The translations under genes and the position numbers were made by a program. Below the pieces are notes generated by a model. That model searched no databases, was not told where the DNA came from, and saw only the letters and a program-made list of their open reading frames with translations. Below, one piece after another: positions 1 through 64,000 of a stretch of DNA of 64,000 bases; position 1 is the stretch's first letter; each line of letters begins with the position of its first letter. This stretch comes from Paramacrobiotus metropolitanus (lineage: Eukaryota; Tardigrada; Eutardigrada; Parachela; Macrobiotidae). The stretch lies in NCBI RefSeq assembly GCF_019649055.1, contig NW_026570267.1, positions 992,001-1,056,000 of the forward strand. The letters are read 5' to 3'.

Positions 1-558
1 CATGACCATAGTTCTTTCTACGAAAGAGGTGAAGTGTTTGTTAAAATAGTGTAGTCGTTCATGGAGGCGTTTTCGTAAAAACTCAAATGACAAAGTTCCC
101 TTATAAGTTAGGGGCATAGCGGCGTGCAGCTTTGGAACTTTGTTCGAGCGGTAAAGCGGTGCTATCTTTTGTTTTGCACTCTCGTATGGGCGCAACGAAA
201 ATACTCGTAAAGATAAAAAGTACTCGTACTGGAAAAATGATTATTCTTATTCTAGTTGAAACGTTTATTTTATTTTTATTCACATGGATACTGATTTATG
301 CTGCATCGGTAGTGGCAAGTTAAACTGTTTTCGGTCAAAAGTACCAGTGCCACAAAATTATCGTCGCATTTTTTCAAGTATCATCCAGCGCTTTCGGCTT
401 TAGCTAAAAAAAATGAATGAAAACCATTCAGTAAGCCGCATTTTCATTTGACGGAATTCTCTTCCGCATACATGCAGGAGGATCTTTCTTCTAAAAACTT
501 TGATCATTACTTCTTTCCTCAGTATGTGGTATTTTATTTTGTGTTCATGCTTCGACAG

Positions 559-3500
559 AAAACGATGAAACTACTCGAGAAGGGATCCCCAAAGCAGGCC
601 TTTCCGATTATATCGACGAGGATGTGTACGCTGCACTCGGCAGTGCCGGTTGGGAAGAGGCTGCCTGGTTGATTATCCAGTCGTTTTTTGACGACAAAGG
701 CCTGGTCCAGCAGCAGTTGGATTCGTTCAATAAATTCGTTTCCACGGATCTTCCAGAAATTGTCACCAGTTCATTACCGATTGTTATAAGAAAAAACGAT
801 GAAAGTTTTGGGTTGAAAGAACCGGAGCCCGGAGACCCGGTAAGTGTTGAAAATACCGACGATTCGAGATGTACGAGTACAAATAATTTTAAGCATCATT
901 TCTGCAGGTTCGATGATAATATCAGCAAAAAATGGTTTAAAAAGTTATTGATTAGCTGAACTGTTCATTTGCATACGGTGTTGTTCTGCTGATAGATATG
1001 TTATCGGTACACCTTCGAAGGGGTTGGCATCTCTTCCCCGTTTCGTGAAGGCCGAACGAGCGATTCTGGGGTTTCGGTGCTGCATCCTCTGGAAGTCAGA
1101 CTTCGAGATCTCACATATGATTGTAACTTGTGGGTGGATATCAAAGAGACAATACAGCGGCATGAACGTGCGGATGAATCGGACATTATTAAGCAGGTTT
1201 ACATGGGACGGTTGCCCATCATGGTGCGGTCTGACTACTGTCAAATGCATGGTCAAAGTGACCCGGTTGTGATTAGCGCGATGGGTGAATGCGTCCACGA
1301 TCCCGGAGGATATTTCATTATCGATGGATCCGAAAAGGTAGAAAATATTCGTTAAAAGTTAGGTCAAACCGGTCGGACGTTTATGAATACATGGGAAGAC
1401 AGTTGTTTTACTGTGCTTAATTTTTTGTTCGTAGGCAGTGATTGCCCAAGAGCGTATGGCTGAAAACCATTTAAACATCACTCGCGTAACGAATTCGAAG
1501 TATCAGTACAAAGCTGAAATCCGATCCGTTCCGGAAACCGGGAACAAGACAGCAAGTCCGTTGTGGGTTAACATGCTTTCGAAGCCGCTGCAGGTGAATT
1601 GAATTGTCTTTGTATTACCAATGCATAGAAGTATATAGATATTTGTACATTAGCGATAAACAACTTACTCGTAGTAAAAGAGCTTTTTACAAACGCGTTG
1701 CTCTGGTACGGCACCGATTATTTCGTTTGCTCTTATCGTGTACACTGTATTGTACATGTGCCGGTATGCGCTCTAGCGTTATGTGCACGCTAGTGTTGCA
1801 GTCCGTTTAGCTTACTACAGCTGTGGTTTAGTAACTGTAGTAGGTACGTACTTGATTGTATTTATTGTTGCAGTGTAATTCCATAACTGTGCTGTCAGTG
1901 GGATATCCGATTGTGGCCATCATACCCTTTGTCAAGCAGGAAATTCCTATTATGATCCTGTTTCGAGCTCTGGGTTTCGAAACCGATCAAGAAATTGTGC
2001 AGCTAATCTCCCTGAACCAGGAGGATAACGAAATTCACGAATGGCTGAAGCCGTCGCTGATGTATGCTCAAGCCATTCAGACGCAAGAACACGCTTTGAA
2101 TTTCATTGGAAATCGGAGCGCAAAGCCAGCCGTCGTTAGGTCAGAAAGGATTAGATTCGCCAAGGACATACTCGAGAAGAATGTTTTACCACACGTTGGC
2201 ACACATGCCGATTTTTCACGACGGAAAGCGTTCTTCTTGGGCTACATGGTCGACCGGCTGATCCGTACGGCCATGGGACGGTGTGATTGTGTCGACCGGG
2301 ACCATTATGCGAACAAGCGCCTAGACCTCGTCGGTCCGCTATTTGCCACCCTCTTTCGTCAGCAGTTTCAAAAACTGCGGAAGGAAATGACGCTGACGCT
2401 TGAGAAAGAGTTGCAGAGAAAGCCTAATATTAAAACTGGCCTGAATGTCGCATTAGCCCTGAAGAGCCGGATCATCACGGATGGTATGCGCTACGCCCTG
2501 GCCACCGGCAACTGGGGGGAAGCCCGACGTTTCCAGACGAATCGGGTTGGCGTCAGCCAAGTGCTCAATCGGCTGTCGTACTGTGCTACTCTGTCCCATT
2601 TGAGGAGAATTCGAACACCGTTTCCCACAGCGTCCAAGATGGCGCGGCCCCGGCAGCTGCACAATACACAGTGGGGCATTGTCTGTCCCTCCGAGACACC
2701 GGAAGGTCAGCTGGTGGGATTGATCAAGAATTTGAGCCTCATGGCATGTGTGAGTGTCGGATCGGATGTTGTGGTTGTGCGCGACGTTCTGGAAGCCTGT
2801 AAAGTGGTACCGTTGTTAGAGATTGATCCGGCTACGGCAGCTAGTATATTGTACCCAGATGAATCGGCTCACCGGAAATGGTAGGGTTGCGCTGGGGCAG
2901 AATGAATGTTACTGTTAATTATCGCAAGCTTAAGTTAGTGATTTTTTATACAGCGGTGCGCGTATTTTTGTGAACGGAGATTTCTTTGGTTTCCATGAGG
3001 ATCCGGAGGAAGTTGTACAGCTGATGCGAATAGCAAGGCAAAAAAATGACATTTCTTTCGAGGTGCGTATGCCGATAATTAGGTATGCTATGCATAGTTT
3101 TGGCGGCCTTTCGAGGCTTAAGTGCTTGGGCAGCTGGGGGCCGATAAACTGGATTTTTCAAAATTTCTGCAGAAGTCTTCTGAAATGAGTACAGTCTCTT
3201 CTAAAAATTACTTGAGAGCATGCGTGAGTTTAATTTCAGTATTTGTGAGATAAGCAATAGCTCAAGATGTTTTTGTAATTTTGCATGTACTGCATAGTTC
3301 TGCTATTATCTTTGCGAATATAGTAGCATTGTTTTCTGACTATTTCGTGAACCGCCTTCGTAATATGATAAGCAAATAAAATAACACCTTGTAAAGTAAT
3401 ACATATAGTACTGTAATATATTTTTGGCATGTTCCTTCTTTTCAGTTAATTTCCATTGGATTTGAGGGATAATTCTAGTTTCTTTTTCTTGTGCAGTTAC

Positions 3501-6349
3501 GTACGCCTTTTGCAGTATTTCTGCATCTTAAGCGTAGCACATTAAATTAAATTAAGTGGCTGTTGCGATAGTATTCTGCACCACACTTTGACTACGTTTT
3601 TTTGTAGCTTGAGTTGTTCGCTTCTGTTTAGGTGTCCATCACGTGGGATATATCTGCGCGAAATATTTACATTCATACGGAACCTGGCAGGGTTTATAGG
3701 CCCTTCCTCGTCGTAAAATCCGGCAGCACAAAGCGTATCTTGGCTATAACAGCTGCTGATATCATTAAACTGCGACAAAAGGAAGAGCCGCGTTGCAAGT
3801 ACGTTTTCCAATGCTGACGTTTACACTGCGTTTACACTGGGATACTCCAGTGAGCTTTCTTTTGTTTGCTAAATGATTTCCTTAAATATTAACTTGCTTG
3901 CAAATCAGTTTTAATGGACAGTGTAATCGGTTGCAAGCCAGCAGGGACCCAAGTAAAAACCCAAAACATAGAGTAGAGTGCATAAAACAGTGAATTTTTA
4001 CTCCATATTAGCATCTGCTGTTTTAGGTTTGAGCATTTTGTTCGAGCCGGTGCCATAGAATACATCGATGTCAGCGAAGAGGAAACGATTCTCTGCGCGA
4101 TGTATCCTAGTGATTTGAATTTCGCGTCGCGAAATTGCACGCACTGCGAGATCCATCCTTCGATGATTTTGGGGGTGTGTGCGTCGACCATACCATTTCC
4201 GGAGCACAACCAGTCTCCACGGAACACCTATCAAGCCGGCATGGCCAAGCAAGCCTTGGGTATCTACGCGACCAATTATGCCAGCCGTTACGACAATGAT
4301 TGCCATGTTATGTATTATCCTCAGAAGCCTATCGTCAGCACGAAGTCCGAACGGCTGATTCTGAAAAACGACAAGCTGCCAGCCGGGGCGAACTGCATCG
4401 TGGCCATTGCATCGTACACCGGCTACAATCAAGAGGATTCGGTTATCTTGAATACGGCATCCTTGCAAAGAGGCCTTTTTCGGCACACATTTTATCGGAC
4501 ATACGAAGCCACTGAGGAAAAGAAAATCACCGGTAAACATGCAGAGTACATTCAGGTTCCGCCCACTCAGTGCGAAGGTATGCGGGATGCAATGTACAGC
4601 AAACTGGACCGTGATGGCATAATCCGACCGGGAACGAGAGTGTCTGGAACGGACTGCATTATTGGAAAGGTCATCGAAATGCGAAATACCGGAGACGTAC
4701 GTAGACCGTAGACTTATGCTGACTTTCCTGGATGTATTTTTGGGGCAAACGTTTTCTTAAAAAATCGTATAATAATTATTAAATAGTAGAATACTTGATA
4801 TATATTTTCGTTTTCTGGTTGACCGTTGACCGTAGCACTAGTCTGTCGTCTGATCAAAATTCGACATGTGTAGGTAGCAAAAGACGAAACCGGAATTGTA
4901 CAGAAGGACGCCAGCATCTTTATTCGTACTCATGAAACGGGAATTGTGGATGCAGCTTTCCGAAGTACAAACGATGAAGGACGGCCGTTTTGTAAAGTAC
5001 GCATACGATCTGTGCGTACACCGGTGATGGGTGATAAATTCACCAGCCGTCATGGACAAAAGGGCACTGTTGGATTTTGTTACCCAGTGGAGGTGAGCTA
5101 TCAGAGCAGATGATTAAAATATCCATTAATTGTCTTTTTCACAGCTTGATGTTATTAATGTTTTGTTTGGGGACGGTAGGATTTGCCCTTTACTACGCAG
5201 GGCATAGTTCCGGATATCATAGTGAATCCTCATGCCATACCTTCGCGAATGACCATTGGTCACTTAATGGAAACTGTCTTTGGAAAGGTGCGGTAGAAAA
5301 GCGGTAACATTTTGCCAAATAAAAAATGTAAAAGATGGTTCGTAGGCGGCGTGCGCGTTGGGGCTACCTTTCGGAGATGCCACGCCCTTCACCAAAGTGG
5401 AAACCATGCGGGCATGCATCGCAGACCTAAAGGCTCACAAGTACCACCCACATGGGAACGAAGTCCTTTTCAACGGTTTTACGGGAGCCAAGTTAAATTC
5501 TCCTGTGTTTATTGGCTGCACATATTACATCCGGCTGAAACACCTGGTGGAAGACAAGATGTTTTCGAGAGCCAGGGGATCGATGGTTCTGCTGACCCGT
5601 CAACCGCACGAAGGACGTGCAAGGTCCGCAGAAATTCCGTGACTGATTTTTTTACCGCAGACTGTTTCTTTACATTTGATTCCCTAATTACGCTAAATTT
5701 CTTTCAAACAATCTTTTCTGTACACAGTGTTACGGGAAATATCTTATTTAACACATAAAAGAGAAATGTGTTTAGATTTCGGTACATCTGTTTTAGCGGG
5801 AAAACGGCTGCAAGTTCGCCCGTTCAGCACTTAACCATTAATACATAAGTGCGAATCGGAAATGGTAGTGAACCCTCGTCATCCAGAAACATCCATAAAA
5901 ATCTGATCGCCGCGTAATTATTTTTTTTAATTTTAGGGGTGGAGGTTTACGTATAGGAGAAATGGAGAGGGACTGTTTGATAAGCCATGGAGCGGCATTA
6001 AATTTACGGGAACGGTTATTTGAAGTATCGGACGCGTATCGGGTGCACATTTGCAGCCAGTGTGGTTTTATGGCCATTGCCAAACTTCACACGCAACATT
6101 TCCATTGCAGCAAATGCGTGCGTGAAACAACGGTATGGCCAATTTAACAGTCCGCTAACTGTTGTGCGTGAGAAAATATTTGCTGAACACAGTTGTTTAT
6201 TTTAGATATTTCAAGTGACGCTTCCTTACGCATGTAAACTATTGTTCCAGGAGCTGATGTCGATGGGTATTTTGCCTAGATTACTGTTTACCGATTCGCC
6301 GGGTGAAAATAGCAGCAATCTAAACGTGAACGTGCATAAAGTTTCGTGA
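559..6349 (+). CDS. RPB2: RNA polymerase II second-largest subunit (RPB2-like), 12 exons found
   Basis: Encodes the RPB2 (POLR2B) homologue, the subunit that with RPB1 forms the nuclear Pol II active centre. Exons inferred from GT-AG sites and family order: 559-839, 996-1337, 1435-1593, 1874-2880, 2954-3062, 3632-3798, 4027-4696, 4874-5092, 5180-5287, 5346-5623, 5937-6132, 6206-6349. All joins keep frame. Diagnostic motifs in order: [71 protein letters not shown] (catalytic region), [25 protein letters not shown] and GEMERDC, then a C-terminal zinc site with two CxxC pairs. The C-terminus carries an extra Ser/Asn-rich tail of about 20 residues after the usual ELMSM.I.PR ending. The initiator exon is not resolved: the tiny ATG exon 413-430 has a good donor but joins out of frame. 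The protein is clearly more divergent than a typical animal RPB2, so a paralogue is possible. Confidence 0.93.
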
Positions 6350-6581
6350 TCTCTGCTGTTGGCGTTTATATGAAGAACGTCGGTTTTTCATTGTTTTTGT
6401 GTCGATATCCGGTATTATCTCGGTTTTTGGTATCTGTCCTTTTCCTGAGATATATATTTTTATGTTGGATTAGATGACCACGGTGGCCCCAATTCGGTAT
6501 GGTCATTGTTTTTATAAATGTTTTTCTTGGTACTCACTTCTGAATTTAGTTTTTTCAATCTTTTGTTGTACACCATTTGAA

Positions 6582-6587
6582 AATAAA
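6582..6587 (+). terminator. Candidate polyadenylation signal of the RPB2-like gene
   Basis: AATAAA lies 233 nt after the RPB2-like stop codon. A second AATAAA sits at 6870-6875. Which one is used cannot be told from sequence. Confidence 0.4.
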
Positions 6588-7729
6588 CGACTATATCCGT
6601 GATGCTGTACATGTTGGAGATTGAACTGTTAGAAAATTTTTACTTCCGTAATTTGCAATGCAAAGGAATGCAATTGTAGTCACCTAAGTGACGACGAATT
6701 TCCATTCATTATAAATGAGAGAACCCACGTTGATGGAGATCGAAATATCTGTGCAGCACCATATACTGTCCAGCACAATCTAAAATATCCGAGAATTTTG
6801 ATTTAAAATTTATAACGTTTATAACGATTCTTACTTGTAAATACCAATTTTCGATTAAAGTTTACCGGGAATAAAGCCGTGCCGTGAGGCCTGCGATTGC
6901 GTGTTGATGATGACCAGTGGCCAGGCACTGGCAGCCCGCGCTACGCGGTCGGTATGGGTCGGCAGCTTTGTGTCAGTTAACTGGGCGCATTGACCGGTTT
7001 GAAGACTTTAAAACCGCTTAGTAGATTCGTTGCTTAGCCTTAAAATTTTTGAGTTCCACTTCTAATTGCTTTCGAGTTTCGACTAATAAATTTTTTTTAA
7101 ATTTATTCGCACCTGCGTTGTTAAATATTCATTATGCGCAAGAAGGAAGGAAATTAAATTAAAACGGAATTGTGGTCGGTGGATCAGAAATCACAGAAAG
7201 GTGAATCATTTTGACTCTGCCTGACTTCATTGGTTAAAATGAGTCATGCAGAGTGTTGCACATAGTGACATAGGATCAGGAAAAGCGGACCATGAGCCGC
7301 TAGCGACTAGCCGTTGACTCCGTAGGACGTTTTACTCGCTTACCACGCACTGTCAAAGATATGGCGTGATTTGTTTTGCCATTCTACGAGTATCACCGTT
7401 GCGGCACAGGGGTTTCGTTTGAAAATCTATGCCGATCGTCGGCGGTTGTAGTTTCCATTTGTTTCAGTTGTCAGCATCTTTATAGTTTGTACTACGAGAA
7501 CAATAAATGCCTTGAGGCAGAGTCTGCCACTGCTTACCTTACCCATCTTTCGATTACTGAGATTTTCTGAAGTTCTTGATCTTATCTCGGCTGTGCGGAG
7601 CGAGAACGATGTGTAGAACGTTGTAACCAGCCTGCACTGCTTTTTCGATACTTACCTGCTCCATATGCGATACATTATTGATCCGATCAACAATATATCC
7701 TATTCTTATTGAGAGCCCTTGATATCACA
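6588..7729. other. Intergenic stretch between RPB2-like and septin genes
   Basis: No convincing coding exon on either strand. It presumably holds the RPB2 3' end and the septin promoter and 5' UTR. No clear TATA box or repeat was recognised. Confidence 0.4.
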
Positions 7730-10700
7730 ATGCCTGTTCCTAATGTGCCTAGTTACCGTAGCAGGACATACCAGACACCATCCTCACTAAATGGCTCCTC
7801 ACTTAGCTCATCCAACAGTTCATCCCCATCCGCACCGTTTGTTAACTTTCGTAGTTTCAGTCACGCGGGATCCCCGGCACCTGTCAGCAGTCCCAGCCAG
7901 TACTCGACAATTGTCCATTCCACGATGGTAGCGCCCGTTAGTCTGCCCGCCAGTGTGGCCAGCAGCAGCAGCAGTCATAGTAGTGCCAGCAGCAGTTTGC
8001 ATCCTGTGGTCGTCGCGCATCCCGGATTGTCAGCGGTCCCGGGGAAGTATAACGGCTACGCTGATCTGCCCAATCAAGTCAGCCGTCGGAGTGTGCGCAA
8101 GGGATTTGCGCTCAACGTTATTGTCGTGGGAGAAACTGGCACGGGCAAGTCGACATTCATCAATTCGCTCTTCTCCGCTGACATCTACGATGGCAAAGAA
8201 TCTCCGGGTGAGTTATGGTGTGGCGAAGATGAGCTGCGGCTTGTTAATTTCTAAAGTGGGTTAAGCTACAAATGATGTTGTTACGAGTATCTGCTGAAAA
8301 ATATTAGGTCATTTCTGCCGTTTAGGTGATACAAATTCGCATTAGTGAAAATGCATTAGGCAGGCTTAATTCTGAAGTATTTTCCATGTCTTCGTTTTTA
8401 ATGTTTTTCGCTCTCAAATTAATGATACCGCAGTGTTTTAAAATTTTTTACTTCTGCGTAAAATTGCTTTCGAGATTTTGTTTGCGATTGTTAGCTGTAT
8501 TTATAATTTTCAAATTTTTGTTGTAGGTTAATTGCAGCAAGCAGAGTTAGTTTGAAGACCCTTTTATAGCGCGTGCACGGACAGCGTTAACAAAGTGTGT
8601 ATTGAAAAATATTAACTATGAACAGTAATTGACGAAATGTCGAAAAAACTTTCGTTGCAGACTTGCAGCTTTGTGAGCTAAATGAGCCGACCAGGCGCTT
8701 TCGATATGAATATTACATGTGCATGTTATTTTAAGGAATGCCATTGTAGCGCTGGAGGAATGTCTAGGCGCGAAAACATCTGTTTTTAGCACCAAGGATT
8801 AACTATAAACTGCATACATAAAGCATTTTTATTAGCAGAGGATTTATGGCATTCGTGCGTGATTGCTGACAGCCGGATTCGGTTGAACGAGTTAACACGA
8901 ATTTAGGTAAAATGCACTCAAGTGGCTCAGGAAAGATACTTCCTAGTCAGCACGTTAACTGTTTGCATCTACGAGTAGTTGCACATTATGTAAACTTTCT
9001 CACGGAGATGTAAAACAAAGCGTTTATGCGATAGCGGATAAGTTGACTTGCTTGTTTATTGTCGACTCACGAGAAACATTCGTTTTTTTTAGTTAATAAA
9101 ATGTTGAACATCGTAGTTAAACCGACTCTCACGAGTTGGCCTAACAAGAAGAAGCTTGCCTTTCTGGTCTCATGCTACCGTAATGTGATCCGTGTAGTCA
9201 CAGATGTTTTGCTACTGTGTTGATCAGAAATTAGGTCAACAACTGCGTTGTGCCTGGATGGAGTATCGATTTTATGGACTATTGTTGATAAAAAATCTGA
9301 ATCTGCTGTCAGCGCAAACTTCGCAATCGTAGTTGAGCTGCAAGTTGTTTAATTTGCTAATTTTGGTGCGATTTTCTGAAAGAATGAAATTGTGTGAGAT
9401 GTATGCCGACATTTACTCGTATTCAGCGGTTTTTGCAGCGCGATAAAATTCAAGAACAAATCCTAAAAACAGAGTCTACTGTACCTAAATCCGGGAGAGT
9501 TTAACGGAATAATTATGAAGAAGTTCTGTCGCAAATGACTTAGTATTTTTAAATAATGGAAAATAATTATTTGGAGTGGGAAGATATCCGTCGAAGTTGA
9601 AATCGATCGAATGAGCTACTCTGTGATTACGCTAATAGGGAGTTAGATCAAAGTAGAAATTATTGATTGGCTATATACTCGTATATCTAACCCGCAATTT
9701 TGTAATTCCGATGTGGGCAGCATATTCGGAAATGTTTAGATTTGGCGTTGGTTTACTACAAAGTGCGGCCAAGGCCTTTTAAGTACTCGCGCATATGCAT
9801 CAGCACTTATTGATACAAGGCGTGCTGCTTTTCCCTCGCAGCCATCACGATGTGGTCAATTTGGCATCTCTTTGCAAACCTAGATAATCGATACTCCAAT
9901 CGTGATCCGAATTAATTTTCTATTGATGTCTGTGGGGTACCACATGACAAACGCCTCGGACATTACTCTATCGTTAGATATTTGTCTGTCCTGCTGTGTG
10001 CATTATGAGGCCGTTGTGTTATGTGTGAAAGATGTTTAAAAACACATTTGATAAATACCGATTATTATTAGGTGCTGGGCCCAAGTGCTCGACGGAATTT
10101 TATTTAACTCGTAATTTGAAACACGAATAGTTCGTGTTCTCGAAACCATTTGCCGTGATGTATGAGTAACCAACAACGGCAGACGAACCGTTATCTCTTA
10201 TAGTCATTTGACTATTTTGTAAAAACAGTCGCATTCTCGCGGAAGCGCTTTTCTTTTGTATTGTTCGGGGCATGCTTAAGTGTTAACGCGTTGAAACGTC
10301 AATGGAAAAAGGAAATTCATAAGAGCCTCTTGACGCTATCATAACACTACACTTATGCAAAAATAGGTACGAGTGCAATTAATGGAAAATGGGTTCAATA
10401 AACCGTCCTGTTTGCTATATTGGGAACTTCGTTGGGTATTTGTGACATTAAAGAAAAATTGGGAACGGTATATATTCCCTTAAAACTTCATCTCACATCC
10501 CGATTACTTCGTTACAGTGGTGCTCTTTCTAGAAAGTAGTGAAGCTGTAGAATTGATTATCATTAGATAAACAATTTTTTAATCGATTTACGTATTCTAG
10601 GAATCTCATACCGTATTGGAAAAACGATCCAGGTGGAAAAGACTAGAGTGTCGTTAGTGGAAAAGGGCGTTAAAGTTCGTTTGACCATCGTGGATGTGCC

Positions 10701-11850
10701 GGGATTTGGCCATTTTGTGGATAACACTAACGCATGGGATTCGGTTGTGTCATACATTGACCGTCGCTATCACGAGTATCTGGAGCGGGAAATGTCAGTT
10801 AAACGCAATCTGGACGAACATCTGGATGATCGAGTGCATTGTTGTCTGTATTTCATCGCACCGAACGGCCACGGAATGCGTCCGCTGGATATTCTGGCCA
10901 TGAAAGCATTGGGGACAAAAGTCAATGTCATTCCCGTCATCGGTCGTGCTGACACGTTAACTGTGGACGAGCGGAAAGAGTTCAAAGAGAAAATCCGACG
11001 TGAATTAAAAGAGCACGACATCAAACTGTACGATTTTCCGGAAAACAGTGATGGGGAAGGCGATGACGAGGACGATGGGAAACTGAACGGGAAAAAAGAG
11101 AATTTTCGCTCGATGTTGCCCTTCGCCGTCATTGGTAGTAACACCTATGTGGACACAAAAGATGGACGTAAGGTGCGTGGTCGGAAATATCCGTGGGGCA
11201 CCGTGGAGATCGACAATCCAGAGCACAGTGATTTCACACTCTTGCGAAAACTGTTGCTACGAATTTACTTAAGCGATCTGATGGACGTGACGAATGATGT
11301 CCATTACGAGAACTATCGGTGTGAATACTTTAACCGCGCGAATTCGTCGAATGGTGACAGTGTCCTGGGGCCCAGTCGAGGAACATCGGTGGATGGGGGT
11401 ATGTCGACACCTCTGCGCAGTTCCATCGGAAAAGGTTCTCATCGCAGTCCACTGACGCAGCTCGAACTGGAGCAGAAGGAGAACGATGCCAAGATTATGA
11501 AAATGAAGAGCGATATGCAGGCGATCTTTGATCAGAAAGTGAAGGAGAAGGAACTGAAGCTTGCCGATTCGGAGAAGGACTTGGAGAAAAAATTCCAGAA
11601 CTGGGAACGCGATGTCGATGCGCAGCGGAAGCGTTTGGAGCAGGACAAAACGGATTATGAACTGCAGAAGAAACAGTTCGGTGACGCCTACCCACAACTG
11701 TATCCGATTCTGCAGGATGCGCTGATGCAGGCGGCGGCCAGTGACACTGCCAGTTCGGGAGGGAGTCCGGGAGGAAATGCTCCGGCCAGCACGATTCTGA
11801 AAAAGCCGGCGAAAACCAAGAAGAGTTTCCTCGATAAAGGCTTTTTGTAG
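7730..11850 (+). CDS. SEPTIN7: Septin, SEPT7/Peanut-like, two exons
   Basis: Septin GTPase that polymerises into filaments at the cell cortex and cytokinesis furrow. Exons 7730-8207 and 10601-11850 join in phase 1 across a GT-AG intron to give 575 residues. The ATG at 7730 is chosen; the upstream TTG at 7709 is not a likely start. Residues 1 to about 105 are Ser/Pro-rich and disordered. The sequence [17 protein letters not shown] then opens the GTPase core. G1 is GETGTGKS (residues 134-141, family usual GESGLGKS) and G3 is DVPGFG. G4 reads GRAD where most septins have AKAD. The septin unique element is present (GRKYPWGT.E...HSDF..LR and DVHYENYR). An acidic insert rich in Asp/Glu follows the DFPE segment. 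The C-terminal part (about residues 430-545) is a Lys/Glu-rich coiled coil, as in the SEPT7 and SEPT2/6 groups. The best match from memory is SEPT7. Confidence 0.95.
8208..10600 (+). other. Large septin intron
   Basis: A 2.4 kb intron with donor GTGAGT and acceptor ATTCTAG, much longer than most introns seen in the window. I see no nested gene. TACTCGTA-type octamers recur in it (for example near 9412 and 9678). Confidence 0.85.
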
Positions 11851-12211
11851 TAAGGAGCAACGAACCGAGCGGGATTTGGAAATTTGTGACTATGAAATTT
11901 CTACAGGATTCCTTTTTTTTGTTTAATTTTTACATGTATGTGAATTATTATTTTTTCGTTCTTCATTTTTGTTGCTCATAGGTAGACACTAGGAAATATA
12001 GTGTAGCAATAACAGTGCATGGTATATTATATTAGCATATTTTTTTCTCTCTAGCACTTTGGCCAACAATCTGACCAAACTTAACAGAATCTATTATGGA
12101 ACAAACACAAGAACGCTTTCGCCGGCTGGTTTTTGCAGTTTCTATTATGCAGAAGACTAATTTTTACGGATGGAATCTCTTTGCTACCGAAATAACAATC
12201 GTAATGAATGC

Positions 12212-13362
12212 CTATTTTCGTGCTCCCGTTTTCTCATAAGACACCACAGCGCTCTGTAACGTTTCCTCTCTGCGGCGCAGTGTCAGGATTTCTTCCATTA
12301 TATCCTCGCAGTCCTTTTCCGTTTGCAGCGGCATCTCGTAGCCAAGGAGCTGCATCAGCTTTCTAAAATGCAGCAAAAAGTTGCAGCGCAGACGTTAAGA
12401 GAACACGAATACGATTTCATATCTTATAAAGTGTAACCGCCAAATAATTATGGCGACAGCGTAGGGAGTAAATCACTGCGAAGGTGTGAATTCACCGCAA
12501 ATCTCGACTCTGAGAGTACGAACTATGAAGAAAAAAATTATTTGACTTTCCGTAATCTCCCGCTCGAGTACTACGAAATGCGAACCGCTAAACTCAAATT
12601 CCAAAATATAAAACAATATTCTAAAATCCAGTTTCTTCCGACAAGTTGTAGTTAATCATGATACTGCAGTAGTCCGCAAAAGTTAGAAATGATAACTCTT
12701 TATCGTTAATTTTAATTAACTCGTAAGTATCATGGAAGTGCCGACATGACGTCATACTTTACGTACATACCTGATCGCGTCCAGCGAACTCATCTCGTCC
12801 AGCGGCAGTGCTTGCAAATTTCTCAGTCCTACGGAAAGTCGAACTTGAATCATGAACAAATTCAATAACTGTCACTATAAGAGTTATCAAATTTGCGTAG
12901 GACTAGGAAATGATACATCCACATATCGGACGATATCTCGGAATAGCGGAAGCCATACTGGTCATAAAATTCAAGAATACATTAGAAATTTAAGAATTCT
13001 AATAATTCAAGAAGAAATTCACCTTTTGTGATCCAGTCGTTGACGCCATGCTCTTTCAGATATTGTCGAAACATCGCGTGCTTTCGATCTGTCTCCTGTA
13101 AAAAGCCGTTTCAAATTAAAACTACCACATGGTCACCTTATGTATAACAGTTAACACAGTAGGAGTATAAACAACAATAGCATCGAGTTATTCGGATTCT
13201 AAAGACGCAGTCTCTGAATTTTTTAAAGGCTTCACTCATTTTACTGTTTCACAGTTCCGCAAAAGTTGGAAAACGGCCTACCTTTAGTGTGCGACCAGTG
13301 GTGATTATGTCGCTTTCTTCCGTGGGCCTATCTGATACATCCCTATCCTCCATTTGCTCCAT
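12212..13362 (-). CDS. MYCBP: MYCBP (AMY-1)-like small protein, four exons
   Basis: Four minus-strand exons, 13282-13362, 13023-13095, 12771-12828 and 12212-12362, join with matching phases (0, 1, 2) and GT-AG ends to encode 120 residues ending in TAG. The central sequence KHAMFRQYLKEHGVNDWITK parallels the c-Myc-binding protein segment beginning KREQFRRYLEKSGV. It is followed by the conserved L..L...P stretch, a second helix (DAIRKLMQLLG) and a Glu/Arg-rich C-terminal helix, as in MYCBP (103 residues in human). MYCBP is a small cytoplasmic, nuclear and ciliary adaptor that binds MYC and AKAP-type partners. That role is known for the family and only inferred here. The start is the outermost ATG at 13360-13362; a second in-frame ATG lies nine nt downstream. 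The N-terminus (27 residues, acidic) has no family counterpart I recall. Confidence 0.75.
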
Positions 13363-15102
13363 CTTCGAATAAATATAAATAAATATATAACCCCCAAGCA
13401 AACTACAGATCTAGAACACTTGTTCAGTCCAAAAAATTCGAAATAAAGTTAAGGAAATTCGATTAGGTCTGAATCTGAATTAATTACCACAGGTCTGAAT
13501 TCCGATTAGGCTGACCATTCAGTCTTGTCATGTTTTGTAAGATCTTCGCTGCGTAGGTGTCAATGTAGACCGCTGCAGTGGTCGGGGTAGACAGATGGCG
13601 CTCGAAGACGACTATGCGAAGGTCGTACGTACCACTGACTGCACAGGTCGTACTTGCCCCGGCTCCTGTTCCTACATAATATGAAGGCGATCCAAGGATA
13701 ATAATTATTTTTTCGTTCATTCAAAAATAAAAAATACGTACTCATGATTGTATTTTACGTGTGAATCATCGCGTTGTTATTGGTGAGCAATGCGTGTACA
13801 GCCTTTCGCTAGGTACATTAATATCTTTTGGGCTGTACATGTACGGACATTATGTTACCCACAGTCAGAATTCTGCATTACCTTCCCCTCACTGTCTGTA
13901 CTACTATCTGTACTTCTATACTTCAAAGAAACTGTAATGCAGACTAATTATACAGCATTATTAATGTGGATTATGGAAGTGTATGAACAAGTGTCAGTGT
14001 CATGTGTCGATATAAAAAATTATAATTAACGAAATGGAGCGTTCTTTGCAGTGCCATTTGTTGCAGAGTGCAGAAATGGCCGGGAATGGCAAGAATGCAG
14101 CAACAACATTCTACGCATGAGGAAAACTCCGGAACGTGTGTGTGCCGGCTAGAACTTCCGTCTGAAAACCAAACTCACAAGTCAGGCTATGATGGCCATC
14201 AAATGCACGAAAAAAACCCGGCACAAACATCAACCAGAAGAGTAAAATCTGGTGTTCTTTTCGAAATCTTTCGTTCACCCAGTTGTGCCGAATTGAATAT
14301 GGAGGGTGCATGTCCCGAAAAGATGGTAATAACTAACAAGTACACCATCACAATTCTGGACTGTCTGCACAAGTGTGTCGAAGACAAACATTAGTACCGC
14401 AATTGACTAGACGTTTTCACTTCCACACTGTTAATAGGTTTGTCTGAAGTTGGTAAAGGTCATTTCTGGTGTGAGCATAAACTGGTAACGAAATTCAACA
14501 ATAATAAGTGGTAACAAAAAATTCGCATGGTCCTATCACCTAATAAGATCACAACAGTCGCATATTCTTTAATTCAGAAATTAGACATCTTTAAACGTTT
14601 AAAATATAAACAAAATTACAGCTTGCACCAAATTTCATGAAAGATACCACAACCACCATAAGGCCCAACATTCCCAACGCTGTGTGCTAAAAGATACAAA
14701 ATTATTATAACAAAGCCCTTATTAAGTATTGCACATCGGCTGCATCAGCACGATTGTACGCTATCAAAACCACCCCAAAAGATAGCTTTACAAAATGAAG
14801 TTTTAAAAATCCCGCCACCATAGTCTGCATAAAAAACCGGGACATTGTATAGACAATCCATCAACAAAAAAAGCCACAGGCAAAAAAACGTAGGAATTAT
14901 TGACACCGTGCTGAACTCGCTGTAATGCATAACAATATATCCGCATTCCCGTAAAGGCTTAAACAATCCATATAATGCACAGAAGGCCAATTGTTTTCTG
15001 CAGTTCTCCTATTCAAAGGCGCACGAGGTTGAACACAGTGACGGTCATAAACGTCTGATGTCGTAACCGGAAACGGCCGAATGTCCAGCTGACTCGAGTA
15101 GA
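13363..15102. other. Spacer between MYCBP-like and CNOT6-like genes
   Basis: Both flanking genes are on the minus strand. A Cys/His-containing plus-strand frame at 14068-14394 opens with GTG and resembles nothing I know, so I do not call it a gene. It could be an unrecognised exon. Confidence 0.35.
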
Positions 15103-17118
15103 TTACATGCGTAATTCCACTTCGCACACGAGGGGCAAATGATCGGATGGCACTTGATGACACGGAAATCCGACCGGCTTGTTCTCATCTATCCACGTGT
15201 TCTCAATGGCGCCCAGTACGCTGAGCGTATGGAAGTCCTTACTGACGAACACATAGTCAATGACTCCATTAAATTCCGGCCTGTAGTTCAAAAAATGTAA
15301 AGGTCAATAACATTGGCCGTAAAAGAAACACAACGACATTTGAGAGGAAATCTGCTGACGCACGTGAAATTCGTGAAGGGCATTTCTTGGTTGTAAACGG
15401 ATGTAAAGGCGAATGGATGGGTGAAATGTCCTTCAGGAGTCAAGCGTCCTTGGCTGCTCAGTTTCTGCAATCATTTTCATAAATAAATATTGCTGCGAAT
15501 TCTGTTTACAATTACGTTTCCTTTGGGGATGCCGATTATCACTATCACAATAAGTGCTTACAGTTTATAATTAAAAACAATATGAAATGCTCATTCCGAT
15601 ATCCTTAATTATTCACTAAATTATTCAACTCGCTGCAAATATTTATTTACCTGTAAACAAGCGCGATACGGCAGATCTTTGAAGTCCTGATGGTCTACAG
15701 AAATTCGACCATTCTCCAAAAATTCAATTACTCCTGCAAATTGAAATTATTTTTATGACTATCAAAGAAGCGAAAAGACAAAACTTCACAATCACAAAAT
15801 TCCCAATTTTCGGTATGTTTGTTGGCGGAATGCTTTGTTTTTACCTGAGTCAGGCAAAGAATTAAGATCTCCGCAAAAAGATCATTGGAATATTTTCCAC
15901 ATTAAAATCGCTTTTCATTTGACGCAACAACTTCTCCACTTCACACATGAGCAGCATAGTTTGTATCAGTTTGACGTCACAGCACTCCGGGTCCCAGTGA
16001 ATATGGGCGTTGACCACGAGAATATAGCTGGGAACTGCTGCTTCGGTGACGCGTAACAGGGCACAAAGGGCAATGTTATCCTTCGTCATAACACGGTTGA
16101 TCATATCATCTGATCCGTCGGCGTTCTTGGATAACTGAACATTTTTGATGGCCAGCTGATTGAATTCGACCAGGTGCTGCAAAACAGCAAAAACACCCAT
16201 TTTATTGCAGACTATTTCTTATGTCGTCGCGTGAAAGTGTGTCGGCAACGGTAACCCATCAAAGAGCGAACGAACTTTCGACACGATAAAAGTTTATGAA
16301 CGAAAATCAAATAAATGCAATTGTCCGGCTACAGTATTATGTCTATGCGCCTGTACCTGATGAACCAGTTCAAAGCGATCATTGCGAAAAATAACAGCAC
16401 ATCCATCAACACTCTGACGATTCTTTGTGTCCATGGTGTTGGCACGCGATTTAGGTGAAAAAATGCCATTGTAGCCTTGCATCCGTAGAGTGTCGAGAAA
16501 ATATTGATAGAATTCTCCCATAGCCACTTCCTATCAATACAAACAACTTCAAACGTCTACCACAACATATTATGTTCAATGCGAGCGAAAAGCGGTATTT
16601 ACATGGACATCTTCATATATAAGTAACTGTTGGAGGCAAATAAATAAATTTCACCATTCCCTTTCTTACTACTTTGCAAATTAAATCAGAAAATTAAAAC
16701 TGCAGTTTTTTTTCAAAATACGACAGTGCGAGTATTACTTTTAACACACATATACAAGTGTTCCGTACGTTAACAATTTTGTCGCAAAGTAAGCATTAAT
16801 ATATATCTGACAAGGTTTGTACAGCTACTAATTCAGCATTCATTTGTAGTGCGCATGAGGATACGAGTATTAGGTTATGTTGTGGTACGCTGACCAACCG
16901 GGCCAGTACAACGCGGTGAATTGTACCTGAAGGCAAGCGACATCAGGTGCGTGCAGTTCAATGTCCTCTCGAATTTTTTCTTTCCGGTAACTCCATGCCA
17001 GGGCCCAGGCCGGGCAATATGAGTACATTTTTTTGGATGCGTACTGATCCGCCAGAATGTTGTAGCTCATGACCCGCAAGGTCACACCTGGATGTGAGAA
17101 AATCCCCTTGGTCAACAT
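15103..17118 (-). CDS. CNOT6: CCR4/CNOT6-like deadenylase catalytic domain, six exons, frameshifted
   Basis: Catalytic (endonuclease/exonuclease/phosphatase fold) domain of the CCR4-NOT deadenylase that shortens mRNA poly(A) tails. Minus-strand exons in order: 16927-17118, 16357-16530, 15845-16176, 15651-15733, 15364-15464, 15103-15280. Signature residues visible: MSYNILAD.YA, YCPAWAL.W.YRK, LQE (catalytic Glu), GIFSPKSRA, VDGCA..F, NRVMTKDNIA, NAHIHWDPE..DVKLIQT, GDLNSLPDS (catalytic Asp, reached only after a frame change), GVIDYVF.SK and PSDHLPLV (catalytic His). An extra base in the A5 run at 15875-15879 shifts frame just before GDLNS and makes an early stop. All other exon joins keep frame. 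The first exon begins at an ATG (17116-17118) or continues upstream; the LRR domain that normally precedes this domain is not found in the window. It is either a recent pseudogene, a sequencing error, or a short paralogue. Confidence 0.88.
15875..15879 (-). other. One-nucleotide frameshift in the CNOT6-like gene
   Basis: The plus strand has five A here. Reading the minus strand through it gives IPMIFLRRS and a stop. One base fewer would continue into the family-conserved GDLNSLPDS. A length-5 homopolymer is a common place for both real and sequencing indels. Confidence 0.85.
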
Positions 17119-20100
17119 TTTGCTTTCACTTCCTGCGGCTAATTATTTGTGTATGATTAATTACACAGAGGCTCTTATTCACTTTCGTTTGTTTAGTAAA
17201 CTTGCTCGACGTTACTGCAGAATGGCGGTACCGCAACAACAAACGATGTCGTACGTTGCAATATTATGTTTTCTGTGCCAAGTTATTAATACTACCATCA
17301 CGAGGTAGCGCTAAGCTCATCGACCTCATTATCGCCATTAAACTAAATAACTTAAACGTGAGCAACCGCTGTCGGAACTGAAAATATGCACCATATGGAT
17401 ACGAGTGTTACTGCTAGCACATGATATGTGCTTGCTATAAATAATCCCAGAATATGAAGCGTCCTTGAAATATAAAAATAACTCTTACCAAGACTTATTT
17501 CCGGCACAATATTCTCTTGTGATTTGTATATCCATTCCCGTCGCGGACTATTCGTTTGAATATCTGAAAAATTACAGAATACTAATAAATACTTTGCCAT
17601 GTCAGTGCTGTTGTAGTATTACAGTTATCCTACAAAGTAAGCTACGGACTACGATCGTCATGCTTGTTTGAATCCCGAACCTTGTGCGTTTTTCAGAAAT
17701 ATTTTACTTATGTTATTCTGTCATACAAATTAGTAATGCAGTTAACTCCTACCCTAGTTTTCGTGGCAGCTTTATAACTTACTTGTTAAGTGAAAATACC
17801 TTGCGGTACTATAGTTTCGTTCTAGTTTTTTTATCCGCTGCGCATCTCATACGATGGGTATTACGAAGTACAACACATTAGCACTAGTCAGTTACCAGTT
17901 GCATTTAATAGTTGTTACAGCAGCAAGTGACCTCTAGCGACCACTAATCGTAAAGTGTATCTTTGTCGGCGCGCTGCCGCTCATCGTGTAAAAATATTAT
18001 TAGCTTGAATTCGGACACGCGCGTTTCTAAATTTAGTCTCACAGGAAAAGACAACAGTAAAAAACTCCGTTCATGTGATGTACATAATCGATACAAGCAT
18101 GTTGAGCGTACCAGCACTTTGTGCTTTCAAGGCCACAGCGTCACCGATTTTCTATTTGTGCCAAGACCACGACATACATACTTACAAAGTGAAATAATAC
18201 AAACACTTCAGAAAATGTAAAATCGCATTAGTTCTACGAAAGCAATTGCTTTAAAAATCTACGGACAAGTGTGATTGCAACAAAGTAAAGTAACTGTTTC
18301 AGGAATCACAGTTTTGATTCTGTCATCTGTCATCGTTTGCACGCCGGTAGTCGTCTACATTTTATGCACAGCCAAATCCATTATTTGCACAAAATCAAGG
18401 AATTACAATATGTCAACAACGATACTCGAGAGGTTATTAATCTAGTTGAAGGACCCGGAAGCAAGTTCAGTATTCTACTGTGCTATTTACCAGCACATGT
18501 ACGTAAAATTTCTATCAGGATTCAGCTAATTCAGATCACCTGCGCATTTACGCCCGTGCGTGTTGCGATAAATAGCTTTTCTCGCAGCTTCTTAGTCGCC
18601 TGACCTAATGTTCTGGAAGCGATATTATTGTTGACAAACAAATATTCACGCTTGGGGCGGTGTTACTAATGCGAAATATCTCGTCCGATCTCCTACTAAC
18701 GACATGGGATTTACGATCGCGGACTGACTCACTAAAAAGCCGGCACCGTCTGCCGGAACCGTTTTCAGATTGATTCAGCATATCCCCTAAAACTGTTTCA
18801 AGAATCAGACCAATTTCGTTACAGTTCAATAACACAACAATTCTATAGCGCACATTGCCGGTCGTTACACTTTAAAGACAAGATGTCCGAAAACCGAAAC
18901 TACAGTTAACCGCTTTCGACCATTGGTCGCTGCGCTTCGGTAACTGATCACACCGCATGCATTTGTTTATTTTGTAATTATAAATACACTGCGCTATCAC
19001 AATCACTGATTTCGCGCATACTGCAACCAAAACAACTTAACTGGCCTGGAAATGATACTTGTGCCCTTGGAACTTTGAATAAAACAGTTTTCGCCAAAAC
19101 AAAAAAATAATACTGTAACGAACTCATTATTAAATCGTCGTGTACACGCAAATTACTCCACAAACATATTAATTTCAACGGCACAGGTTTAACCACCGTT
19201 ACAGCTGTCAATTACAGTTGCATTTAAATGAGTTTCCCAAACCAAAATATTAGTACCAACAAAGAAATTAACTTTACTTGTGCGACGCACAAATACGGAA
19301 GCATTTTGTAATATAATTCAGACTTGCACCTCGGTGAACGATAAATTATACTTATAATGTTAATGACTCCCGTTCAACGTTCAGTTTGTACTCGTAGTCA
19401 AGAAAATTAACGCGCCAGCTTGACAACGGAGTGAATGGACTTGTTGAACCCAAACATTTGTCGTACAACGTTACCAACAAAGCCTACAAGCTAAAATCAC
19501 CGGTCACCTCAGATAATCACTCCGAACGAACTCATGAAAACGTGCTGATAGTTCACAAAGTTGTTATGTATGCGCCGATCGAAACATCTTACGATTACAA
19601 GCTACCATAGAAATGACTTGTGTGCCAGAAATACCGACCGGCACTTTTCGCGATCACCATGGGATAAGGAAAACCCGCATTCGAAATAACAACAACCAAA
19701 AAATTATTTTTCGATGTACTTATTCCGTTATTCGTTGAAAACATTATCCAACCGTAAGTTTAGCTTCCGGTTGGAAAACACTAAATTTAACACGATAAAA
19801 TTCTTTTAAGCGTGAATCATTTCGATACAGATACTCATAAAACCATGCGTACGAGCACTATAGTACAAAACAACCGCTGAAGAATCATCAGTTCTAGTGA
19901 AACACCTTATTTCCGCTAAGGCTTACGCAAGTGCACATGTGTCAGCTATCTTTGTATTTGACCTGTTTAGAATTTGTTGTCCGAAGCAAAGGCCGCCAAG
20001 CTCAAAGGAAACGAGGTTACAAGTGAGAAATGGCACTTGGATACACTACATGCCTATTTGTTGCCCAATTATTTACTTACTTTGATTTGATAAAATAAAT

Positions 20101-20328
20101 ATCTACAATAATGTCAAACCGCTTAATTATTAACAGATCTGACGGAAAACTGTTCCCACGAGTCAAAAAGCCGGCTTTCACTGGAATCAGGAATGTAACC
20201 CGCAAAATTCGAGTTTGTTTCGTAATAATTAAGCAATGTTTTGACATGCCGAATTATGACTGCGGCGCATGCAGAAAACTAAATGTGCGATAATTCGCTA
20301 TATACATTAACAATAAGCAGTTACTTAC
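17119..20328. other. Long stretch without a recognised gene
   Basis: Only short open frames without family signatures on either strand. It may hold the CNOT6-like promoter, and possibly unrecognised 3' exons of the 20.3-20.9 kb gene, whose exon ends in a good donor pointing this way. No repeat or RNA gene recognised. Confidence 0.35.
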
Positions 20329-20905
20329 TGGTGTCTTGCACAGCATTAGCAGAATCCCAGTAGGAGAAATGTACAGGTGAAGATGATCCACTGCTCGCCG
20401 TATCCGACGAGGAGGAGCAGCTGGAAAATGAGTCACGATGATGTGGCGGGTGTACTGGACCGGCGGGTTGATGCTGAGTAATTCCATGAAAATATTCACC
20501 GGGATAGTTCAGCACGGCCGGATATGACGCATACGCCGGTACAGCATAATAAAATCCATGCGGAATCCGTGCGCCGCCGCCGCTGGACTTCGGAATCAGC
20601 ATAAGTGGTTCACCCACATATTCCAAACACCGATAATAGTCATCCCAGAGATTGGGATGTGCGTGTTTGTGTGAATGGGATCCCGACTTATGACCGGAAC
20701 CACCGGTTGGTGGACGGCGTTTCTTCTTATGCACGGAATAGGATATCAAGGGGACACCATTGTAGCGCATATGATGGGGAGAGACGCCGCCCGATGGCTG
20801 GAAGCGTGACATACCCGGCTGCACTGGTCGACGGTCAGTCGGTATCTGTGTACTGTGCGCTGCAGGAGATGTGTGTTTTTTTCCGACTTCTGGCAGCATC
20901 ATGCA
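20329..20905 (-). CDS. Coding exon of unrecognised His/Pro/Ser/Tyr-rich protein
   Basis: An internal exon candidate of 577 nt, flanked by a pyrimidine-rich acceptor (TTTATTCAG, just above 20905) and a strong donor (CACCA followed by GTAAGTAAC, at 20328-20327). It encodes about 190 residues: a basic KKKRRPP stretch and a GHKSGSHSHKHAH His-rich patch, then WDDYYRCLEYVGEPLMLIPK (the most protein-like segment). A Tyr/Pro/Ala-rich region, a His/Pro-rich region and a poly-Ser tract follow. I do not recognise a family and could not place the other exons. The composition suggests a largely disordered nuclear or regulatory protein, but that is inference. Confidence 0.5.
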
Positions 20906-23227
20906 CTGAATAAAGATACAAGAAACCGTGCGACAGTTCAATCGTCATGAAACGGCGTCAGACGCTGATCACAACAGCATAGAAGCTTTACAGTTGGTTA
21001 TCCATAAAATCGCGCTTGTACAGCGGCATAGAAAATAATGCATCAGGCTGATCAGGGTATTGTTGACACCATCCGAGTTCACTCACACACATCCATTGAT
21101 AAACCTGAATTGGACGTAGTAAACGAGCTGGCAAAGTGCAAATTCTGAACGTTCAACCGTAGCCGTCACGATAAATATAGCCGATAGCAGTGAGTGCATA
21201 TGATCATACCGTGCCGCGTTTAAGTAATATCGCACGTACACGATTATAACGCAAAGAACGCCGGCAAAATAATTATAATTTCCAAACAGTTTTCAAGGAT
21301 GGCAAAAAATTGTAATGTCGACCGAAGGAAGTGATCCTGAAACACAGTTTCGCAGACAAATGCAGAAATAGCGGATTGCGGAACGTTAAGGAAGCGTCTA
21401 TCAATACGTTTTTGGCTTACGCAAACTGAAGTGTATGTATGGCTGGTAGCCAACGTTTTACAGCATTCAGAGTGTTTCCGGACGTATTGTACAGTACGCG
21501 CCAAGTAGTACGTTCGACGGCGCGATATCGTGATTACGCGCAAGAATTAGTAGAAAATTTTGGCGAATTAGATTGCCCGTGCCGGTAGACGAACGATCAG
21601 TGGCGCACCAACAAAAACCCAACCCAGGTGCGTCATAGGAGGCTCGTTAAATTATTAGTCATTTCCCAACAAACTGAAATTTTAGTCATACGGTAGGTCA
21701 GGTGGGATCATCATAATCATTTTTGACAGAACGTATACGTACGGGCCTGGCTCAGCTAATCATTCGTGTACTGTATCGAGTTCAATGTACGCAATAACTG
21801 TTGATGAATGATAAGTCAAATGATTTTCTTTTGCAAATCTGGTGAAATTGTTGGTACTTTTACACCGTAGGCCGCACAAATAGGACAACCTACTATTTAC
21901 TGTGAACAACATTTAATACGTGTAATCTACAGAGACATTTACTCTAATACGTATGCAATATTTAATACCGCCATGTGCCAAATCAAATCTGTTGCAGACG
22001 AGGACAAGAACACAGCAATTCTGCACTAATTCTAATATCATACGTAGTTTGTTTTCAGATTGCAAATTGCTACCAGAATTATACAAAATAAATAAATAAG
22101 TAATAATAACGGTTTTATGCTTCGCTCATTTTAAAAAAATTTGCGGAACAGCTTATTTTCCTGATTGACCAGAAATACAGACTTAAGGAACTGTAAGTGT
22201 AGGTGCTGCAATCAATAAAGCGATAATTAATGATTTCCTAAAAGAGGCTAATATTATAAACTGTGATCGTGTTAACTGGTGCTGCAGTTAAAAACTGCGA
22301 ATGCTTTCACGGGGCGTGCATTACTGTATTACGCAGGCATCGTACCTACATAAATATATATACATAATTCATAAATTATAACGCTGTAGCTTTCCGTAGG
22401 TAGTAAAATAATACAACTGTAGTTCTGCAGTGGTTTTACACATGTGTATGAGCGTGTAGCATAATTACAGTATATGCAAGTTCATATCATCAACGCGCAG
22501 TTACAAAGCGCCGGAAGAATGGCCATTGGCCAGTTGTGAATAATCGATTTTAATAATGGATAACTGCATAAATGTAATTATTTCTGTAATTATTTCCGGC
22601 GTGAATGGTTTGTCAATTATGACCGAAAAAGCGCTAGCTTCCCTATATATGCAAATTTATGTTCACAGAAGAAATTAATCATAACATAACGCTATCGCGA
22701 TACACAAACGTGAAAGGGAAAAAGTACATAAGTTTATAACTCAAAGTCGTAGTTGTAGCAAACCTACAAATACAAGAATCCGGAGTTTTAATTTATAAAG
22801 TCGATTCAGACTGCATGATCTGTAATACCTGGGACTCTCAGATATTTATAAGCGAGGCCCATCCGTACCTATTTAAAATCTAATTTATCAAAGAAAGAAA
22901 TCTTTATGCTAATTGGATGTAACTATATCGAGAATTTTACCAACTACATTAGATAAGTCATGTAACTACATCCAGAATACTACTCTAGCATATGCTACGC
23001 GCGCTATAATAGTCTTACTTGTATAAGAATTACTCGCATAAGAATAATAGTCTTACTTTCATTACTCGTATAAGAATTGCTAAATTTTTCAGAGCACATG
23101 ACAACGTTTTGTTAGCCAGAAATTACTATGAATACTCGAATATGCACAAAAACCACAGCAGGTTGTTCAGTAAATCGAGGGGACAACTTAAGTTGTGACC
23201 GTTGACCAGTTCAGCTATAATGCTATA

Positions 23228-23290
23228 GGAACTGGACCACTTTATTCAAAATTATCCTAAAATTTGGGTTTGCGCCATAATCTCTCGAAA
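23228..23290 (+). repeat. Direct repeat, copy 1
   Basis: About 63 bp, beginning GGAACTGGA and ending TCTCTCGAAA, repeated at 23699-23762 with a few differences and one extra base. I saw no coding potential and no terminal inverted repeats. Confidence 0.8.
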
Positions 23291-23698
23291 TTGCGCTCTT
23301 TAATCAAAGGTCAGTGAATCATAGATGGTTATTCAGCCAAGTGTGGACACTTTTTGGAAAATTTCTGCCTAGCCGTCGCAAGCAACTTTACTTTTTAACA
23401 GTTTTTGCAGACAGCCACAACATTCAATCATACAGTTCATACTTACTTTGAATTCGACGGAGTCAAGATTTCATCATCCTGAAGACAGGAAAAATTTAAG
23501 TTTATGCCACACTTGTTGGCAAAAAATGACCAGTTCAGCTACAGGAAAATTTGATGTTTATTTCATACAATGGGGTACATTACGGGTCAAAAACAATTAT
23601 TATAACCATAAAAGTTTTAACGCTGCCGCTCCTTCCATTGTTCCGAGTACGGAAGCGGCGTTGCCTCGTTGGATTCTGACAATGAGGGAAATGCTTTA

Positions 23699-23762
23699 GG
23701 AACTGGATCCCCTTTATTCAAAATTATCCTAAAATTTGGGTTTTCGCCATAATCTCTCGAAA
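23699..23762 (+). repeat. Direct repeat, copy 2
   Basis: Second copy of the 23228-23290 sequence, about 470 bp downstream in the same orientation. Confidence 0.8.
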
Positions 23763-25082
23763 ACATGTCAGTGGTTTCGGACAATCATTTTTCAGAAGGA
23801 ATTACTGGGTTTTTCGATTGGGAAGCAGCTTCTTTGTTTGTTACAATTAGCAGTGCTCCCGGACCGGGAGCACCTTCCCCGTTCTGGACGACTTCTTCTT
23901 CCCTGCCTGGCTTGAGCCCTGGAGCATCTCGTGCAATGAACATTGAGAATGGTGAAGGAAGATTTGCATTACAACTTTAGTTTGTGGAGGAACAAAAAGG
24001 ATAGCTATAGTTCCGTCACTAGTCGGCCACTGTTTGCTAGCATCCCGTGTAAAAGTTTCTGCCAAAACGGGCGGCACAGAACTCGAGTTACTGAGCTCGA
24101 GCTGCTTCTGTGGTGAGTACCACCTAGGATTGTAGGAGCTTTTTTAAATTAGATTACTTTTGCTCATCAGTTTTTCTTAAGTATTCAGTAACAATGATTC
24201 GTAATGGCAGCATAGAAGAAAATAGATGCCTTCATTCCCAACCATGGCACTACCCGAGTAGCTAAATATTCCAAGAGAGGAAACCGCATTAATTAAAACA
24301 AGTATTACACCGGTATTCCGCCGTTATACGTAATTACGAATCTAAATAATGATTCTGTGGAGTCTGGCGCAAAAAGTGTTCAGCTTTCAGTTTGTCATAT
24401 CCACTGGCAGTGCTGACCTTTCTAGTTTTTTCAAAACCGTGGGTTCCACGTAAATACCAAAAGCCAAAGTTTAAGTATAACAATGTCATATGCTATGCGG
24501 CGGCGGCGTATGTGCATGTTTTTGTTTATAAGATATGAACCGGACGTTGCGTACTATGGAATCGGGACCCCGGAATGATACTTACTATAGTAACTAGCCA
24601 GGGGTCGATCGAATCAAGTAAACAATAGTAGCTAACAATTGTAAGGTCAATCGAATCAAGTTCATTGAAATACGGCCACGAATGACGGGTGACGTACCAG
24701 TGACCACTGAGGGTGAGTTGGCGGTGAATTTCACTGATCATGAAACTGATCATGAAATAAATTCTAACCACAAATGAGCTGAAGTACCTCACCTCGAACT
24801 CCTTTCACTGGTTAGTGTAAGTAACTTTCAGCTTATTTTTATGGCAGAATGCAGATAAATTATACTGGTTGCCCGGTTCGCACTGCAGCTAGCGGAAGCT
24901 GGTCAAGGCGTATTGTACAAGTACACACTTGTACTTATGCCAGCAAAATTAATGCTGCGGCAACACCGCGGTGAAACTTCCAAGACGTTTGAATTTTCTC
25001 TGGAAGGGTGAATGGGTGTGCTTAACAAATACTTACAAAAGAGATAGAAATTAGTATGTAGTAACTAGTTGAAGGTTCCACT

Positions 25083-25088
25083 TTTATT
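25083..25088 (-). terminator. Candidate polyadenylation signal of TANGO2
   Basis: AATAAA on the minus strand, about 94 nt past the TANGO2 stop codon and correctly oriented. Confidence 0.5.
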
Positions 25089-25181
25089 TTAAGCAGTACA
25101 AAGTATTTGTGTCTTTAATAATTTTTCTCGGTAATCACATAATTGTATCACAAACGGCTAAGGTGTAACAATAGCTATAAA

Positions 25182-26165
25182 CTATAAAGGTTCAGAAATT
25201 TTCACGTCAGCAGTCCCAGCGCTACCAAGATTGCTGGAGGAGCAATTAAGAGCAACATTCATCGACACTATGGCAGACGATTCTGTCGTACGCTCTCCAA
25301 CGTGAGAAACGTCACTAGTTTCCAACTCGCTGATAACAGGAATAATTTCTTTCTCTAACATGAAACAATTTCGCTCAAAATCCACTAACAACAGCGTCTG
25401 CGCCCGCGTGCCGTAACCTTTCTCATACGCCTGAACATTCAGGGAACTCAACGCCGCCAGGAACTCGTCCGGGAAGCCAACGGGAAAGCATGCGACTAGC
25501 GTTTCATCCGGAAAATGACGATCCGTGCAGGAAAGAAATTTCAACAGCGCATCAGTAAAACGGTCCCCGATGGGCTGGACAAGGGGCACCGTTGTGGCCG
25601 GCGTTGTGTTGACAATATTTATAAACTGACCAAGCCCGTTTTTCACCTTGAGATACGGATTATCGGGATGGGAATTCCCAAAGCCAGCAAAAACTTCGGA
25701 CTGCTGCTCGTCCCAGGCGAATTTCTTCACGTAGGATTTATTGTTGGAAAAACAGTATCCGTCGTAGTTACCGTCTGTAACCGCTTCCAGCATAATAAGG
25801 ATAAAAGGATCATAACAGTGTGCAGTCATTTTCAAGTTCTCGATGAAATCTTCAGTGCTTAATGATGATGTCAGATAACTAGGCACAAGGGTTCCCCGAC
25901 TGGTTTTCTCGGTATTCTGAACAGACAGCATATCTCTGTCGCGAAGATTTAGTAGGACGCCTATCCGTCCGTTATCAGTGTTGATCGCTAGCCACGTCCC
26001 ACCGTGCTGTCCATCTCTTCCGCCAATAATAGTTCCGTACGGTTCATCCCATCGGTGTATGCGCAGTGACGGTCTGGCGAAATATTCGTCGCGGTTCGAA
26101 GCCAAGCAAATGCGATACGGATTTTTAGCTGGATCTTTATTTATAGCGATAAAGATGACACACAT
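25182..26165 (-). CDS. TANGO2: TANGO2 (transport and Golgi organization 2), intronless
   Basis: TANGO2/NRDE family protein linked to Golgi organisation, mitochondrial lipid metabolism and haem handling. The single frame encodes 327 residues. The ATG at 26163-26165 is chosen because it gives the family N-terminus MC(V/I)IF with Cys2, the presumed N-terminal nucleophile of this Ntn-hydrolase-like fold; the frame also runs two codons further to a GTG. Motifs: NPYRI.LASNRDE(Y/F).RPS near residue 20, GG.D...GGTWL.I near residue 50, L.N.RD after that, RG.LV..YL, then GFGNS and GYGTR.QT.LLVD near the C-terminus. Human TANGO2 is 276 residues; the extra length is a Ser-rich C-terminal tail. The lack of introns contrasts with the neighbours and suggests either intron loss or a retrocopy that stayed open. 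Confidence 0.95.
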   Translation of the reverse strand: MCVIFIAINKDPAKNPYRICLASNRDEYFARPSLRIHRWDEPYGTIIGGRDGQHGGTWLAINTDNGRIGVLLNLRDRDMLSVQNTEKTSRGTLVPSYLTSSLSTEDFIENLKMTAHCYDPFILIMLEAVTDGNYDGYCFSNNKSYVKKFAWDEQQSEVFAGFGNSHPDNPYLKVKNGLGQFINIVNTTPATTVPLVQPIGDRFTDALLKFLSCTDRHFPDETLVACFPVGFPDEFLAALSSLNVQAYEKGYGTRAQTLLLVDFERNCFMLEKEIIPVISELETSDVSHVGERTTESSAIVSMNVALNCSSSNLGSAGTADVKISEPL

Positions 26166-26296
26166 TTCCACTACTGCGCTTCTGCCGCGATTTTTATAAT
26201 AGTCAAAACATTACGCTTTCAACTTCAGCGTCGAACACCTTCGAAACAAAAAATCGCCTAAATGAAAAAGGTACATGCTGTACAGATATCTATATA

Positions 26297-26323
26297 GATA
26301 TATCTGCAGACTGCAGATATATC
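26297..26323. repeat. Palindrome
   Basis: 13-bp perfect arms (GATATATCTGCAG and its complement) around a single A. It sits about 130 bp upstream of TANGO2 in a stretch of overlapping ATATCTGCAG words. It may be simple sequence or a regulatory palindrome. Confidence 0.75.
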
Positions 26324-26654
26324 TGCACAGCTGCAGCTGGCAGCAGTATTTAAAGTAATATTAAATTACTTATCTATGCTGCGTTATAGTGTAGCAAGGG
26401 TTAAGATACATAAGGTTACTTCCGGCTGCAGCTGCATCCTCAAAAATGGTTTCTGGTTGCGCCCACTGAACCTTTAATAATGGTTAATGGTTGCGCCCAC
26501 GATTTCCTTTAAAAATTAAAATTGGTTTTGGTCACCCACTGGACCATTGCCGGTGAAACTATTTTAAGTCTCTCTGCCTACCCTGTCTTCAAGCAAAAAA
26601 CCAAATTTTTCGGAGGGGGCAGCCGCTGACCGGCCACATATTGCCGCGGTATTT

Positions 26655-26677
26655 ATTCCGCGCAATTTGCGCGGGGT
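26655..26677. repeat. Palindromic 23-bp word, copy 1
   Basis: Contains the palindrome CCGCGCAATTTGCGCGG in AT-rich surroundings. The exact reverse complement of the whole 23 bp occurs at 42923-42945. Confidence 0.85.
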
Positions 26678-27368
26678 ATGGTTGATGTTAGGTCTAATAT
26701 TGAATACGAGTTCTTACCTTAAAGTCCGCGCATAATATTGCTGTTTCTAGTATTAAAGTAGTCTAGTTCATATCAATAATTTTTTGTGTTTAGATATGGA
26801 TTTGATATCGCAGATTATTATCTTACTGAGCACTGAGCAGCGACTGAACTAGGGAAATCAAAATAACTTTTGAATATTATCTGCAGGTGGCTCATCGGGA
26901 AACACTCTTGGCCTCGTATATGCCCGGCTGAGAATATCGAAAAAAACAGTTTTCACTTAACCTGTCTCCCATCCTATTATCACTATTATCACCCATCCCG
27001 AATGGGGATCACGGCTTTGGGACTGGACCATGACGCTCTTGTGAAGAGCTTGGAGAATATTTTGTACAAACTAAATCCATATGGGAGGAGGATCCAAGCC
27101 TGCTCGGCTGACCCTGACGCCCTGAAATCTCCACCTGAACTTTTCCTTGCACAATATGTACACCGGCAGTAATCTCAGAGTTGAGAAAGATTTTTTTAAA
27201 GATTTTTGAGATGTCAGCAGGGGCCGGCACCCATGCATGCCCGAACTGGTGCATTTTCCACTGCACATACCGCAGCTATTTTAAGAAATAAAAGCACTTA
27301 AAACAAAGCACAACGAAAAAGGTATCGGGAGTCTGCTGAGAAATGATACATAATCAATGCCTACTTGA
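26678..27368. other. Stretch before the LINE 3' end
   Basis: Minus-strand frames at 27009-27268 have some protein-like composition but no start or recognisable family. Possibly decayed retroelement or exon sequence. Confidence 0.3.
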
Positions 27369-27389
27369 TATTATTATTATTATTATTAC
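27369..27389 (-). repeat. (TAA)n LINE tail
   Basis: Seven ATT units on the plus strand, read as TAA repeats at the 3' end of the minus-strand LINE. Confidence 0.85.
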
Positions 27390-27463
27390 GGCACAAGAGC
27401 AGACAACCCCGAAGGGACTTCAAGTCTGGTCGAACAAAAACAATTTTCTGCTAACAAAAACAT

Positions 27464-29515
27464 TTAGGAGAGTTTAACAGATCTGAGTAGAAATTTGAAA
27501 GAAGGTACAGAACTTGCTTCGAGAATTTTAGGATTAACAGCAAGAATTTTATCAAGAAGACGCTTTAGCCGCATTTCCATAGTCCACCCTCCGATAACTT
27601 TCTTTGCCCGCGTAACATTGATCCGGGCCGGCTTCCGCAAGTTGTAGCGCGTGGTGTTATCTTTTACTTGGATCATGTCCAGGAGGTAGGCCGGAAGCGG
27701 GAACTGATCTTTGTTCCAGAACTTGAACAGCCACACCGCATCGCTCTGACGCCATCGGTCGAATATGTGAGGAATACCCAACTTCTGATACAGTTCCGGA
27801 GTAACCGGCATCTTGTAATCAGTGATGGTTTTCAGAGCTTTACGTTGTAGTCCGGCTAGCTTGTCGCGCTCAGTCAAAGACGCTGCAGACCATACCGGCG
27901 ACTGGTGTGCGATATGGCAACCGAAGCAGGCGTGATAAAGACCTTTGCGCTGTGACATGCTGAGCCCTTGTTGTGCCCGTTTAATCATGGCAATGCCAAA
28001 ATTCCCTTTCCGTTGTACCTTTCTGAACTGCTCGTTCCACTTCAGGTGATTATCAATTTCAACACCAAGATACCGTACACATTTCGCAATGCCAATTACC
28101 GACCCGTTAATGACAACTTCCGGATCCGGTTCTGTATTTCGGTCAGAACATAAATACATCGCTTGGCATTTCTTTGGGTTTACCTGCAACAAATTTTCTT
28201 CCAGTGCTTGGCCGACGCGCACTAGTCCACTGTTCAGTTTCGCGGCCGCAATGCTTTTCGTTCGTCCATTTGCATGAACGATCGTGTCATCTGCAAAGCA
28301 GTCGACATCGCAATCGCCTGCTCCCAACGTCAGCACGTCATTAATGTATATAGTGAAAAGAATCGGTCCCAGCACAGTCCCTTGTGGTACACCAGATGTT
28401 AACGGTAGCCAGTCAGACACTCGTTTACCATCTCGCACCCGCTGTACTCTTCCGGTGAGGTAGCTGTGCAGCCACTTCACCACGATATCTCCAGCTCCAA
28501 TTTGCTTCATCTTTTTTAGCAGTCGCGAATGGCTTACACTGTCGAAGGCTTTTTTAAGATCTAAAAAACACATTGCCGTCACACTTCTACTGTCCAATGC
28601 CTTTTTCCACTTTTCCGTAGTTTTTAGTAATAGCGTTTCGCAGGAATGGCCGTCTCGGAATCCAGACTGATTCGGGGAAAGGATGTCGCGCTCTTTCAGA
28701 AAGCGCACCAACTGCAGCTGCACACATTTCTCGAATACTTTCGAGAAATTGCAAAGCAACGATATCGGACGGAAATCATCAACACACTACTGGGGGGAAT
28801 TACATTTCGGTAATGCGAAAACTTCTGCTTTTTTGAAGACAGAAGGGAACACTCCGTCGTTTAGCGACCGATTTACCATCTGCGTTAGCACTGGGGCGAT
28901 TAATGGCGCGATCTTCTGCAGTAGTTTCGGTGGCATCCCATTTGGCCCGGGGCTTTTCTTTTTGGATGCCATTCGATGCAGTATTCCTGCCACCACTGCC
29001 GTTTCAACATGCGCGAACCTAGAAAACAAAGCGTTACTTTCGTCCCCCGGAGGCGGTTGCTCTGGGGGATCATGTGGAATTCCGTGTTGGCCCATCGTCA
29101 CGAAATGGCGATTAATCCCATTCAAATCAACTGCAATTGCACTCGGACTCGGATCTTTTTTCAGTGTTCTGCCAATTTCTTTCCATATAACATCACTTCT
29201 GCGCTGATTTTCTTTGAAAAATTCTTCTTTAGCATTCAATATGGCCGCGGTAACTTGCAGCTTCACACGTTTATACTCCCGAGCCTGCTGATCATATGTC
29301 GGTGTCCCACGTGACTTGCATTTCTGGTCATACATTTCGTCCTTAATTTTTATCAAAGTTTTTATGTCGTCATTCATCCACGGTGGAGATGCACGTTTCA
29401 TACGGCGGGTGCGCTCAGGGAAACATCTGTCAACCACTGCTGAGAGATCATTTACAAAATGCTCCACAACTGCATTTATATCACTCTCTTCATCACACTG
29501 CTCATATCTTTTCAT
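27464..29515 (-). pseudogene. LINE ORF2 fragment with reverse transcriptase, one amber codon
   Basis: Minus-strand frame of about 683 codons from an ATG at 29515, interrupted only by a TAG at 28787-28789 in the same frame. The upstream part has the linker features typical before an RT (PPW.NDDI, then SPGP.GMPP.LL). The RT core shows DFRPISLL, S.FR..HSCET.L, CFLDL.KAFDSV.H, SGVPQGTVLGPILF.IYINDV and the catalytic FADDT. The sequence continues through the thumb (KC.YLGVEID..L.W) to the C-terminal region and ends in TAA. A single stop suggests a young, otherwise intact RT frame. Confidence 0.9.
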
Positions 29516-29545
29516 ATACTGTAGCGTGTTTAGATCATCGAGAAG

Positions 29546-31007
29546 TCACAGGTGCTTATGTAAAAAGGGACTTTACAGTTTCGAAATATCACAACTTTAC
29601 ATTTTTATCGTATTTTTCTTTTTCGATATGGATGGTTTTTGTCGGTCCCGCTATTATTTTTCCGTTCCTAACATTTAAGGGAATTAATAGTACGGGTGCT
29701 GTTCAATTTGCTACTCGATATTAATTCTCTGTATGCGTCATGTTAATACGGAAAAACTGTAAATGTGTTGATCATGTTAATACGCAAAAATTATAAAGAA
29801 TAACACTGTTTTCGTTTAAGTATGTATTGCATCTATTTCCCTGAAGTTTGCAATGACTATAGTTGCCAGTATCGGCTACGAATTCGAAATATTGCTGTCG
29901 GTCATGAATGTTACGGTTGTGAAAAGTTGTGGCGAGAGCGTACAAGATGTCCCGGTTAATACTGATTATATCGGAACCAGAAACCAGAAAATAGTCAGTC
30001 TGGTCAAACACTATTAATTTACACTATTTTAATTTGTTAAGACGATGAACATGACATACCACATGAGTAACATGACATATAAACATGACATACTACACAA
30101 CGGACAGGTGAAGCAATTCTTGATATTTTACAACAATTTCAATTTCGCACATCTACAGACTACAACCATGCCGACAACGAACAAACACAAGATTGTGGCT
30201 TCTCAATAGAAAAGAACATACCGACCAACATAAGATTGTGGCTTCTCAATAGAAAAGAACATACCGACCAACAGATTGCAACCTCAAAAAGCAGTCCCCT
30301 TGTGAACGCTAGGACAGTTTATTACGAATGCAGAAACTACATATGAAAATCGAACCATTAATCGGACCATTAACGAACGATGTTCGTAAAACATTTTTAG
30401 TGTCACTGTTGAGCACCTTAAAACGAAATAAAATTAACCTTCATTATGCCCGCTTGCTGCACACCTTAAAGTGTGTTTTGTTTTCAGTTTGTTAGTGTCG
30501 TGCAAAGTTATGGTTGCTCTGCATCTTAAGAAACCAAGAGAACTTAAAGAACTTTCTTCAACTTAAGGAACACTTTCAAATTCGAATCTGTTGGCTGGTT
30601 TGTTTAAACTAAAATCACACTTTAACGTGACAGTGCACTTTGAGGTGCAGCGAGTGGGCCTACCCATGTTATGGGTAATCATAAACCAGCAGTGGAGCAC
30701 GGGGCGGAGGAGAGCAAGAAGTAAGGAAAACGGTAACGAAACAAGGTGGAAGGAAAACGAAAGGTTTCACGATCGAATTTGATAGTGTGGGACTGTGAGA
30801 CTGTGTGTATCTAGAAAATGTGATCGACCATTACGAAGCGATATAAAAAGGGATCATCAAATACATCGTGGTTTCTGCGAACGTATTTGTAATATCCCCC
30901 AAAGGCTATGAGTAGCGTTCAAAATTTCACGTTCACTACTCGCGCGCATACTCAGTACACAATCAAGATAGATTATATCAACAAAGAAGATTCTAGCGCT
31001 GTCTGAC
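29546..31007. other. Unannotated stretch after the LINE
   Basis: A plus-strand frame around 29540-29724 has a hydrophobic, membrane-like segment (FSIWMVFVGPAIIFPFLTF) but no start or splice context I trust. The only clear repeat is the tandem duplication at 30189-30274. Confidence 0.35.
30189..30274 (+). repeat. 43-bp tandem duplication
   Basis: Two essentially identical 43-bp units beginning AAGATTGTGGCTTCTC follow one another directly. This looks like a recent replication-slippage or repair duplication. Confidence 0.9.
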
Positions 31008-31451
31008 CTAGCGGGTTTTTGTCAAACGAGACGTTTTCGAGCAGAAAGAATATGCATTAAAAATAATCGCAACAGCCAAAACGGTCCAGGGCGTGATAAG
31101 CAGACCAATGATTGGGTCGACATCCAATCTTGGCGCGGTCGGATATCCATTCAAATACTCCTTCCAGGTTAAAATACTCCATACCATGGCCAAAATCAAC
31201 CCGATGCAATTCATCGCGACTATTCCCTCAAGCGACCGGTATTCTGCAGTCAGTGACACGATGATCTCGCGAAATTTCGCTTTTCCTGTTCCCGGACGCC
31301 ATTGTTGGATCTTTATCAACACAACCACCTGGACTACAGAAATCAGCCAAATCATAGAAAGTGCCATCCACATAGTAGACCAAAAAAGCCAGATCTTCCA
31401 GTCGGAGCCAAGGGAATGCGTACCCGTAGTATCGTTTTTCTGCAACATCAT
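31008..31451 (-). CDS. Unrecognised multi-pass membrane protein, 3' coding exon
   Basis: Minus-strand frame ending in TAG with three strongly hydrophobic Trp-rich segments: WSTMWMALSMIWLISVVQVV, then IVAMNCIGLILAMVWSILTW, then PIIGLLITPWTVLAVAIIF. A short basic tail (KTSRLTKTR) follows. A likely acceptor (GATGTTGCAG) lies just inside the 5' end. An upstream ATG segment (31548 leftwards) contains GDNLACAPC, but its possible donors do not give a matching phase. No family recognised. It could be an intact small gene, a 3' exon of a larger one, or a remnant. Confidence 0.5.
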   Translation of the reverse strand: MMLQKNDTTGTHSLGSDWKIWLFWSTMWMALSMIWLISVVQVVVLIKIQQWRPGTGKAKFREIIVSLTAEYRSLEGIVAMNCIGLILAMVWSILTWKEYLNGYPTAPRLDVDPIIGLLITPWTVLAVAIIFNAYSFCSKTSRLTKTR

Positions 31452-31505
31452 AAAACGTCTGGTTAGTGTTATGCACGATAGACCTCCACCTTATATACAG
31501 CCAAA

Positions 31506-31534
31506 TACAGGGTGCACACGCCAAGTTGTCACCA
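31506..31534 (+). repeat. 29-bp inverted repeat, left copy
   Basis: Exact reverse complement of 32595-32623, about 1.06 kb away. On the minus strand it lies within the GDNLACAPC-coding segment. Confidence 0.95.
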
Positions 31535-32594
31535 TCACGAAAATTCATTTTTAAAAATTAGAAAAAGTTCACATACTCCAGTTAAATTGTTCGTTTCTAG
31601 TACAGAATTTAATTCTGCGTCTACTAAAGCTAGTTTCTGACCGATGGCTTTGAAACTGACGTCAAAAACTAGGTCCGAAGGAAGATGTCTGGTGGCGCGT
31701 TTTCGGTCAGTATAATCATCTTATCAGAAAAACAGGAAAACACTTCCTACTCATAAAATTAGTTTTTTCAAGCTGAAAATAAATTGAGTAAGCGCTGGAG
31801 AAGAGAACCAACGCAATAGAACCATTATTCCATTTATAAAGAATTTTTGTTGGAGATTGTCAGGCTTTTACAATGCTATACGGTACGAGCGGAAAACATT
31901 TTTTCGTAAATACCGGTAACCTTTAGGTGCTTGAATGATCGTTAAAAAATGTTCGGAGGGGATCATTCTAAACGATTTTAAAGTGAAAAGGGATACACAT
32001 CACATTGCTGATTTACTGTGAACCACCGACGCACGGAAGAAAAAATCAACAAAGCGTTTGTCAACAAAAATGATGTGCCCAACGGGAATCCGCTGGAACG
32101 GAATGAGTCGCGTTCACCAGGTCGACAGCAAACGTTAAACTAATGCCACATGTGTCCGTAATCATATTCTGCCAAAGATGATTAGGGATGACATTCCTCG
32201 CTTGTGTGGGGATCGCTAGATGGGCGTCTTCCCCCATTTTGGCAGTGCTAATTTCTAAGTCGCAATTCTGACCTCCCAGGGGCTCGGTAAGAATCAGATG
32301 ATATACATCCCAAGACAGTATTGGATGTTAAACAGTCTTGCCTTGTCACCGATTTCCTAAGGGATGACCTCGATTTTTAAACAAATTTTGGGCGAACGGA
32401 AGGGGACCACGGTAGACGGGTCGGGACGCATTCTGAAGCATGTGGCGTTCGAGTTTTCTGGTCTAACTAGTCAAAAAACGCTTACTTGTTGGCAATCTTG
32501 GATTCAAGTGATGCAGGAGAGAAATTCGGATCATGATAAAATTAAAAAACAGTTCTAGAAACTGTCGGAAATTTTTAATAAATCAATTAAATTT

Positions 32595-32623
32595 TGGTGA
32601 CAACTTGGCGTGTGCACCCTGTA
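32595..32623 (+). repeat. 29-bp inverted repeat, right copy
   Basis: Exact reverse complement of 31506-31534. Read on the plus strand it also spells GDNLACAPC, followed by MWTVEE and a GTAATA donor-like sequence. Confidence 0.95.
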
Positions 32624-33320
32624 TGTGGACAGTGGAGGAGGTAATAATTTAATAATACAGCAAGTACTGTACCTATTTGGAGTTTTTATTTAATACGCTA
32701 CAACAGCAACTTAGCCAGAATGGAAACGTTTGGTTTGAAACACTATAATTCCCTCGTGCTGTACTTCAGAGTTCAGAGTAAGTACTTAGTTTCAACTTTC
32801 AACTAAACAGGGAAACATATCCTCGCGCATCCGCGCTCGACACATAGAAGTACAGTAAAGGAAAATGGCTCTTAACTACATACACTAAAACTTTCTCGCA
32901 TTTTTTCGCTCCGAATCACTTTTTCGAAATACTTTATGTCATTCTAAAGCTGAATGATTTGTATACATTGTCCAGAAAACCGTTTGCGCGCGCAACATCC
33001 AATTGCCGAGATATGGCGTACTAAAATGGGCGAAAACTCCGCCAAAAAGTTTAAATTCAGTACGTATTGTGTAGTAATGTGTACCAAAAGTCTGGATATT
33101 ACCCAATCTTCTTGAAACTTTGCTATAAAAGACACATGGCTAGGAAGTCGAAAGTGAACCAATTTTAGGTTCATAGCAATTTTCCATAATTTCCAAATGA
33201 ATTTAAAATTTATTTTAAAATCGAAACAAAATGCTATTGTCAAAGTTTATAGGTAATATCTTTTTTTGCCCCTTGGTTCTTTGGTTTGACCGATACGAAA
33301 TTTCTGGAGTTTTAGTCATA

Positions 33321-33414
33321 AAGCGTTTCAGGTGGTTTTAAGTACACAGAAATGCGTGTATTTATCGTGCTCCACGCATTATTATGTAAGCACTCAAAAC
33401 CACCTGAAACGCTT
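33321..33414. repeat. Hairpin 1, 19-bp perfect stem
   Basis: Arms 33321-33339 (AAGCGTTTCAGGTGGTTTT) and 33396-33414 are exact complements. The loop holds a second small stem (AATGCGTG/CACGCATT). Confidence 0.95.
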
Positions 33415-33517
33415 GCTGACTAAAGCTCGACAAAAAAATCAAAATTCAAAGTATACCTATTGAAAATAAGGAATTTGTCAAGCCTAAGCTTGACAAATGC
33501 GCATGTCCATGAAGATC

Positions 33518-33638
33518 GTTTTTACACCGATCCAGACTTCCATGATTTTTTTCAAATTTTAAAATGAATTTTAAAATTTTTGAAATTCATTTTAAAATTT
33601 GAAAAACATGCTAGAACTGTGGATCGGTGTAAAAACGT
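33518..33638. repeat. Hairpin 2, compound stem
   Basis: Outer 18-bp arms 33518-33535 and 33621-33638 and inner 23-bp arms 33550-33572 and 33584-33606 are perfect complements, separated by small unequal spacers. This is a 121-nt near-palindrome. Confidence 0.95.
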
Positions 33639-34044
33639 TCTTCGTGGTTATGTGCATTTACGTGGAAAATTTGAGGGAGATCGGTCCATAATGAGACTTT
33701 TGGTACACCTGAACGCATTTAAACTTTTTGGAATTTTGTAACAGCCATAACTCCCGAACCGGATGTTGCGCGCACAAACGGTTTTCACGCCAGTGTATAA
33801 AAATCTTCTGGCTGCAAAACGTCATAAACCGAAACAAAAAAGTGTTTGGGAGTGCGCGAAAGTGTAAGTTTTCGTGCATGTACACGAATTCGGTACCATG
33901 TCCCGGCTCACTTCCCTTAAACTGATGGGCATCCATAAAAACCTAAACAAATTACGTCTTCGAAGCAAGATTGTATGAATGTTGAGAATATAAGACAAAA
34001 AATGATATTAGGAAGATGATAAAGATACAAAATATCAGGTACAA

Positions 34045-34074
34045 GTACCGGGTGGCCCAACAAAATGGCGGTCT
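34045..34074 (+). repeat. 30-bp terminal-inverted-repeat-like sequence, left
   Basis: Begins GTACCGGGTGGC and ends ATGGCGGTCT. It matches the reverse complement of 41073-41102 at 28 of 30 positions. Confidence 0.85.
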
Positions 34075-34470
34075 CAGTTTTTTGTTTGCTGTTCGTGAAC
34101 CAGTTGTCGTACAGCAAAGGTTTTAGATTCATTAAATTACAAATTTTGTTAGCTACTGAACGCAAAAAATTTTTTTGAAAAGTTTTGACACGCTGGCGAA
34201 AAACTGCCAACTGAAATTGCGCGGAAGCGAGCTTTTGAACTCTAAAATTGTGTCATTTATTATCCATATGAACCATTTTAATTTTTTAAACTGTTTCATG
34301 TAGAGAAGGACGTATTTTATCAGCATACAAAAAGTGGTTTCTATAGTGTTCGCAATGGAGGAGCAATGCGCTTGACTCACTTTTCGAAAAAATGCCGATT
34401 TTTTTATTAATTTTTGAGCATTTCTACTAATATTTTTTTGCTGCAGGACAGGCTGCAACAAAACAGACTA

Positions 34471-34795
34471 GTTAACTACATCCGTAACAACCGTGACAGA
34501 GTAAGGTTAAAAAACCTATGTTTGGGAGAACGGGTAGGCCGATTTCAACGCGGTCAAGTGCGCCAGAACCGCTGCAACGACGCGGTGGATGTTACGCTAT
34601 TACCGAGACGGTGCGCCCCTAGGGGAAAAAAGGGGACCGGAAAGGAAAGTTGTTACCATGGGCCTCCATAGACATACATGGACAAGTTGTTCCCATGTGC
34701 GTAAATGACACGGCACGCCTCGGCCAGCGGCCTCGATGCGAACAAAAACAAAATTAATTAATCACCAAAAGCCGATAAATTGGTTACGGATGTAG
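34471..34795 (+). repeat. Short dispersed element, copy 1
   Basis: Starts GTTAACTACATCCGTAAC and ends GTTACGGATGTAG, so the ends are inverted repeats. The body contains the family block GAACGGGTAGGCCGATTT.ACGCGGTCAAGTGCGCC and the CATGGGCCTCCATAGACATACATGG segment. Non-coding as far as I can see, and MITE-like in size and ends. Confidence 0.8.
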
Positions 34796-34808
34796 TCCTC
34801 CGTAAACT

Positions 34809-35502
34809 GGTTATCTACATCCGTAACCACGTATACACGATTGATAATGTAGCCAATGTTTGGGCGAACGGCTGAACCGATTTCGACGCGGCCAAGTGCG
34901 TTAAATTCGTCTCAACGGCGCGAATGTTCTTGCGCTATTGCGCCATCGATACGCCCCAAAAGGGAAGGAGTAGCCCCAAAAAACAAATTGTTGCCATGGG
35001 CCCCCATAGACATACATGGTAAATGCATTGTCTGTTCGCGGACCGTTCGGAAAAACCGAGACAGACCGCGGCCTTCGACATCGGCACGTTACAAAGTATT
35101 GAAAATTAAAGAAACAAGTGCAAAGATTAATCGCAGTCAATCCCACCAGCGTAATCGGTATACCTCGTATTCTTTCATATACGATATTTCTTAGGTTGTT
35201 TCTTAGGTTTCTTAGGTTTCTTAGGTTTTCTTAGGTATTCTCAGGTTTCTTAGGTATTCATAGGTATTCTTAGGTTTCTCAGGTTTCTTAGGTTTCTGAG
35301 GTTTCTTAGGTTTCTTAGATTTCTTTGGTTTCTTAGTTGTCTTAGGTTTCTTAGGCTTTCTTAGGGTTTCTCAAGTTTTCGTAGATTTTCTCTTTCTTAG
35401 CTTTCGTAGTTTTCTTAGCGGCTGGGACCAATACGATCAACCGTTGCGAAGTGTGCATTGCGTAACAAACTTGCGCCGCAAAAGTTTGTGTACGGATGTA
35501 GA
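34809..35502 (+). repeat. Short dispersed element, copy 2, with minisatellite
   Basis: Opens with GGTTATCTACATCCGTAACC directly after copy 1 and ends TACGGATGTAGA. It carries the family body, then CGGACCGTTCGGAAAAACCG, then the TTTCTTAGG minisatellite. It is nearly identical over long stretches to the copies at 38.6-39.0 and 39.1-39.8 kb. Confidence 0.8.
35186..35420 (+). repeat. TTTCTTAGG minisatellite, block 1
   Basis: Degenerate tandem 9-mers (TTTCTTAGG and variants). Read on the minus strand the unit CCTAAGAAA would spell Pro-Lys-Lys, but the array is broken by indels and is not an open frame. Confidence 0.9.
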
Positions 35503-35512
35503 TCCCGTAAGC

Positions 35513-35790
35513 TGGTTATCTACATCCGTAACCTCTTATACATGCTAAGCAGACGACCACGATGATCGGGCGAATGGATGGTCCGATTTTGACGCGGTAA
35601 AGTGCGCCGGAATCGTTGCAACGTTGCGTGTGACATAGGGACACTGCGAATATTGTGCGCCTCAAGAGGGCAAAACAGCCCCCAAAAAACGACTTGTTGC
35701 TATGGGCCTCCATAGACATACATGAGCTAACGCAGAGCGACAAAGACAAATCGCGCCTTTCGGCCTCGCTTCGCTAACAATTCATGCAAC
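35513..35790 (+). repeat. Short dispersed element, copy 3
   Basis: Begins GGTTATCTACATCCGTAACC, forming a 12-bp hairpin with the end of copy 2 (35491-35502 against 35519-35530). It has the GGACGG-body and CCATAGACATACATG blocks in diverged form. Confidence 0.7.
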
Positions 35791-35859
35791 AATTGTAAAT
35801 GCGCAACAAAATAACATTATGAGCCTGGCGTTTCAAAATACCTAATCATCTTAGATTCT

Positions 35860-36075
35860 GTTTACTAAGCTTTCTTAGATGTCTTCGGATTCCTTGATTT
35901 CTTAGGTTTCTTAGGTTTCTTAGGTTCTTTGGGTTTCTTAGGTTTCTTGGATTTCTTAAGTTTCTTTGGTTTCTTTGGTTTCTTAGGCTTCTTAGGTCTC
36001 CTAGGTTCCTTATGTTTCTGAGGATTCTTAGAGTTTCTTATGTTTCTTAGGTTTCCTCAGATTTATTATATTTTC
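35860..36075 (+). repeat. TTTCTTAGG minisatellite, block 2
   Basis: Second array of the same 9-mer, more degenerate than block 1, followed by an AT-rich decay zone. Confidence 0.85.
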
Positions 36076-38233
36076 AGTTTTCTTGAGCGGCCGGAATTAA
36101 CCCGCTGACGCCCATTGGTGTTGGGGCGCAACAGGGCCTTCAAGATCTTTTTCGTAATGCACAACAGCAATTAATCGATATCTGATTGCATAGTCAGCTT
36201 TACGAGACCTTGCAGCAGCAATAAAAAAACAAACCGAACTGGAATCTTAAGTCCGTCAAGAACCCCGAGTTCGCAAAAGTCGCTAATTTTGAACTTTCTA
36301 ACCTCCCAGAGTTCCTCGTAATTAACTAATTAGTCACTGAGCTAATTAAACTGAGATAATTCAGTAATGTACTATCAGTAATGCTTTATTAGGTAGTAAC
36401 AAGCATCGGTTCTGAAAGTTAAACAGTGGATGGCCACAATCCATCGAAAACTCGTGTTGCGTGCAGACACCATTGGGCATGTGTGGTCCTGAAGTACGGG
36501 CGGGCGCAATTTCGACACTTTTATAGTTATGTAAATCGGATAAGGTCTTGTTGGCTCGGACTTCTAACATGCTCCACGTGGTTCTGCTTACCGGAACTCT
36601 TCCAAAAACGATTTAGTTGAGCAGCACCCTGGGCGGTCGGCTATGGCACTCATACGAACGAATCGATGGTCATTTTTGGACAACGAAACCTTCAAGATAA
36701 CCGAGCGTGGCAGCCATGTTTCGTAATTTATAGTAGCGCATTGCCACTAATCGGCATGACCATCCTACAGTCGGATTTGCGCCTCGTGCAATCTACTGCA
36801 GTTTACGCCAACCGGATCTTACAACGGTGTAGGCGTGTAGGAATACGTCGGTCTCCTGCAGCCGTGGATGATAACAACTCCAATAAGCCCATGCCCGGTA
36901 GTGACCTTTGCGCCAGGTGTATTAGTAAAATTCGGCCGATGCTGTGTCTATGATGGCGGCTTTGCTTCCAGAACTGCTGATGTGAACTTCAGCGTATCAC
37001 TACCGCGTGTGCTACTGGACCGTCACCGCTGATTTCCGATCCAAACGGTGCGGCTGCATCCATGAAAAATGCAAGCATGCGCCATGAATGCAAGTGTAAA
37101 GGCAGCTCGGCATGACACAAAGACTGTTACACGATGTTTTATACGAGGCGTAATGCTATTCTGAGAACTGGATCGTTAGAAATCGCTGTTTTTGTTGTGT
37201 CCAGTTGTTCACTAATTACTGCATCATGCAAAAACCGTTTATTTTATTTTTCGGTTTTTGCTGACCAGTGGTCACTTCACTGACCATTGCAATGCCCTTG
37301 TTTTGAAGCCCTCTTCATGGACTATACGATAAACGTTTTTGTTTCGGTCACACGTTGTTCGCAGAATTATTATAGAATTAATCATTTTCATGACTAGGAC
37401 CGTTTGCGCCCAATGGTGTTGCTGAACACCCATGTCACCGCCGGTGACCTATGGTCAGTACAAGCACACAAAAAATTCCCTTTCTTAATTGGGTTTTTTT
37501 ATCGGGAAATCCCAGTTTTCATGAAGAAACTCCCACCCGTTCGGGTAGTGAGCGTTGGAGGGTTAAGCTAGGGCGGAAGTTCGAAACTAATATGCGGCAC
37601 GAAAGTCAAGTACGGATGTAGATCCCGTAAACTGGTTATATGAATACTATACATCTCTTGCAGGTTTTCGGCATCTCCTCTTTGTTCCCTATGATCTCAG
37701 CTCCCACTCATCCGATTTTCTCGCTTTAAAATGTTTTGGGAACTGCTCGATCTGGCGGGTGATCTAAAACTAATCCTTGTTTGCTATATGCAGAACCACA
37801 AGCCCAGTGGTCACTTGAAAGCTTGTTACTATGGATACCATAGGGCTAACATGTGCTAGTCTGTTACCACGGTCACAATACAGGTACACTGTATGTACTC
37901 AATTGGCTCAAACATGAAACAGCTTTGGCTTCGCCTCTGTGTTTCTTGTGCTCCCCAGGCTGAGTGAACACTTAATAAATCATTTCGCCCACTGATAAGC
38001 CACTAGAGTAGTTTCTCAGATTCAGTAGAATTCAGCAGAAACTTAGCAGCTGAGCCAGGAACCAAAAAACTTTAGGGGTAAAAGGTCAATACTCCACGAT
38101 TCTCACCGCAGGCAACCATCCTGAACAAGTAGCTGTCTGGCTCTGCCATTCTGAATTTGCAACACAATCCAACACATGAAGATACGACGTAATTTTAAAT
38201 AGTCGTAAGCCAATATTCATCCATGCTCAGCTT
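36076..38233. other. Stretch between satellite copies
   Basis: No gene recognised. Near 37611 there is another right-end sequence of the short element (TACGGATGTAGATCCCGTAAACTGG), so part of this region may be older element debris. Confidence 0.4.
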
Positions 38234-38460
38234 GTTAACTACATCCGTAACAACCGTGACGGGATAGGCTAATGTTCCCATGTTTGGCCGAACGGGAAGG
38301 CAGATTTTGACGCGGTCAAGTGCGCCAGAATCGTCGCAACCACGCGAGTAATCTTGCACTATTGCCAACCTGATGCGCCTCAAGGGGGAAACCGGAGCCT
38401 CAAAAGACAAATTGTTGCCATGGGCCTGCACGTCTCGGCTTCAGACCTCGCTCCAAACAC
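38234..38460 (+). repeat. Short dispersed element, copy 4
   Basis: Starts GTTAACTACATCCGTAAC like copy 1 and carries the family body up to TTGCCATGGGCCTGCA. The right part is missing or diverged. Confidence 0.75.
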
Positions 38461-38619
38461 AGTACTATTTAGTACAATAGTTATTGCAAATTGTTGTGAA
38501 AAATTTTAAGTAATCTTCTCAGTGACGTAAAGCACACTACCGGCCTCGGCACGGACAGAAACGAAAATGAATCGGCGAAATACGAAAGCAAAAGCCGTGA
38601 CGGCCTTTGCTAAAAAATT

Positions 38620-39113
38620 ATGTTTGGACGAACGGGTAGGCCGATTTTGACGCGGTGAAGTGCGCCAGAATCGTCGCAACGAAGCGGGTGATGTTGCGCT
38701 GTTGCCGACCCGATGCGCCACAAAAGGAAAGGAATAGCCCAATAACAAATTATTGCCATGGGCCCCCATACACAAACATGGGTAAATGCTTTTTCTGTTC
38801 GCGGACCGTTCGGAAAAACCGAGACAGACCGCGGCCTTCGGCATCGGCACGTTACAAAGTATTGAAAATTTAAGAAACATGTGCAAAAATTAATCGCAGC
38901 CAATCCCACCGGCGTGATCGATATACCTCGTATTCTTTCATATACGATATTTCTTAGATTTCTTAGGTTTCTCAGGTTTTGTTAGGGTTTCTCCGGTTTT
39001 CTTAGATTTCGTAATTTTCTTAACGACAGGGACCGTGCGATCAACCGTTGCGAAGTGGGCACTGCGTAACAAACTTGCGCCGCAAAAGGTTGTGTACGGA
39101 TGTAGTCCTCCGT
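38620..39113 (+). repeat. Short dispersed element, copy 5, with minisatellite
   Basis: Family body from ATGTTTGGACGAACGGGTAG onward, the CGGACCGTTCGGAAAAACCG block, a short TTTCTTAGG array (about 38945-39012), and a right end TACGGATGTAG. Confidence 0.8.
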
Positions 39114-39118
39114 AAACT

Positions 39119-39827
39119 GGTTATCTACATCCGTAACCACGTATACACGATTGATAATGTAGCCAATGTTTGGGCGAACGGCTGAACCGATGTCGACGCG
39201 GCCAAGTGCGTTAAATTCGTCTCAACGGCGCGACTGTTCTTACGCTATTGCGCCATCGATACGCCCCAAAAAGCCCCAAAAAACAAATTGTTGCCAAACG
39301 GAGAAACCGAGACAGACCGCGGCCTTCGGCATCGGCACGTTACAAAGTATTGAAAATTTAACATGTGCAAAAATTAATCGCAGTCAATCCCACCAGCGTG
39401 ATCGGTATATCTCGTATTCTTTCATATACGATATTTCTTAGATTTCTTTGGTTTCTTAGGTTTCTTAGGTATTCTCAGGTTTCTTAGGTATTCTTAGGTT
39501 TCTCAGGTTTCTTAGGTTTCTTAGGTTTCTTAGGTTTTTTAGGTTTCTTAGATTTCTTAGGTTTCTCAGGTTTCTTAGGTTTCTCAAGTTTCTTATGTTT
39601 TAAAAGATTTCTTTGAATGATTTTTTCTTAGGTTTTTCTACGCTTAACGTTTTTCAGGTTTCTTAGGTTTCTTAGGTTTCTTAGGTTTCTTAGATTTCTT
39701 AGGTTTCTTAGATTTCTTCGGTTTCTTAGTTTTCTTAGCGGCTGGAACCAATGCGATCAACCGTTGCGAAGTGTGCATTGCGTAACAAACTTGCGCCGCA
39801 AAAGTTTGTGTGCGGCTGTAGATCCCG
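39119..39827 (+). repeat. Short dispersed element, copy 6, with minisatellite
   Basis: Close relative of copy 2 with a deletion that removes the CATGGGCCCCCATAG to CGTTCGG part. A long TTTCTTAGG array follows at 39425-39740, then the same AAACTTGCGCCGCAAAAG right flank as copies 2 and 5. Confidence 0.8.
39425..39740 (+). repeat. TTTCTTAGG minisatellite, block 3
   Basis: The longest array of the 9-mer in the window, in two runs around an AT-rich interruption near 39595-39645. Confidence 0.9.
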
Positions 39828-41072
39828 TAAACTGGTTATATGAATACTGATTATCTGTGCCAGGACTTCTGCACCTGTCCTTTGAGGCAAAAGATCTCGG
39901 CTTCTACTTCACTAATTTTGTTGCTTTAAAGTACATCAAAATTCTCTAGGTTTAGCGGTGGATCCAAGATTGTTGACTTTTTGCCAAAATCATTTGTCTA
40001 GGTCCAGTGGTCAATCATAAGCTTGTTACCATGGACGCGATAAGAAATGCACACTGTTCTAACACAACGTGACCGAAAACAGCAGAAATATCTGAGCTGC
40101 TACTTAACAATAAGTACGAGTACAATGCAAAGTAAAAATTCAGGTAACTTAATACGTAAGTCATCACCACGTTAGCGATCATTGCAAGTTATGTACTGAA
40201 TGTACAAGTAGACAGTCCGTGTTTCGATTACAGTGAGTTATGCAAAGACAGCAAAGTGTATTGTAACAGTGGCCTATCTGGCTACTGTTCTAGTGGGGTG
40301 GCGATCAGCCTTTACCACGATTAAACGGCTGTTGGTGTGAAAGGTGGCACGACCGGCAACTATGCGGTCGTGGACGCTCTTAACGGATGTTACACAATTA
40401 CACAGGTGGCTCCGATTGGGATGACACAGGTTCATCCCAAGCGGTCAAACACGACAACGTAACTCAAGGCATGTTTAATGACAAGGCGTTCAAGAAACGG
40501 AGCAAGGTTGTAAGCAAGGGTTTCAGCAAGAGGAACAATCAAGTAGATGCAAGCTGTAGCAAGCGAGTGTCAAGACTGAATTCTAGAAATTCATGAGAAG
40601 GGAAACTAGCCGGTAAAGTGAACAAATTCATAACGCGATGGAATGATTCATCATAACTAGGCGGTCTTATCGTTCGTACAAATACTATCGCTACAGTATC
40701 ATACATAATATTACTAAACATTCGAACGGGTTTAGTAATATTATGTCGGTAAGCGACCGCAAAGCAACACATCCTTGGAATTACTTGGTTTTTAATAGTC
40801 ATCGGCCAATATTCATCCGTGCTGGGCTTGTTTAGCTGTTATGTATAGGCAGTTTCTGGAATCTGGACCGAAGGCGGTGAGATTTTATTCCATCAAGCTG
40901 AATAATAACAATTTTTAATTTGCTAAGAAGGAAATTCAAACAAATTTTCGATTCTGGAACACCGTCCAGTTCTACCTATTTTAATAAAATAATTCATAAA
41001 AAAGTTAAAGCTTTGTTTACTGTAATGTCAAGTTAATCGGACGTTGGGCGGGCCAGTGCACTATGAAAACCT
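39828..41072. other. Region without recognised gene
   Basis: A plus-strand frame at 40387-40596 has no ATG support or family. A clear palindrome (40703-40746) is annotated separately. Confidence 0.35.
40703..40746. repeat. Palindrome with 17-bp perfect arms
   Basis: Arms 40703-40719 (ACATAATATTACTAAAC) and 40730-40746 are exact complements around a 10-nt loop. Confidence 0.95.
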
Positions 41073-41102
41073 AGACCGCCATTTTGTTATGCCACCCGGT
41101 AC
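41073..41102 (-). repeat. 30-bp terminal-inverted-repeat-like sequence, right
   Basis: Inverted partner of 34045-34074, with 28 of 30 positions matching. The two would bound about 7.06 kb that contains most of the satellite copies. Confidence 0.85.
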
Positions 41103-44100
41103 TCGGGTACTGCTTTCTCCGTGGCTACAGACACAGTCATTAAATTTTTAAGTATTTATATTACTGTGCCGTGAACACTTCTTCGAGTGCTTTATACTTA
41201 AGACCTGGTGAAATATCATGTGACCACTGGCTCTTGAAAAAAAAATAAGCTGGCAAACCTACAGAAAATGTGGAATTTTTCAAGACCGACCTTTACTAAA
41301 ACTGACCAGTGACCACGCATTGACGAGTTTGTATAAACGGCGCATAAATACGTTAGCATAGGATACAAGCAAGTGAAGCAACGTCTCCTCGCACGGGCCT
41401 ATGCTTTGTTTACGAGAAACCGAAACAGCCATAACTTTCTTGATTTTGCATAGATATCCACTTGCTAGATACCAAAAAGTTTGAAAATAAATTCTCTATC
41501 TTTTGATATTAAACGTTTTAACCTTGAGTGCCAGTAACTATGTATTCGCAATATTCTCGGTTAAAATCATTATGTTACAGAAGTATTCCGTATTACTGGG
41601 CACTGGGCAGTAAACAATTTTTCGAGTGCTCTTCACGTTCTCTGTACTTAAGACCTGGTGAAATAATCTTCTGACCACTGGCTATAACAAATAGACAAAA
41701 ATACATAAAAACGGCGTATAGATACGTTTTGGTCGGTAAAGATAGTAGGGGCTTTGCGTTGCAACTTGTATGTCATATAAGTTAGCACCCATATATTATA
41801 TAAGTAAAGACTTCCGGTCGTCGAAATGGGTTTGTGCGTATGGCTCAAAACGAGCTGGTGTGCGGCACGCGTGTACAGACTGTACTTGTGACCAGCAACT
41901 GGCTGCCAGTCCCCAAAACTTGCAGCACTCTTCTTTCATTTAAATTAATTTGTGAGCAGATAAGAGCAAAATAAATTCATGGAAAACTGGCTCAACTTGG
42001 CGTGAACACTGAACACCCTTTGTGGTGTAACTTTGTACGCAAAGCCCTTTCTTTCAGGTAAATACTGAATCTATGTTAGTGGAGCTACTACTCTACTGGT
42101 TTGGGAGAAGCAGGAATTTTAAAATAAACTGGGGCTCCGAAGAGCCGTGAACAATTCGTTGTAATACGATTATACGATGTACCATCTCTCTAAAAAATTC
42201 GTTTGAAATGCCATTCTTTTTTAAATTGTAGGATAACAAAATTTGGAGAATGGTTAGTACCTTGCTCTTGATTTCTTATAAAGTTCTATAAGATTTGAGC
42301 CACTGATATGGCTCCAGGATGCCACAAACAGGAGGGATGTCCCGCGGGAGGGTAATGCCACCTTTTGTTCCCTAGATACAACTTCAGAATGGCTTTCAGG
42401 CGAAGCAATTTAAAATGTCACAGGCTAGTAAGTCCGCGGCCATCTTAACAGCGAGGGGGATGGAACTTCTGACAATGGCGTCGCAGTACTTGAGTTCCAA
42501 CTTAGACGCCTCTTGTGCTGAATTTTTTAGGTTCTCCCAATTTTTTTTATTTTTTCCGCGCGTATGTTTTTTCTTTCCCTTTCTGCCAGTTTTGCTAAGA
42601 CAGCCTCATGACTCATCAGTTACGATGATGATGAGCGGCGTATACTATCTAATGTTTAGAAATTCGTGAAACTCAAAAGTAGCTAAAATTTGTGTTACGA
42701 CTGAAAATACACGGTGCCCCGTTTAAAATTCTGTTTCTGAAAAAGTGTTGCTCTTTCAGACTTTCTAACTAGTGTTAAATGATCGAGTAGACTTTAAAGT
42801 AGATGCAGTTGTGATGAATGAATAACTATCAAACAGAAATTTACTGAGAATTATTTCCGCTGATGGCTCAACTTGGCGTAAAAACCCTCTGCACGCAATA
42901 CAGAATTACTGTAGACTAGTAGACCCCGCGCAAATTGCGCGGAATACAGATTGTGATTGAATGTAAGTAACTTATCAAATAGACACGCACGCTGTATCAG
43001 CATTACATTATTATCAGCGAAACGTAAAATTTTCCTTCACAGAGAAATACTTGTGTCAACTTAGTAGTCAGTGTCTAGCTATTTTAAATTACAACCTGTG
43101 TGAATATTTTCCCGTCCCCTAGATTGCACAGCTTACAGAAGGGCACTTACAATTGCATGTGCATTAACAGATAGGGTTAGAAGCCTGAGATAATGTGAAA
43201 AAACGAAAGTTCTTTCCCCCGAAAACTGCTCCTTTCTCTTCACGTTTGAACTTTACCGGTAGCATCAATTCAATTTTTCCAGATCATCCATTGAGAGAAT
43301 TTATTCAATTATAAAGTAGCAGCTTTGAATTTGTTAAAAGTTTTGCAGTTTTACCTTATTATTTCCACTCATTGTTCGCTTTTCAGATATCTGCCTTCCT
43401 TATAATTTAAGACGGTTCAGCCAAATACCGCTGGTGCCCTTGTCGATACGCTTATCAATAGGCATACATAATATTTTTCCATAATGCTTTGTATTAAGAA
43501 CGCAACAGTGAAATTACTAATAAGTAGGCTAAAGTAGCTAAGCACTTAGAAATTCAAGTGTTAAATTTCATTGCCAATTAAACTGTTTAATGTTTGTCAA
43601 AACTGCCTTCACCGTCAAATACTGTTACTCAAATCGTCTCGGTTGCTAAACTTGATACTCCGCGGGCTTCACTCTTGTTGCAGCTCGGCGCCTTTTGCGG
43701 CTCGCCTTTGTTTCAAACTGATAAAATACTTGGAGTTTCACAAAACTTATCGTAAATGTGGCATTTGGCGTATATTAATTGCATCCATTCAATCAACTCC
43801 GTCGGCCATGCTAATCAGTATTTTCTGTTTTATCTGCTTAACGAAAGACGGTTAATCGGTTATACGTTGGTAATTTTTGCATAAAGTGCACATTTCCGTA
43901 TTGGTTGTTAAAGCGTTAGTTCTCGATTAACAGGAAGCAAAACAGCAAATCATGCGGCATGCTGGGTAAGCAACCATATAGTAGTCTAATCTTCGAAATG
44001 CTTTTCCCGTGAAATTAAAACGCAGAAATTGCGCAAATTCGGCTGTTACACAGTTAACGATTTACAAAGTTAGTATTTCCCTTTTGGCTCAGTGTCAAAC

Positions 44101-44778
44101 GCACTGAATAATTTCGGAAGAAAAAAAGCTTTTATGAACGCCACTTCGTGCGGTGGTGTACCGTAGCGAGATACGGTTAATATTGGAGCCGAGGCCTTTA
44201 AAGTGCTTCAATATTTAGTTCGAACCCGCCCAAAGGAGCGCAGCAACTTTAAAACTGGTCACCCGCGCTGCGTAGGACAGCTACCTGAAAAAGGGTTTTG
44301 GAAATAAGAATCTCGACTGTTTCCGTAGACTTTTTAATCAGACTTTCTTGTCAAATCCTGATATTCCTCTACAACCATGCTTTAGAGGTAAAATCTAAAA
44401 TTCAGGGCTTTCGAGTGATTCATACTCATTAAAATTTCATCCATTGTAACGTTTTAGGTGATTTATCAAAAATTGACATATTCTATTGGCAGTGGTGGGG
44501 TGATCGTTTTGTAGTGGTGGGTTCTCCACTTTTCCCATAGACTTTGCATGCTAAGGTTTTTTGAACTTTTCTTTTAAACCTAACTTTTGTTTCAAAAACA
44601 GACTTCTGATGGCAAATATAGGAACTTAGGGCTATCGAATGATATATAGCCATCGAAGTTTGGTTCAGTGTAGGGTCCTGGTATGGAAATCGAATTTTGA
44701 AAGTCTTATTCTTTTAATATATAGAGATTAATGATTATTATATTTGAAGCACTTTACGTTCTCCATTTCTGGAATACG
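41103..44778. other. Gene-poor AT-rich region
   Basis: No coding exon recognised. Two stretches share CTCAACTTGGCGT (about 41992 and 42869), similar to the core of the 29-bp inverted repeat at 31.5 and 32.6 kb. The palindromic 23-mer lies at 42923-42945. Confidence 0.35.
42923..42945. repeat. Palindromic 23-bp word, copy 2
   Basis: Exact reverse complement of 26655-26677, containing CCGCGCAAATTGCGCGG. Confidence 0.85.
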
Positions 44779-44830
44779 TAGTTTCATAATAGGGCCTTTC
44801 CAACTAGTTTCATAATAGGGCCTTTCCAAC
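44779..44830 (+). repeat. 26-bp perfect tandem duplication
   Basis: Two identical 26-bp units (TAGTTTCATAATAGGGCCTT...) at 44779-44804 and 44805-44830. Confidence 0.95.
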
Positions 44831-44916
44831 GCGGGTGCGCTAGGATACCATCCAAAACGTACAGTCTTACCGCCAACAAAGGAACGAGCTTTGTTTTTTT
44901 ACATTACGGCTGCGTG

Positions 44917-45098
44917 CACGCCCTCAATTATAAAACCGAGCTCAACTGGTCGGTTTTATAATTTAGCAACTGATTCGCCATCTGACCAATGCGGACGGCG
45001 TTATCAGTGAATCTGTCTGACTCACAAATCAGTGCGTGAGTTTTGCACACTCAGCGTATTTGACCTAGATACAATGCCCGTCAGAATCCCAATACAGT
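44917..45098 (+). repeat. Hairpin-bearing repeat, copy 1
   Basis: About 180 bp, similar to 45698-45878. Near its start lies the inverted pair 44926-44942 and 44947-44963, with a couple of mismatches. Shared blocks include CATCTGACCAATGCG, GTTATCAGTGAATCTGTCTG and GACCTAGATACAAT. Confidence 0.9.
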
Positions 45099-45399
45099 CT
45101 TAAGCAACTGTCAAATATCAGCAGCCCGCTTGTATCTGCGACAGGACTGCTGCGCACGAATCTGTTACTCATCTTTCTTCTATGACTAAGAGAAAAAAAC
45201 TGAAGTATGTTCCCACCAGTGATAACGGATACACGAGTAGAAATAAATACCATATCTGAGAGCACCGTGAATTCTGCTATAAATCAGCCTTCATTGCGTT
45301 TACTTTCATGGTCAACGCAACACAACAAGTTCAAACTTAATGAGAAAAATAATTTAAGCTTAATGACATGCAATAATTAAGTTTTTCTTCATGTGGGCA

Positions 45400-45570
45400 A
45401 AATTTGCTAATTAGGTGCTAAAAATTCAGGTGCAAAATTACACTTAGGTGCAAAATTTGCTAATTAATTAGGTGCTAAATGTTCTAATTAGGCGTAAATG
45501 AGTCTAGTTATAACGGTTCATCAAAGTTTTGCTTAATTACTAATTAGTAATTAAGTTAATTAAACCATAT
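45400..45570. repeat. Degenerate AATTAGGTGCAAAA / TAATTAG short repeats
   Basis: Overlapping copies of AATTAGGTGC(A/T)AAA and TAATTA words, lying between the two hairpin-bearing repeats. Confidence 0.7.
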
Positions 45571-45697
45571 TATCGCAACACTTAATTACGGACTACAGCG
45601 TAATTTCATACAGTTTAATGCAGCACGGAATCATCACGAACATTTATAAGCAGCTCAGGATACTGTAACTTTAACGAGTTGATGTGCGGTCGTGAAT

Positions 45698-45878
45698 GTG
45701 GCCACGAATTATAAAACCGAGCTCAACAGCTCGGTTTTATAATTCAGCAACTGATTCTCCATCTGACCAATGCGCGCAGCGTTATCAGTGAATCTGTCTG
45801 ACTCACAAATCAGTGCGTGAGTTGAAGCGCACTCGAGCGTTTTGACCTAGATACAATTCGCATCTGAATCCCAATACG
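45698..45878 (+). repeat. Hairpin-bearing repeat, copy 2
   Basis: Second copy, about 780 bp after the first. Its hairpin is perfect: arms 45707-45723 (AATTATAAAACCGAGCT) and 45728-45744 with a CAAC loop. Confidence 0.9.
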
Positions 45879-45898
45879 TGGTAAATTTGACAGTTGCT

Positions 45899-46323
45899 TT
45901 ATACAGATAACTCTATAAACGCGATTACAGAAGCACAAGACGATCCGCTGCAGTCGCTTACAGCTGCAATGGCGTACGCGGTCATCGATCCATAATCTGC
46001 GTTCCAATTTGTGAGAGCTGCCCATGCAAAAGGAGCGCTTTCTAATATGAATCGCAAAGTGGAAAGGACGATGTTGATCCATGCCTGGTTATATATGGGC
46101 TTCAGTTTACGATACACAAGCTGCTCGTGATCTGCATAGTCGTCATGGCTCCAAGCTACAAAGCAGAAAAAGACAAACACCATTTACAATTAAAGATAAA
46201 TGATGATTAGCTTATACTTTTAAATGTAGAAAACTCACATATAACAGAGGATGTGACCATTTTTTGGGCTTGTTTGTCGACTATGTACTTTCCGCTTTCG
46301 GGCTTTCCAGTCTTGGGGTACAT
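45899..46323 (-). CDS. Unrecognised two-exon small protein (113 residues)
   Basis: Minus-strand exons 46239-46323 (ATG at 46321-46323) and 45899-46155 join in phase 1 across an 83-nt GT-AG intron with donor GTGAGT and a very good acceptor (TTTTTCTGCTTTGTAG). The protein starts MYPKTGKPESGKYIVDK and has a charged WSHDDYADHEQLVYRKLKP segment. A long amphipathic to hydrophobic stretch follows (INIVLSTLRFILESAPFAWA), then an Ala/Ser/Cys-rich tail with TAA. I know no family for it. The splice signals make it more than a chance frame. It could be one end of a larger gene. Confidence 0.5.
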
Positions 46324-47990
46324 CGAAAGGGATCAAAAATCCGAATGATAACTGGGGCACTTAACATTACATGCGTGTTACGGCGTGTACATTAATATAT
46401 TAAAGTAGAATTACTGTTCAAAGTTCCAGGAATATGCGTTTTACAAACACCAAGATTAGCAGCAGAAGGATTTCTTTGAATCTCCCAGAGTTGCAAGCCT
46501 GCTCGTTTGAAAGATCAAATTTCACCACTACTGTGCACAGTGTGCAGTCGATAGAGTTTATACAAAGACTTCCCAATACGGAGCTGCAGAAATGCTTTTG
46601 AAAATAGGCAGAATCGATCGATAAGATCCTTCTTCGTCTACCTATTTCAGCGACCGCTTTCTTACATACTTCAGTATCGTATTGCTCGTACTGTACTTCG
46701 TAAGTTCGTACATATCGTACAGATGATGTGCTGTACAGGATTTACAGACAGTTTTTCATCTTTCGCGCTTTGCACACGACGCGGGTGACTCCATCCATGT
46801 GGTCGTGCGCCTCAGTCGAGGGGGAAGGGCCTCTCGTTTTCATCAAACCATGGCAGTGCCGTGTAATGCCTTGATCAAACTGTGCAACTGACATTCGCCA
46901 TCGGCATTGGGAGTGGGCGAATTTGTTTAATCAGCTTTTGCAACTGGATTCCTTTTTAACCCGCTTTGTGATGCTCGGCTTGCTCTTTGTTGGAGCGCCA
47001 AAATGTTGCATTATTCCCAATCACGTAAAAATTTGTTTTTATCGTTTTCGTGAAACGAAGGTGTTATTAAGGGATACATCTCGGTGAAACTGTTCACTAT
47101 CGACGATCTTGTACTGTACCAGCCAATATGACAATATTAAGGCTGGCACACATACAATGGACGACAAAAAAGAAGCTGAAATCGACCGGCCGGTGTGCGG
47201 TCGCGCCTCATAACTTCTTTTTGTCGTGCACTGTACGTTCGTTTAAAAGCCAGACCCATAAGTACATATTTCAGCGTATGCTCGATAATATCTATATAGA
47301 TATAATGACTTTGTTTTCAGTTTTGTGCATGGACCTGAAACACGCATAAATAATCATTAAGGCTGTGTGCACGGGTGTTGGCTGCGGCCCAGCCTGCGGG
47401 CATGGGATTCCTGCACGGGCGTTGGCTGTGTGCACGAGTAATTTATTTTATTTTAAATTTTACTTGAGTTCTTTATATTCTTTTATTTCGCAGTTTGTTA
47501 CGTATGTACTTTCGAATTTGACTCAACTTGGAACCGTAATTTTTCCACAAAAATACAGTTACTTTGTTGTACAGTACAATACACAGTAAACACTATGATA
47601 CACAGCTGGCAGTTATGCTTGGCTGTTAGTGCAGTACTGTGAAGTGTGAAATACTTGAAATTCACAGAGTAAGAGGAATCGAAGACGGGAATTTCTGTAA
47701 TATTTTTTCCGGTGTAACACATTCGGAAGCTAGACCTTCCTGTTAGGCTAAAGGTCAAAGTAGCAAATGGGCCCGTGCCCTTGGTAAAAAACCGCGCCTA
47801 CGCAAGTAGCGCATCCAACCGCGTGGAAAAAACGCTGAGCCGCGAAACAAAAATATCAGTAACTATTTCTACATCATGGCACTTGAAAAAATATGTCAGA
47901 AAACCGGTAGCGAAACCTGTTGCGATTAAATAAAAAATTAAATGCGATTAAAAATGTAACAGACAAGCACGAGGAGATCACGAGTGATGC
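46324..47990. other. Region without recognised gene
   Basis: Only short frames. This is the last stretch of the AT-richer part before the composition changes near 48.05 kb. Confidence 0.4.
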
Positions 47991-47996
47991 TTTATT
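47991..47996 (-). terminator. Candidate polyadenylation signal at the left end of the GC-rich locus
   Basis: AATAAA on the minus strand, placed where a minus-strand transcript running through 64-48 kb would end. Whether the locus is transcribed this far is inference. Confidence 0.35.
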
Positions 47997-50734
47997 GTAC
48001 AAATAAAGTGGGGAACAATGCTGCGTAATAGCAGGAAAAGCAAGAACAAAGCACTGATGGCTAATAGCAAGTGGATGCTAAAGGGTTCTTGAGCGTCTGT
48101 GGCGTGAAAGAAGCAACTGGCGGCAACCACGTGCTGTGTGCCATCAGCTGTGTGATGATGCGCAGACTGGACTCAATCCAACGCGAGCGTATGAACGCTG
48201 AGTCATACTGCGAGAGAGGAACGAGAGAGCAAGTGTGGCTCAGTGTATGCGCTGCGTATATCCGCTTCAGCGGATGAGTGCAGTGCAGCAGCACACGTAC
48301 GTACAAGCGAGAGAGGCGGTAACGGCAAGCAATGGGTGCAAGTACGTCCTGCGTGGACCGTACGCACCAGGCGCAGTCGTGGGCCTCTGACATGCCTCTG
48401 GGCGGGAATCCGAGCTCCTGCGAAGGATGCTCTGACTCAGTACCGCACCAGTACCGCACAACTCTCCGGTTAGACCCATGTGGGGTCGCCGGTACGCGTC
48501 CTCTGGCAGTGGGAGTCCGGTGTCTGGTCGACCGTCCCTTCTTCACTTCCGAACCCATGAGTGGAAACCACTCACGGCCGAGAAATCCGGAAGCCGCTCG
48601 GGCGTTTCGTTGGACCGGTGATGCATCTGTTGGCTGGCTTCTTGCTTCTGTTGGCATCGGAGAACAATGTGAAAAGAAATGTAATGAAAATTTATGCAGC
48701 GCGAAAGAAAAGTATGAAATAAAGTTTTAATCACAATTCCAGTGAGCAAAAGGGGTTACAAAACAGATCTGTCAAAGAGATCGAACTAGAAAAATACAAT
48801 TCCGTTTGTTAGGAAAAATGCTAAAAAAAATCTGTCCGGGGTTCCTATTCCGACTAGGATGACGTCCACAGGGCAATTGAGTCTCCACGGGGTCTCCTGT
48901 CCACTTTCATCCGGTAGGTTGGGTCCGGGGCATCAGTTCCCAGGTTAGCCGTCGTAACCGGTTACATTCACCGAAGTCGGGTAAGCACGGTTAAACACTT
49001 ACTTCCGACTCGTATCCGTCCGTTCGGGATAGAGAGGCACTGTTGCGGTTGCAAATGCCGAGGCATCCTCTCTGAATGGGGAATAGGACCGAGGTCGGTT
49101 TGACCAAGGTCGGCCTACCGGTAAGTCGACCGGCGGCTGGGGTAATTCGGCTATGTTCCGAATTCCGAAAGTTCAGGTCGGAAAAAGCTGTATGTAAGTC
49201 ATGCGGCCTTTGTGGTCGTCATGTACAGCAGTTCCGTTCAAAAAAGTGGTCGATTACAACCGTTCAATCTGCTACCACGAGCCTGGTTTGGAGTTATCCG
49301 AGTCGAACTGGCTCGAAGGTCCGGTCGGAATTCATGGGTTTCGTCGATGGAAGTGTCCAGTCGACTTCCATCCGGTATGTTCCGTTGTTGTCCGACTTTC
49401 TGTCGAGGTCGGTCATCCTATCCATCGGTGGTCGACTAGGGTTAACCTGCAATGACAGGCCCATGTGGGGCTAAATAAGTTCCTTCAAGTCGAATTTGTC
49501 CACCGCAGACAGCTATCGGTCTTCTTCCGTCATGTTGACCGAGTTTCCGACTTCCGACTTGTAGTCGGTTATGGTGAACTTCGGAAGGTCGGATGAACTG
49601 TGTGCTCATCCGTCCGAAGACTGAATTTTTCCGTTAGGAGGTCGGGTCTCGACTTCCAAATGGCTTTGCCGACTTGTTGTCGCGTCCGTCCGCCTTCTCT
49701 GCGGTCGCTTCCGATCTCGACTTGAGGTCGGTTATTCATGCCAAAGTTCTGAGGTCGGCTATCTTCCGACTTCCTTAGGTCGGATAAACTTTGTGTTCAT
49801 CCGTCAAAAGGGTAGGCGCTTCCGCAGGGAGGTCGATTTCCTACTTCTAATTCCTTTTCCGACCTGTTGTCGTTTACTTCCGACCTCCATCTGGTGGCTT
49901 CCGACTTTAGGAGTTCTGTGCATGCGGCTACAGTTGGCCGGGTCTCCGGTGTTCGGACATCCTTCGGTCAGCGTTGACTGGCAGAAGGATGTTCGGCAGC
50001 ACAACTCCGTTCCTTCTGTGGTTCCTGACATAAACTCTGGGTCGGATCCAGGTTACTGTTGGCTGGTTGTACCTCTGGGCGGTCGAGTCTCGTGCAGTCG
50101 CGACTTCTCCTGGCATCTGTTGGCCGAGTGACTGGCGCTTCATCATGGGATTGTGCTCGCTTACAACGCTAAGGGTCTTTGTGGCCCCAGTTGCCGAGCT
50201 CTTTGGTTTTAAACTTCATGCACATGCAAGTCCCTGAGGTCATCAGATCCGATTCTTCCGTTTTGTTTTGCCGCGAACCTGAGACGCCTAGCCACTTCTG
50301 TTGGGGGTAGACGACTCACGTCCACGGGGAAATTGTTGTTTGCCAGTGACGCTGCCCAATTGGCCGGTACTGTTGCGGGCAAGTGGTCATCGTCATCGGG
50401 GGTTCATTAAGGGGGGTGCAGGCCGAGTATTGTAACTCAGTCTGCCTAGGATGTTCCATTGAAGACATGGGGAAGCAGGTCGCGGCGGAGTCGTTGGTAC
50501 ACCGGTATCCAAATCACCGTCGCTATTCCTCTTCAGGGAATGGCAGCACGTTCGAGACGCGCGTAGTCGTGGTCACCGGTAAATCGGTTGGTTCCGATAT
50601 CCTCCGGGGGAGACTCGATTGGATGCCAGGTACAGAGCCTGTAGGTCTGGGTTCAACGGAGAATCCGGTTAACTAACACGTGGCTACTGCTAGCTTCCGT
50701 CCATTCTTCATGGTCGACTTCTGTTGGCCGTTAT

Positions 50735-50755
50735 AGTCGACCTCTGTGGTCGGCT
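50735..50755. repeat. Short hairpin, loop TCTGT
   Basis: Eight-pair stem AGTCGACC/GGTCGGCT (one G-T pair), loop TCTGT, in the non-coding GC-rich stretch. Confidence 0.85.
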
Positions 50756-50837
50756 GCCGTATATCTAGTCGATCTGTGTGGTCGGCTAGAGATCACGTTC
50801 CACGTTTCCAAAACCGGTCTTTGTGATCGGCTTGCAC

Positions 50838-50858
50838 AACCGACCTTTGTGGTCGGTT
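50838..50858. repeat. Short hairpin, loop TTTGT
   Basis: Perfect 8-bp stem AACCGACC/GGTCGGTT with loop TTTGT. Confidence 0.9.
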
Positions 50859-50904
50859 AGTGCGACAATATCCTTTATGTCTCTGAATCAAGGGCAAAGT
50901 ACAA

Positions 50905-50925
50905 AGTCGACCTTTGTGGTCGGCT
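50905..50925. repeat. Short hairpin, loop TTTGT
   Basis: Eight-pair stem AGTCGACC/GGTCGGCT (one G-T pair), loop TTTGT. It has the same stem as 50735-50755 with one loop change. Confidence 0.85.
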
Positions 50926-51625
50926 CGAATACTTATAGTCAAATCCGAGTCTTCCTGCACTGTTGGCGGCTCGGCCGAGGGATATCCGCTGTTTACACTG
51001 GTGAAGGCTGCTCAGCTACCCGGTTCCGAAGTTGGCCACGGGTGCTTGGCAAACATGGTGCTGAGCACGCAGCGACGTATTCAGCGCCATGTTAGCGTAA
51101 TCCTCTCGGTCTATGCTCCGGAGTCGGTTGGCCGGAGTAATCTTCATAGCCGGTCGTGGTTAATGGCGTGATCTGTACCATGTAACTATCGGTCGGCTCC
51201 ATGTAACGCGGATTGGGGCTTCTGTTGGCTCCGATAGTCGCAGAACGTGGTTGACGATCTGCCAGTGCCATGCTGGGGAACTGAGGTCGGTTTGCTCAGT
51301 TCTATCCAGGGGATTCCTCGGAGGACGTACCGGAACGGTGGAAAAGGCCGGCTTGTCAGGTCTAACCACTCGTTTCCGGGTCAAACCGAAGAATCCGGCC
51401 AACTTGTGTAGTCGGCACTCTGGCAAAAGTCATCGTTGACGTCCGCCGTATACATGGTTAGTCGGTTTCTGTAAAAAGAACTAAAGAAAAATGTCCATTT
51501 CGGAGTCGTTTCTTGGCGGTGCTGTTTCTCCGTCAGGTCGATTCTCGACCGTGCCGTTTCTCGGCGTTGAGTCCCCTTAGTTGTTCGAAGTGGGGGGGAT
51601 CGAGTTCCAATGTGGGAACTCGATC

Positions 51626-53791
51626 TTAACTGAGTGGGACTTCGACGGGCTTGTCGCCGCCGAAGTAATCTTCTTCCTCATCATCGTCCGGGCCAGGTCG
51701 GTTATGTGGCCGTATATTCGGGTCCCTAGGTCCGCAAGTTGCCGGGCCACTCCGTTGAGACATCTCGTCGGTCTCATCCGTTTCCTGGCCGGGGCGATGC
51801 GGGGCGATGGCCGCCTGTTTCCGGAGCCGCAGCGCATACGGTCGTGCGCCGGGTGCTATGTCGTCCGACATCCAAGGTTCGTAGGGCGATGAGTTGAATC
51901 CGCTAGGCAAAGTCTTCCTTTGGCGGTACCAGCTGATGAATCGGGTTGCGTCGTCGCTGGGATCTACGTGATCCTCACGAAAGGGATACTTTGTCGCATA
52001 CCGTTCGTGGGTATACAGCAAATCACGCATCCAGACGGCGAGGATTACACTTCTCATTGGTGTGCCAAGTTGGGCTACGAGGGTTTCCAAGGCCGCTGGT
52101 ATCATTTCGTTCTGGTACAGTCCGTACAGGGTGTAATGGCAAAAGTAATTGCCAAGTCGAGCTGCGAAAATGAATCGCAGGTATGCCGTGACTCCGTCTT
52201 GGGCCATGTCGACTTCCCCTTCGGGAAGATGCTGGGTTAAGTCCAGTGCTGCCCGAGCCGCGGTAATTACAAAAGCTGGGTGGGCGTCCGTGATGACGAA
52301 CTGGGCAATACTTTCCAACTCGTCATGGGAGTATTCCCGAGCTCCTAGTTGGCTCGCACGCGTTCCGTCCGGGCTGTATAGCGGTACGTTCAGTAAGACC
52401 GGGTCAGTCATCGACGGTAACGCATTCGATCTGGTATACGGATGTTCAACATTCTGTGCTGTGTGCGCAGACATGTTGAAGTCCGGTTGCCATTGATGTT
52501 GTTCAAGCAGCATCTGGTATCCAGATCGGACGAGGAATTGACGAAGGTTTTCTACCATCCGCCAGACTTGTGGTCGGTTCCGTTCCTCGTAGTTCATAAC
52601 GTTCATGATGTGATTTGTTCGTTCAGTCGGATGTGGCATTACGACTTCAGTTCCCTGTCGTCGGGCATGGTCGTACCGAGGATCTGCTCGGGCCGGCACT
52701 TCCACTTGTGGCAGTTGTGCCATCTGGTCGGCCGCATCGACGTCCATTTGCTCTTGTTGAGCTGCTGGTTCGACTTGGACTGCCGCTGCCGGTTCTGCCT
52801 GATGGACTTCCGGCTGCTGTTCGGGTGGGACGAAGTTACGTTTCGACTTATTTGTTAAGTCGACCGTAAGTCCGATTCCTGTTTCTCCAGATCCAGTGCG
52901 TTTTCCTGGTGGCGGTCTGGTCGGCTCTTTTCCGACCTGGCGGATGACAGCTCGTTGCTCTTCGATTTTGTCTCGAAGATCAACTGGGCCAATTCTATGT
53001 CGAAGGTCGTGTCCCGCTAAATTTTTGCTAGATCGGCGCTGCTGCTGTTGAGCCGCCGATTGGGTCCGAGTTCCGTGTTGGGGGATCTGCTGAGAGACAG
53101 TTGGACGGGCCTGTGTGACCACTGGCGTTGCCCTGTGTGGGATTGCCATCAACTGTTCCTGAGTCACCGGAACAAGGGTAACCGGCTGTTGGGTTCCGTC
53201 CGGCATGTTCATCATCATCGTCACCGATGCACTCGTCAATGGTCGGTGTGGATCTCCGATGAAGACGTCGCGTACATCGTGGATCAGCTGTTCGCTATCC
53301 GAGCGACCCTGTGTGGGTGCCGGTAACTGAATTTTTATTTCTGGTTCATAGTCGGTCGGTGGGGGATGGACTTTCATCAAGGCGATTCGTTCGTCGACCT
53401 CTTTGATCTTCTTTTGGTCCTCCAATTGACGATTAGCGTCTTGCAGCTGACGGTACTCCCACAGTCTATCTGTTAAGACTGGTGGTCGAGTTCCTTGCCT
53501 TGTCGGGTCGCGAGTGCGTTGTCGCTGGATGGTGGCCAGATTGTCCTGTTCATGCGACTCTAGTTGGTCGACTAGATATTCTCTGCCGGCCAGGTACCGA
53601 TATGCGCTCAAGTTACCAGCGACAACATTAATGTAAAGTGCCGCTGCCTGAGCTCGATGTTGCGGTCCAGTGCCGGTAACCCGTTCGTTTGTAAAGGATA
53701 CGATGCATTGTGCGCAGGGTAATCTGTTGTTGTCCCTCGTCGCGTTATTCCTGCACTGTTGGCAGTCCACCGTATAAGCTTCCGTACGAGT
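51626..53791 (-). CDS. ORF A: unrecognised protein with N-terminal CxxC pairs
   Basis: Minus-strand frame of about 721 codons ending in TAA. There is no ATG near the start. The frame begins right after a good splice acceptor (CTTTTGTTTTGACAG) at 53792, so I read it as an exon. An N-terminal VDCQQC ... LPCAQC pair could bind zinc. A helical region with a Gln/Arg-rich coiled coil follows (about residues 60-140), then a long Pro/Gln/Ala-rich disordered middle. A well-folded-looking C-terminal half contains HDELESIAQFVITDAHPAFV, a Tyr-rich stretch and Trp-rich segments, and the protein ends in an acidic tail (DDDEEEDYFGGD). I recognise no family; no RT, integrase, polymerase or protease motif is present. 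Confidence 0.7.
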   Translation of the reverse strand, partial: TRTEAYTVDCQQCRNNATRDNNRLPCAQCIVSFTNERVTGTGPQHRAQAAALYINVVAGNLSAYRYLAGREYLVDQLESHEQDNLATIQRQRTRDPTRQGTRPPVLTDRLWEYRQLQDANRQLEDQKKIKEVDERIALMKVHPPPTDYEPEIKIQLPAPTQGRSDSEQLIHDVRDVFIGDPHRPLTSASVTMMMNMPDGTQQPVTLVPVTQEQLMAIPHRATPVVTQARPTVSQQIPQHGTRTQSAAQQQQRRSSKNLAGHDLRHRIGPVDLRDKIEEQRAVIRQVGKEPTRPPPGKRTGSGETGIGLTVDLTNKSKRNFVPPEQQPEVHQAEPAAAVQVEPAAQQEQMDVDAADQMAQLPQVEVPARADPRYDHARRQGTEVVMPHPTERTNHIMNVMNYEERNRPQVWRMVENLRQFLVRSGYQMLLEQHQWQPDFNMSAHTAQNVEHPYTRSNALPSMTDPVLLNVPLYSPDGTRASQLGAREYSHDELESIAQFVITDAHPAFVITAARAALDLTQHLPEGEVDMAQDGVTAYLRFIFAARLGNYFCHYTLYGLYQNEMIPAALETLVAQLGTPMRSVILAVWMRDLLYTHERYATKYPFREDHVDPSDDATRFISWYRQRKTLPSGFNSSPYEPWMSDDIAPGARPYALRLRKQAAIAPHRPGQETDETDEMSQRSGPATCGPRDPNIRPHNRPGPDDDEEEDYFGGDKPVEVPLS

Positions 53792-53974
53792 CTGTCAAAA
53801 CAAAAGTAAGCAAACCGTTTCTCGGTTGCATCCTATACTTTTACACCCTATGATTACTACGGTCGGGCCAAGTCGGTTCTCGAGCTGGTCCGAGACGCCT
53901 TTGTGGTCGTCTATGAGGTAGATCGACTTCTGTTGGTCGATGACGCCTGTGTGGTGTCAATGGAGGAAGGTCGG
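53792..53974 (-). other. Spacer between ORFs B and A, probable intron with hairpins
   Basis: Contains three short hairpins (53813-53827, 53894-53911, 53922-53941) and the left half of a fourth zone (53942-53958). A good acceptor lies at its right-hand sense end. A donor candidate inside ORF B (GAACGAG followed by GTAACG, near 54006) is phase 1 while the acceptor exon reads in phase 0, so the join is unresolved. Confidence 0.45.
53894..53958. repeat. Cluster of three short hairpins
   Basis: 53894-53911 has GACG-CC/GG-CGTC arms with a one-base bulge and loop TTTGT. 53922-53941 has arms ATCGAC/GTCGAT. 53942-53958 has arms GACGCC/GGTGTC and loop TGTGT. They are nearly back to back. Confidence 0.8.
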
Positions 53975-56668
53975 TTATGCCACTCCTCCAACGCATTCTG
54001 CGTTACCTCGTTCCCGAGTAGGTGCTTCTGTCGACTCCGGCCGACTTGCTGTGTGCGAGTCGGCCGACTCGGTCGGTTGTGCCGAAGTCGGTCGTGTAGT
54101 CGGTAAATGTCCGTGCCGGTGAGTCGATGGGTTTAGGGCCAGAAACCGTTGACCACCCTGGGTTTTATCCGTATTCGAGGCGAACCGCTGTTGGTTAAGC
54201 GCCTTCGACAAGACGAATTCCAGGTCGTCCTCCAGGGAATACTTCGTTCGTCGTTCCGTCGGGTCCGGTTTCGGCTTATACTTTGGATCGGTTAGCTGGG
54301 GTTTCTCAGTTTTCCATTCGAACTCAAACCGTGCCGTGAGTTGGTGGAGTATTTCTCCACGGGTCAATCCTTCCGGATGCCATGACATTCCCATACACGC
54401 TTCGATAGCGTGTATCCATCCTTCATATGTTGAAGGAGCCGGGTCTCTTTGGGCCGGTGGGAACTCGTAGTACATCCGTTTTCCGCTGGTGTATGTTCGT
54501 ATCAACTTCCGTGCATGGTATCCCAAGTCACAGTAATGTCGTACATTATTCTGGCTCAGTTGTCGCCAGTCGCCCTTCTCGTCTACCTTCCAGTGTTGGA
54601 GGAGTTTGAAGGCGATCCTTGGTGTGGCGAACTTTGGTCCTTTTGTCGCAAGGGCCTTCAGGGCGGCGAACGTGTACATCCATCCTGCGTCATATTCCGA
54701 GACACTCGGCTTCGGTTTTGAAGCCGATTTAATGCCGGTATACTTTACCCTAACTTTGACCAACGGACGAATGTCGTCTGGTAGGACTTCCATCGTATCT
54801 TCATTCCATTCCGAGAGAAGAGGCTGTTGGTCAGTATCGGGGGTCAATGATATTCGTTGACCGTACTTGCGAGGGACGTATACTCCACCATCTGCCTCTT
54901 CGCCCTTAGGATCATCGGCTTTATCACCGCTATCCTTTTCTTCAGGTTGTTTATCCGGTATCTCCGGTTCGCCCTGCTGTTGAGGTGCCGGGTTTGACGG
55001 TGGTGGAGGTTTACCATTCTCGTCGTCGTCATCGTTATCGTCCTTTGGCGACCCGTTCCCAGGTGTTTGGAAATCGTCATCATCATCGTCGTCGGTTTCT
55101 TCCTCGGAAGACGAGATTAGTTCGGATGACTTCGGTTCTTTCTTCTTAGCCGGCTTAGTCGACTTCGTCTTAGTCGGCTTTGACTTTCCCTTCTGTTGGG
55201 TAGAGTCTTCCGGCTCCGGTGAAATTTCCATGGGCGAGGACGGTGGAAGTGACTGTACGTCCTTCGGGATGAATCGTCCTTTCGCGCTCCGAGTCGGCTT
55301 TGCCGTGCTTGCTCGTCCCGCTGGAGCCGCTGCCATGCCGACATATGTTGTCGGTTCAAAGGGCGCTCGAGGTCGGGATACGACTTGGACTCGTCTTTGT
55401 GACGACTGTCCAGCCGTACGAGCTATGTGCAGCAGGTTGGCTGCTTCGTCCGACGGTTGTTCGTTGGAGTCACTATACTCTTCGGTAGGTTCCGTACCAG
55501 CCGGAGGCTTGTCCGTATTGACGTAAGACATCCGGAGGTTAAATTCACGCCGATGTTGTTCCGGTATGAAGTTGGGCACGGTGTATCGTACCGGTACATC
55601 GCGTTCCGCGTTCGTCGTCTGAAGGGTATGTTCCACGACCAGGGCTTCGATTCGACCTGCTATATGGTCGATAATGTCATCGATGTTGCCCTTCTTGTCC
55701 ATGTACATCACGTTATATACACGGGCAATTTGGACCAAGGTCGATCCGCGGGGGTTCCTACTGTATCCGATACACCGCGCAATTCTAGTCGGTGTGTCGT
55801 CCGCGTTTCTTGCGGCTGCACTTCGGAGTGCTTTGATGAGATCCGGTGGGAGCAGTTCGGCCATACGTCCCCATTGTCGGTGAACGGCTACTGCTAATCC
55901 GAAATCCAAAGTCCAGGCGACGATCTGCATCATGAGTTGATGCGTCAACCACTTTCCGGTTTCGCCTCCGACCTGAATGTTGTTGGACAGATCTCGGACT
56001 AAGGACTGGTAAATGTCCGCGCCGTTTTTTCTGGCGTTTTCAATGCTCCTTACGACCTCTACGTGTACCCGAACGGTACGGATTAACGTCTCGACCGGGT
56101 CATCCGGCTGTTCATCCGGAAGACGCTCGCGTACGTCGTCTGGGGCTGGCCATTGTGATTCGTCAGTGTCCGCTCCATGGTCGAACATTTCTTTCAGGTC
56201 GCCTTTAAATCCTTCATAGGGATCACCCTCTCCATGGTCGGAGATTGAATCCTTTTCTTCGATGTCCGAGATGTGGTCGGATTCCGCATCAGACTGTTGC
56301 TTGGATGTGGAAGGCTGACTTTGTTCGATCGGAGTCGGCGGTTTTGGTGGGTTCCGTAGCCGACCTCCTGAAGTCTTAGCCGGCTTTGTGCCAGTTCGCT
56401 CCATGACTTCCTTGAATTTACGCTCCACCGCTTCCTTGTCGTGCGGTTGTTGAGCCTTTTCCTTCTGCTCGGTCCTTTGTGGGCCGGCATCTGAGATGTC
56501 CAGGTCGTCGGACGATTTATGTCGTTTGGCCGGATTAGGTTTCGGCGTCTTTCGGAGTCCGATTTCGGTTTGGTCGGTTCCTTGACTTCCGACTTTATCG
56601 GTTTCTTCTGAGTTTCCGTCGGTTGCGGCTTGGCAGGCTGTTTCGTTGCTTCTTTCTTGGCCTTCCGT
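53975..56668 (-). CDS. ORF B: unrecognised, two folded domains around acidic linkers
   Basis: Minus-strand frame open from 56668 to a TAA at 53975; an ATG appears only about 88 codons in. Order: Lys/Ser/Asp-rich start; a helical domain of about 170 residues (containing TGKWLTHQLMMQIVAWTLDF and PTRIARCIGYSRNPRGS); a long disordered region with Lys/Pro tracts and poly-Asp; then a second folded domain (WMYTFAALKALATKGPKFAT, AFKLLQHW, NVRHYCDLGYHARKLIRTY, KRMYYEFPP). The helix-helix-hairpin pattern of the last part would suit a winged-helix fold, which is inference. The first 475 nt overlap ORF C in a frame shifted by -1. No known family recognised. Confidence 0.7.
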   Translation of the reverse strand, partial: TEGQERSNETACQAATDGNSEETDKVGSQGTDQTEIGLRKTPKPNPAKRHKSSDDLDISDAGPQRTEQKEKAQQPHDKEAVERKFKEVMERTGTKPAKTSGGRLRNPPKPPTPIEQSQPSTSKQQSDAESDHISDIEEKDSISDHGEGDPYEGFKGDLKEMFDHGADTDESQWPAPDDVRERLPDEQPDDPVETLIRTVRVHVEVVRSIENARKNGADIYQSLVRDLSNNIQVGGETGKWLTHQLMMQIVAWTLDFGLAVAVHRQWGRMAELLPPDLIKALRSAAARNADDTPTRIARCIGYSRNPRGSTLVQIARVYNVMYMDKKGNIDDIIDHIAGRIEALVVEHTLQTTNAERDVPVRYTVPNFIPEQHRREFNLRMSYVNTDKPPAGTEPTEEYSDSNEQPSDEAANLLHIARTAGQSSQRRVQVVSRPRAPFEPTTYVGMAAAPAGRASTAKPTRSAKGRFIPKDVQSLPPSSPMEISPEPEDSTQQKGKSKPTKTKSTKPAKKKEPKSSELISSSEEETDDDDDDDFQTPGNGSPKDDNDDDDENGKPPPPSNPAPQQQGEPEIPDKQPEEKDSGDKADDPKGEEADGGVYVPRKYGQRISLTPDTDQQPLLSEWNEDTMEVLPDDIRPLVKVRVKYTGIKSASKPKPSVSEYDAGWMYTFAALKALATKGPKFATPRIAFKLLQHWKVDEKGDWRQLSQNNVRHYCDLGYHARKLIRTYTSGKRMYYEFPPAQRDPAPSTYEGWIHAIEACMGMSWHPEGLTRGEILHQLTARFEFEWKTEKPQLTDPKYKPKPDPTERRTKYSLEDDLEFVLSKALNQQRFASNTDKTQGGQRFLALNPSTHRHGHLPTTRPTSAQPTESADSHTASRPESTEAPTRERGNAECVGGVA

Positions 56669-59600
56669 TTATCCTTATGGGATTTCGCGGAGTTGGCGGA
56701 GTTGATAACTCTTGTGTCGAGATCTTCGTCGATCTGGACGGAAGGTTGCCTGGTCGGTGGGGGAACTTTTATCCTGACGACAGGTTGTTGTACTGTCTTC
56801 TTAGTCGACTTGGGCTCCGGAGCGGTGACTTTGTGTCGAGTCGGCGTAGCCGCTTGTAAGGCTTTAGGTCGACTCTTTTCCGCTCGGTAATGTTCTCCCA
56901 TGCGTTTCATGACGTCAGACATCTTCTTGGTAAGTCGGTCGTGGTCACGCCGAGCTTCCGTGGTGTTTCCGACTATGCTGGCACGTCGGATTCTCAGCGA
57001 GTGCCAGAGTTCCCTATCCTCCGGGTATGCCATATCGATGCAGGCATCCTGTTCCGACCTCGTCAGGTCCTTTACATGTTGTAAGGCTGGGTCATCGTGG
57101 AATTCGCGCGACGAGTCCTGAGGTGGTTTCTTTTTAGCCGTACTCCGTTTGGTCGGTATGTTTACCGGCTGCTTTACTGACTCGTTTGTTCGAGACTCGT
57201 CAATTGTTAGACGTGGGCCGGAGTGTACCGAGGTCGGTTCGTCCCTTTGTGGTGACGTTTCGACCGTTGTTTCGACTCGCGCTTCTGAAGGGGATGTTGT
57301 GTCCATCTCCTCTTGGGTTTTCTTCGGTTTCGTCGGAGTGTTCCGAGGTGAGAACCTAGGTGGTTTCTCAATCGTCGGTCGACTTGGCAGCTTAGTCGGC
57401 TGGGATGCTGATCGGGTCGGCGAAATTTGTTTTACCGGCGATCTGCCTCGTTTCGGCGTGGATCCCTTTGGTGGTGCCGCTGCCTTCTGGTGAATAGAGT
57501 CGTCGGAGTCGATATTGTCCGCGTTCTCCTCATCTTCGCTACTATCCGACATTGTTATCGGAATCTTCTCGGTTACCTCTTCTCCGGGCCGAGGTTGGAT
57601 CTCCAGCGTATAGGCGCCTGGGTTGATACTGGGGTTGCGGAGCCGTTGGATCGTTTGGATCATGTTAGAGTCCAGCGGGAGTTGTCGTAACTCCTGCTTT
57701 CCGCATCTCAGAGTTACCAACCGTCTCAGGACTTTGTCCCTATCCTGGATCGTAGCGTGGATCTTCTGGGCCGTTTGAGTCTGTTGCTCTTCCGTCATGG
57801 TCCGATCTCGGATACCTCCTTGAAGTTGTGCTTCGTAGAGTATCCGTTGAAGGTCCAATGTTTTGGCTTGGCTGACCAGTTTCTTGTGGACGCCTGGAGT
57901 AAACAAGGCCTTCGCTCCCATCACCTTCCGTGACGGGCTCGGCTTTTCTTGGGCCGGAGGTACGGAGGACGAAGTCGCCTTCAGCAGTTCCAAGAATTGC
58001 TCCTTGGTTCTAGCTGGTGATGGCGATCTTGTCGGGAAGAGACGCCTGCGTGGTCCGTGCTCTTCTACCCGCTCGCTCTGGGGTTCTCTTTGTGAGAGCC
58101 CCGATAGAGTCATCGGTCGTTCGAGAGGCTTAGGTCGGTTAGCTTCTGTCGCTCCGACTTCGTCCGACATGTCCATCGGTTCGTCTTCTCCTTCCAGTCC
58201 CGGTACTGGCAAGTCGTCCATCGGCTCGTCTTGGTGACTCACCGGTGAGACTACCTGTGTCGGCTTGACGGGTTGTACCTTAGGCTTCTTGGCGGAGGGC
58301 GGCTTCTTCAGCTTACGTTGCTCTTCCGCTTCCTTCCGCTTATGGAAGTCATCTACGAAGGATTGAATCATGGCCGTCAGAGTTTGCAGCCGTTCCTGAT
58401 TCTTTGCCGACCACACTGTTGTTGGTCGGAGGATGAATCGGGCTTCCTTGGTGTTGTTTTCCAAGTGTCCGAGGTTGATGTCGATTTGACAGTATTGCGG
58501 AGTCCGTTGGTCGGTTTCGTCCATCATCTTTCGGAGTTCGAGGATGACAGCGTCCGCTCGCAGTAACTGTGTGTTAACTGCTTTTACCCATTCAAGATCG
58601 GGTTTGGCTGGTGGGGCTGGAGGTGGAAGTCGGACAGAATCGAAGTTTGGTTTCCGAGCCGACTGGATCTTTGTGATCCGAGACGGCCGACCTTCAGCCA
58701 TGGCGTTTGTTGCCAGGTTGGTGGATTCGCTCTGTTTGTCCCGCTCCTTCTCTTCCTCATACTCGTTCACCCTTGTTTCCAACCATGAGGTTGTTCGGAT
58801 CAGATGTTGTCGAGTCCTGGTTGTCTGTGGGGCGTCCGGATGACAAAGTCGTCGTATGAACCGGGCATTGTTACCCCACGCCAAGATATCTCGGTCCAAG
58901 TCGTTTGCTTCTTGGCTGTTATCCTCACAAAAGTTTCTGCGGGCTCTCATCTCTGTGATGAGTTCCGCTACTCGAGCCAATAGTTTGACTATGTGTGGCG
59001 CGACCGTACTCGGCAGTTCGTCCGTGTCCGGTATGGCTTCCATGATCCGAGCTTCCGTGGCCGGAGACATGGGCCGGTCGGCCATTTCCATCGGTTTTGG
59101 TCGGGCCGATCCTACTGTTGAGGTCGGCTGGAGTTGAATCCGAGCTGTTGTCGAAGTCGGCTGGCTCGAGGTAGTCGGCTGTTGCGAACCAGGTGCGCGT
59201 TGTTCCGCTTTCCGGTATTCTTCCAGTTCTTTCCGTCGTAAAATCTCGAGATCGACTTGCACGTCCTGAATGTGCATTTGGGAGACTCTAATTTGGTCTC
59301 CGATTGCCGTCCGAATATTACGGATGGTCGGATCTGTTCCGTCCATACAGTCAACTTGACGTTGCAAGCTGTCGGCAATCCTCCGTGTACGAGCCAACTT
59401 ATCGTTAAGGGCTTCGCGCTGTTCCGCCAATGTGGGCTCGAGCGGTTGTTGCGAAGCAGTCGGCTGCGGCTGAGTGGAAGTCGGCTGAACCCTTTGTGGG
59501 TTAGCTTCCAAGATTTTCCACAAGTCTTCGACCCGCCTTGAGCAGATGCTGTACTGCTGGTCCAAGGCATCGCGCATTTGTTTTTCCATGGCGTTATTCG

Positions 59601-60417
59601 GGTCGAGTTCTCGGAGTTGTTTTCCGAGCTTCTCCATGACGTCGACCGCTTCTCGGTACTGATTCTCAACTTCGCCGATGTCGACTTCCTTTTGGTCGAC
59701 TACTTCTGCGAATGGGAGTTCGACGTCGAGTCCGGGTGATGGGACTGGGGAGGGTGTTTTCTGGCCCGTTTGTACTGGCGCTCCCGCTTTGTTCGGGTTT
59801 GCCAAGTACTGTTTAACGTAGTCGATCACCGACTGGAGTGCTTCGATGAGTCGGTCTCGATTCGGACCTAGTGGGGGAGTTCCCCATGAGCCTAGAGTAT
59901 CGGCCCAGTCCAATTCGAGCCGTAAGGCTCGGTCAACTCGGGTGAGGTCGGTTGCCTCCTGATCCGTTATGGGTTCACCAAGTCTGTGGAAGTAGATGTC
60001 TGCCAAATCTTGTCCAGCTTGGGCAATTATGTCCAAGTTAGCCGGTAAGTTATCCATAGGCGTTGTGCCGACTAGAGTCATCACCGCTGTCGTAGTCGGT
60101 GCTACTCGGCGAGGTGGCGACGGTGTGGCGATCCGAGTGTACTCGGGTTCCGCGTTGAGGATCTCTGTGATGCGCTCAACTGCCGACCTGAGTTGTCGTT
60201 CGTCGACATCGGTCGGTTCTTTTTTGCGGATGAGATCATCTGCCTTCTTTAGGTAGGCCGTCAGATCGTTCATTTTCTGCCGCGCCACTCTCAAGGTTTC
60301 AGGGTCTGTCGGTGTATTTTGTACAAAGGTTCGCTGGAGGTCTTCCAGTAAGTCCCATCCTTCGCCGATTATGGAGGACATCTTTTCCCTGCGGCTTTTC
60401 CGCATTGCCGAGTGCAT
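56194..60417 (-). CDS. ORF C: large modular helical protein, unrecognised
   Basis: 1,407 codons from an ATG at 60417 to 56194. The frame is in phase with D and E upstream, separated by one TAG (60427-60429). Residues 1 to about 720 comprise at least six helical modules of roughly 70-110 residues, each with a pattern like TDP....R.AI...I.....I..L, separated by Pro/Thr/Ser/Gln linkers. The second half is disordered and basic, with clusters such as SDSSEDEENADN and PTKPKKTQEEMD. The last 130 or so residues (after about KPKSDSERR) look like an out-of-frame reading of ORF B, so the true protein probably changes to frame B there. No enzymatic motif. Spectrin-like three-helix bundles are an alternative reading. 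Confidence 0.72.
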   Translation of the reverse strand: MHSAMRKSRREKMSSIIGEGWDLLEDLQRTFVQNTPTDPETLRVARQKMNDLTAYLKKADDLIRKKEPTDVDERQLRSAVERITEILNAEPEYTRIATPSPPRRVAPTTTAVMTLVGTTPMDNLPANLDIIAQAGQDLADIYFHRLGEPITDQEATDLTRVDRALRLELDWADTLGSWGTPPLGPNRDRLIEALQSVIDYVKQYLANPNKAGAPVQTGQKTPSPVPSPGLDVELPFAEVVDQKEVDIGEVENQYREAVDVMEKLGKQLRELDPNNAMEKQMRDALDQQYSICSRRVEDLWKILEANPQRVQPTSTQPQPTASQQPLEPTLAEQREALNDKLARTRRIADSLQRQVDCMDGTDPTIRNIRTAIGDQIRVSQMHIQDVQVDLEILRRKELEEYRKAEQRAPGSQQPTTSSQPTSTTARIQLQPTSTVGSARPKPMEMADRPMSPATEARIMEAIPDTDELPSTVAPHIVKLLARVAELITEMRARRNFCEDNSQEANDLDRDILAWGNNARFIRRLCHPDAPQTTRTRQHLIRTTSWLETRVNEYEEEKERDKQSESTNLATNAMAEGRPSRITKIQSARKPNFDSVRLPPPAPPAKPDLEWVKAVNTQLLRADAVILELRKMMDETDQRTPQYCQIDINLGHLENNTKEARFILRPTTVWSAKNQERLQTLTAMIQSFVDDFHKRKEAEEQRKLKKPPSAKKPKVQPVKPTQVVSPVSHQDEPMDDLPVPGLEGEDEPMDMSDEVGATEANRPKPLERPMTLSGLSQREPQSERVEEHGPRRRLFPTRSPSPARTKEQFLELLKATSSSVPPAQEKPSPSRKVMGAKALFTPGVHKKLVSQAKTLDLQRILYEAQLQGGIRDRTMTEEQQTQTAQKIHATIQDRDKVLRRLVTLRCGKQELRQLPLDSNMIQTIQRLRNPSINPGAYTLEIQPRPGEEVTEKIPITMSDSSEDEENADNIDSDDSIHQKAAAPPKGSTPKRGRSPVKQISPTRSASQPTKLPSRPTIEKPPRFSPRNTPTKPKKTQEEMDTTSPSEARVETTVETSPQRDEPTSVHSGPRLTIDESRTNESVKQPVNIPTKRSTAKKKPPQDSSREFHDDPALQHVKDLTRSEQDACIDMAYPEDRELWHSLRIRRASIVGNTTEARRDHDRLTKKMSDVMKRMGEHYRAEKSRPKALQAATPTRHKVTAPEPKSTKKTVQQPVVRIKVPPPTRQPSVQIDEDLDTRVINSANSAKSHKDKRKAKKEATKQPAKPQPTETQKKPIKSEVKEPTKPKSDSERRRNLIRPNDINRPTTWTSQMPAHKGPSRRKRLNNRTTRKRWSVNSRKSWSELAQSRLRLQEVGYGTHQNRRLRSNKVSLPHPSNSLMRNPTTSRTSKKRIQSPTMERVIPMKDLKAT
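56470..56486. repeat. Short hairpin, loop TTTGT, in the C/B overlap
   Basis: Six-pair stem CGGTCC/GGGCCG (one T-G pair) with loop TTTGT. It lies inside the region where frames C and B are both open. Confidence 0.85.
58080..58102. repeat. Short hairpin, loop TTTGT, inside ORF C
   Basis: Nine-pair stem GGGGTTCTC/GAGAGCCCC (one T-G pair), loop TTTGT. Confidence 0.92.
58665..58679. repeat. Short hairpin, loop TTTGT, inside ORF C
   Basis: Perfect 5-bp stem GGATC/GATCC, loop TTTGT. Confidence 0.85.
59484..59505. repeat. Short hairpin, loop TTTGT, inside ORF C
   Basis: Stem GCT-AACCC/GGGTT-AGC with one bulged G, loop TTTGT. Confidence 0.88.
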
Positions 60418-60426
60418 TTCCGCCGC

Positions 60427-60792
60427 CTATGAAGTCGACGGTAGCACGTCCGAAGTTTCCGTGTCAGAATCCTCTGGTCGTTGTTGACTCCGTGACTGTG
60501 GCCGGCGTTGGCTTCGGCTATATTCCCGCAGCTGATTGATGCTGTTCATTACGAGTCGAAATTGGACTCCCGGTTCGACCGTGCCTGATTGTATCAGGTT
60601 CTTCACAAGTTGTATGTGAGTGGCGAACTCGGAGGTTATCCTCTGCACGTTCAGCTCGAGTCCTTTCTCGGCGCGTTGCTGAATCCGTCTTAGAGTGTCT
60701 TCCGCCTCCTGTATGGCGATTTCGCCGTAGAGGATTGCCCTGTTGGGTGATGAAGGTTTCGCCGTTACGACCTGTGTGGTTGGTGGCGGAGG
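60427..60792 (-). CDS. ORF D: short helical module between two TAG codons
   Basis: Open frame of 121 codons lying between the TAG that ends E (60793-60795) and its own TAG (60427-60429). It is in the same frame as both E and C. It starts PPPPTTQVVTAKP, then forms one helical module (AILYGEIAIQEAEDTLRRIQ, HIQLVKNLIQ) and a Ser/Arg/Gln-rich end before TCA TAG. It has no usable ATG at its start, so it is unlikely to be an independent gene. Confidence 0.6.
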   Translation of the reverse strand, partial: PPPPTTQVVTAKPSSPNRAILYGEIAIQEAEDTLRRIQQRAEKGLELNVQRITSEFATHIQLVKNLIQSGTVEPGVQFRLVMNSINQLREYSRSQRRPQSRSQQRPEDSDTETSDVLPSTS

Positions 60793-61914
60793 CTATGAGA
60801 TCGGTGAAGTCGCAGCGGCTCCGAGTGGTGACGTCGTCGGTTGGACGTTGTCCGTCGGTGAGGTCGGATGTTTCTCCGCCAAAATGGCCGTCTTCACCTG
60901 ATCCATAGCTGTTCGGAGTCGGTGTTTGTCCACCTCTGTGGTGGGCAAACCGTACCGAGTAAGATCTTCAGTTAGCCCTATGTGGGCTATGAGATCGTTA
61001 ATTTTCCGAACTGGATCTATAGTGGTAGGATCTCGGATTCCGTCAGCTATGCGTCCGTAGATTCCTTGTAGGGCTTGTTTGCCGTCAAGGATGGTTTTCC
61101 AGACTTCTGTCGTCTGACCGATCTGCAGTGCCATCGCATGGTACCTGAGCTGGGGAACCTGTTGTTCGGCTCGACCTGTCTGGCTCTGGATTATCTGTTG
61201 AATCCTTCGGTAATGCATGTCCAGTCGGATGGCCTGATCGTCTGTGGTTATGCCGTCATGCTGTTCCGCTAGTTGGCGGGTAATCCGTAGGCTCCGGTAC
61301 AGATCGTTCACTGTCCGGCCTCTGTTGTTAATGGCTACTAAGTCTCCGCCTTGCGTCATCCTTAATCCGTCGAGAATTGTGTCTCCGGCTTGGATGGCGG
61401 ACCGTACGTCTGCCAATGTGGGCATTGGTACGGCCGATGACCGACGTTCAGCTGCGTCCAAGTTCTGGACGAGCTGGGGATACCGATTCATCCGGTTCTG
61501 GGCATTCCGTATCCTTGTTCGGATCGCGTCCAGTTGTTCTATGTTCGTCGGCATTCCTGTGATCAAATATGACTGGAGTTTTGTCATATAGTCACGGATG
61601 GCTCTGCTGTCGTTATCGATGTTCATCGCCTCTTCTGTTCTTGGCGTATCTTCGAGGACCGCGCCCATCCGTTCTATGACTATACCAGCCATTCGTAGAA
61701 AGTCCCGTAGCTCCTGCAGTGTTGCGGTAACACTGGTGGGCCTTGTGGGACATGCAGTGTCGGGTTCGCTTGTAAGATCGGGACTTGAATTGGTGGCAAC
61801 CCTTGGCCTACGTTCCACGTCATCATAGGTAAGGGTTGACTCGTTGGAACGACCACTGGTTGGGACGTCTTCGGCTGCAACGCTCGGATTTCGTTTTCCT
61901 TCTCCGTCAGCTTC
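60793..61914 (-). CDS. ORF E: modular helical protein segment
   Basis: Minus-strand frame open from 61914 to a TAG at 60793, with the first ATG about 60 codons in. It has three helical modules (containing LQELRDFLRMAGIVIERMGA, LADVRSAIQAGDTILDGLRM and IGQTTEVWKTILDGKQALQG) joined by short linkers, then a Pro/Thr/Ser-rich end. The first 235 nt overlap ORF F in a -1 shifted frame. A 98-nt GT-AG intron (donor after TGGAAC, acceptor ACTGCAG before GAGCTACGG) would also join F to E in phase. Confidence 0.65.
   Translation of the reverse strand, partial: EADGEGKRNPSVAAEDVPTSGRSNESTLTYDDVERRPRVATNSSPDLTSEPDTACPTRPTSVTATLQELRDFLRMAGIVIERMGAVLEDTPRTEEAMNIDNDSRAIRDYMTKLQSYLITGMPTNIEQLDAIRTRIRNAQNRMNRYPQLVQNLDAAERRSSAVPMPTLADVRSAIQAGDTILDGLRMTQGGDLVAINNRGRTVNDLYRSLRITRQLAEQHDGITTDDQAIRLDMHYRRIQQIIQSQTGRAEQQVPQLRYHAMALQIGQTTEVWKTILDGKQALQGIYGRIADGIRDPTTIDPVRKINDLIAHIGLTEDLTRYGLPTTEVDKHRLRTAMDQVKTAILAEKHPTSPTDNVQPTTSPLGAAATSPIS
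60924..60950. repeat. Short hairpin, loop TCTGT, inside ORF E
   Basis: Eleven-pair stem GTTTGTCCACC/GGTGGGCAAAC (one T-G pair), loop TCTGT. This is the longest of the family. Confidence 0.95.
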
Positions 61915-63503
61915 TTAGTCCAATGCTCGATAAGCTCGGTATTGCCCAGAACGGTTTCCGGGTAATGTTCCTTGGTTGGATTGAGTATGGCCAGGCGTTT
62001 CTTCACCTCGTTTATCTCGTGGAGATATTCGTTGCGCTTTCGTGCTAAAGCGTCCAGCCGGGCTAATCGAATTTCTTCGTCAATCACCGCCTGTGTGGTC
62101 CTTCCCATCTCAGCGGTGTAGTTCTCCGCTGTGTGGGGGATCTTGGAGTAACTCATTCTGAGTTTCACTGCCTCCTTCATAGCCTCCTCCTTTTGAACAC
62201 GGAGTTTTCCGATCTCCAGTGAAGGTGTTCGGCCGGGCACTTGTTGGCCTGCCGAAGTCGACGGAGTTGGCTGAGTTGCCTGGGAGGTCGGCGTGACAAC
62301 CTGTGTGGTTATCGCCGGTGGACCTGGGTCAGGATCTCCCAGTCTCTGGGCAACATGCCGAGCTACCGCTTGCTGGCAGATTCGGAGGGACGTCTGTTCC
62401 TCGGCATGGAGCTTTAGGTTGGCGTCGTTCAAGCGGTTCTCGTAATACGACAGTTCAGCCAACAACCTCGTTCTGTATGGAGTGTGGCTCGGATCCATCT
62501 GTGAAGTCTGCGTCAGTGCTCGGCTGATCGTGTCTATGTGAGCACGAGCCAGTTTTGCCTGTTGACGCAACTCTGCTTCGGTTCTGCCGTTAGTGTTGAT
62601 TTCTTGGACAACCGCAAAAGGTGGAGGCATCGACGTTACGACCTGTGTGGCCGTCGCCGAAACAGGCACTTGTTGGCTCTGTCCTCCGACCTGACTTCTG
62701 TGCTGGTTCAGCCGGTTCATTAAGTGGGTCGTCGCGTTCGGATCCATCCAGAAGTTCTGTTGTCTGGGCTGTCCGAGATGAGTCGGCGAGATCGGTGGCG
62801 TAAGCAATACTGGCCTTGGTGGCGAGATTGTGCCATCCGGGCTGACCATACTCATCGTTGCGATCGTCATGGCTGGGGGTGGCATTCCGGGCGTCTGCGG
62901 GACCGATACAAATCGCATCGGCGAGCCACTATATGCGAAGCTACTCGGCGCCAATGTGGGCGTCGTGTAGATCGGACTAACTGTATTGACCATGCCGGGC
63001 ACCATTGTCGGTGTCGGATAAAATGAGACAGGCGCGTTCGCCATCCCTGGCACCGTTGTGGGTGTCGGGTAAACTGCTCCGGTCATCATTGTCGATGCCG
63101 AGCTGGTCGGCCCGACTATTGTAGTCGGTACCGGCCACTGATAGGGTGGCATTTGGCCATGTGGGCCTGCTGCCGTTGTCGGAGTCGTCTGACTCATTCC
63201 AGTTCCGAGGTTCCACAAGCAGCCTGTGTTATCGACTGCTGTGTTCGGTGGCAGGATCTGCGGTGGTATCGTTCCACGTTGGGGCCCGACCGTAAGACCT
63301 GCTAAGACATTAGCTGTTACGTTAGCTTGAGGATTGTCTACCTGCGGTAAAGGCGTCTGTGTGGCCGACCGCGAATTATCCGATCGCGATGTCGAGGGAT
63401 GAGTCGGGTAGGGCTGCGATCGGTTCGATCCGCTACCGCTACGTCCGCTATTAGATCCGCTAGAAGGTGGGTCGTGTCGGTGACGACCTGACATTGTTGC
63501 TTG
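61680..63503 (-). CDS. ORF F: Pro/Thr-rich N-terminus plus helical modules
   Basis: 604 codons from ATG 63494, preceded by a strong splice acceptor (TTTCCTTTCCCTGACAG, exon from 63503). Residues 1-280 are low-complexity Ser/Pro/Thr/Met-rich with imperfect repeats of the type YPTPT.VPGM.N. Residues from about 300 hold two helical modules (AKLARAHIDTISRALTQ; IDEEIRLARLDALARKRNEY then ELIEHWTKKLTEKENEI). The last 20-30 residues look like an out-of-frame reading of ORF E. I recognise no family. Confidence 0.7.
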   Translation of the reverse strand, partial: QATMSGRHRHDPPSSGSNSGRSGSGSNRSQPYPTHPSTSRSDNSRSATQTPLPQVDNPQANVTANVLAGLTVGPQRGTIPPQILPPNTAVDNTGCLWNLGTGMSQTTPTTAAGPHGQMPPYQWPVPTTIVGPTSSASTMMTGAVYPTPTTVPGMANAPVSFYPTPTMVPGMVNTVSPIYTTPTLAPSSFAYSGSPMRFVSVPQTPGMPPPAMTIATMSMVSPDGTISPPRPVLLTPPISPTHLGQPRQQNFWMDPNATTHLMNRLNQHRSQVGGQSQQVPVSATATQVVTSMPPPFAVVQEINTNGRTEAELRQQAKLARAHIDTISRALTQTSQMDPSHTPYRTRLLAELSYYENRLNDANLKLHAEEQTSLRICQQAVARHVAQRLGDPDPGPPAITTQVVTPTSQATQPTPSTSAGQQVPGRTPSLEIGKLRVQKEEAMKEAVKLRMSYSKIPHTAENYTAEMGRTTQAVIDEEIRLARLDALARKRNEYLHEINEVKKRLAILNPTKEHYPETVLGNTELIEHWTKKLTEKENEIRALQPKTSQPVVVPTSQPLPMMTWNVGQGLPPIQVPILQANPTLHVPQGPPVLPQHCRSYGTFYEWLV

Positions 63504-63670
63504 CTGTCAGGGAAAGGAAATACGGCGCGTTAGAATTCTACTAACTCCCGTACATTCAACTGAAGATGTTCCGGTCAACTGAAGAGATTCCATTTCGACA
63601 CCAAAGGTCCATCTATGCCTAGCTACTGTTAAGCTACCTAAAACTTATTTTAAGTTCTACTCCCATGGCC

Positions 63671-64000
63671 CTATGACTGAGTCTGTTCGGTTGTGACTGC
63701 TGTTTTGGGTGTCTTGGATTTTGCTGTTTTGACTGGTTTCTCCGAGTCCGCCCGTCCTTCAGAAATTCGTTCGAGGATTTCCTTGTGGGCTTCATCTTCA
63801 GCGACTCCAGTTTCCTCCAGCATCTGTTGTGCTGTCAGCTTCGGTTTCTTAGCTGTCCCATACTTCCGTTCCGGCTTGGTCGGTTCGACTGCGTGCTCGG
63901 CTACTACGACTTCCGTGGTCGGTGCCGATGTGTTGGGTATGTCGACCTTCCGCTTTGTATACTTCCGCTTGGGCTTAGTCGGTTGGACTGCCGAGTCGGC
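63671..64000 (-). CDS. ORF G: Lys/Pro-rich frame running off the window edge
   Basis: Minus-strand frame open from the window edge to a TAG at 63671-63673, again in the context TCA TAG. It contains two copies of the motif EPTKP.RKY / QPTKPKRKY and a helical stretch (TAQQMLEETGVAEDEAHKEI), then a Lys/Thr-rich end. The composition matches ORFs B and C, so it is probably the upstream exon or neighbouring frame of the same locus. Partial. Confidence 0.55.
   Translation of the reverse strand, partial: ADSAVQPTKPKRKYTKRKVDIPNTSAPTTEVVVAEHAVEPTKPERKYGTAKKPKLTAQQMLEETGVAEDEAHKEILERISEGRADSEKPVKTAKSKTPKTAVTTEQTQS

What the first reader, a model, noticed from the sequence alone, without database searches (positions are those of the whole stretch)
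48473..63167. A family of micro-hairpins with constant loop and variable stems
At least 18 short perfect or near-perfect hairpins lie in 48-64 kb. On the plus strand nearly all have a loop NNTGT (TTTGT, TCTGT, TGTGT, TATGT) closed by C-G pairs, while stem sequences differ but still pair, including G-T pairs. Examples: 48473-48487, 50735-50755, 50814-50830, 50838-50858, 50905-50925, 53306-53318, 53894-53911, 53942-53958, 55391-55405, 56470-56486, 58080-58102, 58665-58679, 59484-59505, 60924-60950, 60974-60988, 62298-62310, 63155-63167. Relatives with TTTCT loops are at 51553-51565 and 53813-53827. They occur inside coding frames, in different frames, and in spacers, so the conserved thing is the nucleic acid, not the protein. 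In the mRNA sense the loop is ACANN (mostly ACAAA). Compensated stems with a fixed loop suggest a recognised RNA element, micro-palindrome insertions, or repair footprints.
Basis: partly seen in the sequence, partly recalled or inferred. Interest (0 to 1): 0.82.

Follow-up and report, generated by a model that had tools for sequence, protein, structure and literature searches.

The report
Repeated RNA hairpins in giant retrotransposon
A giant jumping gene in an animal-like genome carries dozens of tiny RNA hairpins whose stems differ but whose loop is always nearly the same, and these are kept by natural selection even inside its protein genes, which suggests that a protein reads them along the whole 30-kb RNA, perhaps to package or export it.

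Summary
Window 47955-64000 (minus strand) is the 3' half of a ~30-kb Ty3/Gypsy-type LTR retrotransposon, present in many copies in a 170-Mb eukaryotic genome. In its sense RNA the hairpin is a ~5-bp variable stem closed by C-G with the pentaloop ACANA (heptamer CACANAG). The window copy has 50 CACANAG sites in 25 kb sense and 1 antisense; 36 of the 50 are hairpins. Codon-preserving shuffles give 0.2 hairpins where 10 are seen. Synonymous change inside hairpins is 0.04 against 0.26 elsewhere. Sites chosen without regard to stems covary strongly (0.544 vs 0.166 shuffled, 0/500), and copies show compensatory changes while the loop varies mainly at position 4. A second class, AGAAN, includes a tandem array of up to five hairpins at 16-nt spacing. 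Three other Ty3 families of the same genome lack the motif. So this is a dispersed, structure-selected RNA recognition element, not insertion scars or chance. Most likely the element's own Gag nucleocapsid reads it, as dispersed packaging signals do in MS2 and STNV; export by an accessory protein is the main rival. No binding evidence exists.

The parts
47955..48392 (-). 3' LTR of the element (~434 bp)
   Evidence: Matches the 5' LTR of copy C98 (L044:2863-3296) at 90.6%; C98's own two LTRs are 99.5% identical
47955..64000 (-). 3' half of a ~30-kb Ty3/Gypsy-type LTR retrotransposon carrying the hairpins (gag-pol lies beyond the window in L009)
   Evidence: GC jump and AT skew; PR, RVT_1, H2C2, rve in L009/L010; complete copy C98:28863-58665
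49590..49612 (-). class I hairpin CGGATGAGC[ACACA]GTTCATCCG, 3' non-coding
   Evidence: 9-bp stem; loop ACACA/ACATA, sometimes ACTNA, in copies
49781..49803 (-). class I hairpin CGGATGAAC[ACAAA]GTTTATCCG
   Evidence: 9-bp stem; G-C/A-T/G-T exchange at pair 4
49392..49406 (-). class II hairpin TCGAC[AGAAA]GTCGG
   Evidence: kept in all 22 comparable copies, loop mostly AGAAG
50738..50752 (-). class I hairpin CGACC[ACAGA]GGTCG
   Evidence: loop ACACA in most copies
50767..50787 (-). class I hairpin, AGCCGAYCACACAGRTCGACT in copies
   Evidence: compensatory T-A/C-G exchange at pair 2 across copies
50813..50831 (-). class I hairpin GCCGATC[ACAAA]GACCGGT
   Evidence: A-C mismatch in the window copy, A-U in most copies
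50837..50859 (-). class I hairpin TAACCGACC[ACAAA]GGTCGGTTG
   Evidence: loop kept in 28 of 30 copies
50906..50924 (-). class I hairpin GCCGACC[ACAAA]GGTCGAC
   Evidence: loop kept in 30 of 30 copies
51398..51416 (-). class I variant GCCGACT[ACACA]AGTTGGC
   Evidence: C-G/T-A exchange at pair 5; a ~75%-identical copy (L056) has GCCGACC[ACATA]GGTCGGC at the aligned place
51536..51565 (-). class II tandem hairpins GCCG[AGAAA]CGGC and GGTCG[AGAAT]CGACC at 16-nt spacing, just 3' of the last ORF
   Evidence: five in tandem in copy C98 (L011:4872-4936), three in C41 (L013:3168-3200)
51626..53770 (-). orphan ORF, 714 aa, N-terminal CxxC...CxxC
   Evidence: no Pfam or PHROG family; sequence
53813..53827 (-). 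class II hairpin AACCG[AGAAA]CGGTT
   Evidence: same in C98 and C41
53894..53911 (-). class I hairpin GACG-A-CC[ACAAA]GG-CGTC, one bulged base
53942..53958 (-). class I hairpin GACACC[ACACA]GGCGTC, A-C mismatch at pair 3
53975..56428 (-). orphan ORF, 817 aa, part of a ~3000-aa ORF in copy C41
55391..55405 (-). class I hairpin TCGTC[ACAAA]GACGA
56194..60417 (-). orphan ORF, 1407 aa, part of a ~3000-aa ORF; holds 11 CACANAG sites
   Evidence: 63 matching stretches in the genome; synonymous-site test
56380..56394 (-). class I hairpin CTGGC[ACAAA]GCCGG
56470..56486 (-). class I hairpin CGGCCC[ACAAA]GGACCG, C-A mismatch at pair 3
   Evidence: identical or nearly so in all copies that cover it, including 75%-identity C41
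58080..58102 (-). class I hairpin GGGGCTCTC[ACAAA]GAGAACCCC
   Evidence: U-A to C-G exchange at pair 2 in L045, L004, L055
58665..58679 (-). class I hairpin GGATC[ACAAA]GATCC
   Evidence: lost in L012 and L052
58946..58962 (-). class I hairpin CTCATC[ACAGA]GATGAG
59484..59505 (-). class I hairpin GCTAACCC[ACAAA]GGGTTCAGC
   Evidence: loop kept in 19 of 19 copies
60924..60950 (-). class I hairpin GTTTGCCCACC[ACAGA]GGTGGACAAAC
60973..60989 (-). class I hairpin TAGCCC[ACATA]GGGCTA
62295..62313 (-). class I hairpin GATAACC[ACACA]GGTTGTC
62638..62654 (-). class I hairpin ACGGCC[ACACA]GGTCGT

Best explanation
The hairpins are a dispersed cis-acting RNA recognition element of one giant Ty3/Gypsy-type LTR retrotransposon family. 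Each is a short stem of any sequence that presents the pentaloop ACANA closed by C-G. Shown here: the structure is conserved and covaries, it is constrained independently of the protein code, it occurs in the sense strand only, all along the element, and not in other Ty3 families of the genome. Inferred: a protein reads the loop and the closing pair while the stem only holds the loop in place. The most likely reader is the element's own Gag (its nucleocapsid region holds a CCHC knuckle, CNFCKFNNHDQARC), and the several dozen sites on the 30-kb genomic RNA act as dispersed packaging signals that mark it and help condense it into particles, much as AXXA-loop hairpins work in satellite tobacco necrosis virus. 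The AGAAN hairpins would be a second site class for the same or another element protein.
For: Pentaloop ACA is the only strong class in an unbiased scan of loops of 4-7 nt (z 7.3; next 3.4). 36 of 50 CACANAG sites pair at 5 of 6 positions, against 204 of 1727 other CNNNNNG words. The closing pair forms with median probability 0.99 in local folding, against a mean of 0.04 for controls. Flank pairing at positions 2-5 in W, L009, C98 and C41 but not in the host flank. Covariation of 49 unselected sites 0.544 vs 0.166 shuffled, 0.231 at best when slid. Compensatory changes between copies. Synonymous change 0.039 vs 0.256, none of ~1390 circular shifts as low. Family specificity: three other Ty3 families have 2 CACANAG in 23 kb, and five isolated genome hits sampled all lie in element copies. 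One stem version, CGACCACANAGGTCG, has 554 genome hits vs 1 for the reversed control. Sites occur in leader, gag-pol, 3' ORFs and UTR. STNV precedent: PMC3593212.
Against: No binding or packaging data. Retroviral packaging is classically ascribed to a compact 5' leader signal (own knowledge), whereas here density is higher in the 3' half (2-3 per kb) than in gag-pol (~1 per kb), which would fit a reader concerned with the 3' genes as well. 14 of 50 CACANAG sites have weak stems. The zinc knuckle was read by eye and not found by Pfam.
Confidence: 0.45

Rival explanations
1. The hairpins are sites for an element-encoded accessory protein (from the 3' ORFs) that exports or stabilises the unspliced 30-kb RNA, as CERV does for Cer1 of C. 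elegans.
For: The element has large orphan 3' ORFs, and the 714-aa product begins with CxxC...CxxC. Cer1 CERV is needed for gRNA export and has a possible RNA-binding C4 zinc finger (PMC10309623). Site density is highest in the 3' half.
Against: No family or confident fold for the orphan proteins. No hairpin site for CERV is described in the passages searched. Sites are also present in the leader and gag-pol.
Confidence: 0.25
2. A host RNA-binding protein or RNA-modifying enzyme reads the loop (METTL16-like or another stem-loop reader) and the element exploits it.
For: METTL16 acts on a hairpin-borne UACAGAGAA; ACAGAG occurs in a few of the loops.
Against: Loop position 4 is A, C, U or G with A and C commonest, whereas single changes in the nonamer abolish METTL16 activity (PMC6162343). 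Other Ty3 families and the host flank lack the motif.
Confidence: 0.13
3. The hairpins act in single-stranded DNA or as RNA-RNA contacts (for example in reverse transcription, dimerisation or folding of the 30-kb RNA) rather than by binding a protein.
For: Strand specificity and covariation fit any single-stranded form, cDNA included.
Against: Constant ACANA loops are not complementary to one another or to AGAAN loops, so kissing is not expected; loop identity under selection points to a reader.
Confidence: 0.1
4. Micro-palindrome insertions or repair scars without function.
For: In the non-coding cluster at 50.67-50.93 kb some copies differ by indels of tens of bases that carry hairpins.
Against: Coding hairpins are at the same place in copies with ~62% protein identity, with suppressed synonymous change and no indel; compensatory changes.
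Confidence: 0.03
5. Chance, or a by-product of codon usage and the GTCGG/CCGAC word bias.
For: CCGACC/AACCGAC words are in real excess and give several stems their letters.
Against: Codon and dinucleotide shuffles; stems unrelated to CCGAC (AACCC, CTCATC, GGATC, CTGGC, TAGCCC) are in the set.
Confidence: 0.01

Closest known systems
Dispersed packaging signals of satellite tobacco necrosis virus (AXXA loops) and of phage MS2
   Same: Dozens of short stem-loops spread over the genomic RNA, coding and non-coding, with a short loop motif and indifferent stem sequence; STNV prefers loop ACAA in 4-6 base loops (PMC3593212, PMC6281560)
   Different: The carrier here is an LTR retrotransposon with a 30-kb RNA; loop is a pentaloop ACANA with a fixed C-G closing pair; no coat-protein binding shown; no relation to those viruses
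Retroviral and Ty1 packaging / dimerisation elements (5' leader stem-loops)
   Same: cis-acting stem-loops of a retroelement's genomic RNA
   Different: Those are described as a few unlike stem-loops near the 5' end (own knowledge; Ty1 5' terminus); here one kind is repeated over the whole RNA
Cer1 / CERV of C. elegans
   Same: Ty3/Gypsy-type element with an extra protein acting on gRNA (PMC10309623)
   Different: No repeated hairpin described there in the passages searched; homology of CERV to the orphan ORFs not tested
Burro and Ogre giant LTR retrotransposons
   Same: Gypsy-type, about 25-30 kb, extra ORFs (PMC6431247)
   Different: Burro lies in planarians with different domains; repeated hairpins are not mentioned in the passages read
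METTL16 hairpins (MAT2A, U6)
   Same: Stem-loop with ACAGAG-like loop
   Different: Strict nonamer UACAGAGAA there; here position 4 is free and the first base is C

Membership tests
Ty3/Gypsy LTR retrotransposon | Two long terminal repeats flanking the element | tested here: met
   C98 copy: 434-bp repeats, 99.5% identical, 29.8 kb from end to end
Ty3/Gypsy LTR retrotransposon | Protease, RT and integrase in the order PR-RT-IN | tested here: met
   gag-asp_proteas, RVT_1, Integrase_H2C2, rve in that order in L009/L010
Ty3/Gypsy LTR retrotransposon | RT places with Ty3/Gypsy in a tree | not tested
   Assignment rests on domain order and on motifs read by eye
Ty3/Gypsy LTR retrotransposon | tRNA primer binding site after the 5' LTR | tested here: inconclusive
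   TGGTAGCAGA directly follows the 5' LTR in L044, complementary to the 3' end of initiator tRNA-Met by my knowledge; no tRNA compared
Dispersed packaging signals (MS2/STNV type) | Multiple stem-loops with common loop motif dispersed over the genomic RNA | tested here: met
Dispersed packaging signals (MS2/STNV type) | Loop motif matters, stem sequence does not | tested here: met
   By evolution only: loop nearly fixed, stems vary and covary
Dispersed packaging signals (MS2/STNV type) | Coat/Gag protein binds the stem-loops and they promote assembly | not testable with these tools
   needs binding and assembly assays
METTL16 substrate hairpin | Nonamer UACAGAGAA in a structured RNA | tested here: not met
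   CACANAG with free position 4
Known Rfam RNA family | Match above gathering score | tested here: not met
   0 matches in the window

The most novel reading that the evidence does not exclude
An LTR retrotransposon uses a dispersed, MS2/STNV-like code of several dozen identical-loop RNA hairpins, read by its own Gag, to select and fold a 30-kb genomic RNA, which would explain how it escapes the usual size limit; a second hairpin class (AGAAN, tandem at 16-nt spacing) would be a distinct assembly or nucleation site.
Probability: 0.35. Interest if true: 0.88.

Novelty: new variant of a known kind. Interest (0 to 1): 0.74.

Why it matters
Dispersed packaging signals are known or proposed for RNA viruses with small genomes, and are hard to prove because their motifs are short and degenerate. 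Here the motif is strict, repeated dozens of times per RNA, present in many diverged copies of one genome, and carries clean covariation and synonymous-site evidence. It would make the question of whether retroelements use distributed RNA signals, and how a 30-kb RNA is packaged or exported, directly testable with one protein and one short RNA.

Tried and rejected
Chance and codon bias: rejected by dinucleotide, codon and codon-plus-junction shuffles. Known RNA family: none. Known protein families for the orphan ORFs: none in Pfam or PHROGs. AlphaFold models of the 714-aa ORF (mean pLDDT 33) and of 420 aa of the 1407-aa ORF (pLDDT 58, helical bundles) were too poor for fold searches. Viral contigs: no relative of the 714-aa ORF. 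A second stem version, GATCCACANAGGATC, had 0 genome hits and told nothing. A first covariation script had an off-by-one error and gave empty results, redone. The covariation of strictly orthologous hairpins alone is modest (0.082 vs 0.069 shuffled, slid maximum 0.080); the strong signal comes from pooled paralogous sites. An early comparison of stem survival gave only a mild contrast (69% vs 41-51% fully paired). Literature: no paper found on repeated hairpins in LTR elements, but the library is partial. The host species was not identified. No full-length consensus or assembly of the element was made.
Full report
What the window is. The window is C47:992001-1056000 of a 170-Mb eukaryotic assembly. 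Bases 1-47954 are ordinary host DNA (GC ~0.41; Rpb2-like, septin and TANGO2 genes by Pfam). From 47955 the GC rises to 0.54, with a strong AT skew, and nearly all long ORFs lie on the minus strand. This part is the 3' half of a giant LTR retrotransposon. A complete copy on contig C98 runs from 28863 to 58665 (29.8 kb) between two 434-bp LTRs that are 99.5% identical. Protease, reverse transcriptase and integrase domains are found upstream of the window part. The ORFs in the window are extra 3' ORFs without any known family. The largest has 63 matching stretches in the genome at about 57-100% protein identity.

The observation. Read in the sense of the element, the loop NNTGT becomes ACANN. In 16 kb, perfect or G-U stems of 5 or more around ACANN pentaloops number 19 against 1.7 in dinucleotide shuffles; among loop lengths 4, 5, 6 and 8 only 5 is clearly in excess, and the weaker excess of 7-base loops may reflect the same heptamer with its closing pair open. 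An unbiased scan over loops of 4-7 nt and all first-three-base classes puts ACA pentaloops far on top (z 7.3, next 3.4). The consensus is C[ACANA]G: 50 CACANAG heptamers in 25 kb of sense strand and one in the antisense.

Not a codon effect. Shuffles that keep the protein and codon usage give 0.20 C[ACANA]G hairpins where 10 are seen; keeping codon-junction dinucleotides as well gives 1.27, maximum 4. Across 19 copies of the 1407-aa ORF, synonymous change in hairpin codons is 0.039 against 0.256 elsewhere, and no circular shift of the site mask gives so low a value. The hairpins lie in all three frames. The constraint is therefore on the nucleic acid.

The structure is real. Taking every CACANAG site with no regard to stems, the flanks pair at positions 2-5 well above shuffled expectation in the window copy, its gag-pol, copy C98 and the diverged copy C41, but not in the host flank. 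A pooled alignment of 49 such sites has a covariation score of 0.544 against 0.166 when shuffled (0/500) and 0.231 at best when slid. At fixed places, copies show U-A/C-G, C-G/U-A and G-C/A-U exchanges; a copy at ~75% identity has GCCGACC[ACATA]GGTCGGC where the window has GCCGACT[ACACA]AGTTGGC. The strictly orthologous covariation is modest on its own. In local folding the closing pair has a median probability of 0.99, against a mean of 0.04 for other CNNNNNG words. Loops change between copies mostly at position 4.

A second class. Hairpins with loop AGANN, mostly AGAAN, are also in excess (7 vs 1.5 in the window part; 7 vs 1.1 in codon shuffles of copy C41). Just after the last ORF, copy C98 has five in a row at 16-nt spacing with five different stems, copy C41 keeps three, and the window copy two at 51536-51565.

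Specific to one family. One stem version has 554 exact hits in the genome against 1 for the reversed control. Five hits that looked isolated all lie in further copies of the same family, some of them more diverged. Seven loci from three other Ty3-type families of the same genome have 2 CACANAG in 23 kb. A general host factor used by all retroelements is thus unlikely.

How it most likely works. A fixed loop and closing pair on interchangeable stems is the signature of a site read by a protein. It recurs along the whole RNA, coding and non-coding. The nearest precedent is the dispersed packaging signal: the STNV coat protein prefers stem-loops with AXXA loops, best ACAA, whatever the stem, and about 30 lie in its genome (PMC3593212); MS2 uses a related arrangement (PMC6281560). 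The element's Gag region contains a CCHC knuckle (CNFCKFNNHDQARC, read in the ORFs), so the nucleocapsid is the first candidate. A review names the packaging capacity of the particle as a limit on element size (PMC6431247); dispersed signals on a 30-kb RNA would be a fitting answer. This step is inference. The main rival is nuclear export or stabilisation by one of the 3' proteins, as for CERV of Cer1 (PMC10309623); the higher site density in the 3' half favours this somewhat. METTL16-like modification is disfavoured, since loop position 4 is free (PMC6162343).

Verdict. No similar report was found in the searchable literature, which is incomplete.

Noticed in passing
window 47955-64000 and L009, L012, L013: Words CCGACC, AACCGAC and CCAACAG (sense) are in roughly 5-10 fold excess over dinucleotide shuffles in several copies and in all frames; CCAACAG shows no clear common stem.
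   Followed up: partly
window 48473-48487, ~49457-49472, 63155-63167: A possible third loop class: stems closed around CACAT in the sense strand (for example GACCC[CACAT]GGGTC), 3 seen vs 0.2 expected.
   Followed up: no
L012:968-10000 (copy C41): A single open frame of at least 3011 aa covers the frames that are broken in the window copy; it seems to hold several similar helical modules joined by Pro/Thr/Ser-rich linkers, family unknown.
   Followed up: partly
window 63860-63928 with L009:360-527: Imperfect repeat of about 70 bp, 100 bp apart, downstream of the integrase.
   Followed up: no
window 51626-53770: 714-aa orphan protein starts with C-x2-C...C-x2-C, like a zinc ribbon, with a conserved C-terminal half.
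   Followed up: partly
window 27464-29515: Minus-strand ORFs that look like a non-LTR retrotransposon reverse transcriptase in the host part of the window.
   Followed up: no
G000 genome: At least 150 RT_RNaseH matches: many Ty3-type families besides this one.
   Followed up: partly
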